Source of the DNA: Acholoe squamosa
Lineage: Eukaryota; Annelida; Polychaeta; Phyllodocida; Polynoidae
Direction: 5' to 3'
Assembly: GCA_949317995.1 (NCBI GenBank)
Contig: OX439043.1
Location: 1,232,501-1,296,500, forward strand
Length of the DNA stretch: 64,000 bases
The position numbers were made by a program, and so were the translations under genes. The notes under the pieces were generated by a model. The model did no database searches. It worked only from the letters and a program-made list of their open reading frames with translations, and had not been told where the DNA came from. Position 1 is the stretch's first letter; each line of letters opens with the position of its first letter. This document shows positions 1-64,000 of the stretch, piece by piece.

Positions 1-2137
1 TAGCATTATGAAACAGTAGTTGTTGTAGATGGATTGATCTAGAATAATTATGTTAGATGCGGTATCATTCCATTAATTCAAATGGTATGAAAAAAATGTG
101 GTTGTAATCGGATTGTTTTCATAGCTGATTAGAAAGGAATTTAATTCAGTTTCTTTTTTTTAGTATTTACTGTCATGTTTAGGCTGTTAGTAATTATGAA
201 GACACATCAAACTCAAAAATAATAAGTATGAATGTCGGAAGTATTGTTCACTGATGTGACGTGTTTCTCTTCACTAGTTTCTATTATCAAAATAATATGA
301 AACATTATCCTGACAAAATGGTACAAAGAAAGCCTAAAGTAGTTCAGTTTTTTAATGTTTTTTTTTTGTAGAATACCAGGACCTACATAGGATTTGTTAC
401 ATAAATGTCATTTGCCCCCAATAAGACCCCATCCTTAATTAGTGTTAATGAATTTTACTAAAGTAGTTCCCATTATGTACAAGAGTGTTGTTGTATTACT
501 GCGCCATAGCCTGCCGAGTGTCGTGAACAGGTAGTATCATACATAATGGCACAATGTATCTGTATAATAAGCCTTTCTTACAGTCCTCTATAGACACACT
601 GTGATCACGACACAATACGGCGCAGAGTCTATGGTACCATAGTTCACTATAAGTTCCTACACCTATTGTACTAGTATTGGTCAATTTGATGGTTCCTAAA
701 TGTAACTAGGGCACCTTGTCAGTAATGTGATACATATATATGCTTCATTGTTTTGAAATATTGATGTTTTGTGGTCATGTTATTAACTCGAAGCCACCAT
801 GACATCAGTACCATAAAACCCTGGTCATAAGCCGATATCATTTTCCGGTTAACCAAAAATTGGCTTAATGCATTTGCTCAACTCTACTTCTAATGTATGA
901 CCGAGTACGAGTTTTGAGTTGGGTTTTACGGTACACTAAATGAATAATTAGTGTAGAAATCTTTCTGAACATTGACTATGATCTGCAGAGTAGATAATAG
1001 CCCCATGTTTGTAACTTAACCTGTTCTATCTACTTTCTCTGGTATTTGTACATTACTATAGTTATCCAAAATGTACTAACAAGTATTCAATGACTTCAGC
1101 TGTTCTGTGATGATTTTGATTATTCTCTTGAAATATCTTTTTTCATTTGTCAAATTTCAATTGAAGGCTGTGCATCTTTAGTGAGTAGGCTACAAAGATT
1201 CCATATTTAAACATCATGAATGCAAAAGCGTGTTTAGTGCAATAAAGCACTAGTGGAACTTGTGTATGAAAGTTGTGAATACTTGTCATACATTTGGATG
1301 CTACATGTGCCAGGTCCTTCCTGATAGCATGTTCTCTGTACCACAGTAGTACCTGTAGCACGCTCACTTTTCTCGTCTTTCACCTTTTCAGTCACCTCAG
1401 GTAAACACTCAGACGGTTCTCTTAACACGCTTTACACACGCTTTTATACTAACCCCTCCTTTCTTTCTGCTGTATCATGTGTATCTGACAGAAGCTAACA
1501 CATCGTTCACATAGCCTCGGGCTTAGCCATTATGGTTTAGGGACAGTAAGTCCAATTCTTTGTGGCGACAAAATTGGGGCGCTGTAGCCAAAGTTTTATC
1601 TACACAGGTCTGTGTTTAATTTAGTTGGATGTAGTTGGTATAAAAGTGACACCAATTCACACCTCCTGTGTTTTTTTGTTGTTGTTTTTTTCCTTTTCTT
1701 TTTTCCTTTTTTTGTGGGGGGGGGTGCAATTTAAGTAAGGCTGCTGTGAGATGAGAGTGAGACTATATACCAGATAATTTCACCATAGGAGGTATGAGAG
1801 TGGGTAGTGAGTTGTTGGTGTTCACACCAGGGGGCAGCATGAGTCTACTATATCCATACAGTGTCTAGTGATGGTTAAAAATGGAGCTACAGACTCTGGG
1901 TTTACGCTCTTCATTAGAATTCTGATCGGCGGGGGAAGACGGGGGTATTGCCACCACAAAACTGTGCGTGTATGCTGTACCCAGGTATATGCCAAACCCT
2001 GAGTCTATTGGAAAACTTACAAAAAAAAAGAAATCTAGATTTGTCATAACTTTTTTCTGATTAATGGATCTTCAAAGTTCAAATACTGATGGGGTAGAGA
2101 GCCTCCTGGGTCCACAATGAGCAATGTAAGCTTATAG
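1..2137. other. No gene seen; AT-rich intergenic or intronic DNA
   Basis: No open frame here has flanking splice signals or recognisable protein similarity. The stretch holds one short inverted-repeat element (811-932) and homopolymer tracts around 1670-1730. The upstream, fibronectin-III-encoding exons of the FANK1 gene further right could lie here or outside the window; I did not find them. Confidence 0.6.
811..932. mobile_element. Short inverted-repeat element, 'ATAAGCCG' family
   Basis: The left end reads TACCATAAAACCCTGGTCAT and the right end is its near reverse complement, GGGTTTTACGGTAC. The body contains the ATAAGCCG motif that recurs in related pieces near 13.3, 14.7, 17.7, 18.1 and 35.3 kb. 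Size and terminal inverted repeats fit a non-autonomous DNA transposon (MITE). Confidence 0.55.
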
Positions 2138-2379
2138 CGTCGCCTTAGTGCAAGAAGGTTGTAACTGTATCTTTCAAATTTTGCAGGAGAGGCAACAGAA
2201 GTGTTCCACTAACACAAAGAGGAAACAGCAGCATTTCACTGGGGCCTGTAGGCACACTTATCATAGACAGAGCTTCAATATTTCGATAGTAGCTAGATAA
2301 GGGTCAATAGATGTTAAAACTGAAGAAAACTCATTTTTGGCAAAATGACAGTTATAACCTTCTTGTACTAAGGCGACGA
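2138..2379. mobile_element. MITE, family A (TIR CGCCTTAGTGCAAGAAGG)
   Basis: About 240 bp bounded by terminal inverted repeats: CGTCGCCTTAGTGCAAGAAG on the left and CTTCTTGTACTAAGGCGACG on the right. A second full copy lies at 8647-9102 and a partial, inverted copy at 50657-50800. It contains no coding capacity. Confidence 0.75.
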
Positions 2380-2593
2380 AATTAGATATATGTGTAGCAG
2401 ATGATTATGCTAGTAAAAGCATCTATAGGGGTTTTGTTTTTAATGCCCTCATCCTTTAATTGTTGTGTATTGTGTTCCTACCATGTTGTTTTGTGGATAT
2501 TTTGTGTTGTGCCACCTCAATGTTTGGGTCATTTCTGTGTCTAACATGACAAATGACACAGAATAAGCCATTCAACGTAAATGAATGCATTAG

Positions 2594-5090
2594 TGCATCA
2601 TGACCCTTAGTGCATCCTGCCCCTTAGTGCATCATGACCCTTAGTGCATCATGACCCTTAGTGCATCATGCCCCTTAGTGCATCATGACCCTTAGTGCAT
2701 CATGACCCTTAGTGCATCATGACCCTTAGTGCATCATGACCCTTAGTGCATCATGACCCTTAGTGCATCCTGCCCCTTAGTGCATCATGACCCTTAGTGC
2801 ATCATGCCCCTTAGTGCATCATGCCCCTTAGTGCATCATGACCCTTAGTGCATCATGACCCTTAGTGCATCGTCCCCCTTAGTGCATCATGACCCTTAGT
2901 GCATCATGACCCTTAGTGCATCATGACCCTTAGTGCATCATGCCCCTTAGTGCATCATGACCCTTAGTGCATCATGACCCTTAGTGCATCATGCCCCTTA
3001 GTGCATCATGACCCTTAGTGCATCATGACCCTTAGTGCATCATGACCCTTAGTGCATCGTGCCCCTTAGTGCATCGTGACCCTTAGTGCATCATGCCCCT
3101 TAGTGCATCATGACCCTTAGTGCATCATGCCCCTTAGTGCATCATGCCCCTTAGTGCATCATGCCCCTTAGTGCATCATGCCCATTGGTGCATCATGACC
3201 CTTAGTGTATCATGACCCTTAGTGCATCATGACCCTTAGTGCATCATGCCCCTTAGTGCATCATGACCCTTAGTGCATCATGCCCCTTAGTGCATCATGC
3301 CCCTTAGTGCATCATGCCCCTTAGTGCATCATGCCCCTTAGTGCATCATGCCCCTTAGTGCATCATGCCCATTGGTGCATCATGACCCTTAGTGCATCAT
3401 GACCCTTAGTGCATCATGACCCTTAGTGCATCATGCCCCTTAGTGTATCATGACCCTTAGTGTATCATGCCCCTTAGTGCATCATGCCCATTGGTGCATC
3501 ATGCCCCTTAGTGCATCATGCCCATTGGTGCATCATGACCCTTAGTGCATCATGCCCCTTAGTGCATCATGACCCTTAGTGCATCATGACCCTTAGTGCA
3601 TCATGCCCCTTAGTGCATCATGACCCTTAGTGCATCATGACCCTTAGTACATCATGCCCCTTAGTGCATCATGACCCTTAGTGCATCATGCCCCTTAGTG
3701 TATCATGACCCTTAGTGTATCATGACCCTTAGTGTATCATGACCCTTAGTGCATCGTGACCCTTAGTGCATCGTGACCCTTAGTGCATCATGACCCTTAG
3801 TGCATCATGACCCTTAGTGCATCGTGACCCTTAGTGCATCATGACCCTTAGTGCATCATGACCCTTAGTGCATCATGCCCATTGGTGCATCATGACCCTT
3901 AGTGCATCATGACCCTTAGTGCATCATGCCCCTTAGTGCATCATGCCCATTGGTGCATCATGACCCTTAATGCATCATGACCCTTAGTGCATCATGACCC
4001 TTAGTGCATCATGACCCTTAGTGCATCCTGCCCCTTAGTGCATCATGACCCTTAGTGCATCATGCCTCTTAGTGCATCATGCCCATTGGTGCATCATGAC
4101 CCTTAATGCATCATGACCCTTAGTGCATCATGACCCTTAGTGCATCATGCCCATTGGTGCATCATGCCCATTGGTGCATCATGACCCTTAATGCATCATG
4201 ACCCTTAGTGCATCATGACCCTTAGTGCATCATGACCCTTAGTGCATCATGCCCCTTAGTGCATCATGGCACTTGGTGCATCATGACCCTTAGTGCATCG
4301 TCCCCCTTAGTGCATCATGACCCTTAGTGCATCATGACCCTTAGTGCATCATGACACTTGGTGCATCATGACCCTTAGTGCATCGTCCCCCTTAGTGCAT
4401 CATGACCCTTAGTGCATCATGACCCTTAGTGCATCATGACCCTTAGTGCATCATGCCCCTTAGTGCATCATGACCCTTAGTGCATCATGCCCCTTAGTGC
4501 ATCATGACCCTTAGTGCATCATGACCCTTAGTGCATCATGCCCCTTAGTGCATCATGACCCTTAGTGCATCATGACCCTTAGTACATCCTGCCCCTTAGT
4601 GTATCATGACCCTTAGTGCATCATGACCCTTAGTGCATCATGCCCCTTAGTGCATCATGACCCTTAGTGCATCATGCCCCTTAGTGCATCATGACCCTTA
4701 GTGCATCATGCCCCTTAGTGCATCATGACCCTTAGTGCATCATGACCCTTAGTACATCCTGCCCCTTAGTGTATCATGACCCTTAGTACATCATGCCCCT
4801 TAGTGCATCATGACCCTTAGTGCATCATGACCCTTAGTACATCATGACCCTTAGTGTATCATGACCCTTAGTGTATCATGACCCTTAGTGCATCATGACC
4901 CTTAGTGCATCGTGACCCTTAGTGCATCATGCCCATTGGTGCATCATGACCCTTAGTGCATCGTGACCCTTAGTGCATCATGACCCTTAGTGCATCATGA
5001 CCCTTAGTGTATCATGACCCTTAGTGCATCATGACCCTTAGTGCATCCTGCCCCTTAGTGCATCGTGACCCTTCGTGCATCGTGCTGAGC
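2594..5090. repeat. Minisatellite, 17-bp unit, ~2.5 kb
   Basis: Roughly 145 head-to-tail copies of a 17-bp unit, TTAGTGCATCATGACCC, with recurrent variants (GCCCC for GACCC, TTGG for TTAG, GTATC for GCATC). Variants are interspersed, as expected from unequal exchange or slippage. Each unit carries the TGCATCATG core seen in several other arrays of this window. Confidence 0.97.
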
Positions 5091-5625
5091 CTTTAGAAAC
5101 GTATGCATCCTGTAGGGTCAGCATGATGCATTAATCTACTATCAGTCTTAAAGAGTTCACTGGTTTCAATTCCTATTAAGTGCTTTTCAATATTCACTTT
5201 CCAGTACATCCCTCCTAACTACAAGTTTCCTCTCCTTTGTAGTCAACAATAATCTTTTTCTGCCATCTGAGTTTAATGTCATACCTCACTGATTAATCCA
5301 ATCAATAAAATGTAAATTTGGGCACAAACTCAGTCAACTTGAAACAACCTCAACTGTGGTCAAGAGCTGTAAACTTCAATATATAAAATATAAGGAGATC
5401 AAATTATATGTTCTCTAGAGGACATCACTTGGAAAATAACTGAATGAGGTTTTGATAAAATTCATATATATCCAGGAAATAAAAATGAAATGTTTTCAAG
5501 TTGACCTTGTCTGTGTCAAGTGTTGGTGTATAGAGCTATGTGTGTATGTTACATACATCTACATATATATTGTCCAGTGTTGGTGTATAGAGCTACTATA
5601 TGTGTATGTTACGTACATCTATTAC

Positions 5626-5628
<3 letters not shown>

Positions 5629-5674
<46 letters not shown>
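5629..5674. repeat. (TA)n microsatellite
   Basis: About 23 uninterrupted TA dinucleotides. It is flanked by three copies of a GTGTATAGAGCTA-containing segment (5520-5740), so the microsatellite sits inside a small imperfect tandem duplication. Confidence 0.95.
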
Positions 5675-5677
<3 letters not shown>

Positions 5678-5899
5678 TGTCCAATGTTGGTGTATAGAGC
5701 TATATGTGTATGTTACATCTATATATATGTACATTGTCCAGTGACACAATTGCGTGCTTGTTCAAAGTACCGTGTGTTTTAGTTAACAATTAAGGCTCAT
5801 GGACAACAGCTCAGGCCCCTTATGTCCCTAACAATAAGGGACTGCCCATGCTCCTTATACTGCTAACAATATCAAAGGGACCAATCCATTATTTCATGA

Positions 5900-6290
5900 A
5901 ATATTTGTTACATGCATCATGCCATTGGTCGGCATAATAAAGTGCCCGCCTACAAGGGCTTGCGAATACTTTATTAGAGAATCAGAGCGAACTTGCTGAA
6001 GCGTTTCAACCCTGTAGGGCTGCTATTCAATGGGTTCAATCGGCACGATGCACTCCTGCATCAGCGGGCTTAACCCTTTTGGGCCACCGATGAATTAATG
6101 GCCATTGGTCGTTATGATGAATGAATGCAGCCCTGGCGATTCATCATACCAACCCTACGCGATTGATACTCCCCCGGAGGGTCAGCATGATGCTGGCGTG
6201 TAGACTGAACAGCACTTCATTGGTGCATCATGAGGACCAATTGGCATGATGCATTAATGCACTAGTGACCCTTAAAGCATTAGAGACATA
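5900..6290. repeat. Dispersed TGCATCATG/CATGATGCA palindromic repeats
   Basis: A mosaic of short segments such as GGCATGATGCATTAATGCA and TTGGTGCATCATGA in both orientations, interspersed with GGGTCAGCATGATGC. Similar mosaics recur near 16.1, 17.1, 26-27.9, 35.0, 56.6, 60.7-61.5 and 63.6 kb. They look like a family of short mobile or recombinogenic sequences, not genes. Confidence 0.6.
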
Positions 6291-8552
6291 GTGAGCTCAT
6301 GTATCAGAGCTGTTGTCCATAGACAGAGCCATTGGTGCTGTGCTGTTACATTGTGCTGAGTCATTGTGCTGTGTATGTGGAGTACCATAACCGTATACTG
6401 CACCTTTCAGGCTGTCCGCCGCCATAGCCCCAGTGTAAGTTGTGTCTGAGACTCGTTAACATTGAGTCGTCCAACCCGGTGTAGGCTCCAGACCTCTACA
6501 CAAACCCAACAACTCTTTCTTATGCCGTCATACTCCTTCCACAAATGCCAGATGTTCATTTTTTTTGGGGGGGGGGGGATGATGGTTTCTATTTTGTGCC
6601 AAATTTCTTTTTCTCTTTTCATCATAATTCTTTTTTATTTTTTTGTCAAAATCTACACTGAAGATTGAGATTTTTGTAGCGCAAACCTTTGCTAAGTATT
6701 GGGTTTATCTAAATTTATTCACCCCCTCCCCTCTTCAGTCAATCTGGCATTGGTGGAAATTAAGTTTAAAGCCATTATAAGTTCTTGTTTCATTTTTTAA
6801 ATTTTACAAACCCTTTTTTGAATGAAGTTTCTCAAATAAATAATTCATAATATTTTCAAACATCTTGAGATGACAAATCAATGATGAGATCTCCTTTTTA
6901 TAACAAATCAAATTTGTGTTAAACTTGAAGACAATCTGACCTTAGTAACAAACCCTAAATCTTTCAGCAAAAATCTAAACAAAGAAAAGAAAAATATCAG
7001 CTTAACAAAGAGATAAAAGTTGATTGAACTAACCAATTGTATAATTTTGATCAAAAAGAAAATATTGAAATCAAAATGTGTTTTATTTTAAACTAAGATA
7101 TGTGAATGTTTTGTAAATGGATCAGCATTAAGAAGGTACTTAAGATGGCATAGAGAGAGGTCTGGGTCCTGGCTCTGTATTTTTGTCTTCCACACGTAGA
7201 GGTTGCATGAAGGCTTTACCTTCATTACTGAGTCATCAATAACGGGTTGGTGGAATGAGGCAGAGACCGCGTTCAAAATGTAGTGACCATTTATTGTTCT
7301 TACCCTTTTTACAGGAAGTAAAAATTTATTTATTTTTGCTGGTAATGGGAACACTTTTTTTATCCTCACCAGTCAGGAGGTCAGCAAAATTTTGTGGCTC
7401 CTAGCTTTCAAAATTATTACCTCCCCAAAAATAATGCTTCATTAATCAAAATATAATCATATCCACCACCCCTCTTTTGTTGAAAGATGACCGCTACCTT
7501 AGTCGACTTGATGATTTATGACAAATCACTGCCTCTATGATTGTCTAACCCATGAACACGGTTTTAGTCGCACCTTCTCCCAACGACACCTTAGTCTAAA
7601 CCCTACCCAACACAACATATTTAATGCACCCCGCTAAGTTAGAGATTAATTCAATGATTCAACTTTTTATTCAAACCCCAAATCCAAATCAATCCTCTTG
7701 TACTTTAATGTCCTTCTCACCTAAAATCCACTTAATATTCGAAGACATTAAATACATCATAATTTCAACATGAATGATATAGAACTTAAGATGATCAATT
7801 ACAAAATTAAATGTATTGCTACTTTTATACACCTTTAAATCAACACAAAAAAAGTCATGATTAATCATTTTTAGTTCACCTTACTTTTCCTAAATCATGT
7901 TGGTGCTGTTACACATTTGATAACAAATACTAATTTACTGGAAAAAAAATCTATAATACATTTTGGTCACATTTTATCAAAATCAACATCTCTGCACTAT
8001 AACATCTAATCTTAAAATAATAACAATTTTGAAATAATTTTTGATTAAAAAAGAATCAAAATGTTGCAACAATGATTAATGTAATCCTAACAATCGCTTC
8101 ACACCTTGGACTGCCTTGCTGCGTGTCACTACAAGCGCTAAAAGCAGACACATCGTTTTTGTACATTGTTGAAGGTTTTGTGTTTGGTTGTGGGTGCACT
8201 GTTTTACAGTTTTCTGGTTTACTTATTTGTACATTTTATGTGAATTTTCCATCGATTGAATCTTCCCTCTAATGATTAATATTTGTCATGATTAATCTCC
8301 AGCCCATTTTTTTTTTATGTTTGTAAAATTCCCATTTTTTAATATCCCTATATAATTTAAATGTTAAAGGCAAGGTTAAACAAAACAAATAATCAAAAAT
8401 TAAAATGTAATAGCATAGATTTAAGATATTTACCAACAAGATTATCAGTTATATGAGATGAGAATACTAAACATATTCAGGGATTATTGCCCTGGTGAAG
8501 CACATATAAATACAGAATTGTTAACTCACGTGACCACGCTGCTTTCTTACAG

Positions 8553-8627
8553 AGATGTTCTCGTCGACACACCAGACAAATACGGCTTCAGTCCGCTGAT
8601 GGCTGTAGCACAGAAAGGATATGTTGA
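8553..8627 (+). CDS. FANK1: FANK1 exon: first visible ankyrin repeat
   Basis: Acceptor CTTTCTTACAG and donor GTTGA|GTAAGT. It encodes DVLVDTPDKYGFSPLMAVA and onward, the beginning of the ankyrin domain. It enters in phase 2 and leaves in phase 2. Confidence 0.85.
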   Translation, partial: RCSRRHTRQIRLQSADGCSTERIC

Positions 8628-11600
8628 GTAAGTACACGCAATGAAATCGTCGCCTTAGTGCAAGAAGGTTGTAACTGCATTTTTCTAGTTTTGCAGGAGA
8701 GGCAAAAGAAATGTTCCACTAACTCTAGCAAAAAGTGGAAACAGCAATATTGCATTGAGGTCTGTGGGCAGACATATAGGCAGAGGTTCAGTGCTTTCCT
8801 ACTGTAAATTCTCTCATATAAGCCGCATCCCTGGTATAAGCCGCAGCCTGAGTTGGGAGGAGACTATGAGCCACATCTAGGGTTTGAAAATAGGCAGTTT
8901 AGTACTATTCTATGGTGTTAAAACCACTCATATAAGCCGCACCCCAACTTGGGGCATATTTTATAAGCCACACTTTTATTTGGGTTCTGGTATATGCCGC
9001 GGCTTATACGAGAGAATTTACGGTAGTAGCAAGATAAGGGCCAATACATGTTAAAACAGAAAAAAATTCATTTTTGTCAACCATCTTGCACTAAGGCGAT
9101 GAAATAATGTACCATATTGTCATGAATAACATTTGGATGGCTGATTACTCACAGTCACGGACTGGATTCGACATTTATTTCAATGCTTGAATCTTAAAAT
9201 GTTAATTCCCCCTTTATTCTCCCTATTCTCCCTAATTAAAACCCAGCACTAAATGTGTTTTGATTGACCTGAATATTAGTGAATTCCAAATATATGTGGA
9301 TTGACAAGGCCCGTGAGGGGCTTCATAGAGTAGCCATTGTGAGAAACAAATGAGGAGCACTTTTGAACTAACACCACACAATAACACCAGATATGACTAC
9401 CATTTAGTGTCAGCAAACTAAAAGTTTTGTACCTAGAAATTTAAACATTAAATAATCATCACAATTGAATATTGAATGTTGTGTTATTTTTCCTACAGGT
9501 TTATAGAAGTTCTTGTTAAATACGGCGCAGACGTCAACTTCCAAAATGATGCAGGAAAGACAAGGTAGGGAGTTTATAAAAACTCCATAATATAACTGTA
9601 AAACCCCACCTGTACATTGACCGCCACCTATGACTCAACTTCTAAAAAAATGTTCGGAAACATTTTTCACTGTGGTGAAAACTCTTACATGCAGGACGGC
9701 CTTATACACAGGATACTCTGATAATACGCTAGTTTTCTCACCATGAATATAACTCAAAATAACATTCACTCACTCAATCTTCAACTTGATCTTTAAACAG
9801 TTTTCTACATTTAGTATTTAATTCAAAACTTATCACCATCACCATTGATGTTAGAGTGCAACCCTTATTTCATGCTTCCATTCCCCCTCTGTCTCAGCTT
9901 GATGCTGGCAGCGTATGCAGGACAGACGGCGGCCATCAAGGAGCTGCGACATTTTGGTGCCAAATATGAACTCCAGGATAAAGGAGGTTCTACCGCACTA
10001 CACTGGGCGATGGACGGCGGGAACCAAGAACTTATAGACTGGATGGTGGAGGATGGAGCAGACCTCAGCTGTGTCGACTTTAACGGATGGACCCCGCTAC
10101 TACGGATAGGTAATATATAGATTTGTATGTAATATGGTTGGACCCCGCTACTATAGATAGGTAATATATAGATTTGTATGTAATATGGATGGACCCCGCT
10201 ACTACAGATAGGTAATATATAGATTTGTATGTAATATGGATGGACCCGCTACTACGGATAGGTAATATATAGATTTGTATGTAATATGGTAGGACCCGCT
10301 ACTATAGATAGGTAATATATAGATTTGTATGTAATATGGTAGGACCCGCTACTATAGATAGGTAATATATAGATTTGTACGTAATATGGATGGATCCCGC
10401 TACTATAGATAGGTAATATATAGATTTGTATGTAATATGGATGGATCCGCTACTACTGATAGGTAATATATAGATTTGTATGTAATATGGATGGATCCGC
10501 TACTACGGATAGGTAATATATAGATTTGTATGTAATATGGATGGATCCGCTACTACGGATAGGTAATATATAGATTTGTATGTAATATGGATGGACCCGC
10601 TACTACAGATAGGTAATATATCGATTTGTATGTAATATGGGCTGACCCGCTACTAAGGATAGGTAATATATAGATTTGTATGTAATATGGATGGACCCCG
10701 CTACTATAGATCGGTAATATATAGATTTGTATGTAATATGGATGGACCCGCTACTATAGATAGGTAATATATAGATTTGTATGTAATATGGTTGGACCCG
10801 CTACTATAGATAGGTAATATATAGATTTGTACGTAATATGGATGGATCCCGCTACTGCGGATAGGTAATATATAGATTAGTATGTAATATGGGTGGACCC
10901 CGCTACTACAGATAGGTAATATATAGATTTGTATGTAATATGGTTGGACCCGCTACTATAGATAGGTAATATATAGATTTGTATGTAATATGGATGGACC
11001 CCGCTACTACGGATAGGTAATATATAGATTTGTATGTAATATGGTTGGACCCCGCTACTATAGATAGGTAATATATAGATTTGTATGTAATATGGATGGA
11101 CCCCGCTACTATGGATAGGTAATATATAGATTTGTATGTAATATGGATGGACCCCGCTACTATGGATAGGTAATATAGATTTGTATGTAATATGGTTGGA
11201 ATTTACTAGTCCTAACTAGTTTGGCATTTCTACCTGTAGTTGTTATAGGCTAATACATGATCCGTGACCATATTTTGCATTACGTCTTTACCTTGTGTGA
11301 CAACCCTCAGTTGTGACCCATTCTCGTGCTCCTTTGTATCATCTCAATTTATTTTAGTTTGAAATGTTCAAAGTTCCATTTATTTGGCATTAAAAATGAT
11401 TTTATCATCAGTTATGTGTCCATTTAGGATACTCTAAGGGGCAGTGTTTGATGGGAAGGGTTATCACACTGGGGGCTGTGATACACTCTGAGTGGCAGTG
11501 TTTTATGGGGGAGGGTTATCACACTGGGGGCTGTGATACACTCTGAGTGGCAGTGTTTTATGGGGAAGGGTTATCACACTGGGGGCTTTGATACACTCTG

Positions 11601-14600
11601 AGTGGCAGTGTTTTATGGGGGAGGGTTATCACACTGGGGGCTGTGATACACTCTGAGTGGCAGTGTTTTATGGGGGAGGGTTATCACACTGGGGGCTGTG
11701 ATACACTCTGAGTGGCAGTGTTTTATGGGGGAGGGTTATCACACTGGGGGCTGTGATACACTCTGAGTGGCAGTGTTTTATGGGGGAGGGTTATCACACT
11801 GGGGGCTGTGATACACTCTGAGTGGCAGTGTTTTATGGGGAGGGTTATCACACTGGGGGCTGTGATACACTCTGAGTGGCCGTGTTTTATGGGGGAGGGT
11901 TATCACACTGGGGGCTGTGATACACTCTGAGTGGCAGTGTTTTATTGGGGAGGGTTATCACACTGGGGCTGTGATACACTAAGGGGCAGTGTTTTATGGG
12001 GGAGGGTTATCACACTGGGGGCTGTGATGCACTTTGAGTGGCAGTGTTTTATGGGGGAGGGTTATCACACTGGGGGCTGTGATACACTTTGAGTGGCAGT
12101 GTTTTATGGGGGAGGGTTATCACACTGGGGGCTGTGATACACTCTGAGTGGCAGTGTTTTATAGGGGAGGGTTATCACACTGGGGGCTGTGATACACTCT
12201 GAGTGGCAGTGTTTTATGGGGGAGGGTTATCACACTGGGGGCTGTGATACACTCTGAGTGGCAGTGTTTTATGGGGGAGGGTTATCACACTGGGGGCTTT
12301 GATACACTCTAATGGCAGTGTTTTATGGGGGAGGGTTATCACACTGGGGGCTTTGATACACTCTGAGTGGCAGTGTTTTATGGGGGAGGGTTATCACACT
12401 GGGGGCTGTGATACACTCTGAGTGGCAGTGTTTTATGGGGAAGGGTTATCACACTGGGGGCTGTGATACACTCTGAGTGGCAGTGTTTTATGGGGGAGGG
12501 TTATCACACTGGGGGCTGTGATACACTCTGAGTGGCAGTGTTTTATATGGAGGGTTATCACACTGGGGGCTGTGATACACTCTGAGTGGCAGTGTTTTAT
12601 GGAGGAGGGTTATCACACTGGGGGCTGTGATACACTCTAATGGCAGTGTTTTATGGGGGAGGGTTATCACTCTGGGGGCTGTGATACAGAGATTCTTGGT
12701 TAGGCAGTAGTCATTATTTATCAACAGGGGGATGGTTTTTTGGGTGGACGTGCGAAAATAGATTTACGTGGCAGCAGTCAAAAAGTCTTTTCGGCAGAAT
12801 TTTCGCACCCCTCTATAGTAGCATGCTGGGTTTTTTGCTAAAAAGAGGGTAAATTTTTTATGCCCCCCCCCCCCGTCAAGAGGGGTCAAATTTCCCCCAC
12901 CCCCTTGAGGAGGGGTCTGAATTTTTTACGCCCTCCTGTTGATAAATAATGACCACTCCCTTAAACCTAAGGGGCTGTCCTATTCAATTGAGATATGATT
13001 CTAAACCAAGTTCTACATTATGTGTTCCACAGCGGCAGTTACTGGGAAGGCTGACGTGGCTCGACTCGTCCTGCGGTTAGGGGCGGATGCCAATATCAAG
13101 GACAGGGACGGTAAAACAGCGTTGATGATCGCTGTAGTTAACGGGCACCAAGGCCTAGTAGAACTACTTCTAGAAATGAAGGCTGATATCACCGTTAAGA
13201 ACGAGGTACACAGTCAATCTTAAAGGGTTCTTTACACTAGAAATATATGGTTTTTAGATGACATTTCTATACTTTATTCTTACTTTATTCTTACTTTGTG
13301 ACAATACTTTAGTTTGGTCTTGAACCCAGTTCATAAGCCGACTTCAGTCTTAAGCCGGGGATAGAGTTTGGGAAAATGCTATAAGCCATTTTTTTGATAA
13401 AATTTTAAGACGTTTCTCTATAATCTATAGTAATAGAACCCGAGTCATAAGCCGGGGGGAGACTTTGGGAGAAATTTAGAAGCCGATTTTGGTCAAAAAT
13501 AAAAGAGAAAATTCTAGTTTATGACCGTGGTTTTACGGAAGTGATAACCCTATGTTTGTGGTGTGTGGACCTCTACATTTGTTTTGGGCTTCCCAAACCC
13601 ACCTTGATAAGGTAACTCATCTTTTCTGCCCCTTCTATGAGTCTGGTGTGCACAATTATGACCCAGCACAACACATTAATTTCATCCATTGATTGATGTA
13701 GTTTTCTCACAATGAATAACGATGACTTACTCACTAAGTTTGTTTTATTCTAGTACGGAAAGAACGCGTATGAAATGGCATTGTCAATGGAGCGGAGGGT
13801 AAGTTACCAACAATAATTTGATGTCAAACTTTACATAATTGATTAATGATTTAAAGTACAGGAAAGGGTGTTTAAATGCAATGAATGGCAGGTTCTGAAA
13901 ATGGCTTTGAAAATAAGGTACGGTAAGGATTTCAGACATTGACTTAGTATTAAACCAAATTGTGGTCACAGGTTTTGGATTCTCTGAAGTTAATGCACTT
14001 TGTTCACAGGGTAAGAAATTCTGAAATATTGAAATCTGGTGATGTCTAGATGTTCTGTTGTTAGAGCAGCAAGGTGTCTGCCCTGGTAGGTCTGAAAGTA
14101 TTTATATAAGCCTCCTCTTATACATGAATCTAAAACCTGCATCTTCTAAAATACGCCCAAAGCCAGGGTGCGTCTCATACACAAAAACCTCAAAATCAAA
14201 CCCCGAAACTCTACCTGGAATGGGCTTCATTTTCTTTTTATAATTATATTCATTATATGATTTGGAAACTACTGGTATGAATACTTAAAAATACTTCTTG
14301 TGAACGTCAAGCCCATCTACCCAGCCCAGTGCAGCCCAAGGTTGCTCAAGTTAACCTAAATGGGGCCCAATTGGGCATGTCCCATGGCTAGTAATGCAAT
14401 AAAACTGACGATAATTGTACATTTGTTAATTTTGACATCCCTATCATTCTGGGTTAGTTAGCTCCCATAGCGCAGTGATAACGATTGACGTCAATAGGCC
14501 ATGTCACACAGGTGTTTGTCATAGACATGAGGACCGTGTACCAGCGTATACATTCTGTTGTGCAATCACAATACCATTACTGCCTTCCTGAAACCATTGC

Positions 14601-15002
14601 TCTATGCATTGAAGCTTCACATTTCAAATTGTCATTTTATGAATATCTTCTACCGCTCATAAGCCCACTTCAGTCATAAGCACGGGCTAGCATTGAAGAA
14701 ACGTTTTAGCCAATTTTGGAGCCTGATTTTAACTATTTTCTCTTTAATCTATAGTAATAAAACCCGGTTATAAGCTGGGGGTAGACTTTAGGAAGAATTT
14801 GGAAGCAGATTTTGACCCCCCCCCAAAAAAAAAAAAAAAAAAAGAAAGAAAAAGAAAAAGAAAAAAAAATATTGACATGACTGTGGTTTTAGAGTAATTT
14901 GGTTTAATCTAAATACTCCTTAATCCTGACTGTTTTGTATTTCAGAGACTTATCAGGACTTTAGAAGAACATATGGATAAAAAAGGAATTAAGTATTTCT
15001 AG
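8553..15002 (+). CDS. FANK1: FANK1-like protein, ankyrin-repeat half (six exons)
   Basis: Exons 8553-8627, 9499-9564, 9898-10109, 13033-13205, 13754-13798 and 14946-15002 join in consistent phase to give 208 residues ending at TAG. The protein has six ankyrin repeats: DKYGFSPLM, DAGKTSLMLAAYAG, GGSTALHWAMDGG, DFNGWTPLLRI, DRDGKTALMIAVVNGH and a degenerate EYGKNAYEMA. The order and wording of these repeats, especially the ALHWA-DGG and GWTPL-R-AAV segments followed by KDRDGKTALM and VKNEYGK, match vertebrate FANK1, a fibronectin-III plus ankyrin protein. FANK1 in mammals is testis-enriched and reported to influence AP-1 signalling through JAB1. The fibronectin-III exons were not seen, and the first exon here begins in mid-codon, so the 5' part lies further left. 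All splice sites are AG/GT. Family call is from recognition of the repeat series; no alignment was run. Confidence 0.85.
8647..9102. mobile_element. MITE family A copy, carrying a nested MITE
   Basis: The ends TCGTCGCCTTAGTGCAAGAA and CTTGCACTAAGGCGATGA match family A (2138-2379). The middle is split by a second inverted-repeat element at 8799-9026. It lies in the FANK1 intron 20 bp after a splice donor. Confidence 0.75.
8799..9026. mobile_element. MITE family B (TIR CTACYGTAAATTCTCTC)
   Basis: The left end CTACTGTAAATTCTCTCATA and right end TACGAGAGAATTTACGGTAG are near-perfect inverted repeats. Internal sequence repeats the motif TATAAGCCGC. A second copy is at 23752-23979. Confidence 0.75.
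9499..9564 (+). CDS. FANK1: FANK1 exon: ankyrin repeat 1-2 junction
   Basis: Acceptor TTTTCCTACAG, donor ACAAG|GTAGGG. It encodes EFIEVLVKYGADVNFQNDAG, a classical ankyrin helix-turn ending in GADVN. Phase 2 in, phase 2 out. Confidence 0.85.
9898..10109 (+). CDS. FANK1: FANK1 exon: ankyrin repeats 2-4
   Basis: Acceptor CCCCTCTGTCTCAG; donor GGATAG|GTAATA. It encodes SLMLAAYAGQTAAIKELRHF, the STALHWAMDGGNQ repeat and DFNGWTPLLRI. The exon leaves in phase 1, and its last ~25 bases plus the donor are the founding unit of the minisatellite that follows. Confidence 0.9.
10085..11205 (+). repeat. Minisatellite made of a FANK1 exon end plus splice donor
   Basis: About 22 copies of a 50-51 bp unit. 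The first copy is the end of the coding exon (GGATGGACCCCGCTACTACG) followed by the donor GATAG|GTAATATATAG. Every copy therefore repeats the donor-like GATAGGTAATATATAG. Stops in the unit mean that only the first donor gives an open frame. Confidence 0.97.
11425..12690. repeat. Minisatellite, ~56-bp unit, in FANK1 intron
   Basis: About 22 copies of a unit containing GAGTGGCAGTGTTTTATGGG and GGGTTATCACACTGGGGGCT. It lies in the same intron as the preceding array, so one intron is more than 80% tandem repeat. Confidence 0.97.
12700..12965. mobile_element. MITE family C (TIR AGTGGTCATTATTTATCAAC)
   Basis: The left end AGTAGTCATTATTTATCAAC and the right end GTTGATAAATAATGACCACT are inverted repeats. 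Related copies occur at 19245-19549, 31930-32206 and, more diverged, 46654-46786. No coding sequence. Confidence 0.7.
13033..13205 (+). CDS. FANK1: FANK1 exon: ankyrin repeats 4-5
   Basis: Acceptor GTGTTCCACAG, donor AACGAG|GTACAC. It encodes AVTGKADVARLVLRLGADAN, then KDRDGKTALMIAVVNGHQG and EMKADITVKNE. Phase 1 in, phase 0 out. Confidence 0.9.
13300..13540. mobile_element. 'ATAAGCCG'-family inverted-repeat remnant
   Basis: Contains TTGAACCCAGTTCATAAGCC near the left end and TTTATGACCGTGGTTTTACG near the right end, with repeated CATAAGCCG motifs between. Located in a FANK1 intron. Confidence 0.5.
13754..13798 (+). CDS. FANK1: FANK1 exon: 45-nt penultimate exon
   Basis: Acceptor TTTTATTCTAG, donor CGGAGG|GTAAGT. 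It encodes YGKNAYEMALSMERR, the degenerate last ankyrin repeat. Phase 0 on both sides. Confidence 0.85.
14655..14895. mobile_element. 'ATAAGCCG'-family remnant with poly-A insertion
   Basis: Contains CTCATAAGCCCACTTCAGTC and ATGACTGTGGTTTTAG at its ends. An A-rich tract at 14826-14869 interrupts it. Located in the last FANK1 intron. Confidence 0.45.
14946..15002 (+). CDS. FANK1: FANK1 terminal coding exon
   Basis: Acceptor TTTGTATTTCAG. It encodes RLIRTLEEHMDKKGIKYF followed by TAG, a basic C-terminal helix like that ending vertebrate FANK1. Confidence 0.85.
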   Translation, partial: RLIRTLEEHMDKKGIKYF

Positions 15003-16257
15003 TGATATCATCGAATCCCGGGACTATGGCTCGTGGGTGGAATCTGTAAGACGGCACCACGTGTACCTCTGTCCAACATTCAGCCAACCATACAGGGGCT
15101 ACCATGGTAGCAATAATAATAAGATGAAATTACCGTTGTACTTTTATAGCACGACTTGGTTAAAGTAACCGCATAACCTATGTTACTGTGTGCTAGTGGA
15201 CAATTGGTAAATTTCTATATTTTGTAGGAAATATTTTTGCTGTTACTTGGTGGAGCTGAAAGTTTATTAACTACCCTAAGCACGTTTGTTTCCCACATTT
15301 GTACTACAGCCTACATGTACCGTGGTATGCCTCGACAGCGCCATGTGACGCATTGCGCATAATTCGCTAATTTAATTAGCTAGACTTAACTAAAAGCAAT
15401 AGTTGTAATATTAAGCAGAGTATGTGTTAGGGATATGTTAATACTTTTAATGTAAGTCAGTTTCTGTGATATGTATTAAGTATAGTTTCTTTTACATTGA
15501 TTTGTGTATAGATAAATATGTTGGTCTGTCGTCAAGGCCGTTTCAGTTGTACTCGAGAACCCACGATCATAAAGGTGACAAATAAGCTGGTGTATATAGC
15601 CCATCTTATAAGCCGCTTTTGGTGCAACTCCTCCCTTTCCAACTTCAGCTAATAGCCATAAGCTAATTTTTGAGGAGGGTCTAAATTGATTCCTAAATAT
15701 TGAGGAATTAAACCACCAATAACCTTGGTGGGTGTTACTCAACCAAGAGGTTATACACAGATTCTGAACAGACAAAAAGGTACCTAAGTGGACTCTTATG
15801 TTATAATGGATAGATAAGGTTCCCTGGGACATTGTCACATATAAAGTATTCTATCCTAGATAAGCTGTCCATCGTACTCATTATGAATATATCGGCAGAG
15901 TGGACTGGGTAACCGCCAGCCAGTACTATTTGATTAGCGACATGCTAAAGAAATGTGGTGAGGGTTGAAGTAAAGGGTCTTAAACGAGCGTATATCAAAA
16001 CTGCCCGAAATATGTATATGGACGTCATGATGCTCGGAGGATCTCCAAGTGGCATGAGCCTCACTCTGGATGTCCAGCAAGGTACTGTGAAACTGACCAC
16101 TCCTAAGGGCCACAGGAGTGCATCATGGTCAGCATGATGCACCAATGAAGTGCTGGTGAGTCTGCTTGCTAGCACTTCATTGGAACCTCCAGGAGTGTAT
16201 CAAACCCATAGATTTGGCATGATGCATGAATGCAGCCCTGTGAAGTTACTCACCAGG

Positions 16258-16545
16258 GCTGCATTGATGTATCATGATGTCCAATGGGCATGATGCATGA
16301 ATGCATCATGATGACCAATGGGCATGATGCATGAATGCATCATGATGTCCAATGGGCATGATGCATTAATGCATCATGATGTCCAATGGGCATGATGCAT
16401 GAATGCATCATGATGACCAATGGGCATGATGCATGAATGCATCATGATGTCCAATGGGCATGATGCATGAATGCATCATGATGTCCAATGGGCATGATGC
16501 ATGAATGCATCATGATGACCAATGGGCATGATGCATGAATGCATC
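16258..16545. repeat. Tandem repeat, 34-bp unit with CATGATGCATGAATGCAT
   Basis: About eight copies of a 34-bp unit consisting of CATGATGNCCAATGGGCATG followed by ATGCATGAATGCAT. The unit is rich in inverted symmetry and belongs to the TGCATCATG group. Confidence 0.9.
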
Positions 16546-17331
16546 AGCAGCCTTTAAGTAGTGAATGAATTAATCATGTTGTATTCTAACTCAGTCCCTG
16601 ACATCATGTATACAGTCTCTAGTCTCATCCCAGAGGCTGTCAGTAATTAGAATGTAACTTGTGTTATATGTAAGTCATGTTGATAATTCTTCCTGACATG
16701 CAGATTTAACCTACCTAGCATTTCTACAAGTGTGAGAGATAGTTAGCAGTGTGTAATATAGGAGGAGAGTGTGTATTTATGTTATAAGTCCAGAGAAGAC
16801 TTGATGTCATATAGCAATCTAAGTACAGATTTTTGATGTAAACAATTGACAGTGCCAGACCGCAAATGAATAATATCCTTTGAAACATTTACTGCTAAAC
16901 CTCGCGTTAAGGTAGAAAAAAACTGTAAGCCACACATGTGGTGTGAAAAATGAAAACACAGGAAATGGATGTAATTGGTCGAAATAATGACGGAAAGATT
17001 AACTTTTTCTCCTGCATTGGTGCATCAGGATGAATAAAGGGAGATGCACTAATGCATCATGATGCACTAATGCATCATGATGCATTAATGCATCATGATG
17101 CATTAGTGCATCATGATGCATTAGTGCATCAGGATGGTACAGGGAGATGAAGGCATCATGCTGTCCTTAAAGGGAATATGTCATGTACTTAATAACAAAA
17201 CTCCGTCCATGCAAGTTATTCCTTTATTGGCCTGTCGGTCATGTAGCAGTGACAAAGTACTCCATTATTAAGAGTCTGATTGGTAGCATTTGTTAATCAA
17301 TGTTATACGATATTATGTATGCATGTCAAAT

Positions 17332-17337
17332 AATAAA
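17332..17337 (+). terminator. Candidate polyadenylation signal (AATAAA)
   Basis: AATAAA followed within 30 bases by the T/GT-rich stretch TTGTTCTGGTGTTCAGTG. It is the best polyadenylation candidate downstream of the FANK1 stop, though it would imply a 2.3 kb 3' UTR. Confidence 0.4.
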
Positions 17338-17349
17338 GTTATTCTTTAA

Positions 17350-20230
17350 AATTTGTTCTGGTGTTCAGTGTCATTTTCTTGTAAGGAAGATTATCTGAAG
17401 TCATGTGTGAAATCTCATTATCCATGAGGGTTGGACGGCCCATCATTGAGACTGAATAACAAGATCTGTTCTCAATAAAATTATTTGAACTTGAACTTGG
17501 AATCCGGCGGGGAGAGGGTGATTTTTCCTATGAAGAAGACAGTTCCTGAGATCTATGTAAATCTGTTGAGAAAAGATGTTATCATTTTCATATGGGGGCG
17601 GGGGCTGCCTTTATACATTGTGGATATTTTAATACCCCAATTGCAAACTTTCCGTAGAACCCCAGTCTTGGCCGGATTCGTTTGCCTATTTTTGGCCAAA
17701 ACCGGCTTCTTGATTTCCCCCAAACTACCCCCAGCTTATGACCTTTTTTCTTCTTTTACTCTAGATTATAGTGAAAACCTTGAAAATGTCATATCTAGCT
17801 ATGGGGTATTATACTTGCCAATACATGAATTGTATAGTGATAACAAGAACTTAGCGATTAGTGGGTAATTGATGAAAGCTTTATTGTACAAAGTACATGC
17901 TGGTTAGATGGTAACTCAGCGAATAGGTAATGCTGGCAGGTGTACTAGCACCTGGCTGTATATACACAATGACCATCAAGTGTACCACCCCTAGTGGCAG
18001 GGTGTGGTACTACTGCATACATCATAGGCGAGTACATTGTAGTGAGCGATAATGGATGGTATATATATTTATATGGTATAATGAATAATGATATAATAGT
18101 AAAGTAAAAGCGGTCGAGTTCTCTGCTTATCACAATAAGAGTGCCCCAAAACCTGCTTATAGTTTTTTCCGTAAACTCTACCCCCATCTTATGACCGGGG
18201 CTGACTTATGACGGGATTTACCGTAGGCTACAAACTGCATTCTTGTTCCTCATGATGAGTACTTATCATAATTAACTTGAAAAGAGTTATAGGAGATGGC
18301 TATGGGTCCTCTCATTTTCAGTTATTTTGGTGGTGCGAATAAGTTTCAAAAAATATATAAGAGGCAGAATTTCTCAATGAATTTGTAGTGCCATTAAAGG
18401 AGGAGATGTAGGGGTCTTGCAGGAAAAGGTATTTCAGTACCAACTATTGTAAATTCTGAGTAATTGTCTATATTCTATAGTTGGCTGGCAGCCATAAGAC
18501 GCTTTTGGCCTGCAATGGTGAAGGTATATGATGTTGATCCATGTATCAACTTTCCCGCCTTTTTTGGCAGTGTGGTGCGAATAGTGCAGTTTTGGCAGGA
18601 GTTATGCGAATAGTGGCTTGGTGGTGCAAATAACCTGGGTGAGGGAGTGCTGATGCAACAGGATGAGTGCACAACTCATGGGAGCCAATCACAGGCGAGT
18701 AGCGACTGTCTTACATCATGAACACCCTCCCCCTGGCTTACTCCAGTGGTGCCTGCAGCCCCATCCCACATTCCAATATATTGATTGCAATATTTATCTC
18801 CTGCTCTGTTGAACAAATAAAGAAAAAGACTCCAATGAATGATTTAAGTCAAAAGCAATGACTTGGGGTTTTCTTTCATATTCACATTCATAGTTCAACA
18901 GTACAGGAACAATTACTCCACTCATCCAAACAAAATAAAAAAGCTTTTCACTTTTCGAGTTATCAGCAATTTACATTGCTGCATCATATTTTGAGATGTA
19001 TCGGTATGTTCACCCGCATTCTTAACTTAAATTTGAAACATTAATTCCGCCCCCTCCCCTACTTATATGGTTAATTTACACCCACCCATATTGGAGAACA
19101 ATTAGTGAGTCCTATACCGTGGCCTCGAGATGCTAACCCGACACTGGTGTTGTATACCATGGGGTGGTGATGAAATGTACAGGTGATATGTTTACATGTT
19201 TATCCCATTGTGTACATTGTGTCCCGCCCTTAGGCAAAATGATACTTAGGAAGTGGTCATTATTTATGAACAGGGCGGGGTGGAGGCGGGGGGGTAAAAA
19301 CATCTGACAACTCTGGAATAAAGGCAGTGCCTACCATAGATCAATGAGGGCTGCATAGATTTTCCGTGCCTCCAGCCCACAGGGTGTAAAAATATTTTGA
19401 CCACCGGCAAAGGTGGGGGGGCGTAAAAGTGTCCGTACAAAAACTCACCACTAGCCACACCCCCCGCCATGGATATGACCCTAGCTGTCGAAATGGCGTA
19501 AAACAACTACTTACCTACCTTACCTACCATAAAAAGACCACTCCCTTAACAAAACTTCTTTTTTTTTTGCCGATCTAGCTTGCCTGTATTCATGCAAAAT
19601 GGCTCCCATCCCCATTAGTTTATGTTATCTGGGAAAGTCTCAGCCTGCAAAATTTCCAATTTGTGCAAAGTTTGTTCCATGTGAATATTTTACTGAGTTG
19701 GGAGTTCAGGAGCAGCCGCCCCGTGTCAAAAAAAAAAAAAAAAAATCACTGGCGTAGAGGAGGGTTCAGGGCCACCCCCCCCCACATGACAAAATGAAAT
19801 CTTACCTGAGTAGGGCAGTCAGTCGTTTCTCCCCCCCCCCCCAGCCGGGAGGGAGATGCAGGCAGAGAAATTTCTCAAAATCACAAAATCATTGAAAGGT
19901 TAGAAGAACATGAACAGAAAAATCGAAAATAAATCAGGATTTCTTTAACCTGAGGATACATGTAGAAATAATACAGCTAATTTAGTAAAAGAAATAACTC
20001 CTTTAAGAAAAATAGAGAGATTTTAGACCAGGGGCAGAAGTAGGAGGCCTTAATTGAACCCTTATGACTTAATATGTTATCACCAATCTTCTCAAAACTA
20101 CTCCTGACTAACTGAGGTGGGGTTCAGGCCGGGGGGGGGGGGGGTGTACTCAGGGTCGGAAGTGGTACCCAGTGCAAAGAGGCCCCCAGAATGGGGACCG
20201 GCGGGCTAAAGCTGAGGCTCAAAAACAGGG
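17350..20230. other. No gene seen
   Basis: Contains 'ATAAGCCG'-family fragments (17650-17770, 18115-18230), one family C MITE (19245-19549), and A/C/G homopolymers. A 127-codon open frame at 17485-17868 overlaps repeat-derived sequence and lacks a codable context. Confidence 0.5.
19245..19549. mobile_element. MITE family C copy
   Basis: Left end TTAGGAAGTGGTCATTATTT and right end AAAAAGACCACTCCCTTAAC. The interior is G/C-rich, as in the 12700 copy. Confidence 0.6.
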
Positions 20231-20311
20231 ACCGGTGCCTGTATGCACCTCCAACATAGGGGACCAGTAAATCTCATAGTACAGGGAGCGGTGCCTGTCT
20301 GCACCTCCAAC

Positions 20312-21290
20312 ATAGGGGACCTGTCAACCTTTAAGAGGGGGAATGGGGCACCTGTCAACCTGAGGGGAATGGGGGACCTGTCAACCTTTAAGAGGAGGGA
20401 ATGGGGCACCTGGCAACCTTTAAGAGGAGGGAATGGGGGACCTGTCATCTTTTAAGAAAGGGAATGAGGGACCTGTCAACCTTTAAGAGGGGGGAATGGG
20501 GGACCTGTCAACCTTTAAGAGGGGGAATGGGGGACCTGTCAACCTTTAAGAGGGGGAATGGGGGATCTGTCAACCTTTAAGAGGGGGAATGGGGGACCTG
20601 TCAACCTTTAAGAGGGGGAATGGGGGACCTGTCAACCTTTAAGTGGGGGGAATGGGGGACCTGTCAACCTTTAAAAGGGGGATGGGAGATCTGTCATCTT
20701 TTAAGAAAGGGAATGAGGGACCTGTCAACCTTTAAGATGGGGGATGGGGACCTGTCAACCTTTAAGAGGGGAATGGGGGACCTGTCAACCTTTAAGAGGG
20801 GGAATGGGGGACCTGTCAACCTTTAAGAGGATATGAGGACCTGTCAACCTTTAAAAGGGGGAATGGGGGACCTGTCAACCTTTAAAAGGATATGAGGACC
20901 TGTCAACCTTTAAGAGGGTAAATGGGGGACCTGTCTACTTTAAATAGGGAAATGGGGGACCTGTCAACCTTTAAGAGGGGGAATGGAGGACCTGTCAACC
21001 TTTGAGAGAGAAATGGGGGACTTGTCCACTTTAAAGAGGGAAATGGGGGACCTGTCAAACTTCAATAGGGGGCAATAGGGGACCTGTCAACCTTTAAGAA
21101 GGAGGAATGGGGGACCTGTCAACCTTTGAGGGGGGAATGGGGGACCTGTCAACATTTAAAAGGAGAGGAATGGGGACCTGTCAACCTTTAAAAGGGGGAG
21201 GGGAATGGGGGACCTGTCAACTTTTAAGGGGAAATGGGAAACCTTTAAGAGGGGGGATGGGGACCTGTCAACCTTTAAGAGCTGAAATGG
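20312..21290. repeat. Minisatellite, ~31-bp unit (GGGGGACCTGTCAACCTTTA)
   Basis: About 32 copies of a unit AATGGGGGACCTGTCAACCT plus TTAAGAGGGGG, with length variation in the G-runs. The preceding 90 bp (20225-20311) contain two longer related units. Confidence 0.95.
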
Positions 21291-21299
21291 CACACCTGT

Positions 21300-22020
21300 G
21301 GATTTTGTCAGCTACAGATTTGGGGGGCCTCTAACGTTGCCATGGGTGCGTGGGTAGCCACACAGAGTCAGTACCCGCCCCGAGGGTTCAGGGGCACAGC
21401 CCCAGATGAGCAGTCTTGCGTACATACAATTAGGAAATGTAATTAGTTACACTCAGACGGTCGTTTTCGCCGCTGACCACCTCCAGGGGTCGCTCTCTGA
21501 GACCCTAGGGTGGGTGCCTGTGGTCAGACTGCCTATACTTATAACACTAACTGTACAGGAAGTACTTACTTTAAAGTTGTATTTCTTTGAATTCCTAGCT
21601 GAAATTTTATAATCACACTCCAAGTAAGCCACTTCTTACCTGGGTGGATTTATTAATGTTTCCCGTAAAAAAGAAGTATAGGAAATTTGTACATATGTAT
21701 TCACATACTGACCTACATTGAGTCCACCACGGGGCTACCCACCACCAGACCCCTGCCTCCCGTCACCACCCACGGGGGTTAATGACCAGGCAGCCGGTCT
21801 GTGTTTGAGGTCCACCCTACTCCAGTGTAGAGCGCCCCAAACGGCGGTTTCCAAGGGGGGCATGGAAACTCGGACCTTCACTATGGATGATACAGATGCC
21901 TCCCTGAAGCATGGTCCATATAAATGCATTTCATGTTACATATGTAACATATCTTATCATAATTAATTAACCCTGGTTTTTTGCCGCAGAGGCATGCAAT
22001 AAGAACTGAGTTCTACACAT
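21300..22020. other. No gene seen
   Basis: Two modest open frames (21406-21612, 21718-21966) lack convincing splice context or family resemblance. I see nothing else to annotate. Confidence 0.4.
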
Positions 22021-22455
22021 TACACACCATGTCCACGGCAACACCAATAGTACCACCATGTCCACGGCAACACCAATAGTACCACCATGTCCACGGCAAC
22101 ACCAATAGTACCACCATGTCCACGGCAACACCAATAGTACCACCATGGCCACGGCAACACCAATAGTACCACCATGTCCACGGCAACACCAATAGTACCA
22201 CCATGTCCACGGCAACACCAATAGTACCACCATGTCCACGGCAACACCAATAGTACCACCATGTCCACGGCAACACCAATAGTACCACCATGTCCACGGC
22301 AACACCAATAGTACCACCATGTCCACGGCAACACCAATAGTACCACTATGTCCACAGCAACACCAATAGTACCACCATGTCCACGGCAACACCAATAGTA
22401 CCACCATGTCCACGGCAACACCAATAGTACCACCATGGCCATGGCAACACGAATA
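22021..22455. repeat. Minisatellite, 29-bp unit
   Basis: Fifteen near-identical copies of a 29-bp unit, CACCATGTCCACGGCAACAC plus CAATAGTAC. Because 29 is not a multiple of three, each frame reads through all phases, producing spurious open frames of up to 180 codons on the minus strand. Confidence 0.97.
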
Positions 22456-23114
22456 GTACCAAACAACATCAATGTATTTAAGCCCACAGAAAGTTATTTT
22501 TCCTTTCACCCGACCAACCTCAGCTAAATAGGGCCACCCTCAGAATCTTTTGGGGGTTTGTTCAATTTTTTTTCCAGATTGTCTGAAGATTTTAATTTTT
22601 TTTTGAAGATTAATTTTCAAACGTTTTATTTGACATTTATACACATATTTTCCCATCATTTTCTCATATCCCATGTGGGAATATTTCTCACAATAGCCAG
22701 TGAAACCGAACAAAGGTTGATTATGTGAGGTTTTGGATACAAAAATAAAATAAAAACCTACCTACCAACCTCAACTTTTTTTTACCATGTTACTGGGAAC
22801 TCAGCTTTTTTTTTAGGCCTAAGCAGAACAAAACTACACCATACATTGATGATTCAGGCTATGCATAGATCTTCTTTTAATTTTGAAAATAAATTAATCA
22901 AAAGAGGAATAATTTTTAATTTTTGATGAGTCATTCATAATTTTTGTCACATATTCAAAACTCTAGGTGCCTCTTAAATGCGTGATGTGCCTCATATGCA
23001 GGGTGTCACGTTAGGTATCACGCCTGTATCATGCCACGTCTAAGGAGCTGAAATACCCCATGAGGGTTGGCTTGACCTATTAATCAAGTGCTGGTTTTCC
23101 TAACATCATAGTAC

Positions 23115-23330
23115 ATGTACTGGGGGTGTGGATGGAGGGTCCCCCATGTCACATGTCGAATTTAAAAAAAGGTCATATCCCCATATCAATTTTAAGAAAT
23201 GGTCATCTCACCATGTCGATTTTAAAAAATTGTTCATGCCACCATGTCAATTTTAAGAAATTGTTCATGTCCCATGTCACTAAGCCTAAAATAGCCCATG
23301 TCGCCATGTCAATTTTAGTGATCCACACTC
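23115..23330. repeat. Dispersed 'CATGTCGATTTTAAGAAATG' repeat, copy 1
   Basis: Imperfect tandem series of CCCATGTCNATTTTAAGAAA units of about 30 bp. Closely related patches are at 23660-23745, 24283-24455 and 36085-36280; the last shares the whole order of variants with this one, so the block itself has been copied. Confidence 0.8.
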
Positions 23331-23751
23331 ATCTATAGTATCATCTAATACCTACCTGACTTTCCAAGTACCCCCAAGTAAAGTATAATATACCATATCA
23401 ACACAAAATGTAGTTCAGAAAAATGTCCAGTGTGTGTCTTTAGCACCTGTTTTCAACTGCTGTACTAAGGCGGGGGTGCCTCTGACCATTGGTTCTCAAG
23501 ATCTCATGATGATATTATTGAAGGAGCCAGCCAGCAGTGCATTGGAGCATCATTCTGACCCATGAGATCTGCATACCATGACAAGCACGTGACCTGCTGT
23601 ATTTATTAGCGGACCTTAAATGATGATTTAAGAGGAGTGGTACTAGCGGGGCCCTTGATGGGGGGATCCCCATGTCACATGTCGATTTTAATAAATGCCC
23701 ATGTCCCATGTCACTAAGGAAAAACCCATGTCACTAGTGTCACTAATACTG

Positions 23752-23979
23752 CTACTGTAAATTCTCTCGTATATGCCGCGGCTAGTACCAGAATCCAAAT
23801 CTAAATTAGGCTTATAGAATCAGCCAAAAGAAGGGGTGCGGCTTATAGGAGGGTATTTGGCACTATAGAACAGTTCTAAAACTACAATTTTCAGGCATAT
23901 AAAGTGGCTTAAAGCTTCCTCTTAAGTCGAGGGTGCGGCTTATACAAGGGATGCGGCTTATACGAGAGAATTTATGGTA
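23752..23979. mobile_element. MITE family B copy
   Basis: The ends CTACTGTAAATTCTCTCGTA and TACGAGAGAATTTATGGTAA are inverted repeats, with internal GCGGCTTATA motifs. It inserted next to a CATGTC-repeat patch. Confidence 0.75.
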
Positions 23980-24282
23980 ATCCATCTAGGCCTGTGGGGC
24001 TTATTGTATAAGGCCATGGGTAATTTTTCATGTAGATCCAGGACCTACCTCGTGAATTATTATAATTTTCATTAGTCCAGGTGTGAAAATAGGATTCCAC
24101 TGGGACACTTTAAAACCCGGGCCTTAAAGTTAAACTTTTGTTGTTGGAACAAAGAAAATAGAGGGTCTGGGGGTGTCTATCCCCCTATGAAAATTTTGAA
24201 GATTGTGAGGCCAAAAGGTTCATTTTGTAGCTTTCTCAGTATAGATAAGATCTGCTCTTAGCCCTAATTATCATGTCAATAA

Positions 24283-24455
24283 GTCTCATGTCACATGTCG
24301 AATTTAAGAAATGGCTCTGTCACATGTCACTAGCATAGCCATGTCCCATGTCGATTTTAAGAAAAGGCCATGTCACCATGTCGATTTTAAGAAAAGGCCA
24401 TGTCACCATGTCGATTTTAAGAAAAGGCCATGTTACCATGTCAAATTTAGGGGTC
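24283..24455. repeat. Dispersed 'CATGTCGATTTTAAGAAAAG' repeat, copy 3
   Basis: Several ~30-bp units, the last three nearly identical (GGCCATGTCACCATGTCGAT TTTAAGAAAA). It belongs to the same family as 23115-23330. Confidence 0.75.
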
Positions 24456-24607
24456 TAGGGCCATTCTAGCAGTCTCCCCTTACACCACTGCTACAGCTGT
24501 GCACCACCAGGTGTACAGGTGGCGCTATGGTTGCCACCACTAGGGGGGAATGTGGCGCTGTGGTAGGTGTGAGCAGTATAAGGTGAAGTAGGAGGAGAGC
24601 TGCATAG

Positions 24608-24616
24608 TATAATAAA
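24608..24616 (+). promoter_or_regulatory. Candidate TATA element of the cytokine-like gene
   Basis: TATAATAAA lies about 110 bases before the ATG at 24718. The spacing leaves room for a short 5' UTR. This is a sequence match only, without experimental support. Confidence 0.35.
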
Positions 24617-24717
24617 TGTACAATACTTACACAAGTGACTTACCTAAACCGTTATCTAGGATACAGTCCAACAGTTAACACCTTCACTGGGTGGTTACTT
24701 CATCACTCACCAACAAC

Positions 24718-24727
24718 ATGGCATTAG
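24718..24727 (+). CDS. Cytokine-like gene exon 1 (10 coding bases)
   Basis: ATGGCATTAG|GTACGT: Met-Ala-Leu plus the first base of Gly, phase 1. Chosen because joining to 25636 creates a signal peptide and because the next exon has no initiator of its own in frame. Too short to be seen as an ORF. Confidence 0.65.
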
Positions 24728-27700
24728 GTACGTCACACCCAGAGATGCCACACTTTTTTAAACTTTTTTAAGAATTTCGAATTTATGAATGCATCATGAT
24801 GTATCAATGCATCATGATGTATCAATGCACTACACCCGTCAGTCATCACGGTCGGTGGAAGGTTGTTTGATACAATGTGCTGCGCCTACCCCCTTTTTCT
24901 GACTCCATTTATAAGGCACATTATCAGAAACGATAAGTACAACATTCAACCATCATGCCCAAATAAGAATAAAACTACCTGAAATCATTATTACTGCTCA
25001 TTTGCCCATTGCATTATTCTCTAAGCCATCACTATCAACCTATTGAATGTTAAACCTTTCCATTCTCCCTACCACACACTACTCCTGAACTCCAGAAAAA
25101 AAAATATTTTCAAAAATGCCTTTATTCTCAAATCCACCATTAGCCTTTAGATCCATTGCTTGTAAAATGTTCTCAATGTTTATCCCTGCAATGTATGGTT
25201 AACGAATTCCAGTGTGAGAAATGTCAGATTCAATACTTTTCATTTGCACCTTTTCACCAAAATAATTCAGGGGTCTTTTGTTTCTCCAATGACTACCTAT
25301 TTTATGGCTTGATTATGGCAGTGATGATGTCTACTAGATATATATGCGAGGTCAAGATATCCTTTGTCAACTTGTTAATATTTGAGAAAATGTTGAAAAA
25401 TTGGGGGGTTCTCCCGTAGACAGCCACAAGGGTTCTCCATCTTCAGATGTCAATAACTCTGAAACTAACACAATGAACCATGGTTTTTATTGCTTCACCT
25501 ATCTCATATCATATGAAACTAACGTAATTCCAAGTGATTTGTAGAAATTGATGATAGTTTAGGATTTATCAAAATGTGGTATATACCTTTGATTAGGCCT
25601 GTATCAATAACTTGGCTCCATTCTGACTATTGCAGGTTATCCGCTGTTTACAGCCATCTTGTGCGTGTGTCTTGACACAAGTCTTGAATTCTACGTGCCC
25701 CCCGGGGCCCCCTGGCTGTACCCGTGTGGAATGGAGCCTACATCAAGGTACCGGGGGCCACCTGTCCCCCCGTCCCCCCTCCCCCTCCTCTACAAAAACC
25801 CCTTCCAGGACCTGACACACGTGAGACACCTGGTGGCTGGAACCAGCAAACTACTGAAAAAGCTGCGCACTGTGTATGTAAGTATATACCGACCTAACGG
25901 AATACATTTTTGACCAATGAGATAATTCCCTTAATTCAGTACGGTCTGTTTAGGGTACATCATCATGCTGGCTGCTATCATTGCTTATCTTGAAGGGTAC
26001 CAGATTCAGCAATGGTGCCCCCTACAAAGGAACCTGCAAACTCAGTATAGGAAGTCCTCTCTCAGCTCTATATCGCTGCTAATGCATTAATGCATCATGC
26101 CCACTGGTCGTCATGATACATGAATACAGCTCTATATCGCTGCTAATGCATTAATGCATCATGCCCACTGGTCGTCATGATACATGAATGCAGCTCTATA
26201 TCGCTGCTAATGCATTAATGCATCATGCCCATTGTTTGTCATGATACATGAATGCAGCTCTATATCGCTGCTAATGCATTAATGCATCATGCCCACTGGT
26301 CGTCATGATACATGAATGTAGCTCTATATCGCTGCTAATGCATTAATGCATCATGCCCACTGGTCGTCATGATACATGAATACAGCTCTATATCGCTGCT
26401 AATGCATTAATGCATCATGCCCACTGGTCGTCATGATACATGAATGTAGCTCTATATCGCTGCTAATGCATTAATGCATCATGCCCACTGGTCGTCATGA
26501 TACATGAATGCAGCTCTATATCGCTGCTAATGCATTAATGCATCATGCCCATTGTTTGTCATGATACATGAATGCAGCTCTATATCGCTGCTAATGCATT
26601 AATGCATCATGCCCACTGGTCGTCATGATACATGAATGTAGCTCTATATCGCTGCTAATGCATTAATGCATCATGCCCATTGTTTGTCATGATACATGAA
26701 AGTAGCTCTATATCGCTGCTAATGCATTAATGCATCATACCCATTGTTTGTCATGATACATACATATAGATAATATAGATAATACTGTAAATAGAGAGGA
26801 GTGTGTTGATTGGTGTCAATATGTAATCATATACAGCCTCTACCTGTAGGGTGGATATTTGGTGGTTAATATTAACCCTTTAAGGGCCGCTTTAGCATGA
26901 TTGCATCATGCTCATTGGTCATGATGCAATAATGTTACCTGCCAGGGCTACATTCAAGCATCATGACGACCAATTGGGGTTGATACACAAACAAATGGCT
27001 CTTCTTGAGTAGTTTCCTTCATCATCCTTTTTCTTTTATTATTGCTTATGTTATGCTTTTCATCTAAATCACGTATTATCTTGTATCTAGGTGCGGGAAG
27101 TGTTCGGTAACCACATGCTCCATATTCACTCCCTGAGGCGCACCGGGGCGCCACATTTACTCAATAAGGGACTCCGCACCACACTTAGGGTACGTAAATC
27201 CACTTCCCACCTGAAGGGCAAGTAATGCATTAATGCATCAAACCCCGTAGGGTCAGCATGATGCATGAATGCATCAAAACCCGTAGGGTCAGCATGATGC
27301 ATGAATGCATCAAACCCCATAGGGTCAGCATGATGCATGAATGCATCAAACCCCGTAGGGTCAGCATGATGCATGAATGCAGCCCTGGTGAGTCACTTGC
27401 CAGTCTACATTCATGCAGCCTCTGACCCCCAGGGGGTATTGGAATATACCGCCTGGGCTGGCCCTGTACTTTTCATCACCATGCCCCCATTAATTTATTA
27501 AGTATAATTAAAAATGGGCAGTCCAAGGCTGCCCATTTTATAGCGTCACAAGTCACAAGTAAAGACTGGTCCAGGCCCTAATATGGGCCTGGATTAGCGA
27601 GGGAGTGCATCATGCTGACCCTACGGAGCTTGATGCACTACTGAAGGAGCGGCTTCAAGTGCGTGTAAGCAGACTTACAAACACTACATTGGTGCATCGT

Positions 27701-29273
27701 GACGACCAATGGGCATGATGCTCGCTGAAGCATAATGCAGACCCTCCAGGACAGTATCGACTCTGTAGGGTTGAAATAATGCTTGAATGTAGCCCTGGCG
27801 AATAACTCAGTAGGCCTACATGCATTCGTCATGACAACCAATTGCAATGATGCATTGATGCATTAGTGGCTATTATAGGGTAATACACACCCACACAGAT
27901 GAGAGTACAATCAGCGAGTCGTGTGTCATTGCCTTGGGACATTAACTTGACACCGCTGTTATATATCCATATCATATATATTTACTATGCTCTGTCATAC
28001 GCACAGGGTTTACATATTTCTGACTCTTGCACCCACCTACATAGTTTTCTCCATTATGAATGATTCATGTAATGACAGCTGGGGGGGGGGGGTGTTAGCC
28101 CTTTTCTCACCTATTTCCCTTATCCTTTTGGGCATTTTATCCTTCATAAGGCAACTTTGAAAGGTTATGGAAATTACTTAGTTATTCAATGAATAGAATA
28201 AAAATCTCAGCAAAGATATTAAAAAAGAATTCTACTTATTGAATTGGGATACTATGTTAATTGTCAATTATCCTTTAAGGCCATTCAAATCAAATCTTTC
28301 TATTTTCCTCTTATGGATACTATATTCTGATAATTCATGCTGATGACTAACATTACCCTTCCACTGAAGCCTCTATAAGTGGCTGCCTGGGGACAGCCAC
28401 TGATCACTCAATAGGGAGCTATGGAATGAAACTGTGACTCACATATAAGCAATGGGGTTTCTACAAGTCCTTTGGCAGTATTTGATAGTTCAAATTAAAG
28501 GTGTGCGCATTGCCATAGGCTTGATATCAGTGATTTTGTTTGTTAGTTCACCAATTTTCAGTTCCCAAAATCCTGACTGCTATTGTGCACTATTATGCTC
28601 CTAGCAGATTATGTAATTGATAACTAGGGGGAATGAGTATCATTAGATACATGACATACTATGAGGAAAGACATTGACATGGAATGGAATTGAAAATTGT
28701 CTTCTTTCACCATGATAACTTTATGTTTTCATAGTGATATCAGTCTCAATTTCCCAATATTGAGACCACATTTTGTCAACCTTCCATTTACCCCCAAGGA
28801 TGCTCTCCATATACTACTGACTACACATTATGTGTTGTATATAAATTACTTATAACTGACTTTTCCTTCTGCAGATGCCTACCAGAGACAAGTTGCTTGT
28901 GGTCTACCAGAACCTGATACGGGCAGCCATATTGGTTCACGTGGTACAGCGCGACCATGCGGCACACATTAACCGCCACACATCCGGTTCTCTCCATGTG
29001 ACAGAACTCCTGGGTTTGGTGGAACATGGAGGGATGTATAGTGGTCATGTTGTGACTGGAGGACTTTATAATATTCTGTGCAGACTGCGGATTATACTCG
29101 GATTGTCCGGTAACCTCCCAGAGGTCACTGATAGTGGACTTAGCACCATCATGACACAGCTAGGTCATGTGACATCAACAGCCACACGACATAATAGGGA
29201 CTTCAGGATCATCATCAGTGTACGACAGTTACTGCGGAGAGTTGGGATGATACTCGATACGATACCACCGTAA
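24718..29273 (+). CDS. Candidate class-I four-helix cytokine, LIF/CNTF-like (four exons)
   Basis: Exons 24718-24727, 25636-25877, 27091-27189 and 28875-29273 join without a frame break to a 249-residue precursor. Residues 1-20 form a signal peptide with core YPLFTAILCVCL. After a proline-rich segment (25-56) come four predicted amphipathic helices: A about 62-90 (DLTHVRHLVAGTSKLLKKL), B about 120-145, C about 160-193 (with GLYNILCRLR) and D about 224-246 (FRIIISVRQLLRRVGMIL). Intron phases are 1-0-0, with a tiny first exon coding M-A-L and one base of G; that layout is typical of long-chain class-I cytokine and growth-hormone genes. The G-L-x-N-[IV]-L-C-R-L string and the D helix resemble LIF. 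Only two cysteines (C34, C186) follow the signal and there is no N-glycosylation sequon. The role as a secreted ligand of a gp130-type receptor is inference; it could instead be an unrelated helical secreted protein. Confidence 0.6.
25636..25877 (+). CDS. Cytokine-like gene exon 2: signal peptide and helix A
   Basis: Acceptor CTGACTATTGCAG, donor GTGTAT|GTAAGT. Codes the hydrophobic signal core, a proline-rich linker around PPVPPSPLPLLYKNP, and the predicted A helix. Phase 1 in, phase 0 out. The GC content is higher than that of the flanks, as for other real exons here. Confidence 0.75.
26064..26760. repeat. Minisatellite, 64-bp unit, in intron 2 of the cytokine-like gene
   Basis: About 10.7 copies of a unit with CTCTATATCGCTGCTAATGC, ATTAATGCATCATGCCCACT and GGTCGTCATGATACATGAAT. 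It belongs to the TGCATCATG group and varies mainly at CACTGGTCG/CATTGTTTG. Confidence 0.95.
27091..27189 (+). CDS. Cytokine-like gene exon 3: A-B loop
   Basis: Acceptor TCTTGTATCTAG, donor CTTAGG|GTACGT; 33 codons, phase 0 on both sides. Codes VREVFGNHMLHIHSLRRTG and onward to LLNKGLRTTLR. Confidence 0.75.
27220..27390. repeat. Tandem repeat, 36-bp unit (four copies)
   Basis: Four copies of GCATCAAACCCCGTAGGGTC followed by AGCATGATGCATGAAT, 30 bases after the donor of exon 3. Related mosaic sequence continues at 27600-27880 and upstream at 26880-27000. Confidence 0.9.
27400..28874 (+). other. Intron 3 of the cytokine-like gene
   Basis: Besides the mosaic TGCATCATG repeats (27600-27880) and a poly-G run at 28081 it looks like ordinary AT-rich intron sequence. 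Confidence 0.55.
28875..29273 (+). CDS. Cytokine-like gene exon 4: helices B, C and D
   Basis: Acceptor TTTTCCTTCTGCAG, 132 codons and TAA. Holds KLLVVYQNLIRAAILVHVV (B), the GLYNILCRLR segment (C) and FRIIISVRQLLRRVGMIL (D). In LIF and CNTF a single final exon also carries these three helices. Confidence 0.8.
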   Translation: MPTRDKLLVVYQNLIRAAILVHVVQRDHAAHINRHTSGSLHVTELLGLVEHGGMYSGHVVTGGLYNILCRLRIILGLSGNLPEVTDSGLSTIMTQLGHVTSTATRHNRDFRIIISVRQLLRRVGMILDTIPP

Positions 29274-29811
29274 TGATTTTAGTCAGCCTATTTATGAGGG
29301 TTTGTACTTTACTTTAGTGGACAAGCTGGGGGATCAACCGCCCCATCTGCAGGACGCCTGTCTTACCCCAGTAGTTACTTTAGTGGATAATGAAGGCTTG
29401 TTGAATGGCTGAAATGGACAAGTATAGAGTGTGGAATGAAAAGCCTTGAATGGAATGCATTTGAACTTATGAGTAGCCATGTGCAGAAAGGAAATATGTC
29501 TAGGCCCTGTGGTCAACAAAATTAGTTATTTTTTGTAGTATTTTCTAGTTCACACATTGGCCAAAATAAGGGTACTTGAACTTACTGAGCATGTGTCCTC
29601 ATTTGCTAGATGGCCTACAGCTTATCACGTTAGCAATGATATTGTTTATTTTTTTAAACATTAAGACGCCTTTAGCCACAGTAGTAGGTGACTGAAGAAG
29701 TATTAGTTAACCACAGCGCTTTCACTGTATGTGTGGGGATGATACCTATATTTTCACATCAGTCCTGTGAATGGTTAAATAGTGCCAAGGCAGCTACTGT
29801 TAGTATTCTGT

Positions 29812-29813
<2 letters not shown>

Positions 29814-29886
<73 letters not shown>
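29814..29886. repeat. (TA)n microsatellite
   Basis: About 36 uninterrupted TA dinucleotides. Confidence 0.97.
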
Positions 29887-29890
<4 letters not shown>

Positions 29891-30085
29891 GGTTAAAAAA
29901 CTTAAATTTTACCAAAAATGGAATTCTTTACAGCCATACCATGTATCCCAGAGGGGTTTCAGAACCTCCAATATAATCTTTTCCCATTGATATATCATTT
30001 GAGTTGATGTTTCTGGAGGTTTTGCAGCTTTATACCGTATATATAAGTTTTTGTTAATGCAACATTCAGTGAAAAACGACAGTCA

Positions 30086-30258
30086 AATGTCCATCCGACA
30101 GTAAAATTAAAACCCTTCCAAATGATTAGCTAAGACATTCAACACATTATCCTTATAATGCTTAGAATTGAGGGGCACTAGGGTGGTTAAGTTGGCGCAA
30201 AATGAATTTTATACCCAAGAGTGTATTTGTATACACTTTTTACTGTCGGATGGACATT
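30086..30258. mobile_element. Small inverted-repeat element (TIR ACTGTCGGATGGACATTT)
   Basis: AAATGTCCATCCGACAGT on the left pairs with ACTGTCGGATGGACATTT on the right, about 135 bp apart; the right arm continues into a second, partial repetition (CCTTCCGACAGT). Confidence 0.6.
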
Positions 30259-31364
30259 TGTCCTTCCGACAGTAAAAGTACAGTTTTTCCAAATCTCAAA
30301 GTTATGCATCTAGATGCATCTTTTAGGCTTAAAAAAAATCATAGTCATCCCTTGAACAATTTTAGATAACATTTGTACCAGAATTCTCCTTCTTAGTGTG
30401 CTGTACACCCTCTAGTGAGCAAAAAAGTGTCACTCTGACAGATTTAGTCTGAAATTTAGGTTCCCTTAAAGCCACTGGTGTGCTAAGTTGGTGGTTCATT
30501 TGATTAAACGTGATCATTATTTCATAAAGTAGGCATGCTGAAGTTAATGTAGATTGATTGGAATGAGTATTTGATCATTTTATAGAGAGCTAGAGAGAAA
30601 AATAATGTTTGTGACTAATTATTTCATTTTTTCACAAAGTGGCTAAAGTATGTTAGCCTTTATCTCAAAGGTTTTTGAAGTTGATGCTTATTTTTGATAT
30701 CATCCAACTTGCAATTACAATATTAGCTGGGAAGCCAAACCACGTGTTTGTATTTATGGGTACTAAACCTATATCACTGATTAAGACTGTTGGATGGACA
30801 AAAAATGACCAATCACAACCACCCAGCTATAAAAATGGAACCGATAGAGATTAGTGTGTATAAATGGTGGTTCCATGGAGCCAAGATGTTGCTCTTTCAA
30901 TTGGATAAGGTCATTAAATGTTATTATGAGTTTCATTTTTGAAGCCTCCTCAGGTACATTTGTACAAGTGGGAAAAACAAGAGCCTAGATGAGATGCTAC
31001 AAACTGTAAACCAGCTAGACAAAACAACAATCTTGTTTTCTGGCTGTTTTCTTTGGTTAGCGGCATTAAGGGTAGGTAGTTTCTCTGCCATCAATTGCTT
31101 CCTAGCTCCTAACTATGTCCATCTTGTACCTGGTTAACTATAGCCAACCACATACATGTGTGGATTATGTCAGTATTTTGTTTTAATTGTTATCAATTAA
31201 ATTTAAGGTTCAACACTTTTCTTTTCATTGATAATAATGAACAATGACTGGATGATGGTATTTCTACTTTACATTTCCCCTGCAGACTTAAAATTATGTT
31301 TGCAGCTAATATTGTGATAGTTATAACATGCTTTGTAAGGTTAGACGCTGTAATACCCAGTGTA

Positions 31365-31610
31365 TAAGGTGCAGCTTATACACAAGGAGCGGACCCCTGG
31401 GTGCACCTTATAGGGGCGGAGATTTCTCCAGGCTGCCTCAGCCCCTTACCATGGTATGAGGGGCTGACTGGATGGGAGGCTCCATAAGCTCATCGATGTT
31501 TGAATTTTGAAAATCCATTGATCGCAACAGAAGTTATGTCATTTTGAATTTTTCTATCATTGCAATGACACCCTCCAGGTTTTGGTGCGACTTATACGCA
31601 GGGTATTAGG
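31365..31610. mobile_element. Inverted-repeat element, GCTTATAC type
   Basis: TAATACCCAGTGTATAAGGT near the left and GACTTATACGCAGGGTATTA near the right are imperfect inverted repeats around a G/C-rich middle. Related to the ATAAGCCG group. Confidence 0.5.
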
Positions 31611-31929
31611 GCACAATATTTTTCTATTTCAAAGTACTTACATAAGCATAAAAAATATGTTACAAAAAAGTAGGGGAAAATAGGAAAGAATCAAAACATA
31701 GTCTCTCTGCTAACTTTTAATTACTATTAGTGGAGGTAAAATCAACCAAACCAAACAGACATATTTGTGTAAATATGTACTTCATGCAGATATAATTATT
31801 GCTAGTCGACTCATTGTTGTCATTGTAGATATAACAGGTCTAATCTAAGTAAATCACATATATGTCTGCCTATAACTGCTTAAAACTCCCAAGGCTGAGC
31901 CTTTCAAATCACCACCTTTGATGTATATA

Positions 31930-32206
31930 AGGGAGAGATCTTGTTTTTTAAACAGAGGTAAAAAAACTTTTTTGCCCCCATTCCATAGGGCGGAAATCAC
32001 ACATGGACGCGCCCTTTAAACCTGTAGTAACACACAGGCTTTTATCTCTGAAAACACATAAAATCATCTCGCTCCCCTCAGAGGGGTTAAGAGAATTTTG
32101 ATAACCCCCACCCCCAGTCAACGGGTTGAAAAAAATGTGACCCCACCCTCAAACTCACCAGCACCGCCCCCTCTGTTGTAAAAAATAAAAAAAGATCACT
32201 CCCTGA
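31930..32206. mobile_element. MITE family C copy (diverged)
   Basis: GGGAGAGATCTTGTTTTTTA at the left and AAAAAAAGATCACTCCCTGA at the right are inverted repeats with the same ending (…CACTCCCT) as the 12700 and 19245 copies. Confidence 0.5.
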
Positions 32207-32696
32207 GAATGTATGGGTAACTTCTGTCCGTCCATCGATTTTTGAAATGCTTGCTAATTGTTCATTCCTACAATCCATTCATCACTCCAACATTTTTTAA
32301 GCATGTAAAAACATAATATGTATAAATTCATGACCTGGACATTTCCAAATCATTGTCAATATATCATACATAGACATTGCCTTCATTGTACATATACCAT
32401 TAGTTAAACGGAGCCACATCTTAGTTTTCATTGTAGATAACAAAAAAGTTGTGAGAGATCCGTTGTTATTTTTACAGAGATCCCTTGTACTGCCACCTGT
32501 GGCTTCTTGTAAAACCTACACCGGTTCTCTGATATAGATAATTACGATGGTTCAATGTTCAGTTTTAAGAGGATCCCTGGAAGATTCAACAGTTATTTTT
32601 CACATTGTAGAAAAACCATAAAGATTCAATCAAACTTTGATATTTTTAAATTTGACATTGACATATTTGATATCACTAGATGTAGATACGGCATCG

Positions 32697-32970
32697 GTGG
32701 ACACTAAATGTACAATATAGCATCATCTGGCATCTCGGTTTTAATGGTAGATATAGACCATTAGTTGACACTAAATGTACAATATAGCATCATCTGGCAT
32801 CTCGGTTTTAATGGTAGATATAGACCATTAGTGGACACTAAATGTACAATATAGCATCATCTGGCATCTCGGTTTTCATTGTAGATATAGACCATTAGTT
32901 GACACTAAATGTACAATATAGCATCATCTGGCCTCTCGGTTTTCATTGTAGATATAGACCATTAGTTGAC
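32697..32970. repeat. Tandem repeat, 67-bp unit (four copies)
   Basis: Four copies of a unit with GACACTAAATGTACAATATA, GCATCATCTGGCATCTCGGT and TGTAGATATAGACCATTAGT. Degenerate older relatives continue on both sides (32360-32700, 33000-33160). Confidence 0.9.
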
Positions 32971-33902
32971 CAATAAACTGCATAGATTCAATTGGACCTC
33001 CCCATCTGAGTTTTCATTGTAGGCATATCATTATTTGTGACTAAATAGACCATATAGATTCACTAAACATTGATGTATTTTAATCTGACTATGATATCTC
33101 TGGCTATGGCATTGTTAGACACTATGAATATACCATATAACACAGATTCCATTGTTCCTAGACAGCTCAGTTCTCATGATACTGTAGTCAGTCAATGTGT
33201 CCCAGAAGGGAATGGGGAATCTTATTAAAAATGGATGGAAATCAATTTCTAAATACTGTTTAAGGGCAGATTAAGTTGCAATATAAATAATATACTCTTG
33301 CAATGCACCTAGAAAGGACTGGCATTGGAGTCTGAAGCAGCTATAGGCTAGATGTAGCTTAATCCATTTTGTAAATACTCTCACATAACTCTGGATGGTC
33401 CTAATGCCTTTATGGTGGAGCCCTAGCATTCAAATTAAAAGGGGAAAGAGGGCAAGTATATATGCATTATCAGTTGTTGTTGTTGTTGACAGTTGTCATT
33501 GACAGCTGTTGAGAGTACATGTTGACAGTAGTCATTGTGACAGTTGTGGACAGTAGTTGTTGACAGTAGTTGTTGAGAGTAGATGTTGACAGCAGACATT
33601 GACACCAGGAATGACAGTGCTGGTGTCAGGTGTTGCCATGGTTACCTCAAACCACATGTTTGTATTTCCTGTTAATGACCTCCGATTGCTTGTTACCCTT
33701 GTGTAGCTGGAGATGGCACACCCTGTGTGGTATTGTGGCCTATGTATCTGTAGGGGTTCGTTCCCCCGTCGGGTGCGCAGAGCCTTCAGAGGGACTGTTC
33801 ACTTGGTTGTGTCACTCCCCCTATGTATACCATACCGATCCAGGGTAGTTGGAAGGTGGAAATGTCAGTGGGGCCGTGTTGGTGACAGGGTATGTCAGGC
33901 CA

Positions 33903-33973
33903 GGGGATGTAGCTCAGTGGTAGAGCGCTCGACTTGCAAGCGAGAGACCCGGGTTCGAATCCCGGTGTCTCCA
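33903..33973 (+). tRNA. tRNA-Ala (anticodon TGC), copy 1
   Basis: 71-nt cloverleaf: acceptor GGGGATG with TGTCTCC and discriminator A, including the G3-U70 pair that is the alanine identity element; D arm GCTC-AGTGGTA-GAGC; anticodon loop CTTGCAA with TGC at 34-36; T arm CCGGG-TTCGAAT-CCCGG. A-box and B-box promoters are intact and a TTTT terminator follows at 33981. Oddities are an A-G mismatch at the base of the anticodon loop (31-39) and a four-base variable loop. Confidence 0.9.
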
Positions 33974-34361
33974 GAAGACGTTTTCACTGACCACTACAGT
34001 GGTGGAGACACCGAGTGGTCCTGCCTTGCAAGGGGGACCTTTAGAGAGCTCGGTACCTGGGCCGGTATGGTATAGACAAGCGCTTCAACTTGCTAGTGCT
34101 GAGGGACTTGGAAACAGATGGGCTGTGTGTGACTCAGTACTGGTACCGTTCAGACTGGACTGGAGGACCGGTTCTGGCGGGATACGGTTGAAGCTGGTTG
34201 GGAGGAGTGTAGGGGTTCGTTCCCCCGTCGGGTGCGCAGAGCCTTCAGAGGGACTGTTCACTTGGTTGTGTCACTCCCCCTATGTATACCATACCGATCC
34301 AGGGTAGTTGGAAGGTGGAAATGTCAGTGGGGCCGTGTTGGTGACAGGGTATGTCAGGCCA

Positions 34362-34432
34362 GGGGATGTAGCTCAGTGGTAGAGCGCTCGACTTGCAAGC
34401 GAGAGACCCGGGTTCGAATCCCGGTGTCTCCA
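34362..34432 (+). tRNA. tRNA-Ala (anticodon TGC), copy 2
   Basis: Identical to the copy at 33903 and part of the 459-bp duplication, with the same downstream TTTT. Identity over the full duplicated block means that the duplication is recent or homogenised. Confidence 0.9.
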
Positions 34433-34457
34433 GAAGACGTTTTCACTGACCACTACA

Positions 34458-34978
34458 TATCCATACCCACCATGCTTTTCTATCTTTAACCCTTTAGGTA
34501 CACCCTGTGTGGTATTGTGGCCTATGTATCCATACCCACCATGCTATTCTATCTTTAACCCTTTAGGTACACCCTGTGTGGTATTGTGGCCTATGTATCC
34601 ATACCCACCATGCTTTTCTATCTTTAACCCTTTAGGTACACCCTGTGTGGTATTGTGGCCTATGTATCCATACCCACCATGCTTTTCTATCTTTAACCCT
34701 TTAGGTACACCCTGTGTGGTATTGTGGCCTATGTATCCATACCCACCATGCTTTTCTATCTTTAACCCTTTAGGTACACCCTGTGTGGTATTGTGGCCTA
34801 TGTATCCATACCCACCATGCTTTTCTATCTTTAACCCTTTAGGTACACCCTGTGTGGTATTGTGGCCTATGTATCCATACCCACCATGCTTTTCTATCAT
34901 TAACCCTTTAGGAACACCCTGTGTGGTATTGTGGCCTGTGTGTCCATACCCACCATGCTTTTCTATCTTTAACCCTTG
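34458..34978. repeat. Minisatellite, 69-bp unit
   Basis: About seven copies of a unit with CATACCCACCATGCTTTTCT, ATCTTTAACCCTTTAGGTAC and ACCCTGTGTGGTATTGTGGC. The unit length is a multiple of three, so open frames of 118-156 codons run through both strands; these are not genes. Confidence 0.95.
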
Positions 34979-37000
34979 AGGCCCACTATTGCATTAATGC
35001 ATCGTGTTCTCATGAAGTGCTGGTGACACAGACTCACCAACACATCTTTTGAGCATCAAGCTGACCCGCCGGGCATTTATCGACCTCGTTGGGTTGGCAT
35101 GGTGTACAAGTGTGGCCCTGGCGAGTTACTCACATTTACACATCATGGCGACAAATTGATATAAGGCATTAATTCATTAGGGGCCCTATAAGTATTAAAT
35201 CTTCAACAAGATTTACTTGAACCAGACAATGCTGCTATGAGTATTTCAGTAAAACAGGGAATGTAACGGATAGGCTGCCATTTGATAGTATACTAAACCT
35301 TCAAGCTCACGGTGCAACTTATAACTTTTCCCTAATTTGGGGGTGCAGCTTATACGTCAAAGCGGTTCTACAGGACTTAGGGGTCTACAACTTTGTCTTC
35401 TACTATGTTTTGACGCCTGCACGCCAGCAATGAATCGCAGTAATGGTCATCACGAGGCAAGCTTGATCAACTCAATGTGGACATTGCAATAGAAATCTTC
35501 TGGATAGAGCTAGAACTGAAAATTTCTCTCCAACCCACATTTTGAGAATTGGGATGGTCTCGCCAAGGGTAAGTAGGCATACAATGAGGTAGAGTATAAG
35601 ATGTGATTAGGGAATTTATCCATTTCTTGGGGGCCAGTATGATTTCTTTGACTTTTGAACAGAAAATTCGAAGGAATCACAAAATGCATTGAATGACGTG
35701 TTTCCAAAATCTTAGTTTTGCTGAGTGGATTTTGGTGGATTTTCCTCTCAATCAATGGCCAAAGAGCATCTTAGCTGTGAACGTCTACAGGTGAAACATT
35801 CAAGATCTAAGCTAGAGGAACTATTTCTGGTTTAAGTTCAATGATATTCATCAGAAGCGGTACATGTGCACCTAGCCTGTGTGGGAGAGTTCTCCTTAAT
35901 TTATAAAGGTTCATTTGAATCAACTGCATTTGATGTATGAATCACCCATCCCTTGATTTCCGCCCATCTCCCTTTTACAGTTTATTAAGACTCAAAAGCT
36001 CTAGACAAATCTTTCCTGCTTTTGAAGGCACTAAAGATCTTGAGTATTAAAGTGCCATAGATTTTTTTTCATATGTGGTTATCAAATATGGTATTGTGGG
36101 GGTATGGATGGGGGGCCCCCATGTCACATGTCGATTTTAAAAAATGGCCATGTCCCCATGTCAATTTTAAGAAATTGTTCATGTCACCATGTCGATTTAA
36201 AGAAATTTTTCATGTCCCATGTCACTAAGCCTAAAATAGCCCATGTCGCTGTGCCAATTTTAGTGGTCCACACCCATTATTGTAAAGTGGAACACTAAGA
36301 AATAAATAGGACCTCAATCACTGACTAAAATGACACATCACCATTAAAAGCTGGGGACAGTGGCAGCCCACATGACATAAACACGTTTTTCAACGTAAAA
36401 AACCGTTTTATTGGTTTCCTTATTAAGTTATTTGGTTGAAAACTAGTTGAAAACACGTTCAAAAACGTTTTTTGCCAAGTGGGAGAGCCTTCAATAACAT
36501 GTTGGTGGTGAGCTGTGTTATCTTAATTACACATTGTAACCTTTATCATTAATCTGAAACTGTAGGGAATGCTACCCCCCCCCCCTCAATCCACATTGCT
36601 CTGCTGCAGTAGAATGCTTTGTCCAATTAAATGCCTTATTTGGTCATCATAATGAACTTATTTAATACCTGATACTTCATCACCTGCAGGTAAATCAACG
36701 TTCTGGTATCATGACGTCACTGTGGGCATTCCTGTCACCATGACAACCATGACGTCCTTAGGTAGGTGGTTGTACAGTGGGAGTAGTATCCGTAAATCAA
36801 TCTATTCATCCCTCGGGGGGGGGGGGGGTTAGATAATGTCATGGATACCTGTGTTAAACCACATGTTCAAGCTAAATATCCAAGGCCTCTAGAATCGGAT
36901 ATTGTGATTTATGTCAAGGTGAATATCGATGCTCCATTGACAATGCACTAAACCCCCGTATTGCACCCCTGCGTTAAATAACCAGCGCCAAATCTGCACG
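34979..37000. other. Intergenic; no gene seen
   Basis: Contains TGCATCATG mosaic (34985-35190), an ATAAGCCG-type fragment (35300-35365), a CATGTC-repeat block (36085-36280), and C and G homopolymers. Confidence 0.5.
36085..36280. repeat. Dispersed CATGTC repeat block, copy of 23115-23330
   Basis: Starts GTGGGGGTATGGATGGGGGG and proceeds through the same series of CATGTC…AATTTTAAGAAATTGTTCATG variants, ending CTAAAATAGCCCATGTCGC, as at 23115. The two blocks are segmental copies about 13 kb apart. Confidence 0.85.
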
Positions 37001-37001
37001 A

Positions 37002-37063
37002 TGACGTCATAGGTCTATTGCGCATGCGCAGCATTTTTGAAACATAAACATTCAAAATGGCGG
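37002..37063 (+). promoter_or_regulatory. Candidate promoter: CRE, NRF1 and YY1 sites
   Basis: Within 62 bases lie TGACGTCA (37002-37009, CREB/ATF palindrome), GCGCATGCGC (37020-37029, NRF1 palindrome) and CAAAATGGCGG (37053-37063, YY1, overlapping an ATG). That trio is characteristic of TATA-less animal promoters. A possible first exon end, ATGAAGATGG|GTAAAT, follows at 37081-37090 in phase 1, which fits an exon entering in phase 1 at 37595. Which gene it serves is inference. Confidence 0.5.
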
Positions 37064-37149
37064 CGGTCAGGATTTCGCGATGAAGATGGGTAAATAGGAG
37101 TTAATTATGGATTATATTGATGAAATATTGATTAATTATCAATCCAAAC

Positions 37150-37333
37150 ACCTTGACATAAATGTAAAGATGAACTCTGACCAGTTTGAGCTTCCTGTTT
37201 CTTCACGAACGTGTCCGGCCCGCTCCGCACTCAGCCTACCGGCCTCGTGCGGAACGGGCCGGACACGCTCGTGAAGAAACGGTCAGCTCAAACTGATCAT
37301 CGTTCACCTTTACTATTGTACTGTCCACGTGTA
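37150..37333. mobile_element. Foldback element with ~90-bp imperfect arms
   Basis: The core arms 37197-37230 and 37247-37280 are 34 bp with two mismatches (GTTTCTTCACGAACGTGTCC against its reverse complement), loop 16 bases. Outward, complementarity continues less perfectly to about 37150 and 37333. It has the form of a foldback/MITE insertion. Confidence 0.7.
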
Positions 37334-37594
37334 TATCAGTTACTGAGGTGTGGGGGGTGTTAACACAAACAGGCACAAACAATGCTTTAAGCACCTTCCA
37401 GCATCAATTGTTACATTCAGGATCAATATCTGATATTGTTCTATGCAGCATTATACTGTGAAATGAATTACTTTATTTGTTTATTTAGGGGATACACCCT
37501 GGCCCTCCTTTTGGGCCACATCTCCTCCTTTTCCAAATCCTGGATCCACACTGGAATACTTCCTGGAATCACGACCTGTTGTTGTTCTTTGTAG

Positions 37595-37713
37595 CTGCAT
37601 CCTCTGGTTTCCATGGTAACAGCTTCCTCCTGGTATTCCCGGATATTGGCTGGAATATAGCAGAGAGTCCTGACCCAGGAAGCTATGGTAACATGGCAGA
37701 GAGTCCTAACCAG
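37595..37713 (+). CDS. IgGFc gene exon with first repeat units
   Basis: Acceptor TTGTTCTTTGTAG. Codes SSGFHGNSFLLVFPDIGWN, similar to the first strand of IgGFc-binding domains, then ESPDPGSYGNMAESPN. The frame could also run back to 37489 without a stop. The donor here (CCAG|GTAACT) is the first of a tandem series. Confidence 0.55.
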
Positions 37714-38087
37714 GTAACTATGGTAACATAGCGGACAGTCCTAGCCCAGGTAACTATGGTATCATTGCAAACAGTCCTAACCCAGGTAACTATGGTAACA
37801 TGGTAGACAGTCCTAACCCAGGTAACTATGGTAACATGGTAGACAGTCCTAACCCAGGTAACTATGGTAACATGGTAGACAGTCCTAACCCATTTAACTA
37901 TGGTAACATAGCGGACAGTCCTAACCCAGGTAACTATGATAACATTCCAAACAGTCCTAACCCAGGTAACTATGGTAAAATGGCAGACAGTCTTAACCAA
38001 GGTAACTATGGTAACATGGAAGAGAGTCCCAACCCAGGTAACTATCTGGTGACAAGAGAGGAACTCAATCCTCCCATCTTGTTCTCT

Positions 38088-38140
<53 letters not shown>

Positions 38141-41100
38141 TCCCTTTTTCTATTTCTTTCCCTCTCTTTCACAAACTATTCTCTGCTCTGTCCCTCTGCC
38201 TTGAATTTGCAAAAGAAAAACAGACTAAGCCGATTTGTGGCTTAAAGTTATAAAGTTACACAGATACCAACCATAGAAGTGCAATGTTAAACAACTAATA
38301 AGTATGCAATATACTGTGCCTGTGAACCTGGATAACCTTTAACACATATGTGCACTTATTACGACTGTGCCTGTGAACCTGGATAACCTTTTAACACATA
38401 TGTGCACTTATTACGACTGTGCCTGTGAACCTGGATAACCTTTTAACACATATGTGCACTTATTACGACTGTGCCTGTGAACCTGGATAACCTTTAACAC
38501 ATATGTGCACTTATTACGACTGTGCCTGTGAACCTGGATAACCTTTAACACATATGTGCACTTATTACGACTGTGCCTGTGAACCTGGATAACCTTTAAC
38601 ACATATGTGCACTTATTACGACTGTGCCTGTGAACCTGGATAACCTTTAACACATATGTGCACTTATTACGACTGTGCCTGTGAACCTGGATAACCTTTA
38701 ACACATATGTGCACTTATTACGACTGTGCCTGTGAACCTGGATAACCTTTAACACATATGTGCACTTATTACGACTGTGCCTGTGAACCTGGATAACCTT
38801 TAACACATATGTGCACTTATTACGACTGTGTCTGTGAACCTGGATAACCTTTAACACATATGTTCACTTATTACGACTACTGATGATGAATCATTTAAGG
38901 ATCTTAATGACTTTTCTGTCACGATTCTCCTACTTGAGGAGATGTGGCTTTGTTTCTTAATAGAGATGGTAGTCTTGTTGGTTTCATATTGCAGCTTTGG
39001 GAATTTTAGCATTGGGACTTCTATTAATGGGACAATGTGAAAGAAAGAATCGCATGTTCCGTGAAAAAAAGTTCAGCATCGTGAATATCAAAAAGAATGA
39101 ATCACCACAATAAAAGGTCTACCCGTCATACCTTTTATTGTGTTGATCCACACATTTGATCTGATAGTGTTTATTTTAATGATGGAGTCGCCTTGCATAC
39201 AGTTGTTACAGTGGGCACACAACATAACGCGGACACTAACTCAGACACTAACTCAGTGTCTGTACAAGTCTCTACCCCTGAGTCGCTCCTGCAGCACACC
39301 TACAGCATGTCGGCCGGTGTAACACATGACCTGTACCTTAACACCTCCTACTACCTCACACCTGGAATGATTGAAACTAAAAGTAAGCAGATGGTCTGTT
39401 TAATCATTGGGTCTCAAAAAAATGCTGCGGGTATAGGTATATTGAGATTAATTGGTAAGCACTAAAAATAGTGTTTGTATAAGTGACTGTATTGTATAAG
39501 CAATGGCAGTAAAATTGAAATCAATGTGCAAACGTGTGCCTATACAGGGCAGTGCGGTATTCAGTTTAGGACCGAAATGAACATAATAGGATTTGATTTT
39601 CAAAAATGAAAAAGGCGATTTAGTTTTCACCGAGTCACTGCCACCTGCCGTGAATCATTAGATTTGGAGCTTACTTTGGGGAAACTTCATATGAAGGTTC
39701 TTCTTATAAATTCAAATCTCCATATACTCTAGATTCTAGACTATAACATACCTACTAACTTTTTCAGCACTCCGTCTGACAGCATCAGATCCGGTTACAT
39801 GTCGAGTTGATGTCGGGACTAACCAACCTTATCTCTCTCTGCCCTCTCAGTGGACAGGTAAATAGTCTATTCATATTGTTACTTTCATAACTCTTGAATC
39901 ACTGATAAGGAGTGCATCATGCCCATTGGTTGGCATGATGCACCAATGAAGAACCTTTCTCCAATCTTCCTGTACGTCACAATTTTAAGTGTTTTTTTTT
40001 TCCTTTGCCAAGTGGGAAGAGACAGTGCACTTAGCAGATTTTAAATCAGAGGCATAGGAAGCAAATCTTCATGGGGGGGGGGGGCTTGAATTGTCGGCTG
40101 ATGCGTGATGGCGTCTATACATAGCCAGTATTGAACTCACATGACTCGTATTTGCCATATGGCTCAAGAAGCATATGGCCTTTATAAGGCTAAAATCTGC
40201 CTTAGAAAGGGTGGGGTTTGCCGGTGCCCCAGCCTCGAACCGACATCAATAAAGTATTGAGTGTCCCAGGTTTTACCCTCATTCTTTTTGCAAAAAACTA
40301 CTGCAGCCACTCATGCTAATTATTTATAAACTCCATTACCAATTGGTAAGCGAAGTGATATATAATGATGCTAGGCTTAGTGGTTGAAATGTCACCAAAA
40401 TATGAAATTAAAGTTGGTATATCCGCAAAAAAGACAGATTTGAAAATTAGTGGAAACACATCTAAATATTTTGTAAATGCTCATCTCTTTTGCTGTGCAT
40501 ATATTGTTCCAATCACTACTGGCCCCTAGTGCCTCAACATGAAGTGTGTAATCACAACACACTACACTTCACTGGATGGCCCTTGATATTGCTGCTCACC
40601 ACAGCACCACCTTTTAGCTACTCTAACAGGCTTTGTGTCGTGTTTAGTACACCTTGAGGATTAGGGCTGGATATTCATTCACAGCACACAGGCTCCCTCT
40701 ATATGAAATCAGACACACCTTATTTAAAACTAGGATAGGAATAAATACAGGGCATAGATTTTCTTTGTTTTGGAGCAGAAACATTTCATATAATCACTAG
40801 ATATTTTAACACATGATTTAGAATGTTGATTAGATGGCATTTGATGAGAAATCCCACATTTCATACTGTGATAGCGGCTATGCCCACTTTAACATACCAT
40901 TGTCTTTACCAGGTACAGAGTACTATGTCTCCACACCACCTGCTATGTCAATCCTGGCTTTTGTAGCCCGATTCGCTGACACTAACATTATACTAACATT
41001 AACTGGGAACATGTCCAACATGACTCTCCCACAGTCTGTGCTTAAAGAGGCAAACACAGTGAACTTCACATTAGGAGAAAATGAAACTTGACAGGTGCAA

Positions 41101-44100
41101 TCAGACGGTGAGACACTGTCTGGTCCTGTCATCCAATCAACACAGCCTGTTGGAGTAGTCTTTGTTGGCTGGTTGCGCTGCCCTACCTAACCGATAAGGG
41201 CAGGTAGCTACCAGCGGACCTTGTGACGTCACGAGCTCTCCTAGAGCTCGTGACGTCACAGAATATCATTATCATAAATTATAATTTGCATATCACTCTC
41301 CAAGCATTGGCAAAGTACAAAGCCTTGGTATAGGAGAGTGTGTCACTCTCCTATACCAAGTCTTTGTACTTTGCCAATGCTTGGAGCTGACCTATATTGC
41401 TAACCACCTGCGGGCTATTCGCATCGATCCCGCAGTGGTACCAGCGAATAGTCTTTGGAGCTGTGATGACGTCATCAGAGGTTGGTCCTGGTGAGGGCCG
41501 TGTGGTGGCGCCACTGCTGCCTACCAGTGTGTGGGGGAGGAGGTTTGTTGTTGTGCTGCCTCCCCTACAGGGGGTGCATGTGTATGTGCATGTAGTGGGT
41601 AAGTTGTGCTTTAGTAGAAATAGTTATATTTTAGGTTATTATTAGACTACACCTTTAAAGTTATAGTGCCAGCTGTAACGTCATAATCTATGTGTTACAT
41701 AGTAACAGTCTATGCTGGCCCCAATTCGGATTCAAGTTCAGAATCCAATGAAGATTGTGCTTGAGCCTTGAAATGACCATGTCAGGAATCAGGTTATGGT
41801 CTCCCATCATATATTGTGGGAAAAAACAGGACCGAATTCGGCCATTTATAAAGTTGACATGAAAATAGCAAATATATACATACAATGGGTACAAAACATT
41901 TAAAAACATTCTGTCGATTCACAATTGTGATTTAATGTCTGCAACTGAAGTTTCCAGTGCATCATTGGTGCATCATGATGAGTTTGTTTACATTTTCCGG
42001 CTGAGTTTGTTTACTTTTTTTTTGGCGAGGACTGACAAGTTACAATACAACTTTACACCTAAATCACACAGTCAATAGTGTGTGAGGCATTCATGGTCGT
42101 GTAGAAGTATGTGACAGTGGCACTATGTGATGCACTCATGGTCGTGTAGAAGTATGTGACAGTGGCATTGTGTGATGCACACATGGTCGTGTAAAAGTAT
42201 GTGACAGTGGCACTGTGTGATGCATTCATGGTCGTGTAGAAGTATGTGACAGTGGCACTGTGTGATGCATTCATGGTCGTGTAGAAGTATGTGACAGTGG
42301 CATTGTGTGATGCATTCATGGTCGTGTAGAAGTATGTGACAGTGGCATTGTGTGATGCATTCCTGGTCGTGTAGAAGTATGTGACAGTGGCACTGTGTGA
42401 TGCACTCATGGTCATGTAGAAGTGACAGTGGCATTGTGTGATGCACACATGGTCATGTAGAAGTATGTGACAGTGGCATTGTGTGATGCATTCCTGGTCG
42501 TGTAGAAGTATGTGACAGTGGCACTGTGTGATGCACACATGGTCATGTAGAAGTATGTGACAGTGGCACTGTGTGATGCATTCATGGTTGTGTAGAAGTG
42601 ACAGTGGCACTGTGTGATGCACACATGGTCATGTAGAAGTGACAGTGGCACTGTGTGATGCACTCATGGTCGTGTAGAAGTGACAGTGGCACTGTGTGAT
42701 GCACTCATGGTCATGTAGAAGTGACAGTGGCACTGTGTGATGCACACATGGTCATGTAGAAGTGACAGTGGCACTGTGTGATGCATTCATGGTCGTATAG
42801 AAGTATGTGACAGTGGCACTGTGTGATGCATTCATGGTCATGTAGAAGTATGTGACAGTGGCACTGTGTGATGCACATATGGTCGTGTAGAAGTGACAGT
42901 GGCATTGTGTGATGCACTCATGGTCGTGTAGAAGTGACAGTGGCACTGTGTGATGCACATATGGTCGTGTAGAAGTGACAGTGGCACTGTTTGATGCATT
43001 CATGGTCGTGTAGAAGTATGTGACAGTGGCACTGTGTGATGCACTCATGGTCATGTAGAAGTATGTGACAGTGGCATTGTGTGATGCATTCATGGTTGTG
43101 TAAAAGTATGTGACAGTGGCATTGTGTGATGCACTCATGGTCGTGTAGAAGTATGTGACAGTGGCACTGTGTGATGCACTCATGGTCATGTAGAAGTATG
43201 TGACAGTGGCACTGTGTGATGCATTCATGGTCGTGTAGAAGTATGTGACAGTGGCACTGTGTGATGCACTCATGGTCGTGTAGAAGTATGTGACAGTGGC
43301 ACTGTGTGATGCACTCATGGTCATGTAGAAGTATGTGACAGTGGCACTGTGTGATGCATTCATGGTCCTGTAGAAGTGACAGTGACAGTGGCATTGTGTG
43401 ATGCACTCATGGTTGTGTAGAAGTGACAGTGACAGTGGCACTGTGTGATGCATTCATGGTCGTGTAGAAGTGACAGTGACAGTGGCACTGTGTGATGCAT
43501 TCATGGTCGTGTAGAAGTATGTGACAGTGGCACTGTGTGAGGCATTCATGGTCGTGTAGAAGTATGTGACAGTGGCACTGTGTGATGCACTCATGGTCAT
43601 GTAGAAGTATGTGACAGTGGCACTGTGTGATGCACTCATGGTCGTGTAGAAGTGACAGTGACAGTGGCACTGTGTGATGCATTCATGGTCGTGTAGAAGT
43701 ATGTGACTGTGGCACTGTGTGATGCATTCATGGTCGTGTAGAAGTGACAGTGGCACTGTGTGAGGCATTCATGGTCGTGTAGAAGTATGTGACAGTGGCA
43801 CTGTGTGATGCACTCATGGTCGTGTAGAAGTGACAGTGGCACTGTGTGATGCATTCATGGTCATGTAGAAGTGACAGTGGCACTGTGTGATGCATTCATG
43901 GTCGTGTAGAAGTATGTGACAGTGGCACTGTGTGATGCATTCCTGGTCGTGTAGAAGTATGTGACAGTGGCATTGTGTGATGCACACATGGTCGTGTAGA
44001 AGTATGTGACTGTGGCACTGTGTGATGCACACATGGTCGTGTAGAAGTATGTGACAGTGGCACTGTGTGATGCATTCATGGTCATGTAGAAGTGACAGTG

Positions 44101-47100
44101 GCACTGTGTGATGCATTCATGGTTGTGTAGAAGTATGTGACAGTGGCATTGTGTGATGCACACATGGTCGTGTAGAAGTGACAGTGGCACTGTGTGATGC
44201 ATTCATGGTCGTGTAGAAGTATGTGACAGTGGCATTGTGTGATGCACACATGGTCGTGTAGAAGTATGTGACAGTGGCACTGTGTGATGCATTCATGGTC
44301 GTGTAGAAGTATGTGACAGTGGCACTGTGTGATGCACTCATGGTTGTGTAGAAGTATGTGACAGTGGCACTGTGTGATGCATTCATGGTCATGTAGAAGT
44401 GACAGTGGCACTGTGTGATGCACTCATGGTTGTGTAGAAGTATGTGACAGTGGCACTGTGTGATGCACACATGGTCGTGTAGAAGTATGTGACAGTGGCA
44501 CTGTGTGATGCACTCATGGTCATGTAGAAGTGACAGTGGCACTGTGTGATGCACTCATGGTCGTGTAGAAGTATGTGACAGTGGCACTGTGTGATGCACT
44601 CATGGTCGTGTAGAAGTATGTGACAGTGGCACTGTGTGATGCATTCATGGTCATGTAGAAGTATGTGACAGTGGCACTGTGTGATGCACACATGGTCGTG
44701 TAGAAGTATGTGACAGTGGCATTGTGTGATGCACACATGGTCGTGTAGAAGTATGTGACAGTGGCACTGTGTGATGCATTCCTGGTCGTGTAGAAGTATG
44801 TGACAGTGGCATTGTGTGATGCACACATGGTCGTGTAGAAGTATGTGACAGTGGCACTGTGTGATGCATTCCTGGTCGTGTAGAAGTGACAGTGACAGTG
44901 GCACTGTGTGATGCACTCATGGTCATGTAGAAGTATGTGACAATGGCACTGTGTGATGCACACATGGTCATGTAGAAGTATGTGACAGTGGCACTGTGTG
45001 ATGCACACATGGTCGTGTAGAAGTATGTGACAGTGGCACTGTGTGATGCATTCCTGGTCGTGTAGAAGTATGTGACAGTGGCATTGTGTGATGCACACAT
45101 GGTCGTGTAGAAGTATGTGACAGTGGCACTGTGTGATGCATTCCTGGTCGTGTAGAAGTATGTGACAGTGGCATTGTGTGATGCACACATGGTCGTGTAG
45201 AAGTATGTGACAGTGGCACTGTGTGATGCATTCATGGTCGTGTAGAAGTATGTGACAGTGGCACTGTGTGATGCATTCATGGTCATGTAGAAGTATGTGA
45301 CAGTGGCATTGTGTGATGCACACATGGTCGTGTAGAAGTATGTGACAGTGGCACTGTGTGATGCATTCATGGTCGTGTAGAAGTATGTGACAGTGGCACT
45401 GTGTGATGCATTCATGGTCGTGTAGAAGTATGTGACAGTGGCACTGTGTGATGCACACATGGTCGTGTAGAAGTATGTGACAGTGGCACTGTGTGATGCA
45501 TTCATGGTCATGTAGACGTATGTGACAGTGGCATTGTGTGATGCACACATGGTCGTGTAGAAGTATGTGACAGTGGCACTGTGTGATGCACTCATGGTCA
45601 TGTAGAAGTATGTGACAGTGGCATTGTGTGATGCACACATGGTCGTGTAGAAGTATGTGACAGTGGCATTGTGTGATGCACACATGGTCGTGTAGAAGTA
45701 TGTGACAGTGGCATTGTGTGATGCACTCATGGTCATGTAGAAGTATGTGACAGTGGCATTGTGTGATGCACTCATGGTCGTGTAGAAAAGACAGTGGCAT
45801 TGTGTGATGCATTCATGGTCGTGTAGAAGTATGTGACAGTGGCACTGTGTGATGCACTCATGGTCCTGTAGAAGTATGTGACAGTGGCACTGTGTGATGC
45901 ATTCCTGGTCGTGTAGAAGTATGTGACAGTGGCACTGTGTGATGCACTCATGGTCGTGTAGAAGTGACAGTGACAGTGGCACTGTGTGATGCACTCATGG
46001 TCGTGTAGAAGTATGTGACAGTGGCATTGTGTGATGCACACATGGTCGTGTAGAAGTATGTGACAGTGGCACTGTGTGATGCATTCATGGTCGTGTAGAA
46101 GTGACAGTGGCACTGTGTGATGCATTCATGGTCGTGTAGAAGTGACAGTGGCACTGTGTGATGCACTCATGGTCGTGTAGAAGTGACAGTGGCACTGTGT
46201 GATGCATTCATGGTTGTGTAGAAGTATGTGACAGTGGCACTGTGTGATGCACTCATGGTCATGTAGAAGTATGTGACAGTGGCACTGTGTGATGCATTCA
46301 TGGTCGTGTAGAAGTATGTGACAGTGGCACTGTGTGATGCATTCATGGTCGTGTAGAAGTATGTGACAGTGGCACTGTGTGATGCACTCATGGTTGTGTA
46401 GAAGTATGTGACAGTGGCACTGTGTGATGCACTCATGGTCGTGTAGAAGTGACAGTGGCATTGTGTGATGCAACATTTAGTATAATACTAATGTCACTGC
46501 AGTAAATTGCTTTATACATTTGCATCATCACAAAATATTAAGAGGGATGCAAAAAGATTTAACTGCTATCAGAGAGGGCGCATCAGCTTTTTGTATGTCC
46601 TGTGAGGTTTTACCATCCCCCTCTCCTATCAGTAATGAACACTCTTTTAACTAGGGAATGAACATTTTTAACAAGGGGGGCAGAGGGGAGGAGGGTGGGT
46701 TATCGCACCTCCTGCCAGTCAAAGAGTCGGGAAGATTTACTCTCGCCCTCAACCTATCCCCCTGTTGTTAAGAAATCATCACTCACTTATCACCATGTAA
46801 CCCTACTCTGATAAACTGCTGGTTAATCTACACATCTTACATAGGGTAGATTAACCTAAAGACTCACCTATCACCAAGTGACCCTACTCTGATAAACTGC
46901 TGGTTAATCTACACATCTTACATAGGGTAGATTAACCTAAAGACGACCACATACCTAGAGTCGACCACCTGTCAGCTTGTTTTTCTCACTTTCATATGTA
47001 GTGTATTGGTCTTAAACCCTAATATTATTGAAATAGAGGTGTTATAGTACCCCATAGAATGATGTCCTGGAATATATGAAGTAATTGTCAATGCATGATA

Positions 47101-49588
47101 ATACCCTAAAGTTCCCATGTTTAAATGGTTTTTACCATGAACAGCTGGTCATTTCATCAGAATTCTCCAACTTTGGTTCGATGATTTGAAGATGACACAT
47201 ATACAACATTTTGACTCTAGGCATAGATAAATATTTCCGCTAAATGATAGCATAAGGAAAAGTGCAGAAATGTTAGATACTTTCTGTATAGGACTTATTT
47301 CATGCCAATTTCACCTTGCGATGACCACAATTTCACCTTGAGATGACCACCCCTTACTGAGTTATTTATGCATTTCATTTAATAGATACCATTTATAATA
47401 TAGCATTACATCCAAAGATTCATATTTGGAACAGTTGTGAATACAAAATTTCTCTGGATGATGTTCTAATACACACATTTTAACCTTTACTGGAATCCTA
47501 CTACTAGTAGTATGTAGAGTAAGTTTGTGATACTGAGAGCATGATTGTAAAATCAAGAGCTGGGTTATTATAGTACATATTTCAAATTGATTAAAGCACA
47601 GTTAAAACAAAGCTTTTTTAATGCAGGTTTAGCATTATCACCTCTGTTTTGATGAGATTTACTATAATAATGGGCATGCCATTGTTCCAATTTTCATTTT
47701 ATTTTAGCCACTCTAAATCATATATTTTCCTTTTTGTGCAGTATCTTTAACAATGCCATTTTATTTCATATATTTAAGGAACTTGTTTAATCTTTGATGT
47801 TTTAATCAAAAGGGCTTTATCTAAAGGGTGGATATTAAGTGGTCGTCTCTAGGTGCAAAGTGGTCGTCTCAAGGTGAAATTGGACTAAATGGAATGTTTG
47901 TAGTAAGTGTGATAAACTAGAAATAAAATATATAAATGGATTTTCGAAATATAACAGGTACAAAAGCCCAAACAATCATCTTTCATTCAATGTATTTTGG
48001 AAGTCTGAAGACCCAAAACTTCCAGAGATATTAGGAACTGCAAATACCTGATTGAAAACCTGCACAGGAATGGTCGTCTTTAGGTTAATCTACCCTACCA
48101 TAAGACTCCATTGCCCAAGAGTCTTACATGACATATATCATCATTCATTCCATGGTGGATACAATCGTCACTAGAGATTAGTCCTAGAACCGCTGTATTT
48201 CATGGGGGATGTAATACGGTGCAGCCATATTCCATGGGTTGGTCACATGACACTCTGATGATGTCATAGCCTCAAAGTAGAAGCATAAACAATGCAAAAA
48301 AGAAGTGAATTGCTGGTAAAACCATGAGATATTTGCAAATGTCCCCTCCCATAGAATATTTTTGCATCGTATTCACATTGGTGGCATTGGTCGCCACCAA
48401 TGCCAACCCATGGTTGTAGACATCTGCTTATGAAATCTATCTCCATGTTTCAACTGCTCCGTGACCGTGTCCAACAAAACTAGCCGCGAGGAGTTTGACC
48501 AAGAGGTGTCAGGTCAGGCCAGGTATGACGTCATGTGTGACATCACATGTCCTGCTGTGCACATGCTCAGTACGTCTCCCGTCTCCATGACGTACTATGC
48601 CTTTCCCGGTAATGATGTCACTAATGCCATCATGACACATGTGACGCCTGCTGAACGTTACAACAATGACTACAGAGTAAGGACCTCGGACACTGACAGC
48701 GCCAGTCTACATGCTGTTATTGTGTCACCGCCTGAGCTCAGTCTGGATGGATTCATGATACATGCTGGGGGGAACTGGAAAAAGTTAACAATGGCGGCTG
48801 GTTCTGCGACACACTGGGCACCGTTAGATACTAATGGAACAATAGATGTGAGTGCACTCATGTGGGAAACCATTGGAAACTCTATGTTCAACTTCACTCG
48901 GATAAAGCTGAAGACTGCGGACAAACTCTATAGATTCAAACATGAGGCAGGAAAGACGGTGTCTTTTGGGCTGTTTGTGTACAGAGTCACAGAGTCGGCC
49001 ATCTTGGATATCCCCATGGAGATGAGGCTGGTCAAACTGTATGGTGCATGTTCAGAAACAACAGCAGTCCCCAGTGATGGTATCGATAACGACTGTGATG
49101 GAAGAGTGGATGAGGAATTAAAAGATGACAAAGATGACAATGATGGCAAGGTAGATGAGGATGTAACTGATGAAGAACCAATCACCAATCCCCCTGGTGG
49201 TCATGTGAACATGGCTGATGGTCATGTGACAATGGCTGATGGTACACCTCATACACCAACTACTCAGACCATAACCAGCATGATGACCAGCACACCTGAT
49301 GCTAATACCACAAACACAACAGAACAACCCACTCCTAGTACAATCGTCAAACCGACCAAAGCGCCAGCACATTTCACTAAGGAGATCATTATCTGTGTGT
49401 CTGTACTGCTGGGTGTTCCACTACTGATCGTCCTCTGGGTGGCAGTAGAGCCGTGTGTCATGAGTGACAAATTTGCGCCCGGGGGATGGGACAGGATGGG
49501 AAAACCTGAGGTGGTGCCTATACAAACCTTGGCACTCACACCCGGACCTGCCAACTACCACGACATGGAGGGTGAGACCTCATGTTGA
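37595..49588 (+). CDS. IgGFc-binding-domain membrane protein, interrupted (multi-exon)
   Basis: Visible exons: 37595-37713 (onset of the domain, GNSFLLVFPDIGW), 39203-39382, 39768-39857, 40913-41187, 41435-41598 and 48420-49588. Together they show the IgGFc-binding N-terminal domain of FCGBP-like proteins: ALRLTASDPV-like strand, LSGPVIQSTQPVGVVF, VWGRRFVVVLP, and a final THWAPLD…SFGLFVYRV part. The last exon adds an acidic metal-binding-type motif (GIDNDCDGRVDEE, as in Cu-binding MopE repeats), a Thr/Pro stalk, one membrane span (ICVSVLLGVPLLIVLWVAV) and a 35-40 residue tail, so it is a type I surface protein. Breaks: TGA at 41089, TAA at 41188, a one-base frameshift near 48460, and disagreeing phases between 41598 and 48420. 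Either the gene is decaying or the assembly has small errors. Role in mucosal or immune surface binding is inferred from the family. Confidence 0.65.
37666..38045 (+). repeat. 36-bp tandem repeat, in frame with coding exon, each unit with a splice donor
   Basis: About ten copies of a 36-bp unit, AGTCCTAACCCAGGTAACTA plus TGGTAACATGGTAGAC, read in one frame as SPNPGNYGNMVD. Each unit carries CCCAG|GTAACT, a good donor, always in phase 1. One unit (37702-37716) lacks a C and shifts frame. The translated array ends at about 38044, followed by a (TC)n tract. Confidence 0.9.
38091..38137. repeat. (TC)n microsatellite
   Basis: About 23 TC dinucleotides in the intron after the 36-bp array. Confidence 0.95.
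38313..38878. repeat. Minisatellite, 51-bp unit
   Basis: Eleven very similar copies of CTGTGCCTGTGAACCTGGAT, AACCTTTAACACATATGTGC and ACTTATTACGA. The unit is a multiple of three, which explains a 148-codon minus-strand open frame. Confidence 0.97.
39203..39382 (+). CDS. IgGFc gene exon
   Basis: Acceptor CTTGCATACAG (or TTGTTACAG at 39211), donor CTAAAA|GTAAGC, phase 1 on both sides. Codes SVSVQVSTPESLLQHTYSMS and TSYYLTPGMIETK, matching the second and third strands of IgGFc-binding domains. Confidence 0.65.
39768..39857 (+). CDS. IgGFc gene exon
   Basis: Acceptor TAACTTTTTCAG, donor TGGACAG|GTAAAT, phase 1 on both sides, 90 nt. Codes LRLTASDPVTCRVDVGTNQP and SLPSQWTG, the typical A-[IV]-x-[IV]-x-A-x-x-P-V strand of the domain. 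Confidence 0.75.
40913..41187 (+). CDS. IgGFc gene exon with in-frame TGA
   Basis: Acceptor TGTCTTTACCAG, phase 1 in. Codes TEYYVSTPPAMSILAFVARF, then a TGA at 41089-41091, then in the same frame QVQSDGETLSGPVIQSTQPV and GVVFVGW. Similarity to the family continues on both sides of the TGA, so the stop is a substitution (TGG to TGA would suffice), a sequencing error or a true null allele. A TAA follows at 41188. Confidence 0.6.
41222..41260. repeat. Perfect 18-bp hairpin with CRE motifs
   Basis: TGTGACGTCACGAGCTCT, loop CCT, then the exact reverse complement. Each arm itself contains the palindrome TGACGTCA. Confidence 0.9.
41300..41384. repeat. 41-bp inverted repeat, one mismatch, 3-base loop
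   Basis: The arms 41300-41340 and 41344-41384 are reverse complements except for one base; loop TGT. Starts CCAAGCATTGGCAAAGTACA. Lies 40 bases from the preceding hairpin, between two IgGFc-like coding pieces. Confidence 0.92.
41435..41598 (+). CDS. IgGFc gene exon (or exon fragment)
   Basis: Acceptor GATCCCGCAG, donor TAGTGG|GTAAGT. Codes VVAPLLPTSVWGRRFVVVLP, the family's LP-x-x-x-W-G-x-x-F-x-V-x-P segment. The start of the exon reads better in another frame (SCDDVIRG), so a frameshift may lie near 41480. Phase 1 out. Confidence 0.55.
42075..46475. repeat. 4.4-kb minisatellite, mixed 45- and 39-bp units
   Basis: Roughly 100 copies of a unit with GATGCATTCATGGTCGTGTA, GAAGTATGTGACAGTGGCAC and TGTGT. 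Two length forms alternate: 45 bp, and 39 bp lacking TATGTG; a few have an extra ACAGTG. Position-specific variants are CATTCATGG, CACTCATGG, CACACATGG and CATTCCTGG. Both lengths are multiples of three, giving minus-strand open frames of up to 447 codons that are artefacts. It lies within an intron of the IgGFc gene. Confidence 0.98.
46780..46935. repeat. ~80-bp tandem duplication at left end of a TIR element
   Basis: Two copies of a segment containing CCCTACTCTGATAAACTGCT, GGTTAATCTACACATCTTAC and TAGGGTAGATTAACC. Each copy is itself nearly an inverted repeat (GGTTAATCTAC…GTAGATTAACC). Confidence 0.85.
46923..48097. mobile_element. ~1.2-kb element with 27-bp terminal inverted repeats
   Basis: The left TIR 46923-46949 (TAGGGTAGATTAACCTAAAG…) is exactly inverted at 48071-48097. 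A second inner pair, AATTTCACCTTGAGATGACC near 47330 against GGTCGTCTCAAGGTGAAATT near 47870, is also inverted. No transposase-like open frame lies between, so it is non-autonomous. Confidence 0.7.
48420..49588 (+). CDS. IgGFc gene exon: domain end, acidic motif, TM and tail
   Basis: Likely acceptor CATGGTTGTAG at 48419. The first 40 bases read YEIYLHVSTAP in one frame and then VSNKTSREEFDQEVSGQARY in another; one missing G near 48460 explains the shift. The remaining 375 codons are open: domain end, GIDNDCDGRVDEELKDDKDD, a Thr-rich stalk, a TM span at about 49380-49450, and a tail with PIQTLALTPGPANYHDME. The frame stops at TGA 49586-49588, but a good donor (GGAGG|GTGAGA) lies at 49571, so the exon may splice onward. 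Confidence 0.75.
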
Positions 49589-50600
49589 ATGAATTAACAC
49601 ATTGAGACCTTGTTTAAAATGGGTCAGTACAAGAAGGCCTAATATGTTAACATCAATCTGTACTCACAGAGAGTACATATCAGCCTCATATCAAATAGGG
49701 CCTACATATTAGCTAGGTCATATATTGAGACCTCATGTGAACTAGGTCATAAATGAAGACCTTGTTTTTAGGTCATAAGGGGACCTCATGTTAACTAAGT
49801 CATACATGAAGACCTCATGTTAATTAGGTCATAATATAGACCTCATGTTTACTAGGTCATATATGAAGACCTAATGTCATGTTAACTAGGTCATACTTGG
49901 AGACCTCAAGTTAACAAGGTCATAATGGAGACCTCATGTTAACTAGGTCATAATGGAGACCTCATGTTAACTAGGTCATACATAGGAACCACATGTTAAC
50001 TAGGTCATACATAGAGACCTCATGTTAACTAGGTCATAATGTAGAGCTCATGTCAACTTGGTCATTAATAAAGACCTCATGTTAACTAGGTCATAATGTA
50101 GACCTCATGTTAACTAGGTCATAATGTAGACCTCATGTTAACTAGGTTATAATGGAGACCTCATGTTAACTAGGTCATACATGGAGACCTCATGTTAACT
50201 AGGTCATACTTGGAGACCTCAAGTTAACAAGGTCATAATGTAGACCTCATGTTAACTAGGTCATAATGGAGACCTCATGTTAACTAGGTCATACATGGAG
50301 ACCTCATGTTAACTAGGTCATACATGGAGACCTCATGTTAACTAGGTCATAATGTAGACTGCATGTTAACTAGGTCATAATGTAGAGCTCATGTTAACTA
50401 GGTCATAATGGAGACCTCATGTTAACTAGGTCATACATAGGAACCACATGTTAACTAGGTCATACATGGAGACCTCATATTAACTAGGTCATACATAGGA
50501 ACCACATGTTAACTAGGTCATACATAGAGACCTCATGTTAACTAGGTCATAATGTAGACTGCATGTTAACTAGGTCATAATGTAGAGCTCATGTATTACT
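49574..50600. repeat. Minisatellite, 26-28-bp unit, starting at the exon's splice donor
   Basis: About 38 copies of GAGACCTCATGTTAACTAGG plus TCATACAT (or TCATAATG). The first copy, GTGAGACCTCATGTTG, is the donor and end of the coding exon itself; similarity improves further into the array. Confidence 0.93.
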
Positions 50601-50656
50601 TTATATTATGCAGGTCACAATCTCATGACCTCAGGTTTTGTGTTACCATGCAAAGA

Positions 50657-50800
50657 TATCCTTGCCTCAGTGCAACAAGGTTGTAATTAATATTTTGGCA
50701 AAATTGTGATTTCTTCTGTTTTAATATATGTTGATCCTTATTTACCTACTATGAAATTACTGAGGCTCTGGTTATGTCTGCCACAGGCCCCAGTGTTCAA
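50657..50800. mobile_element. MITE family A, partial copy
   Basis: Starts TTGCCTCAGTGCAACAAGGT and contains, in inverted order, the internal segments of 2138-2379 (CTACTATGAAATTACTGAGG, TCTGCCACAGGCCCCAGTG). The second terminal repeat is missing. Confidence 0.6.
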
Positions 50801-50829
50801 TTAATGGAAAGTTTGATAAGCAAACAGAT

Positions 50830-51348
50830 GATTGAGGGGAAAACAATATCATAGCAAAAGGGAATGGTTTTATGAACACCCTGCCTCAGTATTGAAGAGT
50901 AAACATCAACTTAAGGCTCGCAAACAGGCCACAACGATTATTCTAACTGTAGGGTATAGATCACACTGTTTTAGTAATAGTAGAAGTAGTTGTACAGAGT
51001 CCGACCTGATTTTACTTATATTACAATAATAAATCATTCTGCACATTTTCTGTGAATATATACCAACTATAAAGTACCTCTGTGGTTGAATGATATCAAA
51101 TAGCTACAGTTACTAAACTACATGTGCATGCATCTACTCTACAAATGATACACAAATACCTGCTTGTCGGTGTAAGACACACGCTTTTTTTTTATTCTGC
51201 TTCTTTTTTTCGTTCAGGGCCTACTCTACGGATTTCTACAAAATAGGGAAATTTTTTGGTGATTGTTTCAAAGATTGCCATATCAAAAGGCTGATGAAAA
51301 TGACTTCCAACAAAATTTTATATAAAATATAATCTTTTATGTGCACAG
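50830..51348 (+). other. No exon recognised
   Basis: Sequence between the family A remnant and the exon at 51349. A 65-codon open frame at 50832-51029 has no supporting context. Confidence 0.4.
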
Positions 51349-51446
51349 TGTTTGATTGTCTTGGTGGGTTGATGTTTCTCACCACGCTTGTCGTTCAGAC
51401 AAGTGCTACGTTCTTTTACTTAATTCTCCAGGGTGATTTCCTGCTG
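51349..51446 (+). CDS. Hydrophobic exon of an unrecognised protein
   Basis: Acceptor TTTTATGTGCACAG, donor CTGCTG|GTAAGT; phase 1 in, phase 0 out. Codes FDCLGGLMFLTTLVVQTSAT and FFYLILQGDFLL, a signal-anchor or membrane segment. The entering phase matches the possible donor at 49571, so it could belong to the IgGFc gene, or begin a separate gene whose first exon I cannot see. Confidence 0.45.
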
Positions 51447-52106
51447 GTAAGTGTGCACCTCATATTATGGCACTTTCTGTGCGAAATAAAAAGTAAAGAT
51501 ATAACATTTAGTCTTTTGAGAAGGTTGTGTGTTCAAATTCTTCTCATTAAAAAAAGTGCTTGATTTACTGGTATGGCATATGACTGAGTGGTCCTCAGAT
51601 ATATGCATACCCATAAAAAATATCAAATAATTGAAAAATTATTGAAATAACTACAACTCTTGTCCACCACTTTTGGTTCACAGTTACACCACCAACAGTC
51701 AGTTGAGGTCTTCACTAGACACAAAATCTGCCTTTACTGATGGTTTCTTGTCCAGCTTCTGGCTAAGCCTCTTTTACCAAGTTGTAGCACACAAAATGAC
51801 TAACTAGCTGCATGCTACCAGTTACAACACTAATGTCCACATGAAGATCCCCATGGAATGCTACAAACCTTGGTGAACGAGTAAAAGTGAACGGACTCAT
51901 CGAAGGACAACTCTTACAAACAAAATACAAATAAATAATCAGATATTGCAAATTAATTTGCATATGAAAGAAAGATTTGGTAGTGAGAGTGATTTGGAAA
52001 TGATTTTTGTTTCTCAAATCAAAATTCTTTGCACTCTTTAGTATTGGGGGAAAAGAAAAGGGTTAGATTTTTTCTTTTGCCTTTTCCGTCACCTGTTTCC
52101 CACAAG

Positions 52107-52522
52107 GTTTATTGCAACACTCGTTCAGCGTTTACAATGATGGCACAGAGTCTCAGAACCAGTCGATACATAGCTCTGGGTGAAAATGGTGACTTAATGT
52201 ACATAGACAACACAATACATGTGTCGTCCCTCTCAGATTACTGTTTGATCTTATTGTTTGATCTGCTGAAAACATTGATAGAAACCAGGGACTGGTACTC
52301 CCCAAACCTCCCACACCCGGCCTCACAGACACTGCAGTAACCAGTGAGCGGGTAGCTTTGCAGTTGTATCAGTCACAGTGTCTCTCATCTGTTTATACTG
52401 TCATCGCACTATTTCTATCCATGCTGTTTCACAGTCATCAGTTTACATTTGGGAGAATTCTGCTGTTTCAGTTCTTAGTATTGTTCCTTGTCGTTTTCTA
52501 TAGCGTTGGGGTGGCATCGTGA
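52107..52522 (+). CDS. Terminal exon of an unrecognised membrane protein, frameshifted
   Basis: Acceptor CTGTTTCCCACAAG, phase 0, in frame with the preceding exon. Codes VYCNTRSAFTMMAQSLRTSR, YIALGENGDLMYIDNTIHVS and SLSDYCLILLFDLLKTLIE. About 52288 (GATAGAAACCAGG) the open reading continues in the next frame: NQGLVLPKPPTPGLTDTAVT, ALQLYQSQCLSSVYTVIAL and a second span around FGRILLFQFLVLFLVVFY, ending at TGA 52520. One missing A in the AAA run would restore a single frame; otherwise the first frame stops at 52340. I do not recognise the family. Confidence 0.45.
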
Positions 52523-52935
52523 ATTGTCTTTACTTTTGTGTCTACCTGGACGTTGATGGCAGCAGTCAGTGCTCCATGGTGCTCCATGTAGTCAGCTATG
52601 TGACACTTCCATCTTGATGTGGGCATTTATAGATAGGAGTAAAAAAATACATGGAACGTGTCACATAGACCGCCGCATTAACAGTACTATGGCCACCAAC
52701 AGTAGAAGACACAGCCATTTCATTTATGATGTCATTGACATGACATCATGGGGTGATGTCATTGAGATGACATCATCAAGTGATGTCATGTCATCCAACG
52801 TTGTTAGGGTAACTGGAGAGCATTTAGGATTCCTCCTGGTTACCACGCTTGATGATGTATACGAATTTCTCATAGTTGATCGTACCACCGTCCACAGGGC
52901 ACTCCTTCCATGTCTGCTTAATCTGTAAAAGTAAC
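52523..52935. other. Probable 3' UTR; open frame of doubtful coding status
   Basis: A 119-codon frame (52569-52928) overlaps a local series of GATGTCAT/ATGACATC palindromes (52724-52795). No donor or acceptor supports it. It ends where the next minisatellite begins. Confidence 0.4.
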
Positions 52936-52939
52936 AGGT

Positions 52940-55130
52940 CAGCATCATGTAACTATAGCAACAAAAAGAAATCAACTACCTGCATCATGTAACTATAGCA
53001 ACAACAATGTAACTATAGCAACAACAGGAGGTGTGACACCTTCATCATGTAAGTATAGCAACAACAATGTAACTATAGCAACAACAGGAGATGTGACACC
53101 TTCATCATGTAGCTATAGAAACAACAGGCGTGACACCTTCATCATGTAACTATATCAACAACAATGTAACTATAGCAACAACAGGAGGTGTGACAGCATC
53201 ATGTAACTATATCAACAACAGGTGTGACACCTTCATTATGTAACTATAGCAACAACAGGAGGTGTGACACCATCATGTAACTATAGCAACAACAGGTGTG
53301 ACACCTTCATCATGTAACTATAGCAACAACAGGAGGTGTGAAACCATCATGTAACTATAGCAACAACAGGAGGTGTGACACCATCATGTAACTATAGCAA
53401 CAACAGGTGTGACACCTTCATCATGTAAATATAGCAACAACAGGTGTGACACCTTCATCAAATAGCTATAGCAACAACAGGCATGACACCTTCATCATGT
53501 AACTATAGCAACAACAGGAGGTGTGACACCATCATGTAACTACAGCAACAACAGGTGTGACACCTTCATCATGTAACTATAGCAACAACAGGAGGTGTGA
53601 CACCACCATGTAACTATAGCAACAACAGGAGGTGTGACACCTTCATCATGTAACTAGAGCAACAACAGGAGGTGTGACACCTTCATCATGTAGCTATAGC
53701 AACAACAGGAGGTGTGACACCTTCATCATGTAGCTATAGAAACAACAGGAGGTGTGACACCTTCATCATGTAGCTATAGCAACAACAGGAGGTGTGACAC
53801 CTTCATCATGTAACTATAGCAACAACAGGAGGTGTGACACCTTCATCATGTAACTATAGCAACAACAGGAGGTGTGACACCTTCATCATGTAGCTATAGC
53901 AACAACAGGAGGTGTGACACCTTCATCATGTTACTATAGCAACAACAGGAGGTGTGACACCTTCATCATGTTACTATAGCAACAACAGAAGGTGTGACAC
54001 CATCATGTAACTACAGCAACAACAGGTGTGACACCTTCATCATGTAGCTATAGCAAGAACAGGAGGTGTGACACCATCATGTAACTATAGCAACAACAGG
54101 AGGTGTGACACCATCATGTAACTATAGCAACAACAGGAGGTGTGACACCTTCATCATGTAACTATAGCAACAAAAGGTGTGACACCATCATGTAACTATA
54201 TCAACAACAGGTGTGACACCTTCATCATGTAACTATAGCAACAACAGGAGGTGTGACACCATCATGTAATTATAGCAACACCAGGTTTGACACCTTCATC
54301 ATTTAACTATAGCAACAACAGTTGTGACACCTTCATCATGTAACTATAGCAACAACAATGTAACTATAGCAACAACAGGTGATGTGACACCTTCATCATG
54401 TAACTAAAGCAACAACAATGTAACTATAGCAACAACAGGTGATGTGACACCTTCATCATGTAACTAAAGCAACAACAGGTGTGACACCTTCATTATGTAA
54501 CTATAGCAACAACAATGTAACTATAGCAACAACAGGCGATATGACACCTTCATCATGTAACTAAAGCAACAACAGGTGTGACACCTTCATCATGTAAATA
54601 TAGCAACAACAGGTTTGACACCTTTATCATGAAACTATAGCAACAACAATGTAACTATAGCAACAACAGGAGATGTGACACCTTCATCATGTAGCTATAG
54701 AAACAACAGGTGTGACACCTTTATTATGTAACTATAGCAACAACAGGTGTGACACCTTCATCATGTAAATATAGCAACAACAGGCGATATGACACCTTCA
54801 TCATGTAAATATAGCAACAACAGGTGTGACACCTTTATCATGTAACTATAGCAACAACAATGTAACTATAGCAACAACAGGAGATGTGACACCTTCATCA
54901 TGTAACTAAAGCAACAACAGGTGTGACACCTTTATTATGTAACTATAGCAACAACAGGTGTGACACCTTCATCATGTAGTTATAGCAACAACAGGAGGTG
55001 TGACACCATCATGTAACTATAGCAACAACAGGTGTGACACCTTCATCATGTAATTTAGGAAACAACAGGAGGTGTGACACCTCCATCATGTAATTATAGC
55101 AACAACAGATGTGACACCTTCATTTTGTAA
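52940..55130. repeat. 2.2-kb minisatellite, 37-40-bp unit with X-box-like palindrome
   Basis: About 60 copies of AGGTGTGACACCTTCATCAT plus GTAACTATAGCAACAAC, with or without an extra AGG and with composite short units (AATGTAACTATAGCAACAAC). Each holds GTAACTATAGCAAC, one base from the RFX X-box consensus, and GGTGTGACACC, a second palindrome. Confidence 0.96.
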
Positions 55131-55458
55131 GTATACCAGAATCTACGGCGCTGTGATAATGGACAAAAAGTTAACAAAACCATTGAAACCCTCTTGCAAA
55201 GAATAAAGGAATAATCGAAATTATGGGTAATTATCTTTATTATCTTTAGGCTTTTACTAATCACGCCATCAATACTACTTCCATTTTGATAGTTCCTGTG
55301 ACCATCATTCAAGGGACGAGGTATTTTATATATGGTAGTTCAACCAACAACTGGTGTGACACCTTCATTGTATAACTGTAGCCCATGTTTTTGATTTTGA
55401 TTTCAATTGTAGGCTTACTTAGATAGAGATACTTAGAATAGGCCAGCAGTGAACTCAC

Positions 55459-55507
55459 CTCATCCTTAGAGAACTGGTCACCAACGTTCATCAGGAGGTC
55501 TTTGAAG
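55459..55507 (-). CDS. MYL2-like: Light chain exon: before EF-hand 4
   Basis: Acceptor CACTTTCAG, donor GATGAG|GTGAGT. Codes YFKDLLMNVGDQFSKDE and leaves in phase 0, so at least one more coding exon is needed. Confidence 0.93.
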
Positions 55508-58500
55508 CTGAAAGTGGCAGCACATTATAGCCATGTTAAGAACTATTTTACGGTGCTATATTTCTAATATCTATTTTTTTTTTTAAATGTCTAAACTCTG
55601 ATGGGTCAGTATTCCCTATATTCATTCATAATGGATCTGAAACCATAAACCATATTACTGATAAAGGAGAAAAAGCCAACGAAATATTCTCTATATTCCT
55701 ATTAATATAGATCAAATTTAATATCACCGATAAAGGAGAGATAAATTGAAAGATATAGTATTTGTATCCGTATAGCACTATATGTAATAAGTAGATTCAT
55801 AATGGCACTCACTAATTCTCATCGAGTACGCCCTTCTGGTCTGCGTCGAACATCTTGAAGGCATCCATGAGGGTCCTCTCAGGGTCAGTTCCTGTAGTGA
55901 TGAAAAGTTTGGGGTAAGTTTACATGAAATACTCAAAATCACTCAGATACTGATATATCACAATATCTATTGTCAGTGTTGAGTTTGAACTATACTTTGT
56001 AGTTGACATTTCATCCATTATACCACATCATACTTAAAATGGTGAGAAAGCAACTTCTCACCAAACAGGGTGAGGAAGTTGGTGAAGTTGAGGGCCTACA
56101 ATAAGGTTTCTTTACGTACCATGCAACTTCTCACCAAACAGGGTGAGGAAGTTGGTGAAGTTGAGGGTGCCGGGAGCCTCCTTCAGCATCTCCTTGAGCT
56201 GCTTGGGGTCTGCCTCACGACCTGCCCGGAAACAATTTTAAAAAGTTCAGTTATATGACATATACCTGTAATCCTTATATATTTGATTATGCAAAAGTAT
56301 AGAAAAATTCAGCAAAAGTATAGAAAAGTATAGACCAATGACAGTGGAATACAAGTTTTATACATGCACCTTACATGATCTAAGAAAGACTTTTATACCA
56401 CAGAATGCAACTGCTGAAATCAAATTTCTAATAGCATTTCCTTCAAGTCAGAGTGCCTAATCATCCCTTATGTCAACAATTACAGGGGATATGGCAGAGT
56501 AATTGCAGCCCTGGCAGTCAGAGTTCTTACCTCTGTAGGATATAATGGTGCCATAATGAGCAATACTTAGAGATGTACAAAATCAGGTTGTTTTGAAATA
56601 CCCTCCAGGATTGATGTAACCTCAGACACTTAGACTGATACACTCTGCTAGATCCAGCATGATGCACCAATGCATCACCAGTGAGTTCCTGCCTCGTGCT
56701 GCATCGATGCATTATACCAACCTGAGGGGGGTGGCACTTGAATTTTTGTTGACATGGGTGTGTGGCTGGCTCTGTGACTACCCTTACCCTTGGTGAGAGG
56801 GATTGTCTCCAAAGTAACCAATTTTTTTGTGAAATTTCCAAAAATCGGCACCAATTTAGTCGCAAGAGACAGAAATTTGAGAAATGTACCCCTTTGTGAG
56901 AGGGATTTTGTTGGCATCCCACTGGGATGCCAACAGTTAGACATGAAGCCTTCATGTATCATGACTCCTGGACAGATGAATCAGTGCTTAACTCACCGGT
57001 CTGCTGGAACATAGCCGACAAATCGCTCTCATCGATGAAGCCGTCTCTGTTCTGGTCAATCATGGTGAAGGCCTGCAACGAGGAACCCGTGAAGACTTTA
57101 GGAAGCTGACAAATGCGCAATGTGCACTCAATAACTATTGTAATGAAGCACTATAACCCATTTGACTCACTTACCATATCCCTCAGATTTGATGTAAATT
57201 TCTATTCAAATACTAACATATAAAACCAGGCTTATTCAGCAACCAATCAATTGAAAATGAGGGGGGTTAGTTTCTCAAGGCTTGGCTGCCTTTACTGGAT
57301 GTACCATAACAGTTAACATCTTTCTGATGGTGGAAGAGGCATCATGGAGCCCCTAGATATAAGACATTTGTAGTGGTCTTCATGGAAAAGTCCATATCCC
57401 AACCAGGGCTCGAACCTAGTAACCTGAGACCTTGAGGCCACTGCTCTACCAACTGAGCTACTGGGATGGTGCTTAACCAATGTACAACACAGACTTACCA
57501 CTCCCTCACAACTGAACGTGACACCCTAAAGCATCAAGGCTCTTAAACATTCAAACATCAGACTACTCACTTCCTTAAACTCCTGGATCTGGGCCTGGTT
57601 GAAGAGGGCAAACACATTAGAAGACCCCTTCTTGGCCTTCTTTGGTTCCTCGGCCGGAGGTGGCGCTGCTGTCTCCCCGGCATCATCGCCTCCTGCCTCC
57701 TCCTTGTCCTTCTTCTTGGACTTCTTCTCCTTCTTCTGTAACCATGGTAACAACATAGAGGCAGTCAGAAACCTATATTTGTATTAATATAAGTCATAAT
57801 GGTAAATATGAGTAACTATGGTAACTATGAGTAACTATGGTAACTATGTGTAACTATGTGCATCTATGAAAACTATGTGTAATTATGGTAACTATGTGTA
57901 ACTTAGGTTAACATTACTCATGTAACTATACTAGTAACATACTTTTTGTAACCATGGTAACAAGATAACCTTGTTAGGGTAGCAACAATTTTTTTTGTCA
58001 TGTAACTATGGCAACATCATATGGCTATTTTCCTCTCTATATGTATTGAAGCAAAGCAGATTTAAATACTTTGATAACTGAAGTCACAAAATTACATATA
58101 TATTATATAGCTAATTGATTTGAAACTGATGTGACTATAATTGTCTGCAACAATTTTCAGAAATTGAAAATAGTATATCAAGTAACTTGTATTTCCAAAA
58201 AGTCTAAAGTTTCTGGTAATTTTCTTTCTCATCAGGGAAGACCCCACGGATAGAACTCCCTGGAATCACAGTGCCTAGATTTGGCGGAGAAAATTGAAAT
58301 AATGGAAAACAAATACAAGTAGTCTTTAGACTACTCAGAGTGCCCCAACCTGAACAGTGAAAATATAAAATGTAAGTAAATATAGAGTGAAACAACAGCT
58401 GAACTTGAACATGAAACATCTGAACAATCGACAGCGGTAATTCAGCATTTCAATAACTTGTCATTGCGCCCACTATTACAAGCATAGGGAGTCTACACTG

Positions 58501-61500
58501 GCCAACTGTGGCAAGGCTTGGATAACAGGGAGGATTTAAGAATCTTCAACTTTACATACCAAAATGATTAATTGTGTCAAAACCAGCTGTAGAACCCAGA
58601 GAAACAATTTATCAGATAAATGTTTCATGGTCAGATTATTTTGAAGTACTTTTGATAGGTCATGAGGATATATCAGAAATAGATTTAAAAGTTATGATAT
58701 AGATCTGTTTGGTACACAGCAGGTGACCATCTGTGGTATTCATGTTACAATAGAAGCTGCAGGCCAAGGAGACCAGTGTAGACACATAGACAGGTCGTAT
58801 CGTTTAACAATGCAGCAACAGTGTCAATTATTTTGATAATCGCGCGAACTTGCATCACTCGAACTTGCATCAACGAGTGAGTGAATAAACATATCAAACC
58901 TTAACAGTAACAATATCGATTTCACCAACAGTTTAAACCTTGTCATTCCCAGGCAAGGAGTAAAGAGGGATACATTGTACACCAAGAGGACAGTTACCAT
59001 GTTCCACTATGGGACTGTAGGAATATGGTAAATATTGACACATGTGACATCACGGGGGGTATGGGAGGTTGGGGTGAGGTTGTCAATGGCTTCAAGAGAA
59101 CAGAGCCGAAATATATTATATGATCCTACATCTTCAACCAATGGTGAGAAAATCCTTGTGGAGGGACCTTGAAACTATTGCACGGGAAAACAATAGACAG
59201 AGGGAGTATGAATATATAATACATGGTTTTTGGATTTCTGATTAGTGCAAGAGAATTTTCATTTCTCTTCAATTCAAATGAGCAAACCTGTTCTCATATC
59301 TTTAAATATATCCTACATATATGGGATTTCAAAATGGCCAAATGATAGTAAAAGATTATGCTGTAATTGATTACTTGGTCATTTCACATCATTTCGGAAT
59401 AGGAATATGATTGATACACCCTGTAATCCTAGTAATGGGGTGTTCCATAGAGGCCCTAGGTATACAAAAAAACATACAATAAGAGATATGTGAAATTTCC
59501 AGGACAAGGAGTATCATCCAGTAAGGACCCAAATAAGGAATTTGACACAACACAAGGTGACATGAAGGCTTGGAACACACAGTGAAAACAGCACTCGCGG
59601 CGCCAACTGTTCCAACCAATTCATCACAACAATGGGCGTACGCACATCCCAATCAAAATGTCTCATCCATTTTTGGGAGTGTGTGAGCAAAACGGGAACA
59701 ATTTGGCACATTGGTATCAGACCACCGTACTCTGAACAAGGGATGTAAGGAAAAGGGCCCTCTGAACCAGGGCTCTGAGAACAAGAGGCCCCTGAACCAG
59801 GGTCCTTGGAACAGGGGACTTCTGAACCAAGGAACCAGGGTCTTTGGAACAGAAGCCTTCTAAATTAGGTTCCTGAGAACAGGAGCCCCCTGAAACTCGG
59901 CACTTAGAACAGAGGCTACCTGAACCAAGGTCATTAGAACAGAGGCTACCTGAACCAGTGCCCTTAGAACAGAGGCTACCTGAACCAAGGCCCTTAGAAC
60001 AGAGGCTACCTGAACCAGGGCCCTTAGAACAGAAGCTACCTGAACCAAGGCCATTAGAACAGAGGCTACCTAAACCAGGGTAGCCTCTGAAAAGAGGCTA
60101 TCTGAACCAGGGCACTTGGAACAGGAGCCCCCTAAACCAGTGTCCTTAGAACAAAAGCCCCCTGAACCAGGGCCCTTGGGGTCACCTGAACCTTAGCCCC
60201 TGGAACAAGAACCCCTTGAACCAAGGCCCTTGGAACAGGGGCCCATGAACCAGAGTCCTTAGAACAGAGGCTACCTGAACCAAGGCCCTTAGAACAGGGC
60301 CATTTGGAACTTGATGCAGCAGACCTCAGTTCTCCGGGCCCTTTTCCACAGTGCCAGATCACAATCCACCTTCTACCAAGGCTGTCATATAGGACACCAA
60401 GTACCGGGAGGTGTAACAGAACACTTGGTACCAAGGCTATATAACAAGACACATGGTACTGGCGTAAAACAGAACACTTGGTACCAATTAATGCATAGTA
60501 CAGGGAGTAAAACAGGGGTATAACATGACATGCGGGTTTTGTACCTTCTCCTTCACCTCCTCTGGAGGCGGGGACTTGGCCTCATCTCCCTAAACAACGA
60601 CAGAATCCGGTTAGTGTCATTTGTGTTATGGCCTAAATCTATGACTTTTAAGGGCTGCTAATATATGATGCCCATTGGTCACAATGAGGCTGCATGAAAT
60701 CAGCCCCGGTAAGTAACGCACCAGGGCTACATTCAAGCATCATGCCGACCCTGCGGGGTCGATACACTGCTAAAGGGTGGGCATGATGCTCGAATGAAGT
60801 GGGTGGGCATGATGCTCGAATGAAGTGGGTGGGCATGATGCTCGAATGAAGTGGGTGGGCATGATGCTCGAATGAAGTGGGTGGGCATGATGCTCGAATG
60901 AAGTGGGTGGGCATGATGCTCGAATGAAGTGGGTGGGCATGATGCTCGAATGAAGTGGGTGGGCATGATGCTCGAATGAAGTGGGTGGGCATGATGCTCC
61001 AATGAAGTGGGTCGGCATGATGCTCCAATGAAGTGGGTCGGCATGATGCTCCAATGAAGTGGGTCGGCATGATGCTCCAATGAAGTGGAGTCTCACCAGC
61101 ACTTTATCGGGGATCTCGTCGACCAATGGGCATGATGTACTGCAGCATCAGCAGCTCTTAAAGGGTTAATCCTATGTCTAAAACCTTTAACCATTTAAAG
61201 GCTACTGATGCATCATGCCCATTTGTCATCCTGAGCCATGAATACAGACAGGGTAAGTAACTAGGACTGTATTTGTACATTATGCTGACCCGATGGGATT
61301 GATACATGTCCAGATGATCGGTATGATGCACCAATGAAGTCCTGTGAACAGGCTCGCCAGCACTTCATTGGTGCATCATTCCAACCAATCCTGCGGCCGT
61401 TGAAAAGTTAGTGGTGTCATGATGCCTCCCTGGTACCTTGATGCATGAATGCAGCTGTCAGTAACTCACCAGTGCTGCATGTTCCCTGGAGGCATCATGA

Positions 61501-62118
61501 CTGGTCAAGGTAAATGTCTAACTATAGAGGAAATCTATAGGGTTTATCATTACTGCCACAAGAATAGAACATAGAGCAAGAGGGGAAATTGTAAAACTAA
61601 ATTTGAAATAAATTTCAGAAATACAAACAACTTAAAGGGAAGGTCATTTGAATAAAGGGACATTATATAGGATAGGTTTCATCAACACGTGGTTGGGAAC
61701 ATATTAAATAGTATTACTTTTATTTCTGACTTCTTCAAGAACGATATATATCTATTCAACACTTGTAGGTATGAATGGGAAGATTCCAAATCTAGTTGCC
61801 TTTTCTTTTCTTTCTTTACAAAGGTTAAGAGTGCTAGAGCAGAGCTTAAAGCTACATTAAACAATGCATAGTCATTTCTATTTACAGAAGCAAGTTAATA
61901 AGCTACAACTAGCTGATACCTTAATTCAATGGGTTGCTCTAGAGGCAGATTTAATCTACATTCTTGTAAACTAGAACTAGAGAACTGGGCAGACAACTAG
62001 AACTATTCATGACATACCTAGCTTGAAGGACGCTGCGCGACTTTAGGATAAAGAACTTAAAGGATAGAAGTGGAATTGAAAATAAACTAGATTTTTGCTT
62101 ACCTCACCCATGTTGACT
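55459..62118 (-). CDS. MYL2-like: Muscle myosin regulatory light chain (EF-hand), last exon not seen
   Basis: Minus-strand exons 62103-62118, 60545-60589, 57571-57735, 56997-57072, 56120-56221, 55813-55891 and 55459-55507 join in phase to 175 residues. Residues 1-55 are an unusual extension rich in Lys, Glu, Ala and Pro (KKEKKSKKKDKEEAGGDDAG, then AAPPPAEEPKKAKK). Then comes the MLCK-type site GSSNVFALF (Ser57), the [20 protein letters not shown] helix-loop with a complete first EF-hand (D79-D90: D-N-D-G-I-D), EAPGTLNFTNFLTLFGEKL, DPERTLMDAFKMFDADQKG and NVGDQFSKDE. This is the regulatory light chain that binds the myosin heavy-chain neck and tunes contraction by Ca/Mg binding and phosphorylation. 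About 30 C-terminal residues (the D-Y-K…HGEE end) were not found between 50.6 and 55.4 kb. Arthropod flight-muscle light chains have a comparable extension; the core looks chordate. Confidence 0.93.
55813..55891 (-). CDS. MYL2-like: Light chain exon: EF-hand 3
   Basis: Acceptor TCACTACAG, donor AATTA|GTGAGT. Codes TDPERTLMDAFKMFDADQKG and VLDEN. Phase 1 in, phase 2 out. Confidence 0.95.
56050..56122 (-). repeat. 73-bp tandem duplication of an exon/donor boundary
   Basis: 56050-56094 is identical to 56123-56167, offset 73 bases, so the end of the EF-hand 2 exon and about 50 bases of intron are duplicated in the intron. The second copy has lost the donor (TTGCTTTCTC in place of TTGCATGGTA). 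Confidence 0.9.
56120..56221 (-). CDS. MYL2-like: Light chain exon: EF-hand 2 region
   Basis: Acceptor TTTCCGGGCAG, donor CATG|GTACGT. Codes READPKQLKEMLKEAPGTLN and FTNFLTLFGEKLH, the degenerate second EF-hand typical of the family. Its 3' end and donor are duplicated downstream. Confidence 0.95.
56997..57072 (-). CDS. MYL2-like: Light chain exon: EF-hand 1
   Basis: Acceptor CGTTGCAG, donor ACCG|GTGAGT. Codes [20 protein letters not shown] and MFQQTG; the only fully canonical Ca/Mg-binding loop of the protein. Confidence 0.95.
57396..57467 (-). ncRNA. tRNA-derived SINE head or tRNA pseudogene
   Basis: The 72 bases on the minus strand keep tRNA spacing: acceptor ATCCCAG with TTGGGAT, A-box TAGCTCAGTTGGTAGAGC and B-box GGTTCGAGCCC in a paired T arm. 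The anticodon arm (GTGGC CTCAAGG TCTCA) does not pair. On the minus strand a body of non-tRNA sequence (GACTTTTCCATGAAGACCAC…) follows, as in a SINE. Located in a light chain intron. Confidence 0.65.
57571..57735 (-). CDS. MYL2-like: Light chain exon: basic/Ala-Pro extension and phosphosite
   Basis: Acceptor CCATGGTTACAG, donor AAGGAA|GTGAGT, 55 codons, phase 0 on both sides. Holds the KKEKKSKKKDKEE stretch, APPPAEEPKKAKK and GSSNVFALFNQAQIQEFKE. Confidence 0.93.
57738..57751. promoter_or_regulatory. Perfect X-box palindrome GTAACCATGGTAAC
   Basis: Matches the RFX consensus GTNRCC-NN-RGYAAC at every position and abuts the acceptor of the light chain exon ending at 57735. A second identical site is at 57948-57961, with a run of related GTAACTATG motifs (57790-57930) between them. 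Binding is inference. Confidence 0.4.
57770..59750 (-). other. Light chain intron; no other gene seen
   Basis: Apart from the GTAACTATG-rich patch it is ordinary AT-rich sequence. Small open frames (58204-58419, 59389-59711) have no support. Confidence 0.5.
59755..60290. repeat. Degenerate minisatellite, ~30-bp unit
   Basis: About 17 copies of TGAACCAGGGCCCTTAGAAC plus AGAGGCTACC, more diverged at both edges than in the centre. Located in the light chain intron before the 45-nt exon. Confidence 0.9.
60545..60589 (-). CDS. MYL2-like: Light chain 45-nt exon (acidic/proline extension)
   Basis: Acceptor CGTTGTTTAG, codes GDEAKSPPPEEVKEK, donor AAG|GTAC. Phase 0 on both sides, so skipping it would keep the frame; a candidate alternative exon. 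Confidence 0.75.
60774..61086. repeat. Minisatellite, 26-bp unit (twelve copies)
   Basis: Twelve copies of GGGTGGGCATGATGCTCGAA plus TGAAGT; the last three to four share GGGTCGGC and CTCCAA, a directional change. It is embedded in a TGCATCATG mosaic extending to about 61500. Confidence 0.96.
61087..62102 (-). other. Light chain first coding intron, repeat mosaic then plain DNA
   Basis: 61087-61510 is the TGCATCATG mosaic, in both orientations, with a GAAGTGCTGG/CCAGCACTTC inverted motif. 61510-62102 shows nothing recognisable. Confidence 0.5.
62103..62118 (-). CDS. MYL2-like: Light chain exon with start codon (M-G-E)
   Basis: Acceptor TGTATTTTCCAG, then AGTCAACATGGGTGAG, donor GTAAGC. The 16-nt exon has only three codons; the presence of an acceptor means that a 5' non-coding exon lies further upstream (higher coordinates). 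Confidence 0.75.
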
Positions 62119-63684
62119 CTGGAAAATACAAAGGTTATATAAGATTAATTTAAGAGTAGACAGAAAGATACAAGATTAGAGAATGAACAGTGTTTTTTAT
62201 CCATTGCCATGCTTTAACCCCTCTACATACTGAGGGTAGTTTAACAGGTTGTTTGCTGGTTTATTACAGACAGATATGAAAGTATTAACACCTTTTATAT
62301 GAAACCCCTGCTTTAGGTATATGTCACATTGTGTATGTCATGTACAGTTTGTCAATAGTGACCCATCCTAACAAAATGGTTCAGAAGTCGCACATACAAA
62401 ATGTTTAGTAATTGGTATATTCAATTACAGCTCATCAAGAGCTTTCGTTTGATATATAACGCTTGCATATTTGAACCAGGTGGTCCTCTACAGATCACCT
62501 GTTGGTAAATGTAGTCGGATCTATCGAAAATTGATTAAACTGAGATAATTGACATATCAAATATATAGTGATTTCTGAATGGTATATAATTCCTATATAT
62601 TTTTACATAACCATGAATACCTTACCTATGTCTTTTAGGCATTTGGGGCTGAATTCGGTATAGCAAGCAAGGATCCTAAAAGATATCTTCCCAAATGTTA
62701 CAGATATTTTGACACTATACCACTTGAAAAGGCCATATCTAGGCTTCTATATGTGCGACTTCATTACCACTTTGTTCATGTGAATATAATCCATAGTTTG
62801 TCAATGGTTTTTAATGGTTCAAAGCGCCCCCTCATAGGTGCATAATTATCCATGGTTTCTCAATAGGCCTATTTAGTTTTTAATGGTTTAATGACTTCCC
62901 CTTTGTTCAAATGTGTACATTACATATTATCTATAGTTCGTCAATAGCTTTTACATGACGTTTTCCACGCCCCTCTGCCTACATCTTGTAGAAAACAAAC
63001 CCAATGTAACAAAATACACAACATGTGTACACTGAGGGGAAAAAGACTCCTCCCCAGTCCCACCATGCAGTAGTACAGAATTCTGACACCGGTGGAGCCA
63101 CCGGTAAAACAGACCCGCTCCCAGAGGCTCATGGGAAGGAGTGTAAAAATAGCCTCGGTTCCAACCCCTTCGTTTCCTACCTCCCTGAGAGGAGAATGAT
63201 ACCAGAGGTGACTTGTAGAGATCGGTAGGACGGTAACTAGGGGAGGGGTGAGAAGAGATAGAAGGGGTGATAACCCATCAAAGGGCGCCTGGTGTCACCA
63301 GGTTCATGACTATGTACCGATGTAACACTGATCAGAGACAGTGTCTCTAGCGAGATACCAGTTTTTGAACAAAATGTCCATAGAAAGGCTCTACCTTGGG
63401 TCTACGTTTCAGCAAAATGTCCACAACATTAGACTACATTCAGCAATTCAGCAAGTTGGGGCTTCTCCCTAGCACTGCATTCTTGCCAATCCTTCAGGGA
63501 TTATGTATTGATCTATGAAAACAGTCCATGTCGCATTACTGGCCCATTACTCACCAACACTGCATCCATGCATCATGCTGACAGTTGGCATGATGCACTG
63601 CAGCATGATGCGGCCCTTAGGCATGATGCGGCCCTTACAGATATCAATGTGGGGACAGGTAGGTGTAGTATGTCGGGGGGGGGG
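62119..63684. other. Upstream of light chain coding start; no gene seen
   Basis: Expected to contain the light chain's non-coding first exon and promoter, which I could not place. On the minus strand CTATTTTTAC at about 63143-63152 is one base from a MEF2 site. A short TGCATCATG mosaic is at 63555-63640. Confidence 0.4.
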
Positions 63685-64000
63685 TAGGTAGTTTTTGGTG
63701 CAGTGCATAGAGTGGGCAGTGTTTTTGGTGCAGTGCGTAGAGTGGGCAGTGTTTTTGGTGCAGTGCATAGAGAGGGCAGTGTTTTTGGCGCAGTGCATAG
63801 AGAGGGCAGTGTTTTTGGTGCAGTGCATAGAGAGGGCAGTGTTTTTGGTGCAGTGCGTAGAGTGGGCAGTGTTTTTGGTGTAGTGGATAGAGTGGGCCGT
63901 GTTTTGGGACAGTGCATAGAGTGGGCCATGTTTTTGGTGCAGTGCATAGAGTGGGCCGTGATTTTGGTGCAGTGCATAGAGTGGGCAGTGTTTTTGGTGC
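63685..64000. repeat. Minisatellite, 30-bp unit, truncated by window end
   Basis: Ten copies of TTTTTGGTGCAGTGCATAGA plus GTGGGCAGTG, continuing beyond the window. The multiple-of-three unit creates open frames on both strands. Confidence 0.96.

Follow-up and report, generated by a model that had tools for sequence, protein, structure and literature searches.

The question raised by this locus of the polychaete Acholoe squamosa (contig OX439043.1) is whether its four exons encode a secreted four-helix cytokine of class I and, if so, whether that cytokine is of the LIF/CNTF type, as the initial annotation proposed. The window is the whole stretch of 64,000 nucleotides in which the candidate gene lies.

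Gene structure and exon layout

The four exons, the 10-base first coding exon, the phase-1 intron followed by phase-0 introns, and the product of 249 residues were all reproduced at the coordinates originally assigned (Table 1). Once spliced, the exons form a single 750-base frame, with intron phases of 1, 0, and 0 and GT-AG borders in all three introns. The splice sites were strong, ranking at the 96.3 to 99.4 percentile among all GT or AG sites of the window when scored with a simple consensus matrix. The G+C fractions of exons 2, 3, and 4 were 0.58, 0.57, and 0.49 (0.40 in the 10-base exon 1), and those of introns 1, 2, and 3 were 0.36, 0.40, and 0.41. The start codon lies in a good context, with A at -3 and G at +4. 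Gene structure and residues form the observed part of our explanation. The 249-residue protein would not be made if the gene model were partly wrong (exon 1 or 3 unused, or another start) or if the locus were decayed or unexpressed. This is improbable: exon 1 has just 10 bases and the model is drawn from genomic DNA, but the uninterrupted frame, the splice sites, the G+C contrast between exons 2 to 4 and the introns, and the start context all argue against it.

A tblastn search of the window for a second gene copy returned only the gene's own exons, with all other matches at E values of 2.8 or worse. Two genes neighboring the candidate cytokine gene carry repeats at exon/intron boundaries ("mirages"), a feature described from amphioxus.

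Table 1. Features of the candidate gene, in window positions
Feature	Position	Strand	Remarks
Exon 1, coding part, ATGGCATTAG	24718..24727	+	10 bases, then phase-1 intron; donor ranks at the 99.0 percentile among GT sites of the window
Intron 1	24728..25635	+	908 bases, GT-AG, phase 1; small 18-base array at 24784-24829
Exon 2	25636..25877	+	Signal peptide (most of it), Pro-rich stretch with C34 near the N terminus, putative helix A to Y84
Intron 2	25878..27090	+	1213 bases, phase 0; 64-base minisatellite at 26063-26761
Exon 3	27091..27189	+	33 codons, covering the last part of helix A and the putative A-B loop
Intron 3	27190..28874	+	1685 bases, phase 0; 36-base minisatellite at 27225-27381, just inside
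Exon 4, including stop	28875..29273	+	399 bases; putative helices B, C (GLYNILCRLR, C186), and D (FRIIISVRQLLRRVGMIL)

The GH1, EPO, IL6, and LIF genes have a tiny phase-1 exon and later phase-0 introns, one intron lying close to where helix A ends, and the first coding exon of GH1 also has 10 bases. In CNTF (TESY/VKHQG) and LIF (FILY/YTAQG), the intron comes after a tyrosine at the helix-A end; here, intron 2 cuts after the tyrosine of KLRTVY/VREVFG. With its 10-base first exon and phases of 1, 0, and 0, the layout fits the pattern common in long-chain class-I genes, which is partly shared by the class-II genes IFNL2/3. A class-II helical cytokine of IL-10/interferon-lambda grade would share this part of the layout, since in IFNL2/3 the first coding exon holds four residues plus one base of a split codon and is followed by phase-zero introns (PMC2654155, excerpt). 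However, the IFNL and IL10-family genes in that excerpt have five or six exons, whereas helices B to D here lie in one exon, and the LIF-like helix C and the cysteine pair between the N terminus and helix C point to class I, making a class-II product very unlikely.

The predicted protein and database searches

The product had been described as secreted, and its hydrophobic N terminus is indeed signal-peptide-like, with a mean Kyte-Doolittle value of 2.49 over residues 6 to 16, a prediction from hydropathy only. Beyond the signal peptide, the protein has just two cysteines: C34 precedes helix A, and C186 lies within helix C. In LIF, a disulfide connects these two places; here, the bond itself is putative. 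The only tryptophan of the protein (W30) also lies ahead of helix A. Both strings singled out earlier, GLYNILCRLR and that of helix D, are present in the product.

The observations of the initial annotation were only partly confirmed, since its gene model and strings held up but its four amphipathic segments did not: the helical moments were within the range of shuffled sequences. The fraction of shuffles reaching the best 15-residue moment was 0.105 for segment A, 0.424 for B, 0.567 for C, and 0.103 for D, and the corresponding fractions for whole segments were 0.50, 0.60, 0.076, and 0.66. Amphipathicity, not being above that of shuffles, was rejected as evidence. The model predicted for exon 4 was mostly helix (protein residues 121-152, 159-169, 175-194, 203-219, and 222-245) at a very low confidence (pLDDT, 40). 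A Foldseek search with it gave nine matches, none of them a cytokine and the best with an E value of 2.4, a result that is uninformative because of the low pLDDT.

At E values of 10 or less, the whole protein matched no Pfam family, including LIF_OSM, the model for the LIF/OSM family. The PDB search with the whole protein yielded no meaningful match (one unrelated enzyme, E value of 0.36), exon 4 alone yielded no match, and segments A, C, and D searched separately yielded no meaningful match. The C-helix string likened to that of LIF is real but unexceptional, and searching it against 177,635 PDB sequences did not retrieve LIF. In a scan of IMG/VR viral contigs with the spliced protein, three stretches fit a pattern and none was a relative; phage records gave no match. 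Used as PDB queries, CNTF, LIF, and CLCF1 each missed the other two at E values of 10 or less, and the lack of database matches therefore says little.

Comparison with LIF and other cytokines

Local alignments with six cytokines, under two matrices and two kinds of shuffle (24 tests), gave a lowest shuffle fraction of 0.047 (IL-11, BLOSUM62, full shuffle) and fractions of at least 0.08 in the rest. With BLOSUM45, the reversed protein equaled or beat the true protein (57 versus 39 for CNTF and 69 versus 67 for IL-11). Collinear helix blocks gave p values of 0.915 for CNTF, 0.23 for IL-11, and 0.062 for GH; those of CLCF1 reached 0.042, yet the B block sat on predicted helix A. The combination of a helix match and a site-1 tryptophan that would mark the CNTF/CLCF1 subfamily was not found (CNTF and CLCF1 were compared, and CT-1 was left out).

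The four LIF blocks, placed collinearly, gave a p value of 0.019, with blocks B and C falling on predicted helices B (123-147) and C (164-193), and these two helices carried most of the resemblance. Block A was placed at 76-103, partly outside predicted helix A, and the reversed LIF blocks scored 31 versus 36 for the true order. A helix-D register common with LIF by eye, F-x(7)-QLL, was rejected: the LIF D-helix block alone had a p value of 0.80, and the best collinear placement was in another register. In the profile-profile check against LIF/CNTF/CLCF1 that had been suggested, hhalign returned a score of 18.6, which was reached by 1 of 100 shuffles, with a probability of only 1.1%; the controls scored lower (IL-6, 15.9; IL-11, 12.8; GH, 10.3). 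The comparisons with LIF thus exceed only 98 to 99% of shuffles. What remains of the LIF/CNTF-type reading is a weak likeness to LIF, while likeness to CNTF was not found. Sequence comparison alone cannot prove kinship to LIF, IL-6, or growth hormone, and kinship to LIF/IL-6 is possible but doubtful.

Local-alignment scores in or near the shuffle range, together with the absence of a Pfam family or a meaningful PDB match and the amphipathicity of helices B and C not beyond shuffles, would also suit a secreted, helical, lineage-specific protein that is not a cytokine (e.g., a small lipid-binding or reproductive protein) and whose cytokine-like layout is coincidental. The result with the LIF blocks speaks against such a protein, as do, taken together, the phases with the 10-base exon 1, the division of the exons into helix A, loop, and helices B to D, and the C34/C186 pair, and we consider it unlikely. 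A class-I-type cytokine is the best reading: it agrees with how the gene is laid out and phased, with the correspondence of exons to helices, with a secreted product, and with where the two cysteines lie. The product is likely (with a probability of roughly 0.6) a secreted, long-chain, class-I-type four-helix cytokine, and to this extent the first interpretation is supported, but the LIF/CNTF type was not established. Our best guess for the subfamily is LIF/IL-6 grade.

Proposed action and comparison with known systems

In the proposed mechanism, the signal peptide would be cleaved off, and four helices, A (approximately 62-90), B (approximately 121-152), C (approximately 159-194), and D (approximately 222-245), would form a bundle of up-up-down-down topology. 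The A-B link, encoded mostly by exon 3, and the C-D link would be longer, and the B-C link would be short. A disulfide between C34 and C186 may tie the N-terminal segment to helix C; LIF has two such bonds, and the one proposed here would correspond to one of them. The ligand would join two class-I receptor chains, either IL6R/gp130-like or GHR-like, and this pairing would lead to JAK-STAT signaling. More tentatively, the product could be a non-vertebrate ligand of IL-6/LIF grade that has a LIF-like tether from the N terminus to helix C and acts on a gp130-like chain with no need for an alpha receptor.

Homologues of IL6R have been reported back to molluscs, and both JAK and STAT from sponges (PMC13203501, excerpt). 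The same excerpt places IL-6-family ligands in vertebrates only, from a 2026 BLAST survey with E values of at most 1e-5 and identity of at least 30%, thresholds that would very likely miss a gene of this kind. Excerpts of the literature matches listed held no non-vertebrate IL-6- or LIF-type four-helix ligand, with the exception of insect Unpaired. A C-type lectin (PMC5645147, excerpt) and a peroxiredoxin (PMC9195186, excerpt) have been described as Domeless ligands in shrimp, and divergent class-I cytokine genes have already been reported from amphioxus (PMC9010856, excerpt). If the IL-6/LIF-grade reading is true, the gp130 ligand family predates vertebrates, contrary to the BLAST survey (PMC13203501, excerpt). 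Any class-I cytokine at this locus would be a candidate ligand to pair with the receptors that this genome encodes, and it would suggest that cytokines missed by similarity searches may be found from gene layout and cysteine placement.

The IL6, GH, and EPO genes have a separate exon for the A-B loop, and the gene described here shares this exon, the tiny phase-1 first exon, and the phase-0 introns with them but carries helices B, C, and D in a single exon. Sequence similarity to IL-6 and GH was not significant (for the GH blocks, p = 0.062), and EPO is likened by layout alone. The predicted product is secreted like LIF and has a similar helix-C string (GGLYNILCRL versus GLLSNVLCRL in LIF), whereas the overall local-alignment similarity was not significant. 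LIF has three cysteine pairs versus one possible pair here, and the LIF gene likewise opens with a tiny phase-1 exon and has a phase-0 intron where helix A ends, but the present gene has an extra loop exon (exon 3). The cysteine ahead of helix A and the one within helix C are placed as in the C40-C153 disulfide of LIF, which joins the N-terminal segment to helix C; however, the FXXK motif (LIFR site 3) common to LIFR-binding ligands lacks its lysine here, as helix D starts with F227-R-I-I230 (PMC10022904, excerpt). The amphioxus growth hormone-like hormone GHl (KJ735508) is a divergent type-I helical cytokine, as the present product may be, from an invertebrate chordate, although its precursor has 208 residues versus 249 here, and it is set beside our candidate by description, not by sequence (PMC9010856, excerpt). 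Similarly likened by description rather than sequence, and from excerpts, the insect Unpaired (Upd) proteins are invertebrate ligands whose receptor, Domeless, is gp130-like.

Gene model and encoded product

Joining the four exons of the cytokine-like gene gave one open frame of 750 bases, which encodes 249 residues and ends in a stop, with GT-AG introns throughout in phases 1, 0, and 0, and the exons, the tiny first exon, the intron phases, and the product length all agreed with the initial annotation. A simple consensus matrix was used to rank the splice sites within the window. Among all its GT sites, the donors of introns 1 to 3 reached percentiles 99.0, 98.8, and 98.0; among its AG sites, the corresponding acceptors reached percentiles 98.8, 96.3, and 99.4. 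The G+C fractions of exons 2 to 4 were 0.58, 0.57, and 0.49, compared with 0.36, 0.40, and 0.41 for the introns, and third codon positions were 58% G+C. Given the open frame, the splice-site percentiles, and the exon/intron G+C contrast, this is very probably a genuine gene.

Residues 1 to approximately 20 of the product are hydrophobic and signal-peptide-like and are followed by a proline-rich stretch containing C34. The stretches 60 to 104, 120 to 198, and 200 to 247 are free of proline, and no N-glycosylation sites were found in the 249 residues. AlphaFold2, run on exon 4 alone without an alignment, predicted mostly helix; with a mean pLDDT of 40.2, this model supports helicity of the region weakly. 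The helical moments of the four segments previously described as amphipathic were not above those of shuffled controls, and that description was not upheld.

Coordinates of features in the window (helices in product residues)
Feature	Position	Strand	Description
Exon 1	24718-24727	+	10-base first coding exon
Exon 2	25636-25877	+	putative signal peptide and helix A
Exon 3	27091-27189	+	short exon, putative loop
Exon 4	28875-29273	+	putative helices B to D
Exon-4 model helices	121-152, 159-169, 175-194, 203-219, 222-245		AlphaFold2, pLDDT 40.2
Ankyrin-repeat exon-boundary array	10085-11200	+	tandem, 50-base period; mirage-type minisatellite
Myosin-regulatory-light-chain-like exon end and its duplicate	56167 and 56094	-	second boundary duplication; copy just downstream, in intron
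tRNA-Ala(TGC) genes	33903-33973, 34362-34432	+	68.5 bits each, 459 bases apart in an apparent direct repeat
IgGFc-binding similarity	40834-41088	+	weak (E 0.026)
384-codon frame	48434-49585	+	sub-cut-off MopE metal-binding-motif match; transmembrane-like stretch by eye
4.4-kb minisatellite	42079-46472		45-base units, ~99 copies
Minisatellites with GCATCATG-like core, one in each intron of the cytokine-like gene	24784-24829, 26063-26761, 27225-27381		by eye
Other minisatellites with GCATCATG-like core	2590-5081, 16260-16546, 17043-17136, 63603-63637		by eye

Boundary repeats and minisatellites

In an ankyrin-repeat gene (Pfam Ank), which we take to be FANK1-like, the 3' end of an exon and its splice donor occur in 21 ungapped copies of at least 80% identity, the gene's own copy included. 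The second gene with a duplicated boundary has an EF-hand match together with the myosin-regulatory-light-chain-like sequence, the latter named by eye. Such tandemly duplicated exon/intron boundaries have been called mirages in the amphioxus globin, Adh, and TnC genes, and similar repeats are described in PGBD5 (PMC3087553, PMC3902484).

Several minus-strand frames of up to 447 codons are open within the 4.4-kb minisatellite and are probably repeat artefacts. The core like GCATCATG is shared by minisatellites with differing units and is often palindromic (GATGCATTAATGCATCAT).

Sequence comparison with known cytokines

The helix-C string proposed to be LIF-like did align with LIF without gaps (SGHVVTGGLYNILCRL in the product against TADILRGLLSNVLCRL in LIF), with C186 opposite the first cysteine of LIF's LCRLC, but a phmmer search of 177,635 PDB sequences with the helix-C segment returned seven matches, all to SV2A (E 4.3 to 8.9), and no LIF. 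As an unbiased check, this result counts, on sequence grounds, against the LIF reading. The 16-residue helix-C block alone gave p = 0.0007, but this block was picked because the initial annotation had singled out that string. PDB searches with exon 4 and with the helix-D segment gave no match, the helix-A segment gave two unrelated chains at E 0.31, and Pfam yielded no family for the whole product, exon 2, or exon 4; these negatives are mild, because CNTF, LIF, and CLCF1 queries fail to find one another in PDB at E ≤ 10.

Local alignments to CNTF, LIF, CLCF1, IL-11, IL-6, and GH (two matrices and two kinds of shuffle, 24 tests) gave full-shuffle fractions with BLOSUM45 of 0.657, 0.187, 0.123, 0.080, 0.473, and 0.363, respectively, and the minimum over all 24 tests was 0.047 (IL-11, BLOSUM62). 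Against CNTF and IL-11, the reversed product scored at least as high as the true one (BLOSUM45). Some pairs of known relatives did no better (0.513 for LIF-IL6, 0.873 for CNTF-IL6), but CNTF-CLCF1 and IL11-IL6 each gave 0.000.

When helix blocks of known cytokines were placed in order along the product, p was 0.019 for LIF (four blocks), 0.042 for CLCF1, 0.062 for GH, 0.23 for IL-11, and 0.915 for CNTF; in control runs, the LIF blocks gave 0.005 and 0.004 on CNTF and CLCF1 but 0.515 and 0.495 on IL-11 and GH. LIF blocks B and C each fell on the predicted helix of the same letter and block A at residues 76 to 103, while the CLCF1 B block fell on helix A. Reversed LIF blocks, however, scored almost as high as the true ones (31 compared with 36), and the LIF D block alone gave p = 0.80. 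The hhalign comparison with a three-sequence LIF/CNTF/CLCF1 profile gave a probability of 1.1% and a score of 18.6, which 1 of 100 shuffles matched. The test is low in power, since IL-6, IL-11, and GH, true cytokines outside the profile, scored only 15.9, 12.8, and 10.3.

Possible placement among helical cytokines

Outside the signal peptide, C34 and C186 are the only cysteines. LIF has two disulfides, C34-C156 and C40-C153 (LIF numbering), that anchor its pre-helix-A segment to helix C; they hold this segment rigid for contact with gp130, which may be the reason that LIF can act without an alpha receptor (PMC10022904). By analogy, a single LIF-like tether could join C34, before helix A, to C186 in helix C. 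LIFR-binding ligands share an FXXK motif where helix D begins, and CNTF and CLCF1 share a site-1 Trp (PMC10022904). In the product, F227 is followed by R-I-I without the FXXK lysine, and the site-1 Trp is absent, the sole Trp being W30, before helix A. With both missing, we assign the gene to neither LIF/OSM nor CNTF/CLCF1, and the LIF/CNTF-type assignment is not established, although the product may still work like those ligands.

We put the probability that the product is a class-I-type helical cytokine at roughly 0.6; overall, LIF/IL-6 grade is possible but less likely than not. Divergent class-I cytokine genes are already described in amphioxus (PMC9010856), and the present gene may be one of them. 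A 2026 BLAST survey (E ≤ 1e-5, identity of at least 30%) places IL-6-family ligands in vertebrates only, with cephalochordates among the groups screened, and traces IL6R back to molluscs (PMC13203501). Thus, a candidate ligand from a non-vertebrate would matter.

The exon layout is the best evidence for the cytokine reading. After the 10-base phase-1 first exon come one exon with the putative signal peptide and helix A, a short phase-0 exon for the putative loop, and one for the putative helices B to D. This is close to GH1, EPO, IL6, and LIF, which have a tiny phase-1 first coding exon and later phase-0 introns. Intron 2 falls after KLRTVY and before VREVFG; in CNTF and LIF, too, a Tyr at this end of helix A immediately precedes a phase-0 intron. 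The CLCF1 gene has three exons (PMC8780587). In class-II IFNL2/3, a tiny first exon is likewise followed by phase-zero introns (PMC2654155), so the layout supports helical cytokines generally and class I in part only.
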